NCBI GenBank assembly: GCA_018401705.1 | Contig: JAGYKL010000028.1 | Location: forward strand, 1 to 44,530 | DNA length: 44,530 nt | Direction of reading: 5' to 3' | Source: Bacteroidia bacterium | GTDB taxonomy: Bacteria > Bacteroidota > Bacteroidia > M30B66 | Shown: positions 1 to 44,530 of the stretch, one piece after another | Layout of the letters: every line of letters starts with the position of its first letter | Position numbering within the stretch: position 1 is the first letter of the stretch | The notes under the pieces: model-generated | The model's database searches: none | What the model was told of the DNA's origin: nothing | The model's input: the letters and a program-made list of their open reading frames with translations, nothing else | Translations under genes and position numbers: made by a program

Positions 1-233
1 AATCAATAAAACTTAAGTGGAATGAGTCTTTTCCAGCAGACACGAAATTTCTGATATATCGCAATATGCCTAATGGTCAAGGCTTAACAAGATATAAATT
101 AATAAGTAATTCCAAAGAATTTATTGATAAAGGCTTGACTCAAAAAGGGGAATATCAATACACATTAAAAGTGCTGTATGCTGATGGTTCTGAGTCAATT
201 CCGGCAGAAGCCGTATCTATTAGCATTCAGTAA
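1..233 (+). CDS. C-terminal end of a fibronectin type III-like protein (5' partial)
   Basis: An open frame runs from the window edge to TAA at 231-233, about 76 codons. The visible residues (KLKWNES, then FLIYRN, then YQYTLKVLYADG, then AVSISIQ) have the spacing of a fibronectin type III or similar beta-sandwich domain, with the Trp in strand B and the Tyr-x-Tyr of strand F. The protein ends with this domain and has no type IX sorting tail. The rest of the gene lies outside the window, so the overall function is unknown. It is likely an exported or surface protein. Confidence 0.6.
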   Translation, partial: SIKLKWNESFPADTKFLIYRNMPNGQGLTRYKLISNSKEFIDKGLTQKGEYQYTLKVLYADGSESIPAEAVSISIQ

Positions 234-284
234 TTTGCAGTTCTTACAAATAGGGTTCTAAGTTTTCAGAAGTATATTGCATGC

Positions 285-1712
285 ATGCTTCCTGCAAATC
301 GTCTTCATTATTTGTGGCTCATTGCCGCACTTTTGATCTTATTTCCATTTCTCTATCTGGGCTGGCATGGCGTTGCAGCTTCTGATGATTATTACGATTA
401 TAAACTCCTTCAAGAAAAAGGATTTTTCGATTCAATTGCCCATTATTATCATAATTGGAGTGGAAGATATGTTTCATTTGCCCTCGCTTTCCTATTAAAC
501 CCTCTTCATGTGGGAGAAAAGCTTGGTCCAGCAATTACCAATTCATTGTCTTTAGCTATGCTTTGTCTCATGGCTTTGTACCAAGCAAAGATTTATTCTT
601 CACTGTTTCTAAAATCTGCGCAAGCCATAATTCCCTTGGTGGCCATTTTTCTCTGCTTATGGCTAATGTATTTGCCGCGGCCTGTAGAAATACTCTTCTG
701 GTTTACAGGCAGCATGGCATATTTAGTAGGGCCATTTCTCCTGACTGTTTGGGTTTGGGTGCATGTCCAAGGCTTGAAAATGAACTCTGGACAAAAGGTT
801 ATTTACCTCGTTTTTCCTTTGCTAATTGCAGGAGGAAGTGAGATTAATATTCTGCTTATGGGATTCATCATGCTTTTATGCATCCCGAAAGAAAAAAGCG
901 AGCAGCAATTATTTCTGGCTCCAACGATTCTCTTTATTTTGGGTGCTTGTTTAGAGTTATTGGCCCCTGGAAACAAAGGAAGAATGTCCTATTTTGAAGG
1001 AGTTAACCCTGCCGGTGATTTTCAATTTTCCCTAACAAATAGCATAGAAATTAGCTGGCATATATTAAGAGACTGGACGAGATCTACTCCACTTCTATTA
1101 TTGGCATTGCTTTGCACTCTTCTGGCTAAGCCCTCAAAACAGATTGTCATTTCTAATTGGCAAAAGTTGGTATTAACTGGTTTTGTAGTACTTATCCCCC
1201 TATTGTATTTCCCTTTCTTTTGGGGAACCGGTATGACAAAAGCGCCAGATCGACTACATGATTATGTTTTTCTTGTGGTTTCAACAGGAATCATTTTTTT
1301 GTTTCCTCTGTTCGTTCACCGCTTTTTAAAAGACGAAAGAATACCTCAAGCTATTCTATTCATTGGGTTTGTTGTTATCCTTTGGCAAGGTTCATACACC
1401 AGCAGGTTAAGAACTGCTTTGTTCGATATCGAAACACTTCCGGCTTTTAACAAAGAAATTGAACAAAGAGATGAGTTAGTATTCTTACAGTTATTCAAAA
1501 GTAACGGAAATGACACTCTCTATTTGCCTGAAATAAAGCACATTCCATATACAATTTTCTATGGAGATTTGAAGTCCAATCCCCGACATTGGTACAATGA
1601 GGGCTATTCGTTTTACAACCATGTTGGTCCTGTTGTTTGCTTGCCTGAAGAAGAATATGTCGTGAAGAAATCAAGAAGAGAACTTGATAATTCCGGGGAT
1701 ATTAGAAATTAA
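285..1712 (+). CDS. DUF6056-like polytopic membrane protein
   Basis: This 475-residue protein has roughly ten or eleven hydrophobic segments. The first begins right after the N-terminus, and a large loop with an acidic SDDYYDY motif follows at residues 33-39. An Asp-rich first loop after the first membrane helix resembles GT-C fold glycosyltransferases, and the layout matches DUF6056, a family with no firmly established reaction. The C-terminal 100 residues are soluble. A transfer of sugar from a lipid carrier to a surface polymer is possible but is inference. The ATG at 285 is used; another ATG at 281 is in a different frame. The gene stands alone between an FN3 protein and a transposase remnant. 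Confidence 0.7.
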   Translation: MLPANRLHYLWLIAALLILFPFLYLGWHGVAASDDYYDYKLLQEKGFFDSIAHYYHNWSGRYVSFALAFLLNPLHVGEKLGPAITNSLSLAMLCLMALYQAKIYSSLFLKSAQAIIPLVAIFLCLWLMYLPRPVEILFWFTGSMAYLVGPFLLTVWVWVHVQGLKMNSGQKVIYLVFPLLIAGGSEINILLMGFIMLLCIPKEKSEQQLFLAPTILFILGACLELLAPGNKGRMSYFEGVNPAGDFQFSLTNSIEISWHILRDWTRSTPLLLLALLCTLLAKPSKQIVISNWQKLVLTGFVVLIPLLYFPFFWGTGMTKAPDRLHDYVFLVVSTGIIFLFPLFVHRFLKDERIPQAILFIGFVVILWQGSYTSRLRTALFDIETLPAFNKEIEQRDELVFLQLFKSNGNDTLYLPEIKHIPYTIFYGDLKSNPRHWYNEGYSFYNHVGPVVCLPEEEYVVKKSRRELDNSGDIRN

Positions 1713-1733
1713 GTAAAACATACCCTCTATGCT

Positions 1734-1764
1734 GTCGCAAGAATTCCGAAGGACTTCTTGTGAC
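1734..1764. repeat. Imperfect inverted repeat upstream of the RAYT remnant
   Basis: The arms GTCGCAAGAA (1734-1743) and TTCTTGTGAC (1755-1764) pair at 9 of 10 positions around an 11-base loop. The hairpin lies about 170 bp upstream of a truncated REP-associated tyrosine transposase. Such enzymes normally act on hairpins of this kind, so this is a candidate REP/BIME-like end. Confidence 0.5.
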
Positions 1765-1773
1765 CATAAGTTG

Positions 1774-1792
1774 TTCAAGTCTTTGACTTGAA
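1774..1792. repeat. Perfect hairpin upstream of the RAYT remnant
   Basis: TTCAAGTC (1774-1781) and GACTTGAA (1785-1792) are perfect 8-base arms around a 3-base TTT loop. It lies 9 bp after the previous inverted repeat, so the two hairpins form a pair upstream of the transposase remnant. Confidence 0.5.
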
Positions 1793-1929
1793 TTTGACTT
1801 ATTAAAGAACGCGTTTCGCCTAAACTAATTCTTTGGGATACTTCCAATAGGTTCATTCTTAATCCAATTTGCCAACATTTACTAAGTCCGCCAAAATGAC
1901 TTCTTAATTTCACGAATAAAACTTCAAAA

Positions 1930-2271
1930 ATGAGCAGAGCATACAAAATCCATAATCCAAAAGGCTTGTATTTTATAAGTTTTGCAACCCTTGCTTGGGT
2001 TGATGTATTCACAAGAATCGAGTACAAAGAAATTATTATTGGTAGCCTGAAATTCTGCCAAAAGGAAAAAGGTTTAAAAGTCTATGCTTGGTGTTTAATG
2101 ACGAATCACATCCATTTGATTGCAAGGGCACAGGATGGATTTGACTTATCGGGAATTCTGAGAGATTTCAAAAAGTTTACTTCACGTCAAATTATCAAGA
2201 TGATTGAAAATCATTCTGGAGAAAGTCCTCAGCAATGGATATCTATGCAGCAGTGCAAAAAGTTTCAATAA
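1930..2271 (+). pseudogene. Truncated REP-associated tyrosine transposase (RAYT / Y1_Tnp)
   Basis: The 113-residue product has the RAYT/IS200-like beginning SRAYKIHNPKGLYF, the HUH-type metal motif NHIHLI at about residues 59-64, and the following RDFKKFTSRQI helix. Bacteroidota relatives are normally about 180 residues and continue with a conserved FWQQ..HP region and a YIHNNPV helix. Here the frame stops just after the SPQQW segment, and I see no continuation in any frame of the next 160 bases. The C-terminal third therefore appears deleted and the gene is probably inactive. RAYTs are single-strand transposases that process REP hairpins; two hairpins lie upstream at 1734-1792. Confidence 0.75.
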
Positions 2272-2331
2272 TGAACATGGGCCTATTGCCTTAGATTCTT
2301 TATAGTTTACTTTTTCAATGCATCTCGTTGA

Positions 2332-2345
2332 AAGTCATATGACTT
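2332..2345. repeat. 14-bp perfect palindrome
   Basis: AAGTCATATGACTT is identical to its reverse complement. It lies 60 bp downstream of the truncated transposase. It could be part of the downstream REP-like end of the old element or an unrelated operator. Nothing else was found in the 164-bp gap at 2272-2435. Confidence 0.35.
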
Positions 2346-2435
2346 CCTCTCCTTATTCCCACAAGGCAGCCTTCACAATTTGACAATAGCTCAGGTATTC
2401 TCGCTAGAGCATGTGATATTTAGGTAAGAAGTGCT

Positions 2436-2837
2436 TTACTCTACTTGAAAAGCCTCACTTTCCAACTTGTTGTTATCCCAACTTAATGATTGACCATCCT
2501 TTTCTTCCGAAAAGATAGGAGCTACAATTTTATATGTTCCAGAATATTTCAGTATCAAGCTAAAAGTCCCTTCATAAATTGGAGTTTCTTCAGGGAGAAG
2601 ATAATCACATTCTACTTGAATTGTTGAAAAATCAGGGTTTTCAATACATGATGCACTATAAATAACATCTGACCCGCATCCCCCGAAATTAGAATAGATT
2701 AATCCTTTAGTGCATTTGAACTCTACAATCACAGTGTCACCTATAGAATAAATGCTGGCATTTGTTTTAATGTAATCTTGAGAAAGGAGCAACGCAGGAA
2801 AAAAAGCAAGAAAAAAGGGAAGCAGAATTTTTATCAT
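2436..2837 (-). CDS. Small secreted protein of unknown function
   Basis: This 133-residue protein has a clear signal peptide: an N-terminal Lys, a run of Leu/Phe/Ala to about residue 19, and cleavage near LLLSQDY. The mature part is predicted to be beta-rich (YSIGDTVIVEFKC, then FSLILKYSGTYKIVAPIF) and has four Cys, which could form disulfides. I do not recognise the family. It lies 41 bp downstream of sucB on the same strand, but a strong terminator hairpin overlaps its start codon (2817-2844). Read-through from sucB is therefore probably weak or controlled. Confidence 0.65.
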   Translation of the reverse strand: MIKILLPFFLAFFPALLLSQDYIKTNASIYSIGDTVIVEFKCTKGLIYSNFGGCGSDVIYSASCIENPDFSTIQVECDYLLPEETPIYEGTFSLILKYSGTYKIVAPIFSEEKDGQSLSWDNNKLESEAFQVE

Positions 2838-2844
2838 GCTTCCC
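2817..2844 (-). terminator. Rho-independent terminator overlapping a start codon
   Basis: Read on the minus strand, GGGAAGCA and TGCTTCCC form a perfect 8-bp stem with a 12-base loop, directly followed by TTTTTTCTTG. This is a classic intrinsic terminator placed just after sucB. The loop contains the ATG of the next gene and the T-run encodes its signal peptide Phe residues, so transcription ending here would cut inside that gene. Confidence 0.6.
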
Positions 2845-2878
2845 GTTATGCATTAAGAAACGAACAGTTCAGTTAAAT

Positions 2879-4117
2879 TCAAAGTCCTAATAAAACTTCT
2901 TCACCTTTCTTTCCGCTGAAAAGCATTCTCTTTGGATTCTCAATTAACTCCTTAATTGTATAAAGGAAACCAACTGATTCTTTACCATCAATAATTCTAT
3001 GATCGTAACTTAAAGCCACATACATAATTGGTCTGATAACTACCTGACCATTAACAGCCATAGGGCGTTCAACGATATTATGCATTCCAAGGATTGCGCT
3101 CTGAGGAGGATTAATAATCGGTGTACTCATCATTGAGCCAAAAACACCACCGTTAGTAATGGTAAATGTACCACCGGCCATTTCATCCACACTAATTTTA
3201 CCCTCTCTAGCTTTAGCGGCTAGGCGAGAAATCTCTCTTTCAATATCAGCAAGGCTCATACTTTCGGCATTTCTGATAACCGGAACCATTAAACCTTTTG
3301 GAGCACTAACTGCTATCCCTACATCACAATAGTTATGAGTAATCATATCATCACCATCAATCATAGCATTAACAGCTGGATATTTTTGAAGTGCTATAGT
3401 AACTGCCTTAGTAAAGAAACTCATGAAGCCTAAACCAATCTGGTGAACCTCCTTGAATTTATCTTTATAATCTTTTCTCAACTGCATAACGTTGCCCATG
3501 TCTATTTCATTAAACGTGGTAAGCATTGCAGTTTCATTCTTAACGCTAACTAAACGCTGAGCAATTTTACGTCTAAGCGTGCTCATTTTTTCGCGACTTT
3601 GATCGCGGGAAATTGAATCAGCTTCTTTACCTCCAAAGCCTGTTGCAAGTAAGTCGAGCACATCACCTTTGGTGATTCGTCCGTCTCTTCCACTTCCTTT
3701 CACATCTGCTGATTTTACACCATTCTCAGACATGATTTTAGCAGCAGCTGGAGATGGTGTTCCTGAAGCATAAGTAGTTTCGGTAGATTTAGCTTCTGAC
3801 TTTGCAGGAGCTGATTCCTTTCTAGGCTCTTCCTTTTTTTCTTCTTTGGCAGCAGGCGCAGGCTTGCTTGCAGCACCGGCTTTTGAAGTATCAATAGTTG
3901 CTATAACATCACCAACATTCACTGAAGTTCCTGCTTCAACTTTAATGCTTAGCATACCTGCCTCTTCGGCATTAATGGTCAAAGTAGCTTTATCAGAGTC
4001 GATTTCGCACAGCTCTTCATCCTTCTCAACAATATCTCCTTCAGCTTTAAGCCAGTTGGCAATTTCAACTTCCGTAATGGATTCTCCAGGTGATGGTACT
4101 TTAAGATCGATAATCAT
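2879..4117 (-). CDS. sucB: 2-oxoglutarate dehydrogenase E2, dihydrolipoyllysine succinyltransferase
   Basis: This 412-residue protein is the E2 core of the 2-oxoglutarate dehydrogenase complex. It passes the succinyl group from E1 to CoA in the TCA cycle. The lipoyl domain covers residues 1-76, with the lipoylated Lys at 43 in EIDSDKATL. An Ala/Pro/Lys-rich linker (about 80-120) and a peripheral-subunit-binding domain (about 120-155, [12 protein letters not shown]) follow. The catalytic domain carries the HRIIDG motif (His373, Asp377). The length is typical. The gene follows sucA on the same strand with a 73-bp gap. The gap holds a hairpin and a TAAATTTG -7 element, so sucB may also be transcribed alone. 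Confidence 0.95.
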
Positions 4118-4140
4118 GTGATATTTTGCCTTTTGGTTTG

Positions 4141-4148
4141 CAAATTTA
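4141..4148 (-). promoter_or_regulatory. -7 element of an internal sucB promoter
   Basis: On the minus strand the bases read TAAATTTG, a perfect match to the Bacteroidota -7 consensus TAnnTTTG, 23 bp before the sucB ATG. No clear -33 TTTG is visible. It suggests a secondary promoter between sucA and sucB. Confidence 0.45.
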
Positions 4149-4156
4149 TGTTTTTA

Positions 4157-4176
4157 TATCTCCCCTGCGGGGGATA
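4157..4176. repeat. Hairpin between sucA and sucB
   Basis: TATCTCCCC and GGGGGATA pair around TGC with one unpaired position. The structure lies between the sucA stop and the sucB promoter element. No T-run follows directly on the minus strand, so it may be a processing or RNA-stability element rather than a strict terminator. Confidence 0.4.
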
Positions 4177-4190
4177 GAATGAAGATTCAA

Positions 4191-6926
4191 TTAAGCACTG
4201 AATACTTTAGATAAAATACTAGCCTGTTCAACCGCATGTCGTTTCGAAGAACCGGTTGCTGGAGAACCGCTTTCAGCCCTTGAAATAAGATCTATTTTCG
4301 ATTTTCTTAAAAGTCGAAGGATATATGCCCAGGCTCCCATATTCTCAGGCTCTTCCTGCACCCACAATATTTTGCTTGCACTTTTGTATTTACTCACAAT
4401 TGCATCTAATTGCTTTTGAGGGAATGGATACAATTGTTCAATTCTAACTAATGCAACATCTTTAGCTTTAAGGTTATCTCTTTCCTCTATTAAATCGTAA
4501 TAGATTTTACCTGAACAAAGCACTAACTTTTTCACATCAGCGGCTTTAATTCCCTCATCATCAATGATTTCTTTAAACCCGCCTTTAGCTAAATCAGTTG
4601 ATGTAGCTTTAGGATGTCTTAATAAGTTTTTAGGAGAAAAAACAACCAATGGCTTTCTGATTTCGCCTTTTAACTGACGCCTAATCATATGAAAATAATT
4701 CGCCGGAGTTGTCACATTGGCAATAACCATATTGTGTTCGGCACATAAGGAAAGGAATCTTTCCATTCTTCCGGAACTGTGTTCAGCGCCCTGACCTTCA
4801 TACCCATGTGGCAGGAGCATAACCAAACCACTCATACTTCTCCACTTGTCCTCGGCAGAGCTGATAAACTGATCGATGATTATTTGAGCGCCGTTATTAA
4901 AATCTCCAAATTGTGCTTCCCAAATGGTTAAGCAATTTGGTGCTGCCAATGAATAACCATAGTCAAAACCAAGAACAGCATATTCGCTCAATAAAGAATT
5001 GTAAATCTGGAATTCGCCTTGTTTTGATGAGATATTATTTAGCGGAACATATTCTTCTTCAGAATCTTCTATTTTAAGTACTGCATGACGGTGAGAGAAA
5101 GTTCCCCGCTCTACATCTTGTCCGGAGAAACGAATCGGAAATCCTTCTGAAAGAAGTGAGCCATAAGCAAGCATTTCTGCCATGCCCCAGTCAAGCTGAT
5201 CAGATTCTTCAACCATTTTACGACGGTCGTTTAGAAGCTTCTCCATCTTCTTGAAGAACTTCATTCCTTCAGGAATTGTATAGAGAACTTTTGCAATCTC
5301 CTTCAGCTTTTTTATAGTTACGCTAGTCTCCGGCGAATGATGAAAGTCTTCCTTATTTGATGGTCTAATGTGCTGCCAGCGATGCTCCAGGAAAGGTCTT
5401 ATTTCTGCTCGATTCTTTTCTCTTGCTTCAGCGAGTGATTTCTCCAAGTTAGCTTTTTGGTCCTCCTCAAATTTCACAGCTTCTTCTTCTGTTAAAATAC
5501 CTTCAGATACGAGGTTAGCTAAATAAATCTTCTTTGGATTAGGATGTTTGGCAATTGCCTTGTATAAAATTGGTTGAGTAAAGCGAGGCTCATCCCCTTC
5601 GTTATGTCCGTATTTTCTATATCCCAGTAAGTCAATAAAAACATCACCTTGAAATTTCTGTCGAAACTCGATAGCAAGCTGCACAGCATAGGCAACTGCC
5701 TCAACGTCATCGGCATTTACATGAAAAACCGGACTTAAAGTCACTTTTGCCACATCGGTGCAATAGATAGAACTTCTTCCATCGAGGTAATTTGTTGTAA
5801 AACCTACTTGATTGTTAACTACAATATGAATTGTTCCACCGGTTTTGTAGCCATCAAGCTTAGCCATTTGAACAACCTCATACACAACCCCTTGTCCGGC
5901 GATGGCTGCATCACCATGAATAACAACAGGCATAATTCTCGAAAACTCACCTTGATGATTTTGCTCAGCAAAAGCTCTGGTCATTCCTTCAACCACCGGT
6001 CCTACAGCTTCCAAATGCGAAGGATTTGGAGATAATGTTAGTTGGATTTCGGTCCCTGAATCTGTTCTTACAGAAGTAGAATATCCTAGGTGATATTTTA
6101 CATCTCCTGAAAATTCACCATCATCGTCATACTCTTTTCCTTCAAATTCAGTAAAAATGCGTCCTGCATCTTTTTTAAAGATATTTGATAGTACATTGAG
6201 TCTTCCTCTATGCGCCATTCCAATAACATATTCTTGAATGCCAATGGTACTTCCATGACTAACCATCACATCCATTGCAGGAATAAGAGCTTCGCACCCT
6301 TCAAGTGAGAATCTCTTTTGGCCGACAAACTTCTTATCCAAAAAACTTTCAAAGCCAACAGCATCACTCAACTTGCTGAACATTTTCTGTTTCTGAGCTT
6401 TTGTGAAATTCGCTTTGCTTTTGCTGGTTTCCATACGCGTCTGAATCCAGGCAACAGCCTCAAGATTGCGCATATACATATATTCAACCCCGATACTTTG
6501 ACAGTAAGTTTCTTTTAAGTGTTCAACAATCTGTTTCAAAGGCGAAGCACCAATTCCAATGAGATCTCCCGCCTGAAAAACAGTATCTAAATCGCTTGCT
6601 TCAAGACCAAAGTTTTCAATATCTAAAGAGGGAGCATACTTCCTTCTTTCGCGAACAGGGTTCGTTCTAGTGAAAAGGTGCCCTCTCGAACGGTATCCAT
6701 TAATTAAATTAATGACCTTAAATTCATCTAGCACCTGCTCGGGAATTGCCGTTGAGCCATTGCCTGACGCTACTACTTTTTGAGAGTAGGTTTTCGTGGC
6801 GAAATCTATTCCCTCGAAAAATCTTGCCCAGCTTTCATCAACCGAAGATGGATTTGTTTTGTACTGTTGATAGAGATTTTCAAGAGCTGCCGGATCGGCA
6901 TTGGAGATGTATGTAAATTCGTCCAT
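4191..6926 (-). CDS. sucA: 2-oxoglutarate dehydrogenase E1 component
   Basis: This thiamine-diphosphate enzyme decarboxylates 2-oxoglutarate and succinylates the E2 lipoyl group. Visible hallmarks are the E1 N-terminal motif with YQQYKTNPSSVDESWARFF, the active-site segment GMAHRGRLNVL, the TPP/metal segments HGDAAIAGQGVVYE and NNQVGFTT, and the second half FSHRHAVL and EAQFGDFNNGAQ. I choose the ATG at 6926, giving 911 residues starting MDEFTYISNAD as in relatives. An in-frame GTG at 6947 would add seven residues, but it lies 1 bp from a TACATTTG -7 element (6949-6956) and so upstream of the expected transcription start. It is the first gene of the sucA-sucB unit. Confidence 0.95.
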   Translation of the reverse strand: MDEFTYISNADPAALENLYQQYKTNPSSVDESWARFFEGIDFATKTYSQKVVASGNGSTAIPEQVLDEFKVINLINGYRSRGHLFTRTNPVRERRKYAPSLDIENFGLEASDLDTVFQAGDLIGIGASPLKQIVEHLKETYCQSIGVEYMYMRNLEAVAWIQTRMETSKSKANFTKAQKQKMFSKLSDAVGFESFLDKKFVGQKRFSLEGCEALIPAMDVMVSHGSTIGIQEYVIGMAHRGRLNVLSNIFKKDAGRIFTEFEGKEYDDDGEFSGDVKYHLGYSTSVRTDSGTEIQLTLSPNPSHLEAVGPVVEGMTRAFAEQNHQGEFSRIMPVVIHGDAAIAGQGVVYEVVQMAKLDGYKTGGTIHIVVNNQVGFTTNYLDGRSSIYCTDVAKVTLSPVFHVNADDVEAVAYAVQLAIEFRQKFQGDVFIDLLGYRKYGHNEGDEPRFTQPILYKAIAKHPNPKKIYLANLVSEGILTEEEAVKFEEDQKANLEKSLAEAREKNRAEIRPFLEHRWQHIRPSNKEDFHHSPETSVTIKKLKEIAKVLYTIPEGMKFFKKMEKLLNDRRKMVEESDQLDWGMAEMLAYGSLLSEGFPIRFSGQDVERGTFSHRHAVLKIEDSEEEYVPLNNISSKQGEFQIYNSLLSEYAVLGFDYGYSLAAPNCLTIWEAQFGDFNNGAQIIIDQFISSAEDKWRSMSGLVMLLPHGYEGQGAEHSSGRMERFLSLCAEHNMVIANVTTPANYFHMIRRQLKGEIRKPLVVFSPKNLLRHPKATSTDLAKGGFKEIIDDEGIKAADVKKLVLCSGKIYYDLIEERDNLKAKDVALVRIEQLYPFPQKQLDAIVSKYKSASKILWVQEEPENMGAWAYILRLLRKSKIDLISRAESGSPATGSSKRHAVEQASILSKVFSA

Positions 6927-6948
6927 TAGAGTTTCAGTATTCAGCACG

Positions 6949-6956
6949 CAAATGTA
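6949..6956 (-). promoter_or_regulatory. -7 element of the sucA promoter
   Basis: The minus strand reads TACATTTG, a perfect TAnnTTTG match, 22 bp before the sucA ATG at 6926. The expected start of transcription is about 4 bp further on, which places the alternative GTG at 6947 outside the mRNA and supports the ATG start. Confidence 0.5.
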
Positions 6957-7028
6957 ATTGAAATGAACATGGATGTTTAATAAGTAAGCTAATATTCATG
7001 CTTAATCAAAAATTAAATTGCATTAAGA

Positions 7029-7047
7029 CTTATCTTAATATGATAAG
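7029..7047. repeat. Short inverted repeat upstream of the type IX-secreted protein gene
   Basis: CTTATC (7029-7034) and GATAAG (7042-7047) are perfect arms around a 7-base AT-only spacer, in the divergent region between sucA and the gene at 7098. It could be an operator. No -7 consensus was found for the plus-strand gene. Confidence 0.25.
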
Positions 7048-7097
7048 CAAGAATTGAGAACCATGTTTTATTAACTTTATACACATCTAATTGTTTT

Positions 7098-9533
7098 ATG
7101 AGAATTTTCTTATCCCTTGTATTGCTTTCGATTTGCAGCAGCTATGTTAAATCGCAGTTGCCTTATCCTCAAAGTGCTTTCAGACTTCAAGGGTCTTGGC
7201 TGGAAGATTCTCAACATTTAAAAATTACCTATTCTTCAATTGAACCTGGAACAGCTCTTAAAAAGAGACTAGCTGGAACTGAAGATGCATATGAAACTGT
7301 GTTAATTCTGAATCCCGCTGGAGGCGAATTCATTGATAGTAACGTTGTTGAAGGTGTAATTTATCAGTATGATGTTTCATACTCCGATTCTTTAAACAGA
7401 AATGTTGAATTTGGCGGTAAAATACCTCTAATAGAAAACCGAGGCTGGTATTTAATTCTCATTGATGATGTGCTTTTGCCAGGAATTGAAATAGAGCTTA
7501 AAAAGTTTAAATGGAATCTAATTGCAGATGGATATCGAGTTAAAACAATCAACGTTAACCGATCACAAAACAGCGATGAAATCAGGAGTCTCATTCAAAC
7601 CACCCATGCTAATACTCCCGGTGGAATAACCCAGGTATTGTTGTTAGGCCATGTTCCAGTTCCTTATTCAGGAATCGAAGGGTTTGATATTCACCCCGAC
7701 CATGATGGATGTTGGGCTACAGATACTTATTATGCTGATTTGGATGGCGAATGGTTGGATGAAGCTACCGTTGATTACCCCGATCGGGATGCAAACAAGA
7801 ACTTTCCGGGGGATAGAAAATTTGATCATGATAACATGCCAAGTGCAGCCGAACTTGAAATTGGCAGGGTTGACATGTTTGACCTTCCGGTTTTCGGCAT
7901 GTCTGATGTTGCTATGGTAAATAGATACTTGGCTAAAAACAATCTATTTAAATCAGGTAATCTAACGATTCTAGGCAGAGGACTTGAATGCCGCGATAGT
8001 ATCTATGATTTTGCAGAAGTCGGCGCATATCATTTTGCCCCTTTGGTAGGCTCGGCAGGTCTTCAAATCGGACCTTATTCCAGTTTGAAAACTCAACCAA
8101 AGTTATTTTCTGCCGGTTATGGTTCGGGAAATTATGATATCTGTGGAGGGGTAATAACCTCTGCCGGATACACCAGCGGAAGCTGGTTTACGGTATTTAC
8201 TTCGCTAATTGGCAGCTATTTACAAGACTTTGACAACACAAATAGCGTAATGAGAAGCAGTTTGTTTAGCCAAGGTATTATTCTTTGCTGCTCATCAGGT
8301 TCCGAAGATTTGCAGTATATGGGTTTAGGCAAATCAATTGGCCATTGCATTAAACGTAAGCAAAAGCTGTTTGGTCCTATTTCGGGAAACCTCCATGGAG
8401 ACCCTTCTGTAAGAGTCAATTATCCTATCATGCCTAGCGCTTTATCTCTCGAACTGGGCGATGATTCTGCAAGCTCAATACTTAGTTGGACAGCAAGCAC
8501 CGAAACCGACGAGCCATTAATAGGATACAATGTTTACCGCACTTCACATTTAGATTCAACGTGGACAAGGATAAACGGCGAACCGCTCCAAACAACTAAC
8601 TTTTTGGATGAAAATCCTGCTGAAGGGAAGAACTACTATTTGGTTAAACTCATTACGCTTAGACCAAGCGGAAGCGGTAATTTTTATAACTCTTCAATTG
8701 GTTTAATAGATTCTTTAATCCTTCCGATTGATAATTCCATTCTTCCAGAATGGGATGTCAACTGGCTGTCGTCACAGACTTATTGTCTTGGACAGGTTCT
8801 TGACCCGATAATCACTTCGATTACTGGAGAAGTCAATGATAATGAGTTAATTACTGCTTCAATATCTGACCTCAACGGGAATTTTGAGTTCCCGGAAGCT
8901 GTTTATTCAATCGACATAAACTCAAATCCTATCATCATTGAATTACCTGACAACATTCCTGTTGGAAATAACTACCGATTTAGACTTGAAAGCAACCTAG
9001 AAAGTATTGAAACATACACATCTGAAACTTTCGAAATTATTGAAGAGCCTCAGATAAGTTTCGATTACTCTGTTTCTTTTGATACACTTAGCTTTTCTGT
9101 TTCCTCGGCTTCTGCAAATGAAATTAGCATAGAAACCGGCGATGGAGTTGTGTTAACTGCCAATGACACTTTACACATATATCAGCAAAATGGTGATTTT
9201 ACCATCATAGTGAATGCTTCAAATTCATGTGCTGAGGTTTCACAACAATACACCATCTCCAGCACCATAAACCCCGATTTAGCTACTTATATTGAGAATC
9301 AAAACAAAGTCCACTCAACTATTTACTTTCCGAACCCGGTTAGCAATCAACTCTTTGTGTATTCGAAGCAAAGTGATATTTGGGATTTTTTTGACTCACT
9401 TGGCAGAACAATGAATCTTAAAACAGTTAGTAAGGGAGATATTCTGGAAATAAATACTTCCGTCTTAAGTCCCGGAATTTATCAAGCAATTTGTAGAAAT
9501 AACAGTTCCCGAAGATTTAAATTCATTAAATAA
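7098..9533 (+). CDS. Type IX-secreted protein with C25 peptidase-like domain
   Basis: This 811-residue exported protein has a signal peptide (residues 1-19). A gingipain-like C25 fold follows at about 110-440: VLLLGHVPVPYSG, then ATDTYYADLDG, then AELEIGRVD, then FTSLIGSYLQDFD, then a CCSSGS segment near 395, and HGDPSVRV. A fibronectin-III domain (about 450-545, YNVYRTS), a beta-rich stretch and a C-terminal type A sorting domain (about 740-811, FPNPVSNQL and LSPGIYQA) complete it. C25 enzymes use a Cys-His dyad. Here the usual GHG His motif is replaced by GYTSGSW and the Cys candidate is one of CC, so activity is doubtful. The gene ends exactly where the convergent gene's stop codon begins. 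Confidence 0.75.
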   Translation: MRIFLSLVLLSICSSYVKSQLPYPQSAFRLQGSWLEDSQHLKITYSSIEPGTALKKRLAGTEDAYETVLILNPAGGEFIDSNVVEGVIYQYDVSYSDSLNRNVEFGGKIPLIENRGWYLILIDDVLLPGIEIELKKFKWNLIADGYRVKTINVNRSQNSDEIRSLIQTTHANTPGGITQVLLLGHVPVPYSGIEGFDIHPDHDGCWATDTYYADLDGEWLDEATVDYPDRDANKNFPGDRKFDHDNMPSAAELEIGRVDMFDLPVFGMSDVAMVNRYLAKNNLFKSGNLTILGRGLECRDSIYDFAEVGAYHFAPLVGSAGLQIGPYSSLKTQPKLFSAGYGSGNYDICGGVITSAGYTSGSWFTVFTSLIGSYLQDFDNTNSVMRSSLFSQGIILCCSSGSEDLQYMGLGKSIGHCIKRKQKLFGPISGNLHGDPSVRVNYPIMPSALSLELGDDSASSILSWTASTETDEPLIGYNVYRTSHLDSTWTRINGEPLQTTNFLDENPAEGKNYYLVKLITLRPSGSGNFYNSSIGLIDSLILPIDNSILPEWDVNWLSSQTYCLGQVLDPIITSITGEVNDNELITASISDLNGNFEFPEAVYSIDINSNPIIIELPDNIPVGNNYRFRLESNLESIETYTSETFEIIEEPQISFDYSVSFDTLSFSVSSASANEISIETGDGVVLTANDTLHIYQQNGDFTIIVNASNSCAEVSQQYTISSTINPDLATYIENQNKVHSTIYFPNPVSNQLFVYSKQSDIWDFFDSLGRTMNLKTVSKGDILEINTSVLSPGIYQAICRNNSSRRFKFIK

Positions 9534-9914
9534 TCAATCTTCGCTTCGCTCTGAATTAGTTTGACTGTAAAGCCTACGCAGAACCACTTTTTGCAATTCT
9601 CTTTTAACAATAACTTCAGAAAATAAGATAAAATCTATCCCTGGTGTTGGCATAGCTTGCATTAATTGGCCTTCTGAAACATCCACTCGATAGAGTAAAT
9701 TAAAAACCGTTTGAGTTGGATATTGCTCAAGGGTTTCGGCAATTAAGCTGGTAATTTCTTGAAAAGAGTACTTCTTAGTAAGAAGTAACTTCAGCTTAAT
9801 TCCAGCAGATAAAAAATCTTTATTCAATTGGAGAATTAAATCTCGAAGAATTGATTTATTGTGAAAGTATGGAACTAGTTCCTCTTTATTAGACTTAAGT
9901 CCAGGGATATTCAA
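9534..9914 (-). CDS. Small conserved protein, TTG start
   Basis: The protein has about 126 residues, is mostly helical, and carries a central LLYRVDVSEGQLMQAM segment that I associate with a small conserved Bacteroidota protein of unknown role. Only TTG (9914) or ATT (9923) can serve as start before the in-frame TAG, which is the stop of the upstream coiled-coil gene; TTG is used here. The 15-bp spacing to that gene indicates translational coupling and a shared operon. No catalytic motif or membrane segment is visible. Confidence 0.65.
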   Translation of the reverse strand: MNIPGLKSNKEELVPYFHNKSILRDLILQLNKDFLSAGIKLKLLLTKKYSFQEITSLIAETLEQYPTQTVFNLLYRVDVSEGQLMQAMPTPGIDFILFSEVIVKRELQKVVLRRLYSQTNSERSED

Positions 9915-9929
9915 TGCATAAATTTTTGA

Positions 9930-10835
9930 CTATTTCAAATCAAATTTATTATTTCCCATCAATACTCCGTCAACGTAAACTTCTGCTATATAAAGTCCTG
10001 ATTTAAGTTCTTCCAATTGATCCCACTCAAATAAAACTTCAGTTCTCGCATTATTATAATCGACATTTTTAAGAAGTGTATAATCGGTTGACCTTCCTCC
10101 TTCTTTGGTAAAGGTTCCAGAACCATTGTTAGCATCCGAAAGCACATAACCATCAGGCTTAACTATTCTCAACACAACTTCACGCTTACCTTTAGGAGCA
10201 ACCTTGTTTTCTGCAATAACAAAGGTGGTGTTGATTTTGCCAACTCGTTTTGCCTTTTCGGTAGCCTCCAACTTTCCTTTTCCTTTCTCTCTAAGCGGCT
10301 CAACAATGATATTTTCTGTTCTTAATTCAGAAGCCAACTGAACTTTTTGATTTAAATCCTGAGTTGTTTTATTTAAATTATCAACCTCTTGAGAAAGATT
10401 AATATTTGCGAAGCGGAGTTCCTTATTCTCTTTAATTAATGTTTCAATCTGATCGCGATAACCGTCACGAATAGCTTTCATCTCGGCCAATTGACGCTTC
10501 AAAAGATCAATATCTTTATTCTCATTAATTAATTTATCAATTTGTCTTTTTTGCTTTGTAATATCTGCATTTGCTTTCTCCAAGAGACTATCAAGCTGAA
10601 TGTTCTTCCCCTTAAACTGATCTAATTCGTAGGTCATTGCCTCAAAATCATTTTCAAGAGAGTTCTTAAATGCATTCAAAGAATCAACTTTAGCCTTCTC
10701 TTCAACAACTTGAGTTTCTGCAGTATTAGATCTGCTTAATAGATAAATGTTAAAAATAACTGACACTCCTAGCAACAAGCCTAAAATCAGGAGTGTTCGT
10801 TTGTTCTTATTTTCAGCTTTATTTGAATCTTCCAT
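9930..10835 (-). CDS. Single-pass membrane protein with long coiled coil
   Basis: This 301-residue protein has a short charged cytoplasmic N-terminus, one membrane helix at about residues 14-33 (TLLILGLLLGVSVIFNIYLL), and an uninterrupted coiled coil at about 40-170 rich in Leu, Lys, Glu and Gln. A beta-type C-terminal domain (about 195-300, TTFVIAENKVAPKGKREVVLRIVKPDG) follows. It looks like a conserved Bacteroidota envelope protein whose coiled coil spans part of the periplasm. No enzyme motif is seen and the function is unknown. A good promoter (10865-10896) precedes it and the small gene at 9534-9914 follows. Confidence 0.7.
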   Translation of the reverse strand: MEDSNKAENKNKRTLLILGLLLGVSVIFNIYLLSRSNTAETQVVEEKAKVDSLNAFKNSLENDFEAMTYELDQFKGKNIQLDSLLEKANADITKQKRQIDKLINENKDIDLLKRQLAEMKAIRDGYRDQIETLIKENKELRFANINLSQEVDNLNKTTQDLNQKVQLASELRTENIIVEPLREKGKGKLEATEKAKRVGKINTTFVIAENKVAPKGKREVVLRIVKPDGYVLSDANNGSGTFTKEGGRSTDYTLLKNVDYNNARTEVLFEWDQLEELKSGLYIAEVYVDGVLMGNNKFDLK

Positions 10836-10864
10836 AACCCTGTTTTGTGTTCCCTTTGAGCCAT

Positions 10865-10896
10865 CAAAAGTATGAATTTTATTATGCTTCTGTCAA
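10865..10896 (-). promoter_or_regulatory. Housekeeping promoter of the coiled-coil gene
   Basis: On the minus strand a TTG (10894-10896) is followed after 21 bases by TACTTTTG (10865-10872), a full match to the Bacteroidota -33/-7 arrangement. The coding region starts 29 bp downstream. Confidence 0.6.
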
Positions 10897-10955
10897 CTAA
10901 GTGGTTTTGAAACAAAGAATTAAGTTAATTCCATCAGAAATCCGCTAATTAGCTT

Positions 10956-12236
10956 TTAATAAAGATTGTATTTATTCATATAAGTTCTGTAAAGAGCCTT
11001 TTGGCTATTGTCAGTGCTTACCTCAACTCCCTCAATCCAGATTCTTTCAGCACCGCCAGTTCTCATATCTAATGCATTTCCTTTGTTTATGAAGAAGCTT
11101 GCTTTTTTGCCCGCTTCAAGGCTTCCCAGTTCACTTTCCATACCTAGAATTTTCGCAGGGTTAAGGCTTATTAAATTTAATGCATCAATTTCACTTAATC
11201 CATAAGCCTGGGCTGTGCCAGCGGTAAACGGAAGATTTCTTGTGCCCATAGCTTCCATATCACCTTCATAACTTAATGCCACAGTAATTCCTGCAGAAAC
11301 AAGTTTAGTTGGTAATTCAAAAACTTCCGAAGGATGCATATCGGGCTTTTCTGGCAAACGATGAAGCCGAGACAACACCACCGGAATATTATTCTCCTTA
11401 AGCAAGGCTAATTCACTTGCACAATCATCACAACCCACTAAAACCGGACGCTTAACTCCATATTTCTTGGCAAAATACACTGCATCCTGAACGTCGCGAG
11501 ATTTATTTGCATGAATATACAAAGCCGACGAACCATCAAGAACCGGCTGCAATGCTTCTAAAATGAGATTCTTCTTTTCCTTAATTGGTTCTTTTTGGTA
11601 GGCAATTGCATCTCTGAATACTACATTCAATTCATGCAATCTTTCATTCTCTTTATTGTCTCTTTTACTTGTATCTGCCTTGCTTAAGGCGTAACTCATT
11701 GATGGCCAATTTAAATGTATTCCATCGTCAGATTTAACAACTGCATCTTCCCAATTCCAGCCCTCTAGATTAAACAATGAAGAACTTCCTGAAATCATAC
11801 CAGCTTTTGGACTTGCCTGAACTAAAAGAATACCATTAGACCGAACTGTTGGAATTATTTTCGAATCTGTATTATAAGCGGTTAAAGTTCTAACATGAGG
11901 CTTTATCAAACCAACTTCGGCATAATCTAAAGTGGCTCTTACAGCATCTACTTCTCGCAGACCAATGGTGCTATTCAAGGCAATAAATCCCGGCCAGGCG
12001 TGCGCTCCTTTAAGATTTTCAACTTTTTCATAAACTGCTTTATTGAATTTAATCAGTCGCGAATCTGCAGCCAAAACAATGCTGTCGCCCATTACTCCAA
12101 TTACTCCGTTTTCAATTATCCCATTGGAAGTGTGAATTACCACATTCTCGAGTAACAAAGAGCCTTCAACTACCTGCGAAAAACTGTTTAATGTGTTTAG
12201 TAAACAGCTAATTATAATTAACGATAAATATCTCAT
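10956..12236 (-). CDS. Secreted amidohydrolase-like protein lacking the HxH metal motif
   Basis: This 426-residue protein has a signal peptide (about 1-20, ending FSQ) and an amidohydrolase/imidazolonepropionase-like fold. The N-terminal beta domain leads to HAWPGFIALNSTIGL where active members have GxxDxHxH. Late motifs AYGLSEIDALNLISLNPAKILG and LGSLEAGKKASFFI are intact. With the first metal-binding His pair absent, metal-dependent hydrolysis is unlikely or altered. It may be a structural partner of the 1013-residue protein encoded just upstream, whose stop overlaps this start by 4 bp (12233-12236), a sign of translational coupling. Substrates of this periplasmic family are not established. 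Confidence 0.75.
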   Translation of the reverse strand: MRYLSLIIISCLLNTLNSFSQVVEGSLLLENVVIHTSNGIIENGVIGVMGDSIVLAADSRLIKFNKAVYEKVENLKGAHAWPGFIALNSTIGLREVDAVRATLDYAEVGLIKPHVRTLTAYNTDSKIIPTVRSNGILLVQASPKAGMISGSSSLFNLEGWNWEDAVVKSDDGIHLNWPSMSYALSKADTSKRDNKENERLHELNVVFRDAIAYQKEPIKEKKNLILEALQPVLDGSSALYIHANKSRDVQDAVYFAKKYGVKRPVLVGCDDCASELALLKENNIPVVLSRLHRLPEKPDMHPSEVFELPTKLVSAGITVALSYEGDMEAMGTRNLPFTAGTAQAYGLSEIDALNLISLNPAKILGMESELGSLEAGKKASFFINKGNALDMRTGGAERIWIEGVEVSTDNSQKALYRTYMNKYNLY

Positions 12237-15200
12237 TGGTTTACCTCCGTTTCGTTAAATTCTCCATTGTACAAATCATCACAATGATATTCATGCCTTC
12301 TCTTCTTTGGTGGACGATTGCCCTTTTTTGATGAACCAGGTTGTGACAAAACTTTCTCAATTAATCTGGCTCTTTCTTGCTGCGCTTGGCTCTGCAGCAA
12401 TTCATCCTCATTAATATCATAGTACTTTTTACCATCAATCATCGTCATCTCTGCAATAGCAGAAATTGACAAAGGATTATCACTCCAAATAACCAGATCG
12501 GCATCCTTGCCTTCTTTTAAACTCCCGGTTGAGCCATCAATATGAAGCATTTTAGCCGGGTTAATAGTTACTAGCTTTAATGCTTCTCGCTCTGACAAAC
12601 CTCCATACAAAACTGCTTTTGCAGCTTCCTGATTAAGCCTTCTTCCCATCTCTGTATCATCAGAGTTGATTCCGGTGTTTACACCAACCTTAGTTAAAAT
12701 TGCCGCATTATAAGGTATTGCATCATTTACTTCGTGCTTGTAAGCCCACCAATCTGAAAAAGTAGAAGCATTTGCCCCGTGTGCCTTTATTTTATCGGCT
12801 ACTTTATAACCTTCAAGAATATGGGTAAAGGTATTTACCTTAAAACCCATAGAATCGGCAACATGCATAAGCATATTCACTTCCGATTGAACGTAACTGT
12901 GACAGGTAATAAATCTCTTTTTCTCGAGAATCTCGAGGATTGCTTCAAGCTCTAAATCTTCTCTAAAAGCTTTCTGCCCTGGCTTTAGCTTCCCTTTCTG
13001 TTTTAGAAAGGCTTCCTTTTCTAGCTTGTATTCTTTTGCCCTCTGAAATGCGTCATAAAAAACCTGCTCAACACCCATGCGAGTTTGAGGGAATCTGCTC
13101 TGCTTATTATCTCCCCAATTACTTTGCTTCACATTCTCTCCTAGGGCGAATTTAATATGTCCCGGAGAATTCTTGTTCTTCATTTCCTCAGGACCTTCCC
13201 CCCAGCGCAATTTTACGACAGCCGACTGCCCTCCTATCGGGTTTGCAGAGCCATGTAGCAATTGCGACGAAGTAACTCCTCCAGCCAGCTGATAATAAAT
13301 CCCAGGATCTTCTGGGTAAATAACATCACCTATGCGCACTTCAGCAGTATTATTCTGAGTGCCTTCATTCACGCCCCTCTCAATGGCAATGTGCGAATGT
13401 TCATCTACAATACCCGGAGTTATGTGCTTGCCTTCGGCATTTATTGTTTTAAAAGTCATTCCTTTCGGAAAATCAGATTCAGAAATTGACTTGGCTACCT
13501 TAATTATCTTTCCGTTTCCAACCAGAACATCGCCTTTAAAAGGCTCTTCATCACCTTCGCAAGACCAAACAGTTGCTTGCTTAAAAAGAACATTCTCCAT
13601 TTGAGGAAGCTCTGACCTGCCAAATGCATTGAATGGATATCTGATTTCATAGTCCGAACTTTTATAATAATCTGTAGAATCTGCCTTCTCAGCTATCACT
13701 AAAGCTCCCTTTCTAACTAAACTAAAAAGTCTCTCATCTCCAGAAACACTAGTCATTTTACCTTGAATGTTGACTTCATTTCCGGTTTCCTGAATTGAGC
13801 CATTAAAACGATTTAGATGGTATTTCCCTTCAGCTTTAAAGATGAAATCGATGCGGTCATTTCTTCTCTCAATACCTGCTTTAAGATCTTTTGGTTCTTG
13901 CTTTACAGTAATTTCATATTTACCGCTTTCGCGGGATATCTCCGCTTGAAGCTTTTCATTACCAATAGTTAGTTCATAATTCCCTTCAATTGAAGTGATG
14001 CTTGATGAAAGCGTAGGATACCATTCGCCCTGCACCCAAGTTCCTTCAATAATTGAGTTCTTGTGAAATAACGTATCGCTCAACACAAGTAAATTCGCAA
14101 GTTTTCCAGCTTCAACACTTCCTGCTTTATCCCAAATTCCCATCCATTTGGCAGGTGTTTCAGTAATTGCTCTCAAGGCCTCATCGGCCGGAAGGCCAGA
14201 TTTAACCGCTAATGAAAGTTTTGATAAAAACTCAGCTGGCGATTTTAAACCATCCGCCGTTAGGCTAAAAGAAATACCATTTTCAAAAATAATTGCCGCA
14301 TTAGCAGGTGCTATTTCCCAATGAAGCATATCGTCTAAGCTCAGGTGCTCAGCTTCAGATGCATCCAAAACATTCCAACCTTCTGGAAAATTCAAAGGAA
14401 GAACCAACTTTAAATTGGCTGCCTTTAACAAATCAACTCTTTGATATTCACTACCATCGCCTTTTACAATAAATTCATTACCAGTTTCTTTAGCTATTTC
14501 ATGAATTCGCAAAGCATCTCTCCAACCTGTAGCTTCAAATAGTTTTGGTTTACCGGCAAGAGCCTCAAGTGCTTCGAGTGAGGCATTTTTAAATTCGTTT
14601 TTCCCACCGTTCTTATACCAAGCTAAATCTTTGTATGTCTGCCTAATAAGTGCAATACTTCCCATTAAAGATGATGGATAATCTTGGACAGAGCTCCCTT
14701 TGTTAAAAGAATAATAGCTTGCTGCCTTAGGCAGGATAGTAGCTTCATTTACTGATTTATCGCTTGTTGCAGTGAGAATTCCGCTTCCACGCATGATTCC
14801 GTTAGAATGATGACTTGCAACCAATGAGAATCCTGCATTCCTGAACTTTTCAATTTCAGCATCTTTGGCTTTGAAATCGATTGAAGCATCTATTTCAGGG
14901 TGAATAGCCATATTCCAATCACCAATTCCTGAATTATTGCGTTCAATGTAATCTCTTTTCCCCTTTGGTTGTTGAGTTTCCGGCAAACCTATATCCGACC
15001 ACACCTCAATAAATCCGGGATAAATATGCTTTCCTTCCCAATTAAAAACTACAGCTTCTTCTGGAATAGAAATATTCTCACCAATTGCCAAAACAAGGTC
15101 CTTCTTAATTAGAATAATTCCTTTGAATTCCTTTCCTGCCGAAGAATGTATGGTTGCACCTTTAATTGCGTATATTCTCCCATCGGGATTTCTAACTCCA

Positions 15201-15274
15201 TTTACAGGAATTGGAACTTGAGCATTAGCAGTTAAAATGCTTAGAATAAAAAACAGAATGTAGACGATTTTCAT
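12233..15274 (-). CDS. Secreted double-domain amidohydrolase
   Basis: This 1013-residue exported protein (signal peptide to about residue 19, TANAQ) contains two amidohydrolase halves. The N-terminal half (about 25-420) has YPGFIEVWSDIGL in place of the HxH motif but keeps ADEALRAITETPAKWMG, so it looks catalytically degenerate. The C-terminal half (about 565-985) has a full set: GIVDEHSHIA (HxH), TCHSYVQ, THILEGYK and a GINSDDTEMGR Asp, then LVTINPAKML. Such enzymes hydrolyse cyclic amides or peptides in the periplasm; the substrate here is unknown. A Lys/Arg-rich tail (about 985-1013) follows. The ATG is preceded 5 bp away by a TATTTTTG -7 element, so the mRNA is probably leaderless. Confidence 0.8.
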   Translation of the reverse strand: MKIVYILFFILSILTANAQVPIPVNGVRNPDGRIYAIKGATIHSSAGKEFKGIILIKKDLVLAIGENISIPEEAVVFNWEGKHIYPGFIEVWSDIGLPETQQPKGKRDYIERNNSGIGDWNMAIHPEIDASIDFKAKDAEIEKFRNAGFSLVASHHSNGIMRGSGILTATSDKSVNEATILPKAASYYSFNKGSSVQDYPSSLMGSIALIRQTYKDLAWYKNGGKNEFKNASLEALEALAGKPKLFEATGWRDALRIHEIAKETGNEFIVKGDGSEYQRVDLLKAANLKLVLPLNFPEGWNVLDASEAEHLSLDDMLHWEIAPANAAIIFENGISFSLTADGLKSPAEFLSKLSLAVKSGLPADEALRAITETPAKWMGIWDKAGSVEAGKLANLLVLSDTLFHKNSIIEGTWVQGEWYPTLSSSITSIEGNYELTIGNEKLQAEISRESGKYEITVKQEPKDLKAGIERRNDRIDFIFKAEGKYHLNRFNGSIQETGNEVNIQGKMTSVSGDERLFSLVRKGALVIAEKADSTDYYKSSDYEIRYPFNAFGRSELPQMENVLFKQATVWSCEGDEEPFKGDVLVGNGKIIKVAKSISESDFPKGMTFKTINAEGKHITPGIVDEHSHIAIERGVNEGTQNNTAEVRIGDVIYPEDPGIYYQLAGGVTSSQLLHGSANPIGGQSAVVKLRWGEGPEEMKNKNSPGHIKFALGENVKQSNWGDNKQSRFPQTRMGVEQVFYDAFQRAKEYKLEKEAFLKQKGKLKPGQKAFREDLELEAILEILEKKRFITCHSYVQSEVNMLMHVADSMGFKVNTFTHILEGYKVADKIKAHGANASTFSDWWAYKHEVNDAIPYNAAILTKVGVNTGINSDDTEMGRRLNQEAAKAVLYGGLSEREALKLVTINPAKMLHIDGSTGSLKEGKDADLVIWSDNPLSISAIAEMTMIDGKKYYDINEDELLQSQAQQERARLIEKVLSQPGSSKKGNRPPKKRRHEYHCDDLYNGEFNETEVNQ

Positions 15275-15279
15275 GTTGT

Positions 15280-15287
15280 CAAAAATA
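15280..15287 (-). promoter_or_regulatory. -7 element placed for a leaderless transcript
   Basis: The minus strand reads TATTTTTG (perfect TAnnTTTG), only 5 bases before the ATG of the double amidohydrolase. Transcription would start at or next to the start codon. Confidence 0.5.
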
Positions 15288-15368
15288 GAATACTATTGAT
15301 ATAAAAAGGCATCAAAGAACTTTACCTATTGTTTCTATTACTTTAAAATGAAAAAAAATTAAGTTTAC

Positions 15369-15397
15369 TGTAACAAATGCATCCTCGAAAGCCTCTT
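15369..15397 (+). promoter_or_regulatory. Putative ECF promoter, autoregulation of the sigma operon
   Basis: TGTAACAAA (from 15369) is followed at fixed distance by CTCGA and CCTCTT (15392-15397). The same elements at the same spacing occur before the GIN-domain gene at 17187-17215. Sixteen bases separate GTAACA from CCTCTT, consistent with an ECF -35/-10 pair. The GTG start lies 19 bp downstream. Confidence 0.55.
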
Positions 15398-15416
15398 AGC
15401 TTCAAAACCAGTTCCT

Positions 15417-15905
15417 GTGACAGTTTCAGAGTTCAATCAAAGCGTAGATTTATATTCTGACAATATTTATCGTTTCATCCTTAAAAACATGCGTGACGAG
15501 GACGAAGCAAGGGATGTTGTTCAGGATACTTTCGAGAAAGTTTGGCTAAAATCTTCGGAGGTAGCGTTTGAAAAATCGAAATCCTACTTATTCACAACAG
15601 CATATCGTTTGATGTTGGAGAGAATAAAGAAAAAGAAACGTCAGGAGCCAATCGATAATACCTTAAGAGTTGTGACTGGCGATTCTGGAAATCCGGAATT
15701 TGATTTAAGAAGAGTTTTAAAAGAAGCCGTTGATAAACTTCCTGATGACCAAAGATCTGTTATAATGCTAAGAGATTATGAAGGTTATTCTTATCAGGAA
15801 ATTGGTCAAATAACTGGCTTAAAAGAAAGTCAAGTCAAAGTATACATCTTCAGGGCAAGAGTTGCATTGAAGAATTATTTGGTGAGTGCAGATGTGGTGT
15901 TATGA
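15417..15905 (+). CDS. ECF-type RNA polymerase sigma factor
   Basis: This 162-residue protein has the two ECF domains. Region 2 lies at about 8-75, with the core-binding DEDEARDVVQDTFEKVW segment and the YLFTTAYRLM helix. Region 4 lies at about 100-157, with LPDDQRSVIMLRDYEGYSYQEI and the ESQVKVYIFRARVALK recognition helix. The start is GTG at 15417; no closer ATG fits the domain. Its stop overlaps the ATG of the next gene by 4 bp, typical of sigma/anti-sigma pairs. A matching ECF-type promoter lies just upstream, which suggests positive autoregulation. Confidence 0.9.
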   Translation: MTVSEFNQSVDLYSDNIYRFILKNMRDEDEARDVVQDTFEKVWLKSSEVAFEKSKSYLFTTAYRLMLERIKKKKRQEPIDNTLRVVTGDSGNPEFDLRRVLKEAVDKLPDDQRSVIMLRDYEGYSYQEIGQITGLKESQVKVYIFRARVALKNYLVSADVVL

Positions 15906-17173
15906 GTAGAATTAATTTAGATAATTACGAAGCGTGGTTGCTTGATTACTCAGAAGGAAATCTTTCTGCTGAGGATACAGCAGAGCTTATGCTTTTTATG
16001 CAAGTTAATCCTGAGCTTGAAATTGACTTAAATGATATGAATTTCCCTGCTATTGCAGGGGATGAAAAGCTAAGACTTGATGACAAGTCATTCTTGTACA
16101 AAGGCAAGAACGAGGTACGCTTGCGCTTTGAAGAGCTTTGCATTGCTTATTACGACAAAGCTATTTCACAGGATGAGAAAAGCGAATTAGATCATATTCT
16201 GAAGCAGTTTCCTGCGTTTGAAAAAGAATTTGAAGCCTTTGGTCTTTCCTACCTTCAACCTGAATATGCACTCGAGTTTGACAATAAAGAAAGCCTTAAG
16301 AAAGCTTTTGTTGCTGATGGCAGTTTCGACGATTTAGCTGTTAAATCGATTGAAGGAACGATTTCCAAGAATGAAGCACTGGCGCTCTCTGAAATGATAA
16401 GCAATGATAATGCTTTGTCATATCAAATGAAGGCATTTCAAATTAGCAGACTTAAACCTGAAGTGATTGTTTTTCCTGAAAAAGAAAAACTATATCATAC
16501 AAAAAATCGCGGTGGTTTTGTTTACGGCATTCTCGCAATAGCTGCCTCTCTGGCAATTCTCTTTACAATCATATCATTTTTAAATAAGGACAAATCATCA
16601 GAACGAGGAATTGCCGGTGCTGAATCTCAAATGGAAATTCCAGTAAGAGATGCAATTGCACCTGAAGAAACGAACGCTTTACCTGAAAAGAACAATGCAG
16701 AAAACAAACCGATAATTTCGCCAAAGAATCAGCCTTTAAAACAGCCTGTTTATCAAAATAGTCTTGCTCAACAAACATCTCCAGAGCCAAAAGTTTCAAC
16801 CGAAACTCTTAAAGCTATTCCGGCTATTGGCCTTAAGAAATTTGAATTGCCTTCAGATTATCTTGCACTTCAGCCAACTGAGCTACAAGATTTTATTGCA
16901 GCATCTGCATTACCCCTTGCTCAAACCGAAAGCGATGGATATTTGAGTCCAAAGCAGTTTATTCGAAAATCCGTTACTAAGCTTTTCAAGAGAAACAATA
17001 TTGATATTGAAACTCCAATTGAAGAACTGCAAAAGAACGGTCTTTCTGATATAGGCATTAAGAGCTTAGAGAAAGTAACACGCGGTAAGGTAAGTGTTGA
17101 CCGAGAAGAAAATGGTAGTAAAATCACAACTTTGCACTTCTTCGGGTTGACTTACAGTCGTTCTACCAATTAA
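15902..17173 (+). CDS. Anti-sigma-like membrane protein with three internal repeats
   Basis: This 423-residue protein has a cytoplasmic N-terminal half, one membrane helix (about 205-227, FVYGILAIAASLAIL) and a periplasmic C-terminal half rich in Pro, Gln and Asn. The N-terminal half carries three divergent copies of a helical unit at about 9-50, 76-121 and 142-187. Each follows the pattern aromatic-E/D-x-L, then a small loop (SEGNLSAED / YDKAISQDE / IEGTISKNE), then a helix. The last two end LQPE and LKPE. Its position directly after an ECF sigma gene with an ATGA overlap and its topology point to an anti-sigma factor; no zinc-finger HxxxCxxC motif is present. This role is inferred. Confidence 0.75.
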   Translation: MSRINLDNYEAWLLDYSEGNLSAEDTAELMLFMQVNPELEIDLNDMNFPAIAGDEKLRLDDKSFLYKGKNEVRLRFEELCIAYYDKAISQDEKSELDHILKQFPAFEKEFEAFGLSYLQPEYALEFDNKESLKKAFVADGSFDDLAVKSIEGTISKNEALALSEMISNDNALSYQMKAFQISRLKPEVIVFPEKEKLYHTKNRGGFVYGILAIAASLAILFTIISFLNKDKSSERGIAGAESQMEIPVRDAIAPEETNALPEKNNAENKPIISPKNQPLKQPVYQNSLAQQTSPEPKVSTETLKAIPAIGLKKFELPSDYLALQPTELQDFIAASALPLAQTESDGYLSPKQFIRKSVTKLFKRNNIDIETPIEELQKNGLSDIGIKSLEKVTRGKVSVDREENGSKITTLHFFGLTYSRSTN

Positions 17174-17186
17174 TTTTTTGTTTCAT

Positions 17187-17215
17187 TGTAACAAAATCGA
17201 ACTCGATTTCCTCTT
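17187..17215 (+). promoter_or_regulatory. Putative ECF promoter of the GIN-domain gene
   Basis: TGTAACAAA, CTCGA and CCTCTT (17210-17215) repeat the elements found before the sigma gene at 15369-15397 at the same relative positions. The ATG of the GIN-domain gene lies 30 bp downstream. The block also contains a short inverted repeat ATCGAACTCGAT. Confidence 0.55.
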
Positions 17216-17245
17216 TAGTAAAATCATATTTTAAAATTAGAAATT

Positions 17246-18688
17246 ATGAATACTCGTCATTTATTATTTACGATTATGTTGCTGGCGGCAGCAAATCATA
17301 CCTCAGCTCAAGGACTAGAGCGCAGAGCAATTGAATCTTCAGAAAACATAGAAATCAATGGTTCTTCCGATGTTTTTATCAGCATTTCATCAGAAGCAGG
17401 CATTAGTGCAAAATCAGATGATTTCGGAATGATTAATTATGAAACAATAGGTGGTATCTTAAAAGTTTCAACTGGAGGTGCTGATGCTGTTTATATTAAC
17501 TTACCTTCTATTTCAAGTTTAAATTTTAACGGAAGCGGGAATGCTTTCTCTTCTGATACTTTAAGAGGAGAGCTATTAAAAATAACCGCAACAGGCGCTG
17601 GAAACCTTAATCTCTTGCTTAATTACAATAAAGTTACAATGAATGTGAGTGGGTCAAGCGATGTGAGACTTACAGGAAGAGCTAACGAACTTTCAGCAAA
17701 TGTAAGTGGAGCTGGCGATTTAAAAGCTTACTCGATGCCCGTAAACAATGCAACCATCGCTCTTTCGGGAGCTGGAGATGCTCAAGTACATGCACTTAAA
17801 GAACTAAAAGGGAGAGTAAGTGGAGCTGGAACGCTTTATCATCGAGGAGAGCCCGCTATTATGGACGTTGAAGTAAGCGGAATGGGAGAAATTAAGCGTT
17901 CAAACGATATAAGCTCTTCAGATACTACTCGCATTAAGTTTGGTAATAAAAAAATCATCATCATGGATGATGATGAAGAAAGAACTGAAATCGAAATTGG
18001 TGATGACGTGATGGTAGACGGAGAAATTAGGAATGCTAAAAAGCCATCAAAGCCAAAGCTTCCAAGTATTTGGTCAGGATTTGAATTAGGAATTAATGGC
18101 TATTTTAATTCTGACAACTCACTAAATATGGATTCTGTCAATACCAATTGGGATTTAAATTATGGCAAATCAATTGTTGTGAACTTTAATCTCTGGGAGA
18201 AAACCGGAAGAATAATCAAAGAAAACGTCACTGTTACAACCGGCTTAGGTGCAGAAATAAATAATTACAGATTCGATAAAAACACAAGATTATTATCTGA
18301 TACAGTTCCCGTTATTGCAACGGTTGAACCTAATGCAAGCTACGATAAAACCAAACTTGTAACAGGCTTTCTCAATGTTCCATTGTATTTAACTTTCGCT
18401 ACAAATGAATTTAAAAACGGCAAAAGATTAAGCATTTCGCCTGGTGTTACCGGCGGATGGAGGTTCACTTCTTATAACAAACGCGTTGTTAATGAAAACG
18501 GCGATAGAAACAAGATAAGAAACAACGATGATTTTAATCTCAATCCTTTTAGAGTTAACGCTTCTGTGAGATTAGGCTATGGCTCATTTGTTCTCTTTGC
18601 CAATTACTCTTTGACCTCAATGTTTAAAAACAATGAAGGTCCCGATTTGATGCCATTCTCGGCTGGAGTAAGAATCGTAGGATTATAA
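17246..18688 (+). CDS. GIN-domain surface protein with C-terminal outer-membrane barrel
   Basis: This 480-residue protein has a signal peptide (1-21, HTSAQ). A GIN domain (putative auto-transporter adhesin head, DUF2807) covers about 25-220, with its repeating VSGAGDL / LSGAGDA / VSGAGTL strands of a beta-helix. After an acidic linker (about 235-265, DDDEER), the C-terminal 210 residues have alternating polar/hydrophobic strands ending VRIVGL, typical of an outer-membrane barrel of the porin-like type. It sits 72 bp after the anti-sigma-like gene with its own ECF-type promoter, so it is the likely main target of that sigma factor. The role is probably envelope stress or adhesion. Confidence 0.75.
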   Translation: MNTRHLLFTIMLLAAANHTSAQGLERRAIESSENIEINGSSDVFISISSEAGISAKSDDFGMINYETIGGILKVSTGGADAVYINLPSISSLNFNGSGNAFSSDTLRGELLKITATGAGNLNLLLNYNKVTMNVSGSSDVRLTGRANELSANVSGAGDLKAYSMPVNNATIALSGAGDAQVHALKELKGRVSGAGTLYHRGEPAIMDVEVSGMGEIKRSNDISSSDTTRIKFGNKKIIIMDDDEERTEIEIGDDVMVDGEIRNAKKPSKPKLPSIWSGFELGINGYFNSDNSLNMDSVNTNWDLNYGKSIVVNFNLWEKTGRIIKENVTVTTGLGAEINNYRFDKNTRLLSDTVPVIATVEPNASYDKTKLVTGFLNVPLYLTFATNEFKNGKRLSISPGVTGGWRFTSYNKRVVNENGDRNKIRNNDDFNLNPFRVNASVRLGYGSFVLFANYSLTSMFKNNEGPDLMPFSAGVRIVGL

Positions 18689-18715
18689 GATATTATTAAT
18701 TTTAATTATCCCTCA

Positions 18716-18752
18716 AAAGCCTGCTTCTTAGTTGAAGTGGGCTTTATTTTTT
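18716..18752 (+). terminator. Rho-independent terminator after the GIN-domain gene
   Basis: AAAGCC and GGCTTT, with an inner CTTC/GAAG extension, form a stem ending in TTTATTTTTT. It lies 27 bp after the GIN-domain stop and overlaps the stop codon of the convergent PAS gene, so it may also limit read-through into that gene. Confidence 0.65.
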
Positions 18753-19823
18753 AGTTAATGTATCGCTCATTGTCTTGATTACACCATCAAGCATTTTTGC
18801 TGATTCCTTTAAATAACCTGCAATTTTCTTAAGGTTTTGCTCATCGTCAAGGCTTATCAACTCAATCAATCCTAAAACATTTGCAACCGGAAGTCTAAGT
18901 TCGTGTGAAGTTAAAAAAGCAAATTTTTCTAATTGTTTTAAATATTGATCGTTCTCAAAGAAAATACGTTTTCGCACTGAAATGTCTTTCATTAAACCAA
19001 TGATATGAGTGGGAGCTCCAAACCCATCATCTCCATGAGCTTTTCCTTGATCTTCCACCCAGATATAATCGCCCGACTTGGTTTTTATTCTATACTCAAC
19101 CTTAAAAGTATCAGCATTGCAATGCAAAATATCTAGCAAATGTCGCCCACATAATGCAAGGTCATCGGGGTGAATTCTTGTACTCCATTTTTCCATTCCA
19201 CCTTCAGACATTTCAAATTCATCATAGCCGAGTAACTTATAACAAGATGCAGAATAATAAAGCTCATTCTCCTTAATATCCCAATCCCACATGGCATAAG
19301 CATTTCCTTCAGCTGCTATTTTCCACCGTTCTACCAATAGGTCTTGTTGCTTTTTCAAACTCTTATCAATACTTAATTCTCTGGCTCTTAAAACATACAC
19401 AACTGTGTAATCAGAAATTGAAACAGACTTTAAGGAAATAGACCATGTTTGATTATTAATTTGAATTTCGTTTTCAACATTAGATTTACTCTTCAAACTT
19501 TTGAAAAGGTTATTCCAAAAGGAAACAATGCTTAAATCTCTTGAATCATTCATGGAAATAATATCACCCACTTTCCATTTAAAGCCAAACGCATTAATAA
19601 AACCTTTAATGCTTTCGTTGTTTTGAGACAGCAATCTGAATTTTGAATCTACGATTGCTATGCAATCTGTCTCCAAACCTTTCAAAAGAGAGGAAACTTC
19701 ATGGATGCTTAACTCTTTTCTGAGTGGCTGTGTAATTGCTTTCGGATTGGTTGAGATTATTCTTCCTTTAAAAACATCATTATTAACAAGGCCTGATTGT
19801 GTAGTAGAATTTAAAACTTGCAT
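18744..19823 (-). CDS. PAS domain protein with histidine-kinase dimerisation domain but no ATPase
   Basis: This 359-residue soluble protein has a weak N-terminal PAS-like region (about 40-150) and a clear PAS_3 domain (about 170-285: MWDWDIKENELYYSASCYKLLGYDE, then IHPDDL, then GDYIWVEDQGKA, then GLMKDISVRKR). It ends in a HisKA-like helical hairpin with FLTSHELRLPVANVLGL at about 305-321. The protein stops about 40 residues after the phospho-acceptor His region, with no HATPase_c N, G1 or G2 boxes. It therefore cannot autophosphorylate alone; it could be a phosphotransfer or decoy partner for another kinase. The ligand is unknown. Confidence 0.8.
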   Translation of the reverse strand: MQVLNSTTQSGLVNNDVFKGRIISTNPKAITQPLRKELSIHEVSSLLKGLETDCIAIVDSKFRLLSQNNESIKGFINAFGFKWKVGDIISMNDSRDLSIVSFWNNLFKSLKSKSNVENEIQINNQTWSISLKSVSISDYTVVYVLRARELSIDKSLKKQQDLLVERWKIAAEGNAYAMWDWDIKENELYYSASCYKLLGYDEFEMSEGGMEKWSTRIHPDDLALCGRHLLDILHCNADTFKVEYRIKTKSGDYIWVEDQGKAHGDDGFGAPTHIIGLMKDISVRKRIFFENDQYLKQLEKFAFLTSHELRLPVANVLGLIELISLDDEQNLKKIAGYLKESAKMLDGVIKTMSDTLTKK

Positions 19824-19902
19824 ACTTAATCGGTTAGGTTGATTCAGTTACGATTGAAATAAGTGATCGGATTTATTTCTAAAGAACTAATTCAATTTTA
19901 AG

Positions 19903-19910
19903 TATTTTTG
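19903..19910 (+). promoter_or_regulatory. -7 element placed for a leaderless transcript
   Basis: TATTTTTG matches the Bacteroidota -7 consensus and ends 5 bases before the ATG at 19916. This is the same short spacing as for the double amidohydrolase gene. No good -33 TTTG is visible. Confidence 0.5.
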
Positions 19911-19915
19911 CACCC

Positions 19916-20290
19916 ATGATTCGCCTTCAGGCATTTATATTATCTATTTTAATTCTGCTGCCTACTCTATTAAAATTAGGAGTAGTAAGCAATTACATTG
20001 TTCAATACGAAAAGTACGCTACTGAGCTTTGTGAGAACATAGATAAGCCTGAACTTTCCTGTAATGGTAAATGTCAGATGATGGAAGAGCTTAATAACAC
20101 AGAAGCTGAAGCTAGCTCTCCTGTTCAAATTCCGTCTGTTTTAAAAGTTAAGGAACTTATAGCAGATGAGGCTTTCGCATGTGATTTTTTCATTTTTACC
20201 AAATACTTACCAATTCATAAAAGCTTTAATGGTTTTCCTGCCTTAGCAGTAGGAAACAAAAATGATGTTTTCCATCCACCCTGCGCTTAG
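19916..20290 (+). CDS. Small CNGKC-motif protein, probably metal related
   Basis: This 124-residue protein has an N-terminal hydrophobic helix (about 5-28) and a mature region with Cys39, Cys49 and Cys53 in LCENIDKPELSCNGKC. It ends with HPPC-A. I associate this Cys pattern with a small Bacteroidota family found near copper-handling genes. Here it begins a same-strand run that continues with MbnP-like and MbnH-like genes. A role in copper binding or sensing in the envelope is inferred from context only. The start is the ATG 5 bp after a -7 element. Confidence 0.6.
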   Translation: MIRLQAFILSILILLPTLLKLGVVSNYIVQYEKYATELCENIDKPELSCNGKCQMMEELNNTEAEASSPVQIPSVLKVKELIADEAFACDFFIFTKYLPIHKSFNGFPALAVGNKNDVFHPPCA

Positions 20291-20329
20291 GCTGATTTCG
20301 GGATTTTTTTAAACATTATTTTTTAACTG

Positions 20330-20349
20330 CATCCGTGTAATGACGGATG
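20330..20349 (+). repeat. Hairpin before the MbnP-like gene
   Basis: CATCCGT (20330-20336) and ACGGATG (20343-20349) form a perfect 7-bp stem with a 6-base loop between the first two genes of the putative copper locus. It is not followed by a strict T-run and could be a weak terminator or an operator. An upstream in-frame ATG (20347) falls inside its right arm, which is one reason to prefer the ATG at 20365. Confidence 0.4.
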
Positions 20350-20364
20350 TCTTATACCATTTTT

Positions 20365-21156
20365 ATGAATTTCAACTCAAAACTTTTCATTGCCTTAATA
20401 TTAGGCTTCTCTTCTATTCTTACATCATGTAAAAAAGATGAATTACCTGATCCAATTCTTCCAACTCAGCCTGCTAATGAAATTGGCATGTTCAAAATAG
20501 AATTTGAGCACTTATTTAATAGTGCCAATTTCACATTAAATACAGCATATACCACTAGCGAAGGCGAAGAAGTTACATTTACAAAGCTTAATTATTACAT
20601 CTCTAATATTCAACTAAGTAAAACAGACGGAACTACTTGGTCAGAGCCAGAAAGCTATCATTTAGTTAAGTTAAGCGACCCTATCTCAACATTAATTACA
20701 ATTAACGATGTTCCTAAAGGTCAATACAATGGAATGACTTTTATGATTGGTGTTGATTCTACTCGTAACGTTTCAGGAGCTCAAACTGGAGCTTTAGATC
20801 CAGCGAATGAAATGTTTTGGAGCTGGAATAATGGCTATATATTTGTTAAATCTGAAGGAACATCGCCACAGTCATCAAGTGGAAACTTTGAGTATCATCT
20901 GGGTGGTTTTAAAAATGCTAATGGGTCTAATGCGATTCAAAACCTAAATTACAATTTCGGTTCAAGCACTTTAGATATTCAACCTAATGCAGCTCCCCAA
21001 ATTCATATGATGGTTGCAGTTAATCACTTCTTTTCGCATAATGGAAGTACACTGAAAGTAGCTGATATGTCTACACTTCACATGCCGGGTGCTATGGCTG
21101 TTGGAATTGCTTCACGCTTTTCTACAGGCTTTATGTTTGATCATATTCACAATTAA
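20365..21156 (+). CDS. MbnP family copper-binding-type lipoprotein
   Basis: This protein is 263 residues from ATG 20365; an in-frame ATG at 20347 would add six residues in front of an otherwise normal lipoprotein signal. The lipobox ILTSC places the lipidated Cys at residue 22. The mature protein has MbnP family features: KIEFEHLFN, FTKLNYYISNIQL, the conserved FWSWNNGYIF segment, then NYEYHLGG-like and IHMMVAVNHFF strands, and HMPG near the end. In methanotrophs MbnP binds copper after MbnH converts one Trp to kynurenine. An MbnH-like di-haem gene follows 5 bp downstream, so the same modification is plausible here. Confidence 0.75.
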   Translation: MNFNSKLFIALILGFSSILTSCKKDELPDPILPTQPANEIGMFKIEFEHLFNSANFTLNTAYTTSEGEEVTFTKLNYYISNIQLSKTDGTTWSEPESYHLVKLSDPISTLITINDVPKGQYNGMTFMIGVDSTRNVSGAQTGALDPANEMFWSWNNGYIFVKSEGTSPQSSSGNFEYHLGGFKNANGSNAIQNLNYNFGSSTLDIQPNAAPQIHMMVAVNHFFSHNGSTLKVADMSTLHMPGAMAVGIASRFSTGFMFDHIHN

Positions 21157-21161
21157 TTAAC

Positions 21162-22190
21162 ATGTTGCTTCCCAAGACATCATTGTTATGTCTGGGGTTA
21201 ATTTTTGTTTTTAGCAGCTGTCAAAAAGATGAACCAATACCATCATTGCCTCAAGAGGTAATGGTGGTTCCGGTTCATTTCCCAAAGGCAGTCTATGATT
21301 TCGGAAATTTCCCACCAGATAATAAAAAAGTTGCTATTGGAAGAAGACTGTTTTATGATGAGCTATTAAGTCTTGACAGCACCATTAGCTGTGCATCCTG
21401 TCACAATCAATCTTCTGCATTTTCTGATGGAGGAAGACAGGTAAGCTCAGGTATTAACGGGGCTTTCGGATTTAGAAACGCTCCAGCCTTATTCAATCTG
21501 GCTTGGAAACCACTTTTTATGTGGGATGGAGGAATAGTTAATCTTGAACTTCAACCAATTGCACCTTTAACGGATGCTCACGAAATGTCTATTAGTCTAA
21601 ATCAAGCTTTGGGCAGGCTAAATTCAAGTACTCAATATCGCAGTTTGTTCAAAGAAGCGTTTCTGCAAGAAACAATTAGCACTCAAATGCTTCTAGTTTC
21701 ATTCGCACAATTTCTTTCAAGTATGGTATCATATCAATCCCCTTATGACGACTTTTATCAAGGAAAAGAGGCTGCGCTTAATGCTGCTCAGCAAAGAGGT
21801 TTGAAAATCTTTCGCAACAATTGCCATTCTTGTCATTCAGAACCTCTTTTATCTGACTTCTCATTTAGACGAAACGGGCTAACGATTACAAGCCTGGATT
21901 CTGGAAGACAAAGAATTACTTTGAATATAGATGACCGAGGCAAATTCATGGTTCCTTCACTCAGAAATATCAGTCGAACTGCCCCTTACATGCATGATGG
22001 GAGATTCGAAACGATAGATGAAGTTTTAGAAAATTATATGCATCCGCAAAACATAAATCAAATTGATGAAGCTATAGGAGACGGTATTTTACTATCTGTT
22101 CAAGAACAAAGTGATTTGAAAGAATTTTTAGAAAGTCTTGATGACAAACAATTTTTAAATGATCCAAAATTCAGTGATCCAATCAACTAA
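21162..22190 (+). CDS. MbnH-like di-haem cytochrome c peroxidase family protein
   Basis: This 342-residue lipoprotein (lipobox FVFSSC, Cys20) belongs to the bacterial di-haem cytochrome c peroxidase/MauG family. It has two haem c sites, CASCH at 77-81 and CHSCH at 221-225, the spacing typical of the family. RNAPALFNLAW and MWDGG are family motifs of the N-terminal domain and VPSLRNISRTAPYMHDG of the C-terminal one. Adjacency to an MbnP-like gene (5-bp gap) points to the MbnH subgroup, which oxidises a Trp of MbnP rather than acting mainly as a peroxidase. A general peroxide-reducing role cannot be excluded. Confidence 0.8.
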   Translation: MLLPKTSLLCLGLIFVFSSCQKDEPIPSLPQEVMVVPVHFPKAVYDFGNFPPDNKKVAIGRRLFYDELLSLDSTISCASCHNQSSAFSDGGRQVSSGINGAFGFRNAPALFNLAWKPLFMWDGGIVNLELQPIAPLTDAHEMSISLNQALGRLNSSTQYRSLFKEAFLQETISTQMLLVSFAQFLSSMVSYQSPYDDFYQGKEAALNAAQQRGLKIFRNNCHSCHSEPLLSDFSFRRNGLTITSLDSGRQRITLNIDDRGKFMVPSLRNISRTAPYMHDGRFETIDEVLENYMHPQNINQIDEAIGDGILLSVQEQSDLKEFLESLDDKQFLNDPKFSDPIN

Positions 22191-22194
22191 CATA

Positions 22195-23106
22195 ATGATG
22201 CGCAATTTATTCATTGCAGTATCCTTTTTCATATTTTCAAATGCCTGGGCTTGTGACATTTGTGGTTGCTCTTCTGGTGGCTTAAGTGGCGGTTTATTCC
22301 CTCAGTTTCAAAATAATTTGTTAGGGCTGCGATACTCTCCAACCGTATTTTCTCACCCTCAGAACCCAGGTAACTTTAATGGTTTAAGTAAATTAAGTAA
22401 AGATTCGTATCACGACTCTGAAGTATTCTTCAGGTGGTTTCCCAAAAAGAACCTTCAGTTGTGGATTAATGTTCCGTACAAAATAAGAATTAGGGAAGAG
22501 TCGCTAAGAACAACTCAAATTCAAGGTATTGGAGACATTCAAATTTCAGGACTTTATACATTTTTAAGAAGAGATTCATCGCACTACACATTTAGCCATT
22601 TAGTTTTAGGCGGAGGTGGAATTTCTTTACCAACAGGAAAATACCAGCAAAGAGATGAAACTTTGACCATGCTACCTGTAGGCTTTCAGGTTGGCACTGG
22701 TTCATGGTCGGCTTTCGTAAATGCCCTATACATGATTAGGCTTAAGCAATGGGGTTTCATTGCTCAGGGAGATTTCAGAACTTATTCTGAAAATGAGCGA
22801 TCATTTAAGAAAGGCAACTTATCTGGTTTCCAGGGAAGTTTTTTTAAGCAGTTTCAGATTGGCTCTAAAACAGGCCTTTTTATTCATGCTGGATTAAGAA
22901 ATGAATTACTAGAAATGGATGTTGATTTTGGGTCGAGAAAAACAGATTCTGGAAGTTTTTCAAATTGGGCAACATTTACGGCAGATATTTTCATGGGCTC
23001 GGCGCTCATGAGTTTTCAAGCTCAGTTCCCAGTTTATTCGCAATATAATGGCAATCAACCATTACCTGGAAACAGATTTAGCCTTTCACTGGCTTGGCTT
23101 TGGTGA
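22195..23106 (+). CDS. Outer-membrane barrel-like protein with CDICGC motif
   Basis: I use the ATG at 22195 (303 residues), 4 bp after the MbnH-like stop. The same frame is open further upstream, but only inside the previous gene. A signal peptide ends at NAWA, and the mature N-terminus carries CDICGCSSGG, a compact Cys cluster suited to metal binding. The rest alternates hydrophobic and polar strands (FFRWFPKKNLQLWINVPYK, then GIGDIQISGLYTF, then GNRFSLSLAWLW) and ends with aromatic residues, as in outer-membrane barrels. Its position makes it the last gene of the putative copper locus; it may be the outer-membrane component. The function is inferred. Confidence 0.65.
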   Translation: MMRNLFIAVSFFIFSNAWACDICGCSSGGLSGGLFPQFQNNLLGLRYSPTVFSHPQNPGNFNGLSKLSKDSYHDSEVFFRWFPKKNLQLWINVPYKIRIREESLRTTQIQGIGDIQISGLYTFLRRDSSHYTFSHLVLGGGGISLPTGKYQQRDETLTMLPVGFQVGTGSWSAFVNALYMIRLKQWGFIAQGDFRTYSENERSFKKGNLSGFQGSFFKQFQIGSKTGLFIHAGLRNELLEMDVDFGSRKTDSGSFSNWATFTADIFMGSALMSFQAQFPVYSQYNGNQPLPGNRFSLSLAWLW

Positions 23107-23688
23107 TTACCTCAAAAGTGCCAAAGTAGCTTTTACAACATCCTGCGAAGCAGCAGAATCAGCTTTTGAGCGAGATGCGACTCTAAGACCGGTCATTGTA
23201 TTATATAAAACACGAGCAAGAGTAATATCTGACAATTCACTTCTTATGTTTCCAGATTGTTTTGCTTGATGAATATAATGGCTGAACATGTTCTCAATTT
23301 CTGTTTTATTCGAATTAACAATTTCTGAAAATTCGGTATCAGCAAAACCAAGTTCCGTGGCTGTATTAACCATAAAACAACCCTTATTTTCAGAGTTATT
23401 GCCGGGCTTATTGTAAGACTCGTTGAGAAACGTTTCAAAGACAGCATAAATATCCTCCGTACCACGGAGAATTTCATGCATCTTTTCTAAGCCAATTCTT
23501 CTGTATTTATCTAATGCGCGCAGATAAAGTTGTCTTTTATCGCCAAAAGTATCATAGATACTCGAGCGACTTAAGCCAAGGTTTTGAACCAAATCATTCA
23601 CAGAACAACCTTCATATCCTTTTTCCCAAAAGACACTTATAGCTCTATCTTCAATATCATCTAAATCAAATTCTTTTGCTCTTGCCAT
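23107..23688 (-). CDS. TetR/AcrR family transcriptional regulator
   Basis: This 193-residue protein has the TetR N-terminal helix-turn-helix at about 10-55 (AISVFWEKGYEGCSVNDLVQNLGLSRSSIYDTFGDK) and an all-helical ligand domain with GCFMVNTATELG (about 97-108), common in regulators of short-chain dehydrogenase and efflux genes. It follows the SDR gene on the same strand by 88 bp. Two palindromic sites flank the -7 box upstream of the SDR gene, so it probably represses that promoter and, through it, itself. It ends exactly where the convergent barrel gene ends. The inducer is unknown. Confidence 0.85.
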   Translation of the reverse strand: MARAKEFDLDDIEDRAISVFWEKGYEGCSVNDLVQNLGLSRSSIYDTFGDKRQLYLRALDKYRRIGLEKMHEILRGTEDIYAVFETFLNESYNKPGNNSENKGCFMVNTATELGFADTEFSEIVNSNKTEIENMFSHYIHQAKQSGNIRSELSDITLARVLYNTMTGLRVASRSKADSAASQDVVKATLALLR

Positions 23689-23722
23689 GTCTCAAAATAA
23701 TGATTAAAATAAAGAAGAATCT

Positions 23723-23760
23723 TGAATATTCATAAATAAAATACTACTTAAGAATATTCA
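23723..23760. promoter_or_regulatory. Repeated GAATATTC palindromes between SDR and TetR genes
   Basis: TGAATATTCA (23723-23732) and AGAATATTCA (23751-23760) share the GAATATTC palindrome with 28 bp between equivalent positions. They lie just upstream of the TetR start and could be a second operator pair. They do not resemble the GGAAC sites upstream of the SDR gene. Confidence 0.3.
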
Positions 23761-23776
23761 GGATCTAAATGTAGGG

Positions 23777-24529
23777 CTAAACTAAAACCGCCATACCTCC
23801 GTCAATGTTGTATTCAGAGCCAGTAATAAATGAAGCATCATCACTAGCGAGGAAAGTAACAAGTTTCGAAATCTCTTCTGGCTTTCCAAAACGCTTCATA
23901 GGAATTCTATTCTGCATCATCTGAGCAAAACCTTGAATCATCTCAGGGCTCATACCTGCTTTCCCAAATATTGGAGTGTCAATTGGTCCAGGATTCACAG
24001 CATTTATTCTAATCTTTTTGGGTGCAAGTTCTGTTGCTGCAGTTCTCGTATAAGAATTTAAAGCTGCTTTACTGGCGGCGTAAACTCCGGTATTTGACAT
24101 CCCTGTATAGGCATTTATAGAAGAAAGGTTAATAACCGAAGCTCCTTCTGCAAGAATTGGAATGAACTTTTCTAGCGTAAAAACCGCTCCTTTAAAATTG
24201 ATATTCATTTGAATGTCAAAGAATTCTTCAGTAACCCCACCTATCTGCGTAGGTAAAAATATCCCGGCATTAATAAAAAGAATATCAACTTTCCCATAAT
24301 TCTCGGTAACGAATGACACCAAATTGTCAATATCAGCAAGATTTGAGGCATCAGATTTAATTGCCATTGCATTTTCGCCAAGCTTTGCTGCGGCAGCATT
24401 TAAACCTTCTTGGTTTCGGCCGGTAATAATCACCTTAGCACCTTCTTGAATAAAATTTTCGGCAGTGGAAAAACCAATTCCTGAGCTACCTCCAGTTACT
24501 ACTGCTACTTTGTTTTGTAATTTTTTCAT
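23777..24529 (-). CDS. SDR family NAD(P)-dependent oxidoreductase
   Basis: This 250-residue classical short-chain dehydrogenase has the nucleotide motif TGGSSGIG (12-19), NAGIF (about 89), the catalytic INLSSI Ser (about 135), YAASK (Tyr/Lys about 149-153) and NPGPIDTPIF. The C-terminus SEYNIDGGMAVLV is standard. It oxidises or reduces a carbonyl/alcohol substrate that cannot be told from sequence. It is the first gene of a two-gene unit with the TetR gene. Its promoter carries a -7 box TACCTTTG flanked by two TetR-like operators, so it is probably induced by a ligand of that regulator. Confidence 0.9.
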   Translation of the reverse strand: MKKLQNKVAVVTGGSSGIGFSTAENFIQEGAKVIITGRNQEGLNAAAAKLGENAMAIKSDASNLADIDNLVSFVTENYGKVDILFINAGIFLPTQIGGVTEEFFDIQMNINFKGAVFTLEKFIPILAEGASVINLSSINAYTGMSNTGVYAASKAALNSYTRTAATELAPKKIRINAVNPGPIDTPIFGKAGMSPEMIQGFAQMMQNRIPMKRFGKPEEISKLVTFLASDDASFITGSEYNIDGGMAVLV

Positions 24530-24541
24530 GTATTATTTTTT

Positions 24542-24589
24542 GGAACGTTTGTTCCGCAAAGGTATAGAATTTTCGGAATGTTCGTTCCG
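24542..24589 (-). promoter_or_regulatory. SDR promoter with double TetR-type operator
   Basis: GGAACGTTTGTTCC (24542-24555) and CGGAATGTTCGTTCCG (24574-24589) are related palindromes whose centres are 33 bp apart, about three helical turns. Between them on the minus strand is TACCTTTG (24557-24564), a perfect -7 element. One operator covers the start site and the other the -33/spacer region, as expected for repression by the neighbouring TetR protein. Confidence 0.65.
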
Positions 24590-24670
24590 TTTTATTAACA
24601 ACACTGCCTATAGCACTGTTTTTCTGTTTGTTAAAACATAAATCCGATTTATTTGGAATTAATCTAAAGA

Positions 24671-24715
24671 TGTGACTCATGTCACTTACAAGCTTACTTC
24701 ATATGCTCAACTTTG
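24671..24715 (+). promoter_or_regulatory. CRP/FNR-type site and -7 element of the TauE/SafE gene
   Basis: TGTGACTCATGTCACT (24671-24686) is a CRP/FNR-type palindrome with perfect GTGAC/GTCAC arms. After exactly 21 bp comes CAACTTTG (24708-24715), a near match to TAnnTTTG. The site centre is about 40.5 bp upstream of the expected start, class II activator geometry. The gene begins at 24731. Confidence 0.65.
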
Positions 24716-24730
24716 CATAAAATTTAACAC

Positions 24731-25543
24731 ATGCTCATCATAGGATATATTGCTTCACTCATTATTGGTATTTCACTTGGTTTAATTGGCGGGGGCGGTT
24801 CTATATTAACAGTTCCTGTGCTTGTTTATCTTATGGGTGTTGACCCTGTAATGGCAACAGCATATTCATTATTTATTGTGGGAACAACATCGCTAGCAGG
24901 AGTTATTCCAAAATACAAGGCAGGTGAGGTAAATATTAAGACAGCAACTATTTTCGGCATCCCTGCAATAGCTGCAGTATTCTTAACAAGAAAATTCATA
25001 GTTCCTGCAATACCCGAAGAGATTTTCTCTATCGGAAGCTTCGTCTTATCCAAAGGCATTCTGCTTATGGTACTATTTGCGGTGTTGATGGTTTTTGCTT
25101 CTGTTTCGATGATTACCTCGAAAAAAGATGCAGAACCTGAATCAGGTGAGCAAAAGTTCAACTTCCCACTTATCTTTCTGGAAGGAATTATTGTGGGCAC
25201 ATTAACAGGTCTTGTTGGAGCCGGTGGTGGCTTCCTAATTATCCCTGCACTTGTTATATTAAGTAAACTTCCTATGAAGCAAGCCGTAGGAACTTCACTC
25301 CTTATTATAGCAGCCAAGTCGCTTATTGGCTTTACAGGCGATTTAGGTAATGATCCTATGGATTGGAGGTTGATTCTCACAGTTACAGGTTTAGCCATTG
25401 TTGGAATTATCCTCGGTAGCATGCTAAGTAAAAAAGTAGATGGCAAAAAGCTTAAAAAAGGCTTTGGATGGTTTGTGCTAATAATGGGTATTTACATACT
25501 TGTAAAAGAGCTATTCTTTCATTCAGATGCCGCAATTCACTAG
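24731..25543 (+). CDS. TauE/SafE family anion (sulfite-type) transporter
   Basis: This 270-residue membrane protein has about eight helices in two similar halves, each with a Gly-rich start: GLIGGGGSILTVPVLVYLMG near residue 18 and GLVGAGGGFLIIPALVIL near 160. These are diagnostic for TauE/SafE, which move sulfite, sulfonates or related anions across the inner membrane. A hydrophilic loop at about 125-145 separates the halves. It is preceded by the first of five CRP/FNR-type promoters and lies just before the persulfide dioxygenase operon, so export of sulfite made by that enzyme is the likely role. Confidence 0.85.
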   Translation: MLIIGYIASLIIGISLGLIGGGGSILTVPVLVYLMGVDPVMATAYSLFIVGTTSLAGVIPKYKAGEVNIKTATIFGIPAIAAVFLTRKFIVPAIPEEIFSIGSFVLSKGILLMVLFAVLMVFASVSMITSKKDAEPESGEQKFNFPLIFLEGIIVGTLTGLVGAGGGFLIIPALVILSKLPMKQAVGTSLLIIAAKSLIGFTGDLGNDPMDWRLILTVTGLAIVGIILGSMLSKKVDGKKLKKGFGWFVLIMGIYILVKELFFHSDAAIH

Positions 25544-25545
25544 CG

Positions 25546-25590
25546 TGTAACTCAAGTCACATTTTAAAAACGAAACAATCTCGACCTTTG
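25546..25590 (+). promoter_or_regulatory. CRP/FNR-type site and -7 element of the main sulfur operon
   Basis: TGTAACTCAAGTCACA (25546-25561) is followed after exactly 21 bp by GACCTTTG (25583-25590), one mismatch from TAnnTTTG. It is the same geometry as at the other four sulfur promoters. The operon's first gene starts at 25622. Confidence 0.65.
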
Positions 25591-25621
25591 TGTCATAATT
25601 TAAACTGAAAACAATTTCAAG

Positions 25622-27037
25622 ATGAAAATAGAACAGATATACACAGGTTGCCTTGCTCAAGGAGCCTACTACATTGAAAGCAATGGAGAAGTTGCAATTA
25701 TTGATCCTTTGCGCGAAGTTGAACCATACCTTGCAAAGGCTCAAAAAGATGGAGCTCAAATTAAGTATGTGTTAGAAACGCATTTTCATGCGGATTTTGT
25801 TTCGGGACATCTAGATCTTGCTGCGAAAAGCGGAGCTCCAATTGTATTTGGACCTAATGCAAATCCCGAATTTGAAGCTCATATAGCTGAAGACGGTGAA
25901 ATCCTGAAATTAGGAAACATCAGCATCAAAGTACTACATACTCCCGGTCACACTATGGAAAGTACTTGCTACTTGTTGAGAGATGAGAATGGAAAAGACG
26001 TTGCCCTCTTTAGTGGTGACACCTTGTTCATTGGAGATGTAGGCCGTCCAGATCTAGCTCAGAAAGCAGCTCATATGACTCAAGAGCAGTTGGCAGAGAC
26101 CCTTTTTGATTCTTTAAGAAACAAGATTATGCCATTAGCAGATGACATTACTGTTTATCCAGCTCATGGCGCTGGCTCTGCATGTGGAAAAAACATGAGT
26201 AAAGAAACCACAGATTTATTAGGCAATCAGAAGAAGAATAATTACGCACTTCGTGCTGATATGACTAAAGCAGAGTTTGTGAAAGAAGTTACAACAGGCC
26301 TAATGCCTCCTCCTGCATACTTTCCACTTAATGTGGCAATGAATAAGCATGGGTATGATAGTATCGACGAGGTGCTTGACAGAGGTTTACATGCATTAAG
26401 CCCTGCAGGTTTTGAAGCCGCTGCCAATGAAACTGGAGCGCTAATCTTAGATACTAGAGCACCACATGTTTTTGCTAAGGGATTCATTCCGAATTCAATT
26501 AATATTGGAATTGACGGAGGTTTTGCTCCATGGGTTGGCGCCTTAATACCTGATATCAAGCAGAATATTTTACTTGTAACTGAGCAAGGAAGAGAAGAAG
26601 AAGTTGTTACTCGTTTAGCAAGAGTAGGTTACGATTTTACAATCGGATACTTAAAAGATGGCTTCGAAGCTTGGGCAGAAGATAAAAGAGAATTCGACAG
26701 TATTGAATCTGTTGATGCTGAATTCCTTGCTGAAGAAATGAAAAAGAAAGAGCTTAATATTCTGGATGTTAGAAAAGAAAGTGAATACAAAAGCGAACAC
26801 ATTATTGATGCTGAAAATGCTCCTTTAGATTTTATCAATGAAAGCATGATGAAAGTATCGAAAGACAAGACCTATTATGTTCATTGTGCAGGAGGATATA
26901 GATCTATGATTTTTGCGTCTATACTTAAAGCAAGAGGATACGACAATCTTATTGATGTTAAAGGCGGATTTAGTGCGATCAAGCAACAAGCAGATATTCC
27001 GGTTACTGAATACGTTTGTCCAACAACATTATTATAA
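25622..27037 (+). CDS. Persulfide dioxygenase-like MBL / double rhodanese fusion (copy 1)
   Basis: The 471 residues hold an ETHE1-like metallo-beta-lactamase domain (about 1-235) with THFHADFVSGH (His54, His56, Asp58), HTPGHTMEST, SGDTLFIGDVGRPDL and YPAHGAGSACGKN, followed by two rhodanese domains. The first (about 260-350) lacks a catalytic Cys. The second (about 365-460) has CAGGYRS with Cys422. ETHE1-type iron enzymes oxidise persulfides to sulfite; the rhodanese can combine sulfite with persulfide sulfur to give thiosulfate. A paralogue is at 36773-38179. It heads a plus-strand run of genes to 31641 under a CRP/FNR-type promoter. Confidence 0.9.
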   Translation: MKIEQIYTGCLAQGAYYIESNGEVAIIDPLREVEPYLAKAQKDGAQIKYVLETHFHADFVSGHLDLAAKSGAPIVFGPNANPEFEAHIAEDGEILKLGNISIKVLHTPGHTMESTCYLLRDENGKDVALFSGDTLFIGDVGRPDLAQKAAHMTQEQLAETLFDSLRNKIMPLADDITVYPAHGAGSACGKNMSKETTDLLGNQKKNNYALRADMTKAEFVKEVTTGLMPPPAYFPLNVAMNKHGYDSIDEVLDRGLHALSPAGFEAAANETGALILDTRAPHVFAKGFIPNSINIGIDGGFAPWVGALIPDIKQNILLVTEQGREEEVVTRLARVGYDFTIGYLKDGFEAWAEDKREFDSIESVDAEFLAEEMKKKELNILDVRKESEYKSEHIIDAENAPLDFINESMMKVSKDKTYYVHCAGGYRSMIFASILKARGYDNLIDVKGGFSAIKQQADIPVTEYVCPTTLL

Positions 27038-27054
27038 ACCATCACAACCATCAC

Positions 27055-27086
27055 AAGCCGGAGGCAAAGAAATTTCTCTCCGGCTT
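27055..27086 (+). repeat. Strong hairpin between dioxygenase and rhodanese genes
   Basis: AAGCCGGAG and CTCCGGCTT form a perfect 9-bp stem with a 14-base loop, followed by AATTT. It could partly terminate transcription after the first gene or protect its mRNA end. Just before it, ACCATCACA is tandemly repeated (27038-27056). Confidence 0.5.
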
Positions 27087-27100
27087 AATTTAAACCGAAC

Positions 27101-27388
27101 ATGAAAACAATTCAGGAATTACTTAAAGATTCGACTACGAAAATCATTGATGTTCGCAGTCCGGGCGAATTTGCATCAGAGCATCTTACTAATGCCATAA
27201 ATATTCCGTTAGAAACTATCGCAGCAAGAGCATCAGAAATCATTGCAATGAAAGCTCCTGTTTTAGTTTATTGCCGAAGCGGAGCAAGAAGCGGAATGGC
27301 TGCTTCAATTTTAAAGCAAGCAGGCCTAGACAGCGTTGTAAACGGAGGCTCTGTTTATGATTTACTATTCGAAATTCAAAATCATTAA
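27101..27388 (+). CDS. Single-domain rhodanese
   Basis: This 95-residue cytoplasmic rhodanese has DVRSPGEFASEHLTNAINIP (the CH2A-type Asp-Val-Arg start) and the active-site loop YCRSGARSG (Cys at about 64). A six-residue loop of this kind favours sulfane sulfur transfer. No signal peptide is present. It lies second in the sulfur operon, 63 bp after the dioxygenase fusion and 2 bp before the next rhodanese. It probably carries persulfide sulfur to or from the dioxygenase. Confidence 0.9.
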   Translation: MKTIQELLKDSTTKIIDVRSPGEFASEHLTNAINIPLETIAARASEIIAMKAPVLVYCRSGARSGMAASILKQAGLDSVVNGGSVYDLLFEIQNH

Positions 27389-27390
27389 TC

Positions 27391-27699
27391 ATGTTGGGCT
27401 TCATAAAGAAATTATTCGGCGAATCTGTAGATTTTAAACAACTAATATCTGAAGGTGCTTTGATTATTGATGTTAGATCTCCTGCAGAATTTAAAAGTGG
27501 TCACATTAAAGGTTCCACAAACATTCCTGTAGACAAGATCAAAAACAAAACTCAGGAGCTACAATCAAAAGGCAAAGCAATCATAACAGTTTGCAGAAGC
27601 GGCTCTAGAAGTGGAATGGCTAAAAGCATTCTTACATCAGCAGGTATAAAAGCATATAATGGTGGCCCTTGGAATAGTCTCCAGGGAAAAATTAGATAA
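27391..27699 (+). CDS. Single-domain rhodanese
   Basis: This 102-residue rhodanese has DVRSPAEFKSGHIKGSTNIP and the active loop VCRSGSRSG (Cys about 69). A short N-terminal extension, MLGFIKKLFGES, could be an amphipathic helix at the membrane. It resembles the gene 2 bp upstream (same GMA.SIL..AG helix), which suggests tandem duplication and divergence. Its role is sulfane sulfur transfer within the sulfur operon. Confidence 0.9.
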   Translation: MLGFIKKLFGESVDFKQLISEGALIIDVRSPAEFKSGHIKGSTNIPVDKIKNKTQELQSKGKAIITVCRSGSRSGMAKSILTSAGIKAYNGGPWNSLQGKIR

Positions 27700-27779
27700 A
27701 ACCTTCTTTTAATAATCTTCTTAGTAAGCAAAAACATGGAACTTTCTTTTGGGAAAGTCAAATATAGATTGCTTCATTT

Positions 27780-28001
27780 TTGACTAATCGGCAAATAAAA
27801 CAGAATTTGAATAAGCAAATTAAACCCTTTTTAATCCTGTCAATTTCTGCTGTAATAGGCGGTGCTATAGGATATTCATATTATCATTTTTACGGTTGTA
27901 CAAATGGATGTGCAATAACCGGATCTCCGGTAAACAGCACCTTATACTTTGCATTCCTTGGAGCTTTAGTTCCAGGAATGTTTAATAAAACGAAAAAATA
28001 A
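27780..28001 (+). CDS. DUF6132-like small membrane protein, TTG start
   Basis: This 73-residue protein has two membrane helices (about 16-32 and 53-66) with YGCTNGCAITGSPVNSTLYFAF between them, the signature of DUF6132. The two Cys flank a Gly-rich turn and may bind metal or carry a persulfide. In-frame TAG lies just upstream, so TTG at 27780 (or TTG at 27807, codon 10) must be the start. The family occurs beside rhodanese and YeeE genes, as here, so a role in thiol/sulfur transport is inferred from context. Confidence 0.65.
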   Translation: MTNRQIKQNLNKQIKPFLILSISAVIGGAIGYSYYHFYGCTNGCAITGSPVNSTLYFAFLGALVPGMFNKTKK

Positions 28002-28007
28002 TCTGTG

Positions 28008-28856
28008 ATGATTAATAAAATACTGTTTACAACTGATTTTTCAGACTTATCAGAGAAGACCTTGAGTGTATCTCAGACCATTGCAAGAAAGCTTGGCGCT
28101 GAAATATTTGCACTCCATATCGTGAGTTTACCTTCCCATATTTTGCTAACGGAAGAAGGCGAATTGCTTGACGATTGCGAAATGGACAATTCAGAACCAT
28201 TTCTAAATAAGATAAAAGCAGAAGAGCATTTTGAAAAGATGCAGCAAAATTCTGATGTTAAAATCAACACGAAGGTCTTGTATGGACATTTTAACGAAAC
28301 TGCTCTTAATTACGCTAATCAACTTAATCCAGACTTAATCATCATGGGAAGTCATGGGATTCATTCTGTTAAGGAACGAATCTCAGGTTCTCATACTGAA
28401 TATCTGGCAATGCATGTCAAAATGCCTGTACTCAATATTAAGGAGATAAACCAGAATGATGAGATTAAACGAATTGTTTTGGCTAGCGCCTTTCACGATG
28501 ATGATATTCCAAATTGCAATATTGTACTTGGCTTAAGAGAGGCCTTCGAAGCACAGCTTTGCCTTTTAAGAGTAAATACTAAAAACAACTTCCTTTCTGA
28601 TACAGAGGCTATCGAGCACATGCAGACTTTTGCAAAATTGCACGGATTAATGGATGTTGAATATCATGTATTTAACGCTCATTCTGTTGAAGAAGGGGTT
28701 ATTGAATTTGCCGCAAAAGAACAAATTGATCTATTGGCAATTGGCTCAAATCAAAGAACAGGATTCAACAAATTCCTTCAAGGTTGCATTTCTGCAGATC
28801 TGGTAAATCATGCTAATAAACCATTGTTAACCTTTCCATTAAAATTAAAAAAATGA
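28008..28856 (+). CDS. Tandem universal stress protein (UspA family)
   Basis: This protein is 282 residues from ATG 28008 (a GTG directly before it is the alternative start). Two Usp domains are visible. The first, about 1-145, starts NKILFTTDFSDLSEKTL and has MGSHGIHSVKERISGSHTE. The second, about 147-282, has AIGSNQRTGFNKFLQGC followed by KPLLTFPL. The second domain retains a G-2X-G-type nucleotide-binding loop only approximately. Usp proteins bind ATP or act as stress switches. It sits 6 bp after the DUF6132 gene and overlaps the YeeE gene by 4 bp, so it belongs to the sulfur operon and may control the transporter. Confidence 0.85.
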   Translation: MINKILFTTDFSDLSEKTLSVSQTIARKLGAEIFALHIVSLPSHILLTEEGELLDDCEMDNSEPFLNKIKAEEHFEKMQQNSDVKINTKVLYGHFNETALNYANQLNPDLIIMGSHGIHSVKERISGSHTEYLAMHVKMPVLNIKEINQNDEIKRIVLASAFHDDDIPNCNIVLGLREAFEAQLCLLRVNTKNNFLSDTEAIEHMQTFAKLHGLMDVEYHVFNAHSVEEGVIEFAAKEQIDLLAIGSNQRTGFNKFLQGCISADLVNHANKPLLTFPLKLKK

Positions 28857-29419
28857 TAGAGTTGTTAAAAGAGCCGTGGCCCTGGTATGTGAGTGGACCA
28901 CTAATCGGAATAAGTATTCCGATATTATTGATTCTTGGCAACAAAATGCTTGGAATTTCATCTTCGCTTAGACATACTTGCGCTGCTGTTCTTCCTGGAA
29001 ATGTTGCCTTCTTAAAATACAACTGGAAATCAGAAATGTGGAGTATGTTCTTCGCTTTGGGGATTTTCATCGGAGGTTTCATTGGAGGAAACCTCCTTAA
29101 CAATGGAGAACCTGTTAAAATATCTGCTGAAACAGTTGAAGACATTAAGGCTTTAGGGATTAATTCTTTTGAAGGACTTGTACCATCTGATATTTTTAGC
29201 TGGGATGCAGTTTTTACTCTTCAAGGTTTGATTATTCTAGTTTTTGGTGGATTTATGATTGGGTTTGGTAGCCGCTACGCCGGCGGATGTACTTCGGGAC
29301 ATGCTATTATGGGCCTTTCTAGTCTTCAATGGCCTTCATTAGTTGCTGTAATCTTCTTCTTTGTTGGAGGCTTAATTATGACTCATCTCATTGCTCCGGT
29401 TCTATATTCAATTCTATAA
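28853..29419 (+). CDS. YeeE/YedE family thiosulfate transporter, first half
   Basis: This 188-residue protein has four or five helices and the conserved SRYAGGCTSGHAIMGLSSLQ motif (Cys about 146), the substrate-relay Cys motif of YeeE/YedE (TsuA) proteins. Known full-length YeeE transporters are about 350 residues and take up thiosulfate by passing it between Cys residues. Here the transporter is split in two, this gene being the GCTSGH-containing part and the next gene the ACPGP part. The start ATG overlaps the Usp stop (ATGA). Confidence 0.85.
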   Translation: MIELLKEPWPWYVSGPLIGISIPILLILGNKMLGISSSLRHTCAAVLPGNVAFLKYNWKSEMWSMFFALGIFIGGFIGGNLLNNGEPVKISAETVEDIKALGINSFEGLVPSDIFSWDAVFTLQGLIILVFGGFMIGFGSRYAGGCTSGHAIMGLSSLQWPSLVAVIFFFVGGLIMTHLIAPVLYSIL

Positions 29420-29423
29420 AAAC

Positions 29424-29834
29424 ATGAAGTACATAAAATATATGCTTGTTGGAACCATGTTTGGCTTGGTTCTTACAAAAACAGAAGCTGTTTCTTGGTT
29501 TAGGATACAAGAGATGTTCCGATTCCAAAGCTTTCATATGTATGGAATTATTGGTTCGGCAATCGTTGTTGGAGTTATATCCATACAAATCATTAAACGA
29601 TTTAAAATCAAAGCATTGGGAGGAGAAACCATTTCAATTCCGGATAAGAAATTTAATAAAGGGGCCATTTTTGGCGGAACCATTTTTGGAATGGGATGGG
29701 CGCTTGCCGGCGCTTGTCCAGGTCCACTCTATGCACTTCTTGGTGCTGGATATACATCAATTATAGTAGTTATTCTAAGTGCTCTGGCAGGCACCTGGGT
29801 TTACAGCTACTTAAGACCAAAGCTTCCACATTAA
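29424..29834 (+). CDS. YeeE/YedE family thiosulfate transporter, second half
   Basis: I use the ATG at 29424 (136 residues), 4 bp after the preceding stop; the frame is open further upstream only inside the first half. Four helices are seen, with GMGWALAGACPGPLYALLGAG (Cys about 96), the second Cys motif of YeeE/YedE. Together with the preceding gene it makes a two-subunit transporter, likely for thiosulfate. The following gene encodes a lipoprotein rhodanese that could deliver or receive the sulfur. Confidence 0.85.
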   Translation: MKYIKYMLVGTMFGLVLTKTEAVSWFRIQEMFRFQSFHMYGIIGSAIVVGVISIQIIKRFKIKALGGETISIPDKKFNKGAIFGGTIFGMGWALAGACPGPLYALLGAGYTSIIVVILSALAGTWVYSYLRPKLPH

Positions 29835-29846
29835 TAACTAAATAAG

Positions 29847-30200
29847 ATGAAATTCAAATTCTATTTTCTGTTAACCGTTTTTACTGTCATTACGGTTAGT
29901 TCATGTCATTCTCAGCCAAGAAGTATTTCAGTAACTGAGTTTAAAAGCGAGCTTAATAAAAAAAACTCAGTTTTAATTGACGTAAGAACACCTCAAGAGT
30001 TTGCTTCGGGTCATATTCAAGGAGCTACCAATATTGATTTTTACGCCAAAGATTTCGAATCTCAGATATATACAGCAGGAGAAAAATCAAATGTTCTCAT
30101 TTATTGTGCCTCAGGTAACCGAAGCGGCCAGGCTTTAAAAAGTCTTAATGCTGGTAAATTTAAATCAATCAGCGACCTAAGCGGTGGAATCTGTGCCTAG
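29847..30200 (+). CDS. Exported lipoprotein rhodanese
   Basis: This 117-residue protein has a signal peptide with lipobox ITVSSC (Cys20), then a rhodanese domain with DVRTPQEFASGHIQGATNID and the catalytic loop YCASGNRSG (Cys about 90). It ends SGGICA, with a further Cys near the C-terminus that could form a relay. As a lipoprotein it acts on the outer side of the inner membrane or in the outer membrane, unlike the two cytoplasmic rhodaneses of the operon. Sulfane sulfur handling next to the YeeE transporter is the likely role. Confidence 0.85.
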   Translation: MKFKFYFLLTVFTVITVSSCHSQPRSISVTEFKSELNKKNSVLIDVRTPQEFASGHIQGATNIDFYAKDFESQIYTAGEKSNVLIYCASGNRSGQALKSLNAGKFKSISDLSGGICA

Positions 30201-30245
30201 CAACAGGAGGAAATTCAATAATAAAATAACACATAAACCTGAACC

Positions 30246-31219
30246 ATGAGAAAATTAATCTATCTCTTTGTAATTATTGTCATGGGCAGCCTTTTGTGGT
30301 ATTCATTAAACTATCTTGAAACTCACACAGAACAGACAAAATCCCTCATGAAAATGAGGAAAGCTATTGGTATGCCCCTAAAGAAAAGGATGTTCCTGAA
30401 GGCGAACAGAAAGAACTGATTAAATATGGTAAAGAGCTTGTTGCCCATACCTCAAAATATTTAGGACCCAAAGGGAGTGTTGCACAAATTTCGAACGGTT
30501 TAAATTGTCAAAATTGTCACCTCGATGCTGGTACTGTGATGTGGGGAAATAACTATTCGTCGGTTTACTCAACTTACCCAAAACTAAGAGCTAGGTCGGG
30601 GCAAGTAGAAGATATCCCCAAACGAGTGAACGACTGCTTCGAACGAAGTCTAAATGGCCAGGGACTAGATACTTCTTCCAAAGAAATGAAAGCCCTGATT
30701 GAATATATAACTTGGATAGGTCACAATCAGCCAAAAGGCGAAAAGACTTATGGCTCAGGTATACTTAAACTTGCATTTCTAGATCGTGCAGCTAATCCCC
30801 AAAAAGGTCAGTTAGTTTATCAAGAGAAATGTCAATCGTGTCACATGGCCAATGGAGAGGGAATAATGAATGCCGATGGCAACGAATATCAATATCCGCC
30901 GCTATGGGGCGAACATAGCTATAATTCAGGTGCTGGATTATTTAGAATGAGTAATCTTGCCGGTTACGCAAAGTCAAATATGCCTTTTGGAGCAAGTTTC
31001 GCTTATCCAATTTTAAGCGATGAAGAGGCCTGGGATGTTGCAGCTTATATTAATTCTCAACCAAGGCCTTCATTTAACAACACAAACGACTGGCCTGATA
31101 TCAGTAAAAAACCAATAGATCATCCTTTTGGTCCTTTTGCAGATAATTTTAGCGAAAAACAGCATAAATACGGTCCCTTTACAGATATTAAAACCTGGAA
31201 GGAACAACATTCAAAATAA
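30246..31219 (+). pseudogene. TsdA-like di-haem cytochrome c with a frameshift
   Basis: From ATG 30246 the frame encodes a signal anchor (MRKLIYLFVIIVMGSLLWYS) and then runs to TGA at 30417-30419. The cytochrome continues in the -1 frame from about 30320-30362: SYWYAP, then AHTSKYLGPKGSVAQISNG, the first haem site CQNCH (30506-30520), LRARSG, CFERSLNGQ, and the second haem site CQSCH followed by MANGEGIM. That frame has a stop at 30317-30319 and no start codon before GTG 30536, so the parts belong to one gene with one missing base (or a -1 shift). CQNCHLDAG and the ordering fit thiosulfate dehydrogenase TsdA relatives, which oxidise thiosulfate to tetrathionate. Confidence 0.75.
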
Positions 31220-31224
31220 CAACT

Positions 31225-31641
31225 ATGAAATACTTCTTATTTATTCTTTCATTAAGCCTGACCAGCTTAAACTTAAACTCTCAAACTACAGCCAAGCATA
31301 AAATTGTAATGCAGTTAACAAGCAGTGATACTCTTGTGCATAAAGGCTTACTTAAACAATTGAACAATCTGCATGAAGGTTGGGGCGATTCTGTTGAAAT
31401 AGAGGTAGTTTGTCACGGACCTGGAATTGAGTTTCTGATGAAAGGGAACACTCGAAATATGAATAAGATTAACAATCTGAAAGACAAAAAGATTAGGTTT
31501 GTGGCTTGTGAAAACACCCTGAAAGAGAAGAAAATAGATAAAAACAAGCTTTTGCCGAATCTGGAATATGTATTAATGGGCATTGCAGAAATCGTTGAAA
31601 AGCAGGAACAAGGGTGGTCATATATTAAAGCAGGGTTTTAA
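31225..31641 (+). CDS. Exported DsrE/DsrF-like protein
   Basis: This 138-residue protein has a signal peptide (about 1-19, LNSQ) and a DsrE-like fold: HKIVMQLTSSD, GDSVEIEVVCHGPGIEFLMKG, then IRFVACENTLKEKKI and YVLMGIAEIVEKQEQGWSYIKAGF. The VCHGPGI and VACENTL Cys are the conserved pair of this family; the second is the usual sulfur carrier. Members bind sulfane sulfur or act near sulfur oxidases. It lies 5 bp after the cytochrome gene and closes the operon. Confidence 0.8.
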   Translation: MKYFLFILSLSLTSLNLNSQTTAKHKIVMQLTSSDTLVHKGLLKQLNNLHEGWGDSVEIEVVCHGPGIEFLMKGNTRNMNKINNLKDKKIRFVACENTLKEKKIDKNKLLPNLEYVLMGIAEIVEKQEQGWSYIKAGF

Positions 31642-32327
31642 TGAACCAAATCCAATAGTTGATTGCTTAAATCACTAACTCAATTAGTGGCGAAAAATCT
31701 GTGCTTGGACTTCCAGTGTCTTTGCGGAGCGCAAAAGTAAAGTGGGTATCTATAGAAGTTTGTATTGATATCCCGAGCTAAGTAGATTAAAAATGGTTGA
31801 TTTTTTAATCTTGCCAATTGAAGTTTTTTATACCAGCATTTAATTTAGGTATTTTTCTTTCATTCACCGTTCAGGATAAAGCAATTTGAACCATAAATAG
31901 TATTGCGACTCTGCATTATGGCTTAGAGAAACTCCAACCCAATTCAGAACACTTCAAGAATTTCCACTTAATCTTTCAATTCGATTGTGCTAAAATCATT
32001 GATTTGATAATTGTTAAAGAAATGGCCTAAAGGCAGGCTTGTTAATTCAATTGGATTAAGTCGAAATCAGAAATTTAGTGCCTAAATAGCTATCCGAAAT
32101 TAAAGATGTTTGAGGAATTTAGCGTTTGGGACGAATGTATTATTTCCTTTCTCAAAGAATAATTGGATTAAGTAAAAGGAATGACATTCTGCTTAACTAA
32201 TTCGAATATATAACGTTTTTAAAACAAACTTAAAAATAGCTGGCTGTGCTTTTTATGATTTCATACAGAAGCTATTCTCCCAAGATACCGGCTAAAACAG
32301 CTAATATCAACTATAATGTATGATAAA
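31642..32327. other. Gene-free region between sulfur operon and porin gene
   Basis: This 686-bp AT-rich stretch has no convincing coding sequence in six frames. It contains a CACTAA-N5-TTAGTG inverted repeat (31673-31689), a TTTGCG-GAG-CGCAAA hairpin (31721-31735) and a 13-bp direct repeat AATTGGATTAAGT (32049-32061 and 32161-32173). It may hold a decayed gene or an element end. Confidence 0.5.
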
Positions 32328-33746
32328 TTAAATTTTCAAATCAACTATTAGATTGAAATTAATCATATTTACTTTATTATAGATAAACCTCGGATCAATT
32401 GTTTTATCGTCCGCATTTAACTTACCAACTATGAGCATCCGAATTTCTAATCCCTTCCAAAATTTATCGAAATTATAGGAAGATGATATATTCATTTGGT
32501 GGTAAGAAGGCATACCGTATTTGTTCAGGTTAAAATTTGTAACATCAGGCAAAGTATAATATCCATAGCCTATTCCCGATTTTAAATGTTTATTAAACAA
32601 ACTCATTGTTAGGTTAGTTGTATAAGCATTTAGTCCTCCCAATCCTTCATTACGTTCACGTGCCATAAAGGTGTAAAATGGATCTCGACCCCATTCTCTT
32701 GGCATCAAATATCTGCCATCGTTTGTTATGTGTGTATAATTTATATTCCAATCTATTTTATTGTTCTTCAATCCTAATCTAGTGCTAATTACATTTGATT
32801 GCGCTCCTTTATTGATGTATGTAATTGATTGGTCAATATTTCCTCCATTTTCGAGAGCATCTTGGTGAATAAACATAATATTCTCGTATAATCTCAAATG
32901 ATTGGCAAACACATCATTTTCATTTTTCACTTCAATTAATACTGTATTCATTACGTTATCAAAATAACCATCCCATATATTTATTTCAATATTTTCAGTA
33001 GGCTTTATAGCTAAATTAACCATTGAAAAACCATTACTTTCAATATTGTTTTTATAATTTGAGATTGTTCCATTAGTATTTAAACCTTGACCATAAATAC
33101 CCAATGATTCTCCAACTTTAAACCATTCAATCGTTGAGCGCGGCGAGACAGACCAAATATGCCCTCCGTTAATTGTTAGTTTTTTGTGGAGGTTGAATTT
33201 CATCCACACCCCCTCTTCAATAGTTGGTCGCATTCTACCATCCTGCATATTCATAAATGGAGTTTGTAATTCCATCCTTCCAACAGCTATTGAATGCTTG
33301 CGAAACGTGTAATTTAAGTACAAATCTTCTAAACGATCTAAATCTTTTCTATTCAGATGATTGGTTAAATCATATTGCCCTAATTCATACCTATTGCTTT
33401 GTCCAGTTGTGGGGTCTGGCTTTTCTAAATCAGATGAAAAGAAGTTAAAAATAAAGTATCCGCTAATACATACCTGGAAGCCTTTAACAGGGGTTGTTAG
33501 CAAGCCGATACCTGCACCCTGAGCAATCGTATAATCGTCTTTTAGAGCTCCGTCATTAATTGTTGACATAAAAAATGTACGGCTATGGAAATGCCAATCC
33601 GATTGATTCATAAAATCCTTTATGGAAGTAATTTTATGTTCTGATTTAGCGGTAGTGTCAGTCTCATGCTCTTGAGCAGTTAAAGGAAATGAAGCAAATA
33701 GTATTACGAGTAATAAGAGACCATTCCTTTCGAAAATTATTTTCAT
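32328..33746 (-). CDS. OprD-like outer membrane porin
   Basis: This 472-residue protein has a signal peptide (cleavage near LTAQE) and an outer-membrane barrel with features of Bacteroidota OprD-like porins: SRTFFMSTIND, GAGIGLLTTPVKGFQ, FSSDLEKPDPTTG, LYLNYTFRKHSIAVGRMELQTPF, and the C-terminal strand NLIVDLKI. OprD-type porins pass small organic or inorganic anions. The position between the DsrE and SoxB-like genes suggests transport of sulfur compounds, but no CRP/FNR-type site precedes it. A 9-bp-arm inverted repeat lies 43 bp upstream (33789-33816). Confidence 0.8.
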   Translation of the reverse strand: MKIIFERNGLLLLVILFASFPLTAQEHETDTTAKSEHKITSIKDFMNQSDWHFHSRTFFMSTINDGALKDDYTIAQGAGIGLLTTPVKGFQVCISGYFIFNFFSSDLEKPDPTTGQSNRYELGQYDLTNHLNRKDLDRLEDLYLNYTFRKHSIAVGRMELQTPFMNMQDGRMRPTIEEGVWMKFNLHKKLTINGGHIWSVSPRSTIEWFKVGESLGIYGQGLNTNGTISNYKNNIESNGFSMVNLAIKPTENIEINIWDGYFDNVMNTVLIEVKNENDVFANHLRLYENIMFIHQDALENGGNIDQSITYINKGAQSNVISTRLGLKNNKIDWNINYTHITNDGRYLMPREWGRDPFYTFMARERNEGLGGLNAYTTNLTMSLFNKHLKSGIGYGYYTLPDVTNFNLNKYGMPSYHQMNISSSYNFDKFWKGLEIRMLIVGKLNADDKTIDPRFIYNKVNMINFNLIVDLKI

Positions 33747-33788
33747 ACTTTTTTATTAAATATCTGGAACAGAATTTATCCGCCTCGA

Positions 33789-33816
33789 TATATCTTAACT
33801 GATACCATAAGATATA
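33789..33816. promoter_or_regulatory. Inverted repeat upstream of the porin gene
   Basis: TATATCTTA (33789-33797) and TAAGATATA (33808-33816) are perfect 9-base arms separated by 10 bases. The site lies 42 bp upstream of the porin ATG and may be an operator. It is unlike the CRP/FNR-type sites of this window. Confidence 0.35.
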
Positions 33817-33841
33817 ATGCGGAGAAACAGGAGGCTGTTGA

Positions 33842-34002
33842 TTAATATTTGAAATTCCGGGGGAGCTTTGATGTTAATTTATCTCGAATTTCCTTGTTTA
33901 GGTGATGGAATATCATTTCAATTTTGCTGAGGCTGATGCTTTCACTGTACTGATTAATTATTCTATCAATGATTTCTCAAATTGTTTAATTACATCTAAC
34001 AT
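33842..34002 (-). pseudogene. Possible remnant of a small gene
   Basis: On the minus strand, ATG 34002 opens 14 codons (MLDVIKQFEKSLIE). After a TGA, the neighbouring frame reads EIIDRIINQYSES, then SKIEMIFHHLNKEIRDKL and LPRNFKY to a stop at 33842. The second frame has no start codon before its internal ATG. The amphipathic helix-like sequence looks coding, but the gene is broken and unrecognised. Confidence 0.2.
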
Positions 34003-34151
34003 TAAAGAAATAATGTAATCCCTCCTATATGCGTGATAATTGAAATTCTTTCAACATCATTAGTACATTTTGTATTTAGAAATCAAAAACTTTGAATAAG
34101 ATCAACGATTGACGAATGCAATTATATTAATTCAATGTTATTTTCTATTGT

Positions 34152-35849
34152 TTAACGAAACTGATAATCAACTCCTCTAACTTGAGTGAGTAAATTTTGT
34201 GACGCATCTAGTACCTTAGCATTTAATTCGGGTGTTGGAGTAACAGGACTGTTTACTTCAAGATATTCCTTCATGACGCTATGCAATGTGAAAGAGGTGT
34301 TTTTGGCGTTTAAAACTCCTTTTATACGGCAAAGCATATCAGCAGGATCGCCATCTCTTTCGCAAGCGCAGATATTATATTTTTTTTCGAGATCAAGCAA
34401 TGAATCACCTACCATTACTTTAGTTACACGTTTTCCCTTTTCGCTATATGCATTGAACTCGACCTTCATACCTTTAAACTTTATTACCCAGCCACCAAAT
34501 CGTTCTGAAGCTTCTTCGGCAAATACATTATTCAGTTCTTTCTCAAGCCAGTCTATTAGTTGCTTTCCGGTAATGGTTCCTGTTCTAATGAAACTATCAA
34601 CTGGCAACATGTCAAAAATAAATCCATTGGTTATAGGAATATTCCCAGTATCGTCGGGTGTTGTTCGAGGCGGACAAAATCTAAATCCATTGGAAAGCAC
34701 AACATCAATATCTTTCAATTTCCAATGCAATGCGTTTAATATCATTGAATCAATAGGATTCTCTACCACAAAATATCGATAAAGAGGAATAGTGCTATAC
34801 CCCACAATTCTATTAATGTTGTCTTCAAATGGTCCCTCACTAGACTTAATCAAAGCGAGCATATTTGCGTCTTCTTTATACTTATTTGCGGTAATTTCAA
34901 CCAACTCATAATCGTCTTTAACTACCTTCCCATTTTCGATAGTTAAATTTAATTTCCCAACAAACGAACCGAAGGCCCCTGGCTCAACAACCTTTGAATA
35001 TTTGCATTGAATGGGAACCCTCACGCGTTCGTGCGTGTCGCCTCCAAGTATGTAATTTACACCGTTGCACTCAGGCAAATTTGCCAAGTGTATTTGCTGC
35101 GATAATCCTAAATGAGCAACCATTAAAATAAATGCACATTGCTCATCGTTTTTGAGCACATCAACATAATGCGCTAAATTGTCTTCAGGTTTTGTGTAGA
35201 TAATTCCTTTACTATAATTTGGAGATTGGCGTAAAGGGACTAATGGATCGGTATAGCCCAAGAATCCAATTTTTACACCATTCACCGTCCAAATATGGTA
35301 TGGAGGAAAGATTAGCTCGCCTCTTTTTCCATCACCCAAATCATGATACATATTGGCGCAAACTTTAGGACCATTTAAAGCTCCTAACAGAGTTTGCATA
35401 GCCTTTTTATAATAGATTACTTCCCAATTTCCCGGAAGGTATAAATCATAATTTAACTCATTTAGAATTGGCACCAATGCCTTCCCTGTTGTTTCTACAG
35501 AAAGCTCACTGCCTTGAAACATATCACCTGTGTCGACAACAAATGTGTTTTTGTTTTTATTACGGTAAGATTTCAAGTATGAAGCAAGATGAGCATAACC
35601 GCCAGTTTTCCTAAATACCGCTTTGTCATTCTCCCAAAATAATTCATCATGTGCATGCACTTGACAATGAACATCTGTTGTTTGCAAAATAGAAACTTCA
35701 AATAATTTGTCATTAATTTCATTAGCATTCTCATTGCTTTCTTCACTTCTGTTGTGCGCCAATCCTGTCAAAGGGTTAATAGTTGCAAGCAAAGAAGTAG
35801 TTCCTACCAGTCCTGCCTTTTTCAAAAAATTACGTCTATTATTTTCCAT
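34152..35849 (-). CDS. Tat-exported SoxB-like dimetal hydrolase
   Basis: The 565 residues begin with a Tat signal, RRNFLKKAG (5-13), followed by a hydrophobic stretch. The calcineurin-like metallophosphatase domain (about 50-330) shows TTDVHCQVHAHDE (Asp59, His61), DTGDMFQGS (Asp106, Asp109), GNWE (140-143) and GGDTHERV. The 5'-nucleotidase C-terminal domain (about 350-540) has LSNGFRF and NIPITNGFIFDMLPVDSF. 5'-nucleotidases normally have GNHE; a Trp in place of the His is typical of SoxB, which hydrolyses sulfate from a SoxY-bound cysteine persulfonate. No SoxY, SoxZ or SoxXA gene is visible, so the substrate is uncertain. The promoter has a CRP/FNR-type site (36028-36072). Confidence 0.8.
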   Translation of the reverse strand: MENNRRNFLKKAGLVGTTSLLATINPLTGLAHNRSEESNENANEINDKLFEVSILQTTDVHCQVHAHDELFWENDKAVFRKTGGYAHLASYLKSYRNKNKNTFVVDTGDMFQGSELSVETTGKALVPILNELNYDLYLPGNWEVIYYKKAMQTLLGALNGPKVCANMYHDLGDGKRGELIFPPYHIWTVNGVKIGFLGYTDPLVPLRQSPNYSKGIIYTKPEDNLAHYVDVLKNDEQCAFILMVAHLGLSQQIHLANLPECNGVNYILGGDTHERVRVPIQCKYSKVVEPGAFGSFVGKLNLTIENGKVVKDDYELVEITANKYKEDANMLALIKSSEGPFEDNINRIVGYSTIPLYRYFVVENPIDSMILNALHWKLKDIDVVLSNGFRFCPPRTTPDDTGNIPITNGFIFDMLPVDSFIRTGTITGKQLIDWLEKELNNVFAEEASERFGGWVIKFKGMKVEFNAYSEKGKRVTKVMVGDSLLDLEKKYNICACERDGDPADMLCRIKGVLNAKNTSFTLHSVMKEYLEVNSPVTPTPELNAKVLDASQNLLTQVRGVDYQFR

Positions 35850-36027
35850 ATTTAAAATTTAAAAAACAACGCTTTAACTAATTGTCTTATTTTTTCAATT
35901 CTATTACTTTTAGACCGCCTTTCTTCCTGCTCTATAATTCAAAAAACAGCTGGTTATTGCTATGATTTCGTTTTCAAGAGATTGAAAAAGGTCTATATCC
36001 ATTTTAATTTGCTAAATATTACTTTCA

Positions 36028-36072
36028 CAAATATACGCTTGTGTTTTTTGACGCTCAGTAACCTAAGTTACA
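36028..36072 (-). promoter_or_regulatory. CRP/FNR-type site and -7 element of the SoxB-like gene
   Basis: On the minus strand TGTAACTTAGGTTACT (36057-36072) is followed after exactly 21 bp by TATATTTG (36028-36035), a perfect -7 match. The site is a variant with GTAAC/GTTAC arms. Geometry is identical to the other four sulfur promoters. Confidence 0.65.
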
Positions 36073-36324
36073 AATAAAAAAATAGTTGCTTTCTTTATTG
36101 ATGATTTGAATCGACTACTTTTTATCGAAGCCCTTTCTTCTATCTCAGCTTGATTGTTTTGAATATGCTTGGAAGTAAAAAAAACAACATCAATACTTAT
36201 AATTTAAGTTTCTGGCATTCAATCAGTAAGGAAGTTATGACAAAGTACAAAATTCACTAAGGTTAATATCAAAAACATTCGCGCTTTGCTGCGATTTAAA
36301 AAATTAAGAGCAATCGATAAAGTA

Positions 36325-36355
36325 TTGATAGTTAAAAAATTTATTACTAGTTTTG
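36325..36355 (+). promoter_or_regulatory. Housekeeping promoter of the small lipoprotein
   Basis: TTG (36325-36327), 20 bases, then TAGTTTTG (36348-36355) match the Bacteroidota -33/-7 pattern. The ATG lies 22 bp downstream. Confidence 0.6.
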
Positions 36356-36377
36356 ACTTTTACTAAAATTCACATAT

Positions 36378-36599
36378 ATGAAAAAATTATTACTAGCAGT
36401 TGCAGTTGTAGCTTTCTTAGCTTCTTGCAAAAAAGATTACACATGTGATTGTGTTGACACTTCAGGTATTGAGCCATTGTTCCCGCCAACATCAACAAGT
36501 TTTGACGGATTAAACAATTCTGATGCAGATGCACAAGAAACCGCTTGCACTGCAGGAAATGGAGTTTCTTTCTACACTTGTACTTGGTCAGAAAAATAA
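36378..36599 (+). CDS. Small Cys-rich lipoprotein
   Basis: This 73-residue protein has a lipoprotein signal peptide with lipobox FLASC (Cys17) followed by KKDYTCDC. The mature part is acidic and has four further Cys (TCDC, then ETAC, then YTC), which may form two disulfides. Short lipoproteins of this kind are common and functionally uncharacterised in Bacteroidota. The gene has its own promoter and a terminator (36619-36646), so it is a single-gene unit inside the sulfur island. Confidence 0.75.
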   Translation: MKKLLLAVAVVAFLASCKKDYTCDCVDTSGIEPLFPPTSTSFDGLNNSDADAQETACTAGNGVSFYTCTWSEK

Positions 36600-36618
36600 T
36601 TCTTTGTGAATTTTTATT

Positions 36619-36646
36619 AAAAAAGAGCTCATGAGGCTCTTTTTTT
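36619..36646 (+). terminator. Rho-independent terminator of the small lipoprotein gene
   Basis: AAAAAAGAGC and GCTCTTTTTT pair perfectly around a 7-base loop and end in a T-run. It lies 19 bp after the stop codon. Confidence 0.85.
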
Positions 36647-36717
36647 TGCCCAAAATTTCGACCTTAAATCAGAGTTCTTTATTTGATTAAAGAATAAAGC
36701 CAAGCTCAAAATTTCAT

Positions 36718-36756
36718 ATAAAAGGCAGCTCTGCAAGCAACAGAACTGCCTTTTAT
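36718..36756 (-). terminator. Rho-independent terminator of dioxygenase copy 2
   Basis: ATAAAAGGCAG and CTGCCTTTTAT form an 11-bp stem, extended after one mismatch by TCTG/CAGA, with a 7-base loop. It lies 16 bp after the minus-strand stop at 36773. Being nearly symmetric it may also stop plus-strand transcripts. Confidence 0.75.
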
Positions 36757-36772
36757 GAATACGGTTATAATC

Positions 36773-38179
36773 CTACAACATTGTTGTAGGACAAACATAC
36801 TCGCTCTTCTCTAGCTCGGTTTCCTTCAATTCGTTGAAACCTCCTTTTAAGTTAACCAAATGAGAATATCCTATAGACATAAGGATGGAGCATGCAATTA
36901 CAGAACGGTATCCAGATGCACAATGAACATAATAAGTACTCTCCGGTTTAAAAGCATAAATCTCTGAGAAAATAAAATCAAGAGGGTGATTCTCAGCATG
37001 AAGGAGATGTTCTGAATTAAATTCACTTTTCTTCCTCACATCTATAAGATTCATTGAATCAGGTTTGAAATTTTGAGAGAATTCTTTAGCAGTCATTTCA
37101 TCTAAGTGGGCTACATCCATGCCTGCGTTTATCCAGGCATTGATTCCTCCTTTTAAGAAGCCGATAGTATTATCGTATCCTACACGAGCCATTCTGGTAA
37201 CAACCTCTTCCTCGGTGCCTTCGTCAGCTAAGAATAAAACAGGTTGATTTAGATCATTAATCAGAGCGCCAACCCAAGGAGCAAAACTTCCATCGATTCC
37301 GATGAACCAAGAATTTGGAATGTGTGCCTTTGCAAAATCGGAAGATTTCCTTGTGTCAATCACCAAAGCTCTGGTGGTTTCTTTTACAGTAATAAATTCA
37401 TCAACAGAAAGTGGCTTAAGCCCCTTTTTCAATACATCATCAAATGATGCATAGCCTGTTTTATTCATCACTGCATTCTTAGGAAAATATTGAGGAGGAG
37501 CAACTAGTCCCTCAGTAACTTTCGCAATAAACTCCTCTTTAGATCCGGTTTGAAGCGCATAATTTGTCTTACGCTGATGTCCCAGAGAATCTACAGTTTC
37601 ACTGCTCATATTTTTCCCACATGCCGAGCCAGCTCCGTGTCCCGGATAAATAATCACGTCATCAGGAAGGGGAAGAATTTTATGCTGAAGAGAATCATAT
37701 AAATATCCAGCAAGGTCTTCTCTGCTTAAATCAGATTTTACAGCAAGGTCGGGGCGACCAACATCTCCAATAAACAAGGTGTCGCCTGTAAAAATTGCGT
37801 GCGGATTACCTTGTTCGTCAACAACAAGAAAGGTAGTAGATTCCATCGTATGTCCTGGAGTGTGAAGCACTTTGATGGTTATTTTCCCAAGTTTCAATTC
37901 TTCATTATCTTTAGCAACATAAGCATCAAAAGCTGGTTGAGCCGTTGGTCCAAAAACAATTTTTGCTCCCGTTTTAGCAGCTAAGTCGAGATGCCCTGAA
38001 ACAAAATCCGCATGGAAATGCGTTTCCAATATAAATTTAATTTTTGCGCCATCATTCTCTGCTCTTTCAAGATATGGAGCTGATTCTCTTAATGGGTCAA
38101 CAATAGCTGCTTCCCCATCACTTTCAATGTAATAAGCTGCTTCAGCAAGGCAGCCAGTGTAGATCTGTTCGATTTTCAT
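36773..38179 (-). CDS. Persulfide dioxygenase-like MBL / double rhodanese fusion (copy 2)
   Basis: This 468-residue paralogue of the protein at 25622-27037 is collinear over its whole length (same start MKIEQIYTGCLA and same end YVCPTT-L). The metallo-beta-lactamase domain keeps THFHADFVSGH, HTPGHTMEST and DVGRPDL. The first rhodanese domain lacks a catalytic Cys; the second has CASGYRS with Cys420. Function is as for copy 1: persulfide oxidation with rhodanese transfer. It is transcribed divergently from SQR. The promoter combines a CRP/FNR-type site with a TetR-type palindrome, so it is probably regulated differently from copy 1. Confidence 0.9.
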   Translation of the reverse strand: MKIEQIYTGCLAEAAYYIESDGEAAIVDPLRESAPYLERAENDGAKIKFILETHFHADFVSGHLDLAAKTGAKIVFGPTAQPAFDAYVAKDNEELKLGKITIKVLHTPGHTMESTTFLVVDEQGNPHAIFTGDTLFIGDVGRPDLAVKSDLSREDLAGYLYDSLQHKILPLPDDVIIYPGHGAGSACGKNMSSETVDSLGHQRKTNYALQTGSKEEFIAKVTEGLVAPPQYFPKNAVMNKTGYASFDDVLKKGLKPLSVDEFITVKETTRALVIDTRKSSDFAKAHIPNSWFIGIDGSFAPWVGALINDLNQPVLFLADEGTEEEVVTRMARVGYDNTIGFLKGGINAWINAGMDVAHLDEMTAKEFSQNFKPDSMNLIDVRKKSEFNSEHLLHAENHPLDFIFSEIYAFKPESTYYVHCASGYRSVIACSILMSIGYSHLVNLKGGFNELKETELEKSEYVCPTTML

Positions 38180-38261
38180 GATATGAGGTTTTTGAGTGTT
38201 TAATTAAGATTCATTCGATTTAAAGTGAAAACAAGACAAATAATTCTTGAAAATCACAAGA

Positions 38262-38306
38262 CAAATATAAACTAACAATCGTTAGTTTAACGTGACATAA
38301 ATCACA
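38262..38306 (-). promoter_or_regulatory. Promoter of dioxygenase copy 2: CRP/FNR-type site plus TetR-type palindrome
   Basis: On the minus strand a CRP/FNR-type site (38291-38306; arms TGTGAT and GTCACG) is followed after exactly 21 bp by TATATTTG (38262-38269). Almost the whole 21-bp spacer is a perfect palindrome, AAACTAAC-N4-GTTAGTTT (38269-38288), of TetR-operator type. An activator and a repressor could therefore act on the same promoter. Confidence 0.65.
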
Positions 38307-38337
38307 CATTATCATAAATCTGCATTGTTTTTTCATA

Positions 38338-38382
38338 TGTGACTTTCATCACATTCAAGCTCCTTGTTAATTGATAGATTCG
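38338..38382 (+). promoter_or_regulatory. CRP/FNR-type site and -7 element of the SQR gene
   Basis: TGTGACTTTCATCACA (38338-38353) is followed after exactly 21 bp by TAGATTCG (38375-38382), one mismatch from TAnnTTTG. The ATG is 22 bp downstream. Geometry matches the other four sulfur promoters. Confidence 0.65.
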
Positions 38383-38404
38383 TTACAGCTTAAAATCAAA
38401 CATT

Positions 38405-39601
38405 ATGACAATGCACAAACAAATTGTAATTATCGGCGGTGGAAATGCTGGTATTTCGGTAGCAGCTCAATTGCTGCTCAAGAGATCTAAACTTCAGATT
38501 GCTATTATTGATCCATCTGAAAAACATTATTATCAACCCGCATGGACATTGGTAGGTGGCGGTGCTTTTGATATCACAAAAACAGAAAGAAGTGAAGCTT
38601 CAGTAATCCCTAATGGAGCTGAGTGGATTAAAAAGAAAGCAACAGGATTTGAACCTGAACAGAATACCGTAATCCTTGAAGATGGCGAGAAGTTGACTTA
38701 TGACTTTCTTGTAGTGGCGCCCGGAATTCAACTTAATTGGGCTGATGTAAAAGGTTTGCCTGAGACTCTGGGCAAAAATGGAGTTACTTCAAATTACAGC
38801 TTCAAAACAGCTCCATATACATTTGAGTTAATTAAAAACCTTAAAGGTGGAAAAGCAATTTTTCATAATCCCCACACACCTGTAAAATGTGGAGGAGCTC
38901 CGCATAAAATCATGTATTTAGCTGCTGATTATTTCAGAAAGCATGGAATACTAAAGGACATCCAGATTGAATATCACTCAGGTGCAGGGAAACTTTTCTC
39001 GGTTGATAAATATGAGCAAACCCTTAAAAAAGTTGTTCAGAGAGGAAACATTAAGCTCTTTTTTAATGAGAAACTGATGGAAGTTGATGGGCCCAACAAG
39101 AGAGCTTTATTTGAAGGAATTGGAAAAGATAATGAAGGTATTCAATCGTGGGTTAACTTCGATATGATTCACGTTACTCCTCCTCAAAGCGCTCCTGATT
39201 TCGTAAGAAACAGCACCTTAGTAAATCAAGCCGGTTGGGTTGACGTTGATCAGTACACATTACAACATAAAAAGTACTCAAACATATTTTCAATAGGAGA
39301 TGCTTCGGGACTGCCAACATCAAAAACCGGTGCTGCAATTCGTAAACAAGCACCTGTTTTAGTTGAGAATTTACTTTGTTCAATTGATGGGAAAGCAATG
39401 AAAGGACACTACAGCGGGTATACTTCATGTCCACTTGTTACAGGCTATGGAAAACTGGTGTTGGCAGAGTTTGACTATAATAATAACCCTATGGAGACTT
39501 TTCCCTTTGACCAAAGTAAGGAAAGATGGAGCATGTATCAAATGAAAAAGGTTGGATTACCTTGGCTTTACTGGAATAAAATCCTAACTGGAAAAGCTTA
39601 A
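38405..39601 (+). CDS. sqr: Sulfide:quinone oxidoreductase, type II-like
   Basis: This 398-residue flavoprotein oxidises sulfide to sulfane sulfur and reduces the quinone pool at the inner membrane. It has an N-terminal FAD motif (IIGGGNAGISVA, 9-20), YYQPAWTLVGGG (42-53), LVVAPGIQLNW, and a second FAD-contact block with IFSIGDASGLPTSKTGAA. Only two conserved Cys positions are seen, Cys162 in TPVKCGGAPHK and Cys342 in YTSCPLVTGYGK, as in type II (SQOR-like) enzymes that transfer sulfur to a thiol acceptor. That fits the presence of persulfide dioxygenases. The start is ATG 38405 (a second ATG is codon 3). Confidence 0.9.
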   Translation: MTMHKQIVIIGGGNAGISVAAQLLLKRSKLQIAIIDPSEKHYYQPAWTLVGGGAFDITKTERSEASVIPNGAEWIKKKATGFEPEQNTVILEDGEKLTYDFLVVAPGIQLNWADVKGLPETLGKNGVTSNYSFKTAPYTFELIKNLKGGKAIFHNPHTPVKCGGAPHKIMYLAADYFRKHGILKDIQIEYHSGAGKLFSVDKYEQTLKKVVQRGNIKLFFNEKLMEVDGPNKRALFEGIGKDNEGIQSWVNFDMIHVTPPQSAPDFVRNSTLVNQAGWVDVDQYTLQHKKYSNIFSIGDASGLPTSKTGAAIRKQAPVLVENLLCSIDGKAMKGHYSGYTSCPLVTGYGKLVLAEFDYNNNPMETFPFDQSKERWSMYQMKKVGLPWLYWNKILTGKA

Positions 39602-39637
39602 GCATTTGACAATGTTTTGATTTAAAGCAAAACCCGA

Positions 39638-39670
39638 AGGGCTGTTTTCAAAATGGAGACAGCCCTTTTT
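39638..39670 (+). terminator. Rho-independent terminator of the SQR gene
   Basis: AGGGCTGT and ACAGCCCT form a perfect 8-bp stem followed by TTTTTC, 37 bp after the SQR stop codon. It closes the sulfur island. Confidence 0.8.
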
Positions 39671-39858
39671 CTTGTTCTAAATCATTAAAGCACAAGGAAT
39701 GGGAATTGATTATTCTTAGAATAATCAGAATGAAAGGGTTTTAGCCTAGGAATTACTTTTCGTCAAAGAAATTGACTCAATTCTGTATGAATGGTAAAAA
39801 TCAGCATTCTAGAAAGAAGTTCTAGTAATATGGAAGCTAACAATACTTTTATTTGTAC

Positions 39859-40746
39859 ATGCAATTCCCCTGGAAAGCTCACTTAGCAATATTTACTGCC
39901 AACTTCATATATGGAGCTAATTATTCCATTGCAAAGGAAGTTATGCCCGCTTTCTTTAAACCCTTCGGGTTGATATTGTTAAGAGTTTCAGGTGCTGTAT
40001 TACTGTTTTTCATTTTATTTCTTGGCAAAAAGCAGAAAGTTGATAAGCAAGACATTGGAAGACTTATTCTATGCGGATTAACTGGCGTTGCAGTAAACCA
40101 ACTCTTCTTTTTTAAAGGATTGAGTATGACAACCCCTATTGAAGCATCCATTATTTTAACAGCTAATCCGCTGATGGTGTTAATTGCTTCAGCAATAATT
40201 GCCAGGGAAAGAATAACACAAATTAAACTTGGCGGAATAGCACTTGGGATGTTGGGTGCAATTATTCTCATTCTTCAAAGGCCAGTAATTCCAGTTGCCA
40301 ATTATAGTATTTGGGGAAACTTACTTATTCTTATTAATGCCGCATCTTATGGAGTTTATCTTGTTCTGGTGAAGCCCCTAATGAGAAAATACGCCGTAAG
40401 CACGGTGATGACTTGGGTGTTTGGCATTGGATTACTTTTCGTTTTCCCCCTTGGGATTGGCGAAGCAAGCCAAATAAATTGGTCAGAAATTCCAAGCTGG
40501 GCGTTTGGAGCTTTAGCTTTTATAATTGTTGGCACTACCTTCCTAGCCTACTTGTTCAATGCCTATGGTTTAAGTCAAGTTAGTGCATCAGTGGTAAGCA
40601 GCTATATATATTTTCAACCATTTTTAGCAGCCTTGGTTGCTATTGCATGGGGTAAAGACCATTTGGATGCCGGAAAATTAGTTTCTGCAGCACTTGTTTT
40701 TACAGGTGTTTACCTCATCAGCAAACCTAACAAACAAAAAATTTAA
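39859..40746 (+). CDS. EamA/DMT family permease
   Basis: This protein is 295 residues from ATG 39859; an in-frame TTG at 39853 is less likely. Ten membrane helices in two EamA repeats are visible: FTANFIYGANYSIAKEVMP and LRVSGAVLLFFILF in the first, and GTTFLAYLFNAYGL near residue 230 and SYIYFQPFLAALVAI in the second. Drug/metabolite transporters of this family export amino acids or other metabolites; the substrate is not predictable. It lies 54 bp upstream of a TetR gene on the same strand but is separated from it by that gene's own promoter. Confidence 0.85.
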   Translation: MQFPWKAHLAIFTANFIYGANYSIAKEVMPAFFKPFGLILLRVSGAVLLFFILFLGKKQKVDKQDIGRLILCGLTGVAVNQLFFFKGLSMTTPIEASIILTANPLMVLIASAIIARERITQIKLGGIALGMLGAIILILQRPVIPVANYSIWGNLLILINAASYGVYLVLVKPLMRKYAVSTVMTWVFGIGLLFVFPLGIGEASQINWSEIPSWAFGALAFIIVGTTFLAYLFNAYGLSQVSASVVSSYIYFQPFLAALVAIAWGKDHLDAGKLVSAALVFTGVYLISKPNKQKI

Positions 40747-40753
40747 TCTAATA

Positions 40754-40799
40754 TTTGGCGAATTGAATATTTCATTTACCTTTGTGAGTGATTACTCAC
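40754..40799 (+). promoter_or_regulatory. TetR promoter with embedded operator
   Basis: TTTG (40754-40757), 19 bases, and TACCTTTG (40777-40784) are a perfect Bacteroidota promoter. The palindrome GTGAGTGATTACTCAC (40784-40799) fills the space between the -7 element and the ATG at 40801, covering the start site. A related palindrome precedes the next gene, so this is an autorepression operator. Confidence 0.75.
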
Positions 40800-40800
40800 T

Positions 40801-41322
40801 ATGACTGACAAAAAAGAAAATATCCTTTTATCGGCTTTACAGCTTTTTGCAAGTGATGGCTTTAACGCCACATCTACAAGCAAAGTAGCTAAGCAAGCTG
40901 GCGTATCAGAAGGATTAATCTTTCGTCATTTTGAGAATAAAGAAGGATTGTTAAAAGCAATCCTCGCCATGGGCGAGAGTAAAATCAAAGATTTATTTGC
41001 TGAAATAGTTCTAGAAACTGAGCCCAAATTAGTTATTCGAAAAACTATTTCACTGCCCTTTCAGGTAAAAGAAGAAGATTATGATTTTTGGCGCTTGCAG
41101 TTTAAGCTGAAGTGGGAATTGAAAAATTATGTGAGTCAAAAAATGGATCCTCTTGAAATGGCTTTAAGCAATGCGTTTAAAAAATTGCAAAAGCCTAAGC
41201 CAGAATTAGAATCTAAGAAATTACTCCTCTTAGTTGATGGCATTAGCAGTGCTTTGCTAAAAGGAGACCTTAAAAACAAAGAAGAGCTTCACCAATTTCT
41301 TTTAAACAAATACGAAGTCTAA
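40801..41322 (+). CDS. TetR family transcriptional regulator
   Basis: This 173-residue protein has a TetR helix-turn-helix at about 8-52 (ALQLFASDGFNATSTSKVAKQAGVSEGLIFRHFENKEGL) and a shorter helical C-terminal domain. The promoter is overlapped by a 16-bp palindrome, and a related site lies before the SDR gene 47 bp downstream. It is therefore likely to repress itself and the SDR / hydrolase genes. The ligand is unknown. Confidence 0.9.
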   Translation: MTDKKENILLSALQLFASDGFNATSTSKVAKQAGVSEGLIFRHFENKEGLLKAILAMGESKIKDLFAEIVLETEPKLVIRKTISLPFQVKEEDYDFWRLQFKLKWELKNYVSQKMDPLEMALSNAFKKLQKPKPELESKKLLLLVDGISSALLKGDLKNKEELHQFLLNKYEV

Positions 41323-41340
41323 AAAAATTTGAAAAATACA

Positions 41341-41354
41341 TAAGTGATTACTTA
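41341..41354 (+). promoter_or_regulatory. Second operator of the downstream TetR module
   Basis: TAAGTGATTACTTA has perfect TAAGT/ACTTA arms and shares AGTGATTACT with the operator at 40784-40799 (TGAGTGATTACTCA core). It lies 15 bp before the SDR start. A -33-like TTTG (41328-41331) precedes it but no good -7 consensus is seen. Confidence 0.65.
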
Positions 41355-41369
41355 CTCAACGGCAAAACA

Positions 41370-42197
41370 ATGAAAGCACAAAAAACAGTTTTAGTAACCG
41401 GAGCTTCCTCGGGTATTGGAAAATCTATTGCGAAGCAACTACTTCAAGAAAATTACAATGTATTTGTTGCTGCCAGAAGGCTGGATCAAATGCAGGATTT
41501 AGTTCAACTGGGAGCAACAGCCATAAAAATGGATATTACTTCCGAATCGGATATCAAATCAGTCATGGAGCAAATAAAAGCATCCGCCGAAGGCGTAGAT
41601 ATTCTAATAAATAATGCTGGATACGCTATATATGGTGCTGTTGAGGACACATCCATCGAAGATGCCAGAAGACAATTTGAAGTAAATATTTTCGGTTTAG
41701 CGGCGGTTACTCAAGCTGTGCTTCCCTACATGAGAAGTAAAAAAGCCGGAACAATTATCAATATATCGTCAGTTGGTGGTAAAATCTATACTCCTTTAGG
41801 AGCGTGGTACCACGCTACCAAGCACGCACTAGAAGGTTGGTCAGATTGTTTGAGGCTTGAACTTGCTCAATTCGGAATTGATGTAGTGATTATAGAACCA
41901 GGAGGAATTTTAACTGAATTTGCCGAAGTTTTAAATGACCCGATGATGGAGCGTTCAGGAAAATCAGTGTATTCAGCAATGGCAAAATCTGTAAGCAAAT
42001 CAACTTCTGATTTGTATGGAAAAGACGGTAAAATGCCAGGGCCACAGGTAATTGCTAATTTAGTTTCCAAAGCACTAAATACCAACAAACCTAAAACGCG
42101 ATACAGAGCAGGTTATTTAGCGAAGCCATTACTTTTTATGCGCTGGTTACTAAGCGATAGAATGTTCGACAAAATTATTCTTTCACAAGTAAAATAA
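41370..42197 (+). CDS. SDR family oxidoreductase
   Basis: This 275-residue classical short-chain dehydrogenase has TGASSGIG (10-17), an arginine pair after strand 2 (AARRLDQ) that favours NADPH, NNAGYA (about 86), the INISSVGG Ser (about 135) and the WYHATK Tyr/Lys (about 149-153). The PGGILTEF segment and the long C-terminal extension with PLLFMRWLLSDR resemble retinol-dehydrogenase-like members that act on lipophilic substrates. It is preceded by an operator of the TetR module and followed 2 bp later by the hydrolase gene, so the two are co-transcribed. Confidence 0.9.
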   Translation: MKAQKTVLVTGASSGIGKSIAKQLLQENYNVFVAARRLDQMQDLVQLGATAIKMDITSESDIKSVMEQIKASAEGVDILINNAGYAIYGAVEDTSIEDARRQFEVNIFGLAAVTQAVLPYMRSKKAGTIINISSVGGKIYTPLGAWYHATKHALEGWSDCLRLELAQFGIDVVIIEPGGILTEFAEVLNDPMMERSGKSVYSAMAKSVSKSTSDLYGKDGKMPGPQVIANLVSKALNTNKPKTRYRAGYLAKPLLFMRWLLSDRMFDKIILSQVK

Positions 42198-42199
42198 GC

Positions 42200-43336
42200 A
42201 TGAAAACCTTAAAAAAGATACTAAAGATGACTCTATTTATAATTCTGGGAACCGTTGGTATTGTTGTAATAGGCACCACCCTTTTCGTTTGGCTGAGTCC
42301 AGAGTTTGGCGGTAGCATGAGCAGTAATCACAAGCAAGTTTACTCAAAATCGCCACAATGGCAGGAGGATAAATTTGTGAACGCAATTCCTACCAGTATG
42401 GATATTGGGCTAAAAGAAATGCCGGGGCTCATCATGAAACAATTTCAATCAGACCCGCACAGACAACCCCTGAAAGATATTCCGGTGATTAAAATTGATT
42501 CAATTGATATTGCCCAAAGGGAAGATAGTATCACGCAGCTTACTTGGTTTGGACATTCAGCATTTCTGCTGGAAATAAAGGGCCGAAAGATCTTAATTGA
42601 CCCAATGTTTGGTAGCACTCCTGCCCCACATCCAACTTTAGGTAAAAAACGATATAGCTCGGAGCTTCCTATTCAAATTGAGAAGCTTCCTGAGATTGAT
42701 GCTATTCTTCTCTCGCATGACCATTATGATCATTTGGATTACGGGAGCATTATGAAGTTAAAAGATAAAACCAGAGAGTTTTTTGTTCCACTTGGCGTGG
42801 GAAGGCATCTCGAAAGCTGGGGAATTTCGAAAGAGCATATTCATGAGCTAGATTGGTGGGAGTTTGCCGAATTTGAAGAACTAAAGCTTACTTGCGCACC
42901 AGCCAGGCATTTTTCTGGCCGAGGTTTGATGGATAGAGCAACAACTTTATGGTGCTCATGGGCAATAAAATCTGATGACAAAAACCTATTCTTTAGTGGC
43001 GACAGTGGTTATGGTCCACATTTCAAGGAAATTGGAGAAAAGCTAGGTCCTTTTGATTTTGCAATGATGGAATGTGGCCAATACAATCAGCAATGGAGCT
43101 CCATTCATATGATGCCTGAAGAAACCGTTCAAGCAGGAATTGATGTAAAAGCCAAAGTTGCCATGCCAATACACTGGGGTGCTTTTACTTTGGCTTTTCA
43201 CAGCTGGACTGACCCCGCCGAGCGATTTACGAAGGAAGCTGAGATTAAAGGATTGGATTTTACTACCCCAAGAATCGGGGAAGCTATCGTTTTAGGTGGC
43301 AAGCATTCCACCACTCGCTGGTGGGAAGAGATTTAA
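42200..43336 (+). CDS. Membrane-anchored MBL-fold hydrolase, NAPE-PLD/UlaG-like
   Basis: This 378-residue protein has an N-terminal membrane helix (about 10-33, FIILGTVGIVVIGTTLFVWL) and a metallo-beta-lactamase domain. It shows WFGHSAFLLEIKGRKILIDPMFG, SHDHYDHLD (HxHxDH, about 173-181), CAPARHFSGRG, FFSGDSGYGPH and PIHWGAF. This pattern matches N-acyl-phosphatidylethanolamine phospholipase D-like and related hydrolases acting on lipids or phosphodiesters in the periplasm. With the lipophilic SDR 2 bp upstream, a lipid-related pathway under TetR control is possible. The stop codon overlaps the stop of the convergent helicase gene. Confidence 0.8.
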   Translation: MKTLKKILKMTLFIILGTVGIVVIGTTLFVWLSPEFGGSMSSNHKQVYSKSPQWQEDKFVNAIPTSMDIGLKEMPGLIMKQFQSDPHRQPLKDIPVIKIDSIDIAQREDSITQLTWFGHSAFLLEIKGRKILIDPMFGSTPAPHPTLGKKRYSSELPIQIEKLPEIDAILLSHDHYDHLDYGSIMKLKDKTREFFVPLGVGRHLESWGISKEHIHELDWWEFAEFEELKLTCAPARHFSGRGLMDRATTLWCSWAIKSDDKNLFFSGDSGYGPHFKEIGEKLGPFDFAMMECGQYNQQWSSIHMMPEETVQAGIDVKAKVAMPIHWGAFTLAFHSWTDPAERFTKEAEIKGLDFTTPRIGEAIVLGGKHSTTRWWEEI

Positions 43337-44530
43337 CCTTTTCGCCTTGGCTTATTGTACTTTTCGCGCATTTGCTGCGCACGAGTCTTACGAACATTTA
43401 CCTTCTTGTTCTTGTCTTTCTTCTCGTGAAATGCTGGTCCGGGTGTATAATTGCTAGGCTTGACTTTCGGACCCGGCATGTTGATTTTAGGCTGCTCTTC
43501 AAGCGTTAGCTTTTCTGAAATCTCAAGTGCTTCTGGAATTTCGCATCGAGGAATTTCCATTCCCATAAGAACCTCAATCTTGCCAATCATTTCCAGTTCT
43601 TTTTCCTTGATGAGTGTGATTGCAATACCTTTTTTATCGGCCCGGCCTGTCCGGCCAATTCGGTGCACATAATTCTCGGCTGTTTCAGGAACATCAAAAT
43701 TTATCACGTGTGATACTTCCGAAATGTCGATTCCACGTGATAAAATATCTGTTGCTATAAGAATCCTGAATTTCCCTTGCTTGAAGTTCTCAACAGCCAT
43801 AAAACGCGTGTTTTGGGCTTTGTTCGAGTGGATAATACCGGCTTCGCCGGGAAATTCAGCCTCCAAATGCTCAAAAAGCTGATCAGCCAGCTTTCTACTT
43901 CCTGCGAACAGCAGCACTTTATCCATACCATCCTGCTCAAGCAGGTGGTTCAGCATATTAAGCTTTGTATAATGATTGGGTAGCTCGTAAGCCGATTGAC
44001 TTATATTTTCTAGCGGGCTGCCAACCGGAGCTGCTTCAATTCTAAGCGGAGTGCGGAAAAAGGTATTAATAATTGCATCTACCTCATCCGACAGAGTTGC
44101 CGAGAACATTAGCGTTTGCCTTTTTACCGGAAGTAAATCAAATATCCTTTCGAGCTGAGGTCTGAAACCAAGGTCGAGCATTTCATCCACTTCATCAATT
44201 ACAACTTTCTTGATGCTCTTGGTTTTGAGCGTTCCGTCTAAGATCAAATCGAGCAAACGACCAGGCGTTGCTACTATAAAATCACAACCTTTAAGGATTT
44301 CAGCTCTTTGAGTTTTGATGTTTGCCCCGCCGTAAACCCCAACAGAAGCAACATTCATATAAGTACTTAGCTTCTCTATTTCTTCAACCACCTGAACAAC
44401 AAGTTCACGAGTTGGAACAAGAATAAGCACCTGCGGAACTTTATTTTTTGAAAATTGCCAAAGTCTTAGACAAGGTAACAGATAAGCTACTGTTTTTCCG
44501 GTACCGGTTTGAGCAATGCCAACCACATCA
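43333..44530 (-). CDS. DEAD-box RNA helicase (5' partial)
   Basis: The frame enters from the right window edge at motif I (AQTGTGKT) and runs about 398 residues to TAA. Helicase motifs visible are PTRELVVQV (Ia), GG (Ib region), TPGRLLDLI, the Walker B motif VIDEVDEMLDLGF (DEVD rather than DEAD), SAT (III), ILIATDILSRGIDI (V) and YVHRIGRTGRADKKG (VI). The C-terminal tail is Lys/Arg-rich (KKVNVRKTRAQQMREK, then RRKG), for RNA binding. It probably acts in ribosome assembly or RNA decay. The N-terminal Q motif lies outside the window. Confidence 0.9.
   Translation of the reverse strand, partial: DVVGIAQTGTGKTVAYLLPCLRLWQFSKNKVPQVLILVPTRELVVQVVEEIEKLSTYMNVASVGVYGGANIKTQRAEILKGCDFIVATPGRLLDLILDGTLKTKSIKKVVIDEVDEMLDLGFRPQLERIFDLLPVKRQTLMFSATLSDEVDAIINTFFRTPLRIEAAPVGSPLENISQSAYELPNHYTKLNMLNHLLEQDGMDKVLLFAGSRKLADQLFEHLEAEFPGEAGIIHSNKAQNTRFMAVENFKQGKFRILIATDILSRGIDISEVSHVINFDVPETAENYVHRIGRTGRADKKGIAITLIKEKELEMIGKIEVLMGMEIPRCEIPEALEISEKLTLEEQPKINMPGPKVKPSNYTPGPAFHEKKDKNKKVNVRKTRAQQMREKYNKPRRKG

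Follow-up and report, generated by a model that had tools for sequence, protein, structure and literature searches.

The forward strand of the window (the whole stretch of 44,530 nucleotides that was analysed) carries a run of four genes (19916–23106, +), which raises the question of what a putative kynurenine-type copper protein and its di-haem partner are doing in a Bacteroidota genome, in the company of two genes from unnamed families. In order, the run encodes a protein with a CNGKC motif, an MbnP-family lipoprotein, an MbnH-family di-haem enzyme and an outer-membrane protein with a CDICGC motif. The initial annotation had described an MbnP-like protein (with FWSWNNGY) next to a di-haem MbnH-like protein, in a single run flanked by the CNGKC and CDICGC genes, and this description holds: four open reading frames, all on the + strand, occupy the span, and the two neighbours are a genuine pair, as judged by their PF20243 and PF03150/TIGR04039 matches, with MFWSWNNGY at residues 150–158. 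The likely starts of mbnP (20365, which matches its relatives) and of the CDICGC gene (22195) were each corrected from the first ATG; with these starts the gaps are 74, 5 and 4 nt: the last three genes follow one another closely, and the CNGKC gene stands at a distance from them. The genes on either side, a PAS/HisKA gene (18744–19823, −) and a TetR gene (23107–23688, −), lie on the opposite strand and are not counted as part of the operon. The reading favoured here, with a probability of roughly 60% and resting in part on analogy, is that the run would constitute a copper-acquisition and delivery operon equipped with its own (nascent-chain) copper sensor.

The MbnP and MbnH pair

The mbnP gene (20365–21156, +) encodes a lipoprotein of 263 amino acids with the lipobox LTSC, which matches PF20243 at 1.8e-56 (191.5 bits against a cut-off of 27). 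Its TIGR04052 score of 53 bits misses the equivalog cut-off of 140, and it is therefore filed as an MbnP-family protein rather than as a TIGR04052 equivalog; 58 of 59 relatives match the same model at E<=0.001. The predicted structure superimposes on Methylosinus MbnP (7l6g) with a Z score of 17.7 over 206 residues (rmsd 2.8), the next best match reaching Z 5.1, at a sequence identity of 14%. A xylanase match from a single-sequence PDB search was set aside as chance, and the alignment to 7l6g needed a profile.

That alignment places M150-F-W152-S-W154 (codons 20812–20826, +) on the WxW of 7l6g, with W152 as the candidate kynurenine precursor. His178 (codon 20896–20898, +) is a candidate copper ligand, and Met150 and His178 would be the Met and His near the copper site, as in 7l6g. 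Among 104 sampled homologues, W152 is present in 100, M150 in 87 and His178 in 102; W154 is conserved too, and a few family members are without the Trp. The conservation of the candidate Trp agrees with the suggestion, made at the outset, that the two genes form a kynurenine-type pair.

The mbnH gene (21162–22190, +) follows mbnP by 5 nt and encodes a di-haem enzyme of the MauG superfamily (342 amino acids; PF03150 6.8e-47, TIGR04039 4e-66), with two CxxCH motifs (CASCH and CHSCH) in its CCP_MauG domain. Its score against TIGR04039 (‘MbnH family di-heme enzyme’) is 223 bits and misses the cut-off of 363; the protein is therefore described as MbnH-like, from a Bacteroidota branch. The closest solved structure is that of MbnH itself (6e1c), and Tyr292, at the position of the distal haem ligand, aligns with the Tyr of 6e1c and with Met258 of the cytochrome c peroxidase 1iqc; in the lone CCP encoded elsewhere in the genome, Met takes the place of Tyr292.

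Several lineages that have no adjacent MbnH retain WxW in MbnP, so a local MbnH is not essential. The proposal that loss of MbnH tracks loss of the Trp was found to hold only in part: WxW stays at most MbnH-less loci, with MbnH usually elsewhere in the genome, and only one genome among those checked has no other CCP_MauG gene. At loci L120 and L123, both the Trp and the His are lost and no local MbnH is present.

The pair thus described resembles MbnP/MbnH of Methylosinus trichosporium OB3b (7l6g, 6e1c) in the MbnP fold, in an MxWxWxxG motif with a near-invariant first Trp, in the conserved His, and in a neighbouring di-haem enzyme of the MauG type whose axial position is occupied by Tyr. It differs in that the window's MbnP is a Bacteroidota lipoprotein with only that 14% identity across the aligned residues, in that the operon also includes a proposed leader gene and the gene for an outer-membrane channel, in that some of its relatives do without a local MbnH, and in that no methanobactin genes (MbnA, MbnB or MbnC) were seen in the run or its immediate flanks by reading of open reading frames and Pfam/NCBIfam matches. 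As first suggested, a general function in copper handling, independent of methanobactin, is probable. In pairing a surface copper protein with a di-haem partner, the system would also work like CorA/CorB of Methylomicrobium album and MopE/SACCP of Methylococcus capsulatus; CorA and MopE, which are copper-repressed uptake proteins, contain kynurenine made from Trp and have a co-transcribed di-haem CCP-like partner (PMC3912023). MbnP has been described as not markedly similar to MopE or CorA in sequence (PMC3621798), and neither a CNGKC gene nor a barrel gene has been described for the CorA and MopE systems. Taken together, the operon very probably captures copper by means of an MbnP whose Trp is predicted to be chemically rebuilt.

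The outer-membrane barrel and the recurrence of the operon

The last gene (22195–23106, +) encodes 303 amino acids, modelled (pLDDT 85.8) as a 12-strand outer-membrane barrel with the Cys motif ahead of its first strand. The model matches the COG4313 channel 4rl8 with a Z score of 25.1, and shares its 12 strands with FapF and PF13557; on this modelled fold the protein is a COG4313-like outer-membrane channel, distinguished from such channels by the N-terminal Cys motif, in which C20, D21, C23 and G24 are at least 90% conserved across the family. The window's copy matched no Pfam or NCBIfam family, and two members of its family reach PF13557 (best 2.4e-6). One homologue is fused to a heavy-metal-binding domain (HMBD). 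The two flanking genes had initially been grouped as extra Cys-motif proteins; both do belong to the locus, but they are not alike, one being such a channel and the other better explained as a leader.

The survey of gene neighbourhoods that had been suggested for this locus finds that the arrangement recurs across the phylum, beyond chance. All four genes are present at 26 of 64 well-covered related loci, and 13 more lack MbnH only. In the phylum sample, a CNGKC gene lies within 6 kb of 43 of 103 MbnP matches, and CNGKC and CDICGC genes both do so for 29 of the 103, all co-oriented; the CNGKC–MbnP pairs are co-oriented in 51 of 51 cases, with CNGKC upstream in 50. On an MbnP tree (a quick FastTree reconstruction with long branches), the module is clustered without forming one clean clade (18 changes, versus 34 when shuffled). 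In genomes free of MbnP, the CNGKC gene precedes Sco, PCuAC or TonB receptor genes, including the order CNGKC–barrel–Sco–PCuAC. At two loci, COX1 lies directly upstream. The run itself contains no TonB receptor, as first stated, yet at some other loci members of the CNGKC family directly precede one.

The CNGKC gene as a candidate leader

The CNGKC gene (19916–20290, +) encodes 124 amino acids: a hydrophobic N-terminus (from which an export signal was judged by eye), C39, the motif C49-N-G51-K-C53 (codons 20060–20074, +; a candidate Cu(I) site) and P121-P122 (codons 20276–20281, +; a candidate arrest site), which end 6 nt before the stop codon. C39, C49, G51, C53, P121 and P122 are invariant in an alignment of 28 members. 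In the wider family, CxGxC is found in 111/111 and PP near the end in 110/111, compared with 12/219 among other small open reading frames. The sequence between the Cys motif and PP drifts while the spacing is kept (67.9 +/- 2.6), and in most members PP stands 2–4 residues from the C-terminal end.

As a small exported protein that heads an operon, with a Cys motif, a C-terminal PP and copper genes after it, the product resembles CruR (Bordetella pertussis, DUF2946) and CutF (Rhodobacter capsulatus). Among the genes of CruR operons are those for TonB, Sco, PCuAC and MbnPH-like proteins (PMC9426467). In the CutF system a stem-loop covers the ribosome-binding site of the following gene, and the published list of CutF-like proteins already holds many from Bacteroidota, possibly the CNGKC family among them (PMC9973294). 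The differences are a C-x9-CxGxC motif in place of CXXC/CxxxC, and a Cys-to-PP spacing of about 68 residues in place of 45. The window's protein matched no Pfam or NCBIfam family, and DUF2946 (PF11162, the family of CruR) was matched neither by it nor by the 28 members at E<=0.1; because neither DUF2946 nor any named family is matched, homology to CruR is not established. HYC_CC_PP (NF047658), another kind of small Bacteroidota protein with an export signal, a Cys motif and a C-terminal PP, heads a second MbnP/MbnH locus in the same genome (L023); its model is matched by 0/28 CNGKC members, and identity with that family was rejected.

A Bacteroidota-type −7 promoter box (TATTTTTG, 19903–19910, +), a match to the consensus only, lies 5 nt before the CNGKC ATG and fits the leaderless-type promoter claimed in the initial annotation, or a very short leader. 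The pattern TAnnTTTG occurs within 60 nt of the CNGKC-gene start in 31 of 57 relatives, versus 6% of shuffles.

Beyond the gene, the gap is long (a median of 113 nt among relatives, versus 5 nt between mbnP and mbnH), and its RNA forms more stable structures than shuffled sequence does (mean z −1.9, n=83). Pairing between the stop region and the start of the next gene has a mean z of −1.24 +/- 0.23 across 75 loci, while five decoys gave −0.20 to +0.15 (p 1e-4 to 2e-6 versus the four tested) and GC-matched swaps gave p 0.0004; it is individually significant in only about 30% of relatives. These shuffle-normalised scores replaced a raw-energy decoy test, which was dropped when one coding decoy scored lower than the native pairing, probably through base composition. 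In the window, an inverted repeat of 13 nt (92% complementary; 20258–20323, +) joins the leader's last codons (20258–20270) to the gap (20311–20323), and a hairpin CATCCGT / ACGGATG (20330–20349, +) stands 15 nt before the mbnP start; the whole segment folds at z −1.85, and the repeat is therefore suggestive only. For the window's own copy, the pairing of the leader stop with the next start does not exceed that of shuffles (p 0.69 in standard and 0.19 in wider segments). No Rfam family was matched, and promoter-like and terminator-like consensus sites were no more frequent than in shuffles.

Since it heads the operon, carries a Cys motif, has PP next to its stop codon and precedes a long structured gap, the CNGKC gene is, by analogy, more readily understood as a copper-sensing leader of the CutF/CruR kind than as one more copper carrier. 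A periplasmic or membrane-anchored carrier that passes Cu(I) to MbnP or to the barrel, with a structural PP tail and a pairing that only tunes expression, is a doubtful alternative: three invariant Cys could bind Cu(I), the gene's neighbours encode copper proteins and the window's copy shows no significant pairing of its own, but a carrier needs none of the Cys–PP spacing kept despite drift, the closeness of PP to the end, the upstream position in 50/51 pairs or the stop–start pairing.

Proposed mechanism and its alternatives

In the favoured reading, transcription would begin at or beside the leader ATG, as the −7 box suggests, and the leader would be exported during translation while its C-x9-CxGxC motif binds Cu(I), which would determine whether the ribosome pauses at Pro-Pro, as envisaged by analogy with CutF and CruR. 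The pause would open or preserve the base pairing of the leader's end with the start of the next gene, such that copper decides whether the downstream genes are expressed; this pairing is a statistical signal of the family and not of the window's copy, and repression by copper is the favoured direction. MbnH would then convert Trp152 to kynurenine, and MbnP may bind a single Cu(I) with Met150 and His178 as ligands, both steps of chemistry being suggested by family membership. The barrel, on its modelled fold, might serve as a passage for copper or for a small copper complex, and the copper would be handed on to the assembly of cuproenzymes such as cytochrome oxidase.

It seems rather unlikely that the operon instead serves copper tolerance, through surface trapping or export, and is copper-induced like CutF–CutO. 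Leaders of the CutF kind do act in a copper-induced sense (PMC9973294), one barrel homologue carries HMBD and Cys-rich motifs suit trapping; against this, the neighbours at other loci work in assembly and uptake (Sco, PCuAC, TonB receptors, COX1), neither an efflux RND system nor a copper ATPase recurs, and the characterised relatives CorA and MopE are repressed by copper and act in uptake (PMC3912023).

That the stop–start pairing is ordinary translational coupling of adjacent genes, silent on copper, is distinctly improbable as a full account. Genes are commonly coupled by pairing over a start codon and the statistic has no copper component, but coupling accounts for neither the Cys motif nor the PP beside the stop nor the copper-only neighbourhoods, and it is compatible with the leader model rather than exclusive of it. 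Least plausible, and very unlikely, is a different oxidative modification or another metal, with copper incidental: the low identity to solved MbnP, the missed equivalog cut-offs and the few members without the Trp would allow it, but the conserved Trp152, Met150 and His178, the shared fold, Tyr292 and the copper-gene neighbours argue against it.

The components of the operon are of known kinds; their combination is new. A broader proposal, on which the odds are about even, is that leaders with C-x9-CxGxC and FHPP near the stop, without detectable relationship to DUF2946, would be copper-sensing arrest leaders found throughout the Bacteroidota, gating copper-acquisition operons (including those of the kynurenine-type MbnP/MbnH) through a helix between the leader stop and the next start. 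To our knowledge, copper supply to the oxidases of Bacteroidota is poorly described. If the favoured reading is true, one conserved operon would unite three things hitherto studied apart: a protein with a kynurenine-type copper site, the di-haem enzyme that generates this site, and a copper sensor that acts as a nascent protein. The unnamed CNGKC and CDICGC families would gain a role open to testing, and variants found in nature (loci without MbnH, and an MbnP in which WxW has become MxM) would probe whether copper binding needs kynurenine.

Gene order and recurrence of the locus

The initial annotation correctly placed genes for MbnP-like and di-haem MbnH-like proteins in one run with two further genes, named here after the Cys motifs of their products. 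Four + strand genes are present (19916-23106), encoding in order the CNGKC protein (124 residues), a lipoprotein of the MbnP family, a di-haem protein of the MbnH type and the CDICGC protein, separated by 74, 5 and 4 nt (signal-peptide starts used) and flanked by a PAS/HisKA gene on one side and a TetR gene on the other, both on the opposite strand. The window is contig G000:C21 of a Bacteroidota genome, and the related loci are likewise from Bacteroidota. The element TATTTTTG, which we take to be a form of the Bacteroidota ‘-7’ box, stops 5 nt short of the run's first ATG; elements of this type are enriched before CNGKC homologues (31 of 57 relatives, versus 6% of shuffles).

All four genes recur in 26 of 64 related loci with sufficient flank, and CNGKC, MbnP and CDICGC without MbnH in 13 of the 64; the nearest family-level relatives have the locus and lack MbnH. 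Since these loci had been chosen for their similarity to the window, 296 genomes of the phylum were examined as an independent check; there CNGKC lies within 6 kb of MbnP in 43 of 103 hits, CNGKC-MbnP pairs share a strand (51/51) with CNGKC upstream (50/51), and CDICGC is found within the same distance of MbnP in 32 of the 103 hits, every one co-oriented. The CNGKC and CDICGC genes belong to the locus, as first proposed; they are probably not alike in role, and the present reading departs from the first chiefly in taking CNGKC as a putative copper-sensing leader and CDICGC as a predicted outer-membrane channel.

The latter assignment follows the modelled fold, a 12-strand outer-membrane barrel whose Cys motif sits on the stretch preceding the first strand; its nearest match is the COG4313 channel 4rl8 (Z 25.1). 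A homologue at locus L123 carries a C-terminal heavy-metal-binding domain (PF19335). A small lipoprotein without an NCBIfam match (L072, 7821-8189, and 18 similar ORFs) recurs within or adjoining the module.

The MbnP/MbnH-like pair and its variants

The MbnP protein matches PF20243 (191.5 bits), and its predicted structure (pLDDT 90.6) resembles Methylosinus MbnP 7l6g (Z 17.7 over 206 residues; next entry, 5.1). The di-haem protein is closest to the solved MbnH 6e1c (1.1e-44) and carries Tyr292 at the position of a Met in CcP; Tyr is found there in all 145 readable homologues, and Met in the lone CCP of the genome. These two proteins form an MbnP/MbnH-like pair with a probable role in copper handling. 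Because MbnP and MbnH score below the curated cut-offs of TIGR04052 and TIGR04039, respectively, the pair represents a divergent Bacteroidota branch.

In the site of Manesis et al. 2021, kynurenine is reportedly formed from the first Trp, with copper held by one His, one Met and solvent. Among 104 MbnP proteins (the phylum sample plus the window's genome), the first Trp of WxW (position 152) is retained in 100, a His at position 178 in 102 and a Met at position 150 in 87; at the level of sequence, these residues match the requirements of such a site. Both lipoboxes are followed by acidic residues (MbnP, SCKKDE, 20425-20442; MbnH, SCQKDE, 21216-21233), resembling the Bacteroidota surface-export signal, a feature not general among homologues.

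Of 104 sampled cases, 103 have an MbnH no more than 3.5 kb from MbnP, and CCP_MauG is present in all 77 MbnP-bearing genomes searched; in the window's own genome, MbnP hits number five, spread over four loci, and seven CCP_MauG hits exceed the cut-off. At one such locus (L021, G000:C10, 7424-8253, - strand), a possibly frameshifted pair of sigma-70-like ORFs, which occupies adjacent frames and has a Cys-rich end (CALVNKNGVCHQCSEL), lies just upstream of another MbnP-MbnH-YHYH run and is reminiscent of CorE-type copper-sensing sigma factors. At another (L023, G000:C16, 5122-8765, - strand), an HYC_CC_PP protein (NF047658), a second leader-like gene preceding MbnP in this genome, lies ~166 nt upstream of an MbnP whose C-terminus carries a sorting-tail-like extension, together with two MbnH genes. 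Elsewhere, a small lipoprotein with a CopZ-like metal-binding domain (GNCxMCKKTI) follows MbnP-MbnH pairs (L034, 13-354, - strand; L029, 2596-2930).

Several lineages keep WxW without a local MbnH, and all but one such genome has another CCP_MauG. The exception is a draft genome, possibly incomplete, in which no CCP_MauG was found; its locus (L080, 5228-7237) sets an MbnP with intact WxW next to CNGKC and a Sco-like gene, the latter recognised by motif and already included in the Sco query set that found it. In L120 (4223-5008) and L123 (5989-6774), which lack a local MbnH, both Trp are replaced by Met (MxM for WxW) and the conserved His by Gln, a putative natural Met-type site. The MbnH-less loci, together with these two proteins, make the need for kynurenine a testable question.

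CNGKC as a proposed copper-sensing leader

Only C39, C49, G51, C53 and P121-P122 are invariant across 28 CNGKC members. CxGxC is present in 111 of 111 non-identical homologues and Pro-Pro (‘PP’) within the last 15 residues in 110 (versus 12 of 219 other small ORFs), the two being spaced 67.9 +/- 2.6 residues apart by drifting sequence. Both features occur in all 28 homologues from MbnP-free loci; in four MbnP-free genomes CNGKC precedes barrel, Sco and PCuAC genes, and in others TonB receptors. No sequence relationship of CNGKC to DUF2946 was detectable.

The same design (a Cys motif, a C-terminal PP and a position heading copper genes) is that of CruR and CutF. In Bordetella, copper sensing by the CXXC of CruR relieves arrest at a C-terminal RAPP, leading to Rho termination (PMC9426467); in Rhodobacter, copper prolongs the CutF pause, opening a stem-loop over the next gene (PMC9973294). 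Genes of the TonB, Sco, PCuAC and MbnPH-like kinds are reported from CruR operons (PMC9426467), and these are also the kinds found downstream of CNGKC; CutF-like Bacteroidota proteins have already been catalogued in general terms (PMC9973294). By this analogy, the best reading of the CNGKC gene is that of a leader which senses copper for the operon.

Further support for the leader reading comes from the RNA between CNGKC and the next gene. This gap is long (median 113 nt, versus 5 nt between mbnP and mbnH) and folds more stably than shuffled sequence (mean z -1.9). Most telling is a pairing, across 75 non-redundant loci, between the 40 nt that surround the leader stop and the 38 nt that surround the next start (mean z -1.24 +/- 0.23), whereas decoys displaced along one or other gene, or into the gap, give z of -0.20 to +0.15 (p 1e-4 to 2e-6 against four paired decoys), and GC-matched swapped partners pair more weakly than native ones (p 0.0004). 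The 5' arm is centred on the leader stop codon, and would be occluded by a ribosome paused at PP. In the window itself the stop-start pairing is not significant (p 0.69; wider windows, p 0.19), so gating there would be carried over from the family; its leader-gap segment (folding z -1.85) contains a 13-nt inverted repeat that spans the end of the leader and part of the gap, as well as a perfect 7-bp hairpin lying 15 nt upstream of the mbnP start. Repression of the operon by copper is favoured because, at other loci, the partners of CNGKC function in uptake and in oxidase assembly.

Each element of the operon is of a known kind; what is new is their combination, and the pairing signal between leader stop and next start.

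Follow-up and report, generated by a model that had tools for sequence, protein, structure and literature searches.

A candidate Crp/Fnr-family activator and its predicted sites at a fixed distance from TAnnTTTG promoters of predicted sulfur genes in a Bacteroidia bacterium

The 44,530-nucleotide stretch of DNA analysed here (the window) carries five Crp-type palindromes, each of which lies exactly 21 bp ahead of a -7 box. The five resemble class II activator sites for a Crp/Fnr-type protein and precede predicted sulfur genes, in line with an earlier note on this DNA. The regulator is probably CRP-A, a 217-aa protein encoded outside the window (contig C1:167430-168083, minus strand) and not adjacent to the window's genes in this genome. 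We consider it quite likely that this one protein, acting as a class II activator on a sulfane-sulfur or thiol signal, drives a sulfur regulon from all five sites; sequence comparisons support both the geometry and the identity of the regulator.

The palindromes, TGTGACTCATGTCACT to TGTGACTTTCATCACA, were identified by sequence match and are written in gene direction. On the plus strand, TGTGACTCATGTCACT (24671-24686) and the -7 box CAACTTTG (24708-24715) form the putative promoter of a TauE/SafE-family transporter gene (24731-25543; Pfam PF01925, 156 bits), and TGTAACTCAAGTCACA (25546-25561) and the box GACCTTTG (25583-25590) that of PDO1 (25622-27037), which has a metallo-beta-lactamase fold and two rhodanese domains (PF00753, PF00581) and is a persulfide dioxygenase-rhodanese fusion by similarity, scoring under the NCBIfam equivalog cut-offs. 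On the minus strand, TGTAACTTAGGTTACT (36057-36072) and an exact box, TATATTTG (36028-36035), precede the gene of a SoxB-like or 5'-nucleotidase-like hydrolase (34152-35849; PF00149, PF02872; 213 bits against TIGR04486 SoxB, cut-off 550), and TGTGATTTATGTCACG (38291-38306) and the same exact box, TATATTTG (38262-38269), precede PDO2, a second such fusion by similarity (36773-38179; PF00753 and, in two stretches, PF00581). Finally, TGTGACTTTCATCACA (38338-38353, plus strand) and the box TAGATTCG (38375-38382; one mismatch) precede the gene of an SQR-like flavoprotein (38405-39601, plus strand; PF07992; 255.6 bits against NF049943 type III SQR, cut-off 525). For the SoxB-like, SQR and PDO proteins, the labels given earlier rely on Pfam domains and on NCBIfam scores under cut-off. 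The TauE site with its 21-bp gap is kept in G001, a genome of the same genus, ahead of a TauE homologue (77% identity), as is the PDO1 site, ahead of a PDO homologue (86% identity).

The coordinates reported earlier were correct for all five palindromes and all five boxes, each box has 0 or 1 mismatch to TAnnTTTG, and the 21-bp gap is exact in five of five promoters. The palindromes are indeed Crp-type, but the strict form TGTGAC-N4-GTCACA did not hold: TGTRAYNNNNRTYACA fits them better, and the palindrome at 36057 has 3 mismatches to the strict form. The proposed site centre of -40.5 shifts to -41.5 when the -7 box is placed at -12 to -5, as published for Flavobacterium psychrophilum (PMC9723704). 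The class II geometry combines the gap in the five window sites and a class-wide peak at that gap with a -7 position borrowed from F. psychrophilum.

The palindrome alone is weak evidence, because its strict form, at up to 3 mismatches, matches the window 18 times against a chance mean of 10.4, with 2 of 100 shuffles reaching 18. What is distinctive is the palindrome plus a box at 21 bp. When both elements were scored as one composite (18 scored positions, up to 2 mismatches), the window yielded five at gap 21, and no other gap from 11 to 31 gave more than one, whereas 200 dinucleotide shuffles gave a mean of 0.075 and a maximum of 2 at gap 21. With no more than 1 mismatch allowed, four composites remained, every one of them at gap 21 (shuffle mean 0.005, maximum 1). 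The view that the fixed spacing is hard to ascribe to chance stands. That the sites are chance palindromes close to promoters, against which these shuffles argue, or repressor operators is very unlikely. The PDO2 promoter does hold a second perfect palindrome, AACTAACnnnnGTTAGTT, between the Crp-type site and the -7 box, suggesting that a repressor may act there too, but a repressor would not need a fixed distance, whereas the spacing here is constant at 21 bp within the window and peaks at that value across the class.

Scanning the whole genome (3.74 Mb) at up to 1 mismatch revealed six composites, against 0 in a reversed control; four of them are in the window, which makes up 1.2% of the genome (binomial 2.9e-7). 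The proposal thus survived, at this threshold, the test of whether the pattern occurs equally beside unrelated genes. The fifth composite has no mismatch and lies 55 bp ahead of U527, the gene directly upstream of CRP-A, whose 527-aa product had no match in Pfam, NCBIfam or PDB, and the sixth lies ahead of a peroxiredoxin gene. Eight further composites have exactly 2 mismatches. The TauE site of the window is among them, as is one immediately ahead of a thioredoxin-reductase-type gene (C26:12900), of a kind met again in other genomes; others of the eight may be chance matches. At up to 3 mismatches the scan was noisy (72 matches against 38 in the reversed control).

The same spacing was found across the class, in a survey of 100 genomes comprising this one and 99 relatives. 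Among 54 exact composites, 21 were at gap 21 and 10 at gap 22, and around 80 CRP-A orthologues 37 of 44 composites were at gap 21. The named orthologue loci include strains of Pedobacter, Dyadobacter and Flavobacterium. TauE was present at 58 of these 80 loci, a PDO-type gene at 63 and either or both at 68, counts that are uncorrected for relatedness and include many Flavobacterium loci that are near copies; the loci with TauE or PDO often have the same sites. At these loci there are 37 exact-box sites: 28 lie ahead of a gene matching PDO, rhodanese, TauE or YeeE, while CRP-A itself follows 2. Composite sites numbered 121 in the 61 genomes with a CRP-A homologue and 16 in the 39 without (Fisher 1.1e-5), and 9 of 115 were within 5 kb of the homologue, where 0.39 were expected. 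The first downstream gene was a sulfur or thiol gene in 48 of 90 cases, of neither class in 40 and U527 in 2. Sulfur genes followed 47 of 84 near-gene sites in genomes with the regulator and 1 of 6 in genomes without it, a weak enrichment (p 0.07); over all sites the figures were 47 of 115 and 1 of 16. The composite also adjoins other Crp paralogues (in G055 and G091), which seem to use the same geometry, and in G080, where the CRP-A homologue is only a weak one, it lies ahead of a prismane gene, so that this geometry does not alone name the regulator.

The recognition helix gives a further link between CRP-A and its putative sites. Aligned to E. coli CRP, CRP-A retains that protein's R-E-x-x-x-R, and among relatives a change from E to V in the helix covaries with G or A in the half-site (mean G fraction 0.78 in 23 E genomes and 0.39 in 19 V genomes; permutation 5e-5, uncorrected for relatedness). 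The residue is E192 in CRP-A; in CAP, mutants of E181 move the preference from TGTGA to TGTAA half-sites. This covariation was measured on relatives instead of the 80 named loci, where the test was empty because all 80 have E, the scan pattern allowing E or V. The helix also bears on whether the sites belong to FNR-B (contig C12:25042-25758), which has six cysteines and is the only Crp/Fnr protein that we found in the genome besides CRP-A, a third HTH_Crp_2 match being a MarR protein. We regard this as very unlikely: the FNR-B helix, TATETAIR, lacks the arginine that CRP-A and CRP carry before the glutamate, and FNR-type TTGAY-N4-RTCAA sites at the same geometry are scarce, with 0 exact matches in this genome and 7 in the 100 genomes. 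Moreover, it is CRP-A orthologues that adjoin such promoters, FNR-B matches occurring in just 2 of the 80 loci.

CRP-A belongs to the Crp/Fnr superfamily, having a cNMP-binding-type sensor domain and a Crp HTH (PF00027, 54 bits; PF13545, 37 bits; PF00325, 28 bits; all over cut-off), and the AF2 model of an orthologue matches Crp structures. Judging from its phosphate-binding-type cassette position by position against E. coli CRP, it appears not to be a cAMP receptor: L88 stands at the Glu position, where all 80 orthologues have L, I or V, Q98 stands at the Arg position, where 4 of the 80 have R, and the score against NCBIfam CRP is 50 bits (cut-off 266). Both of its two cysteines, C86 and C92, lie in this cassette, and all 80 close orthologues keep both. 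In a wider count, covering 52 of the 61 genomes with a homologue, the best homologue retained C86 in 52 and C92 in 38. Among the 14 genomes without C92, G001, G070, G083 and G092 still have PDO or TauE sites, indicating that a mechanism strictly dependent on both thiols does not hold throughout; in G001 (73% complete), with its two sites, only a homologue of 33% identity without the second cysteine was found.

With activator and sites unchanged, CRP-A could instead respond to NO, oxygen or a different ligand, for example through bound heme, and the sulfur genes would then belong to a broader redox programme. Sensing of NO or O2 via heme or Fe-S is well known among Crp/Fnr proteins, and the proteins encoded near downstream of 90 sites include one Prismane and three Cytochrom_C matches. 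However, CRP-A lacks the four cysteines of an FNR-type [4Fe-4S] cluster, its two being too few, among the downstream proteins Rhodanese (21), Thioredoxin_2 (15), TauE (7) and DsbD_TM (4) matches predominate, and the prismane gene with a composite ahead of it comes from G080, which lacks a close CRP-A homologue. We therefore hold this alternative to be unlikely, though less so than the two above.

For CRP-A as a sulfur-responsive activator, we infer binding, activation, signal and chemistry as follows. A CRP-A dimer would bind TGTRAY-N4-RTYACA centred at about -41.5, the downstream half-site standing in for the -33 region, and would activate TAnnTTTG promoters in class II fashion by touching RNA polymerase, a contact that would account for the exact 21-bp gap. 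The likeliest signal would be sulfane sulfur, in the form of persulfide or polysulfide, or else thiol redox state, with C86 and C92 as the sensing residues. CRP-A would then turn on genes that oxidise sulfide (SQR) and persulfide (PDO), transfer sulfur (rhodanese) and serve export (TauE), and in relatives thioredoxin-type genes as well. More tentatively, with the chances somewhat short of even, a Crp/Fnr branch that is widespread across Bacteroidota, and of which we found no description, may have converted its cyclic-nucleotide pocket into a cysteine persulfide sensor and may govern, as class II activator at TAnnTTTG promoters, a regulon for sulfide, sulfane sulfur and thioredoxin that extends through the phylum.

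Our searches of the open-licence PMC literature turned up no account of PDO, SQR or TauE genes being controlled by a Crp/Fnr protein in Bacteroidota, nor of any regulator acting on sulfide or persulfide genes in this phylum, nor any work that places CRP/FNR at TAnnTTTG promoters. The present analysis supplies a named candidate regulator, a site model at base level, a fixed geometry, a target list over many genera and two residues to mutate, which together make the question directly testable. The 21-bp rule may also aid in finding Crp/Fnr targets in other Bacteroidota genomes.

E. coli CRP binds TGTGA-type half-sites and is centred at -41.5 at class II promoters. CRP-A shares with it the Crp fold and HTH and the R-E-x-x-x-R helix, and the sites share the half-site type and the predicted centre; unlike E. 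coli CRP, however, CRP-A is predicted to act at TAnnTTTG promoters instead of -35/-10, and has cassette cysteines, a replaced Glu and Arg and predicted sulfur-gene targets. SQR and PDO genes are also among the targets of FisR, SqrR/BigR and CstR. These respond to reactive sulfur via cysteines (PMC9774590), SqrR/BigR being ArsR-family repressors, CstR a CsoR-like repressor and FisR a Fis-family, sigma-54 activator. CRP-A resembles them in bearing cysteines and in its predicted SQR and PDO targets, but it is a Crp/Fnr protein with putative sites at TAnnTTTG promoters, and its Pfam matches are to cNMP_binding and Crp HTH families only, with no Fis/sigma-54, ArsR or CsoR fold. Within its own family, HcpR, known for instance from D. 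desulfuricans, is a Crp/Fnr protein with a TGTGA-type site, as CRP-A is, but answers NO and drives hcp, whereas the predicted targets of CRP-A are mainly sulfur and thiol genes. The best match of CRP-A, both by sequence and in Foldseek (21% identity in the latter), is PDB 3dv8, a Crp/Fnr regulator of Eubacterium rectale for which we know of no function, and the two cysteines of that protein align with C86 and C92.

In the window, the five palindromes (24671-24686, 25546-25561, 36057-36072 minus, 38291-38306 minus and 38338-38353) and the five -7 boxes (beginning at 24708, 25583, 36035 minus, 38269 minus and 38375) were found where an earlier note had placed them, before the genes of a TauE/SafE-family transporter (TauE), two persulfide dioxygenase-rhodanese fusions (PDO1 and PDO2), a SoxB-like protein and SQR, with a gap of 21 bp in all five. 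Using a composite model of TGTRAYNNNNRTYACA, 21 bp and TANNTTTG (18 scored positions), we counted five composites in the window with up to two mismatches and four with up to one, compared to means of 0.075 and 0.005, respectively, in 200 dinucleotide shuffles. At gaps of 11-31 bp other than 21, the window held zero or one match each at up to two mismatches and none at up to one. The rarity belongs to the pairing of palindrome and box, the palindrome by itself not being rare. The SoxB-like gene has 178 nt between its -7 box and ATG, a leader that holds a 30-codon ORF (35910-36002, minus).

Scanning the genome assembly (3.74 Mb in 95 contigs, the window being C21) at up to one mismatch yielded six composites and none in the reversed control: 25546, 36028, 38262 and 38338 in the window, C1:169743 and C23:159333. 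The proposal that these sites define a sulfur regulon is supported, as four of the six lie within 1.2% of the genome (binomial 2.9e-7) and the other two lie upstream of U527 and CRP-A, a candidate Crp/Fnr regulator of 217 aa (C1:167430-168083, minus), and of a peroxiredoxin gene (C23). Eight further composites had exactly two mismatches, the window's TauE site among them, and one is directly followed by a thioredoxin-reductase-type gene on C26. The C1 composite, the sole mismatch-free one in the genome, lies 55 bp from the start of U527 (C1:168133-169716, L034:6134-7717), which is followed directly by CRP-A on the same strand. U527 encodes an exported-looking protein of 527 aa with no match in Pfam, NCBIfam or PDB; its homologues in G094 and G012 each have a composite with up to one mismatch, and by this pattern U527 is a recurring unknown member of the putative regulon.

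A search of the genome for Crp/Fnr proteins yielded two, namely CRP-A and FNR-B (C12:25042-25758); a third HTH_Crp_2 match was rejected, being a MarR protein. CRP contacts TGTGA through an R, an E and an R of its recognition helix (SRETVGR), and all three are retained in the aligned helix of CRP-A (SREVISR); that of FNR-B reads TATETAIR. Among 100 genomes (our own and 99 relatives), CRP-A homologues (E up to 1e-30) occur in 61, which hold 121 composites compared to 16 in the other 39 (Fisher 1.1e-5). Sixty relatives have such a homologue, and 9 of their 115 composites lie within 5 kb of it, compared to 0.39 expected. We also inspected the best 80 of 588 orthologue loci confirmed in named genomes (Flavobacterium, Pedobacter, Dyadobacter, Chitinophaga and others, many closely related), taking 8 kb where the contig allowed (58 of the 80 at full length, 1.20 Mb in total). 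In these best 80, a TauE homologue was present in 58, a PDO1- or PDO2-type match in 63, either or both in 68, and a YeeE match in 33. Of their 44 exact-box sites (reversed control, 3), 37, from 33 loci, had a gap of 21, preceding PDO-type (22), rhodanese (3), TauE (2) and YeeE (1) genes and CRP-A itself (2), with no gene of at least 80 aa within 200 bp of the other seven of these 37.

Allowing any gap of 8-38 bp between an exact 16-mer and an exact box, the 100 genomes gave 54 matches compared to 16 in the reversed control, with 21 at gap 21, 10 at gap 22 and a mean of 0.79 at other gaps; with up to one mismatch, gap 21 gave 137 matches in 58 genomes compared to 12 in the reversed control. Classically, class II sites are centred at -41.5. 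An excerpt of PMC9723704 places the F. psychrophilum -7 box at -12 to -5, by which the site would span -49 to -34 with its centre at -41.5, so that the class II position claimed earlier stands but its value, near -40.5, does not. Composites also adjoin other Crp/Fnr paralogues (G055:C18, together with a cytochrome c-type gene, and G091:C53) and one precedes a prismane gene (G080:C3), and the 21-bp rule therefore seems general among the Crp/Fnr activators of the class. The smaller peak, gap 22, includes a site separated by 25 bp from a CRP-A homologue (G092:C2), and class II activation may be feasible from -42.5 too.

We then retrieved all 131 composites outside our own genome (up to one mismatch, gap 21), of which 90 lay outside other genes and were followed within 100 bp by a start codon, 18 lay within genes and 23 had no near start. 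By similarity to window proteins or simple motifs, 48 of the 90 downstream genes were assigned to sulfur or thiol classes: PDO fusions (10), other rhodaneses (12), TauE (6), WCxxC thioredoxin-fold (10), CxxC thioredoxin-like (1), thioredoxin reductase (3), DsbD-like (3) and DUF302 (3); the rest were U527 (2) or unclassed (40). Pfam agreed with these classes (of the 90, Rhodanese 21, Thioredoxin_2 15, TauE 7, DsbD_TM 4), enzyme names being based on Pfam domains and NCBIfam matches under cut-off. Of the 11 rhodanese matches across our own genome, the window accounts for 7, and in a relative of the same genus (G001) the TauE and PDO sites are both retained at 21 bp despite diverged DNA between. 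Judged by the genes it contains, the putative regulon more probably answers to sulfur than to NO or O2.

In the CRP-A homologues of the relatives, the first arginine of the recognition helix is followed by either E or V, and the mean G fraction at the fourth half-site base was 0.78 in 23 E genomes compared to 0.39 in 19 V genomes (permutation 5e-5, kinship ignored), or 0.77 (22 E) compared to 0.36 (9 V) in genomes with both cysteines (5e-4, kinship ignored). This test took in every composite of a genome, whichever Crp owns it, and left out one genome with both residues, genomes without sites and sites within long ORFs. CAP E181 mutants reportedly prefer TGTAA, the same direction as the lower G fraction in V genomes. 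The sites, their geometry, linkage and covariation can be read directly in the sequences, and we infer that CRP-A binds the composites and activates as a class II regulator.

Alignment to E. coli CRP puts the two cysteines of CRP-A, C86 and C92, in the cAMP-holding loop of CRP, with C86 two positions ahead of the cassette glutamate and C92 four positions behind it. In the best 80 of 588 orthologues, both cysteines are always retained, the glutamate position is always L, I or V, and R stands at the arginine position in 4. Of the 61 genomes with a homologue, 52 were covered, and their top homologues have C86 in all 52 and C92 in 38. The signal for CRP-A would be sulfane sulfur or thiol state, with C86 as the sensing residue, usually together with C92. 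The AF2 model obtained for a Dyadobacter orthologue is Crp-like in fold (mean pLDDT 80, pTM 0.57), with pLDDT below 50 at residues 83-88, which include the second cysteine. Its best structure matches, a Eubacterium rectale Crp/Fnr regulator (3dv8), a Thermus CRP and E. coli CRP, had TM-scores near 0.5 and large rmsd, making the domain arrangement unreliable, and no inter-cysteine distance was drawn. In one CRP-A subgroup, G replaces the second cysteine and V the helix E (G003, G005, G013, G022, G029, G035, G043, G064, G071, G083 and G095); this subgroup may differ in sensing and in the sites it prefers.

Two other palindromic features lie in the window. Between the activator site and -7 box of PDO2, a perfect 9-nt inverted repeat, TAAACTAAC-N4-GTTAGTTTA (38268-38289), may be a repressor operator; elsewhere in the genome its exact core, AACTAACnnnnGTTAGTT, is found only once (C4:82823), and the gene downstream of that copy is of ferredoxin-reductase type, by eye phenylacetyl-CoA oxygenase reductase-like. 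Just upstream of an SDR gene (24529, minus), the near-identical palindromes TGGAACGTTTGTTCCG and CGGAATGTTCGTTCCG (24541-24556 and 24574-24589) follow a pattern found at three window places with up to three mismatches (four matches on both strands, compared to 0.37 expected), and, with a TetR-family gene adjoining (23107-23688), they are perhaps TetR-family operators.
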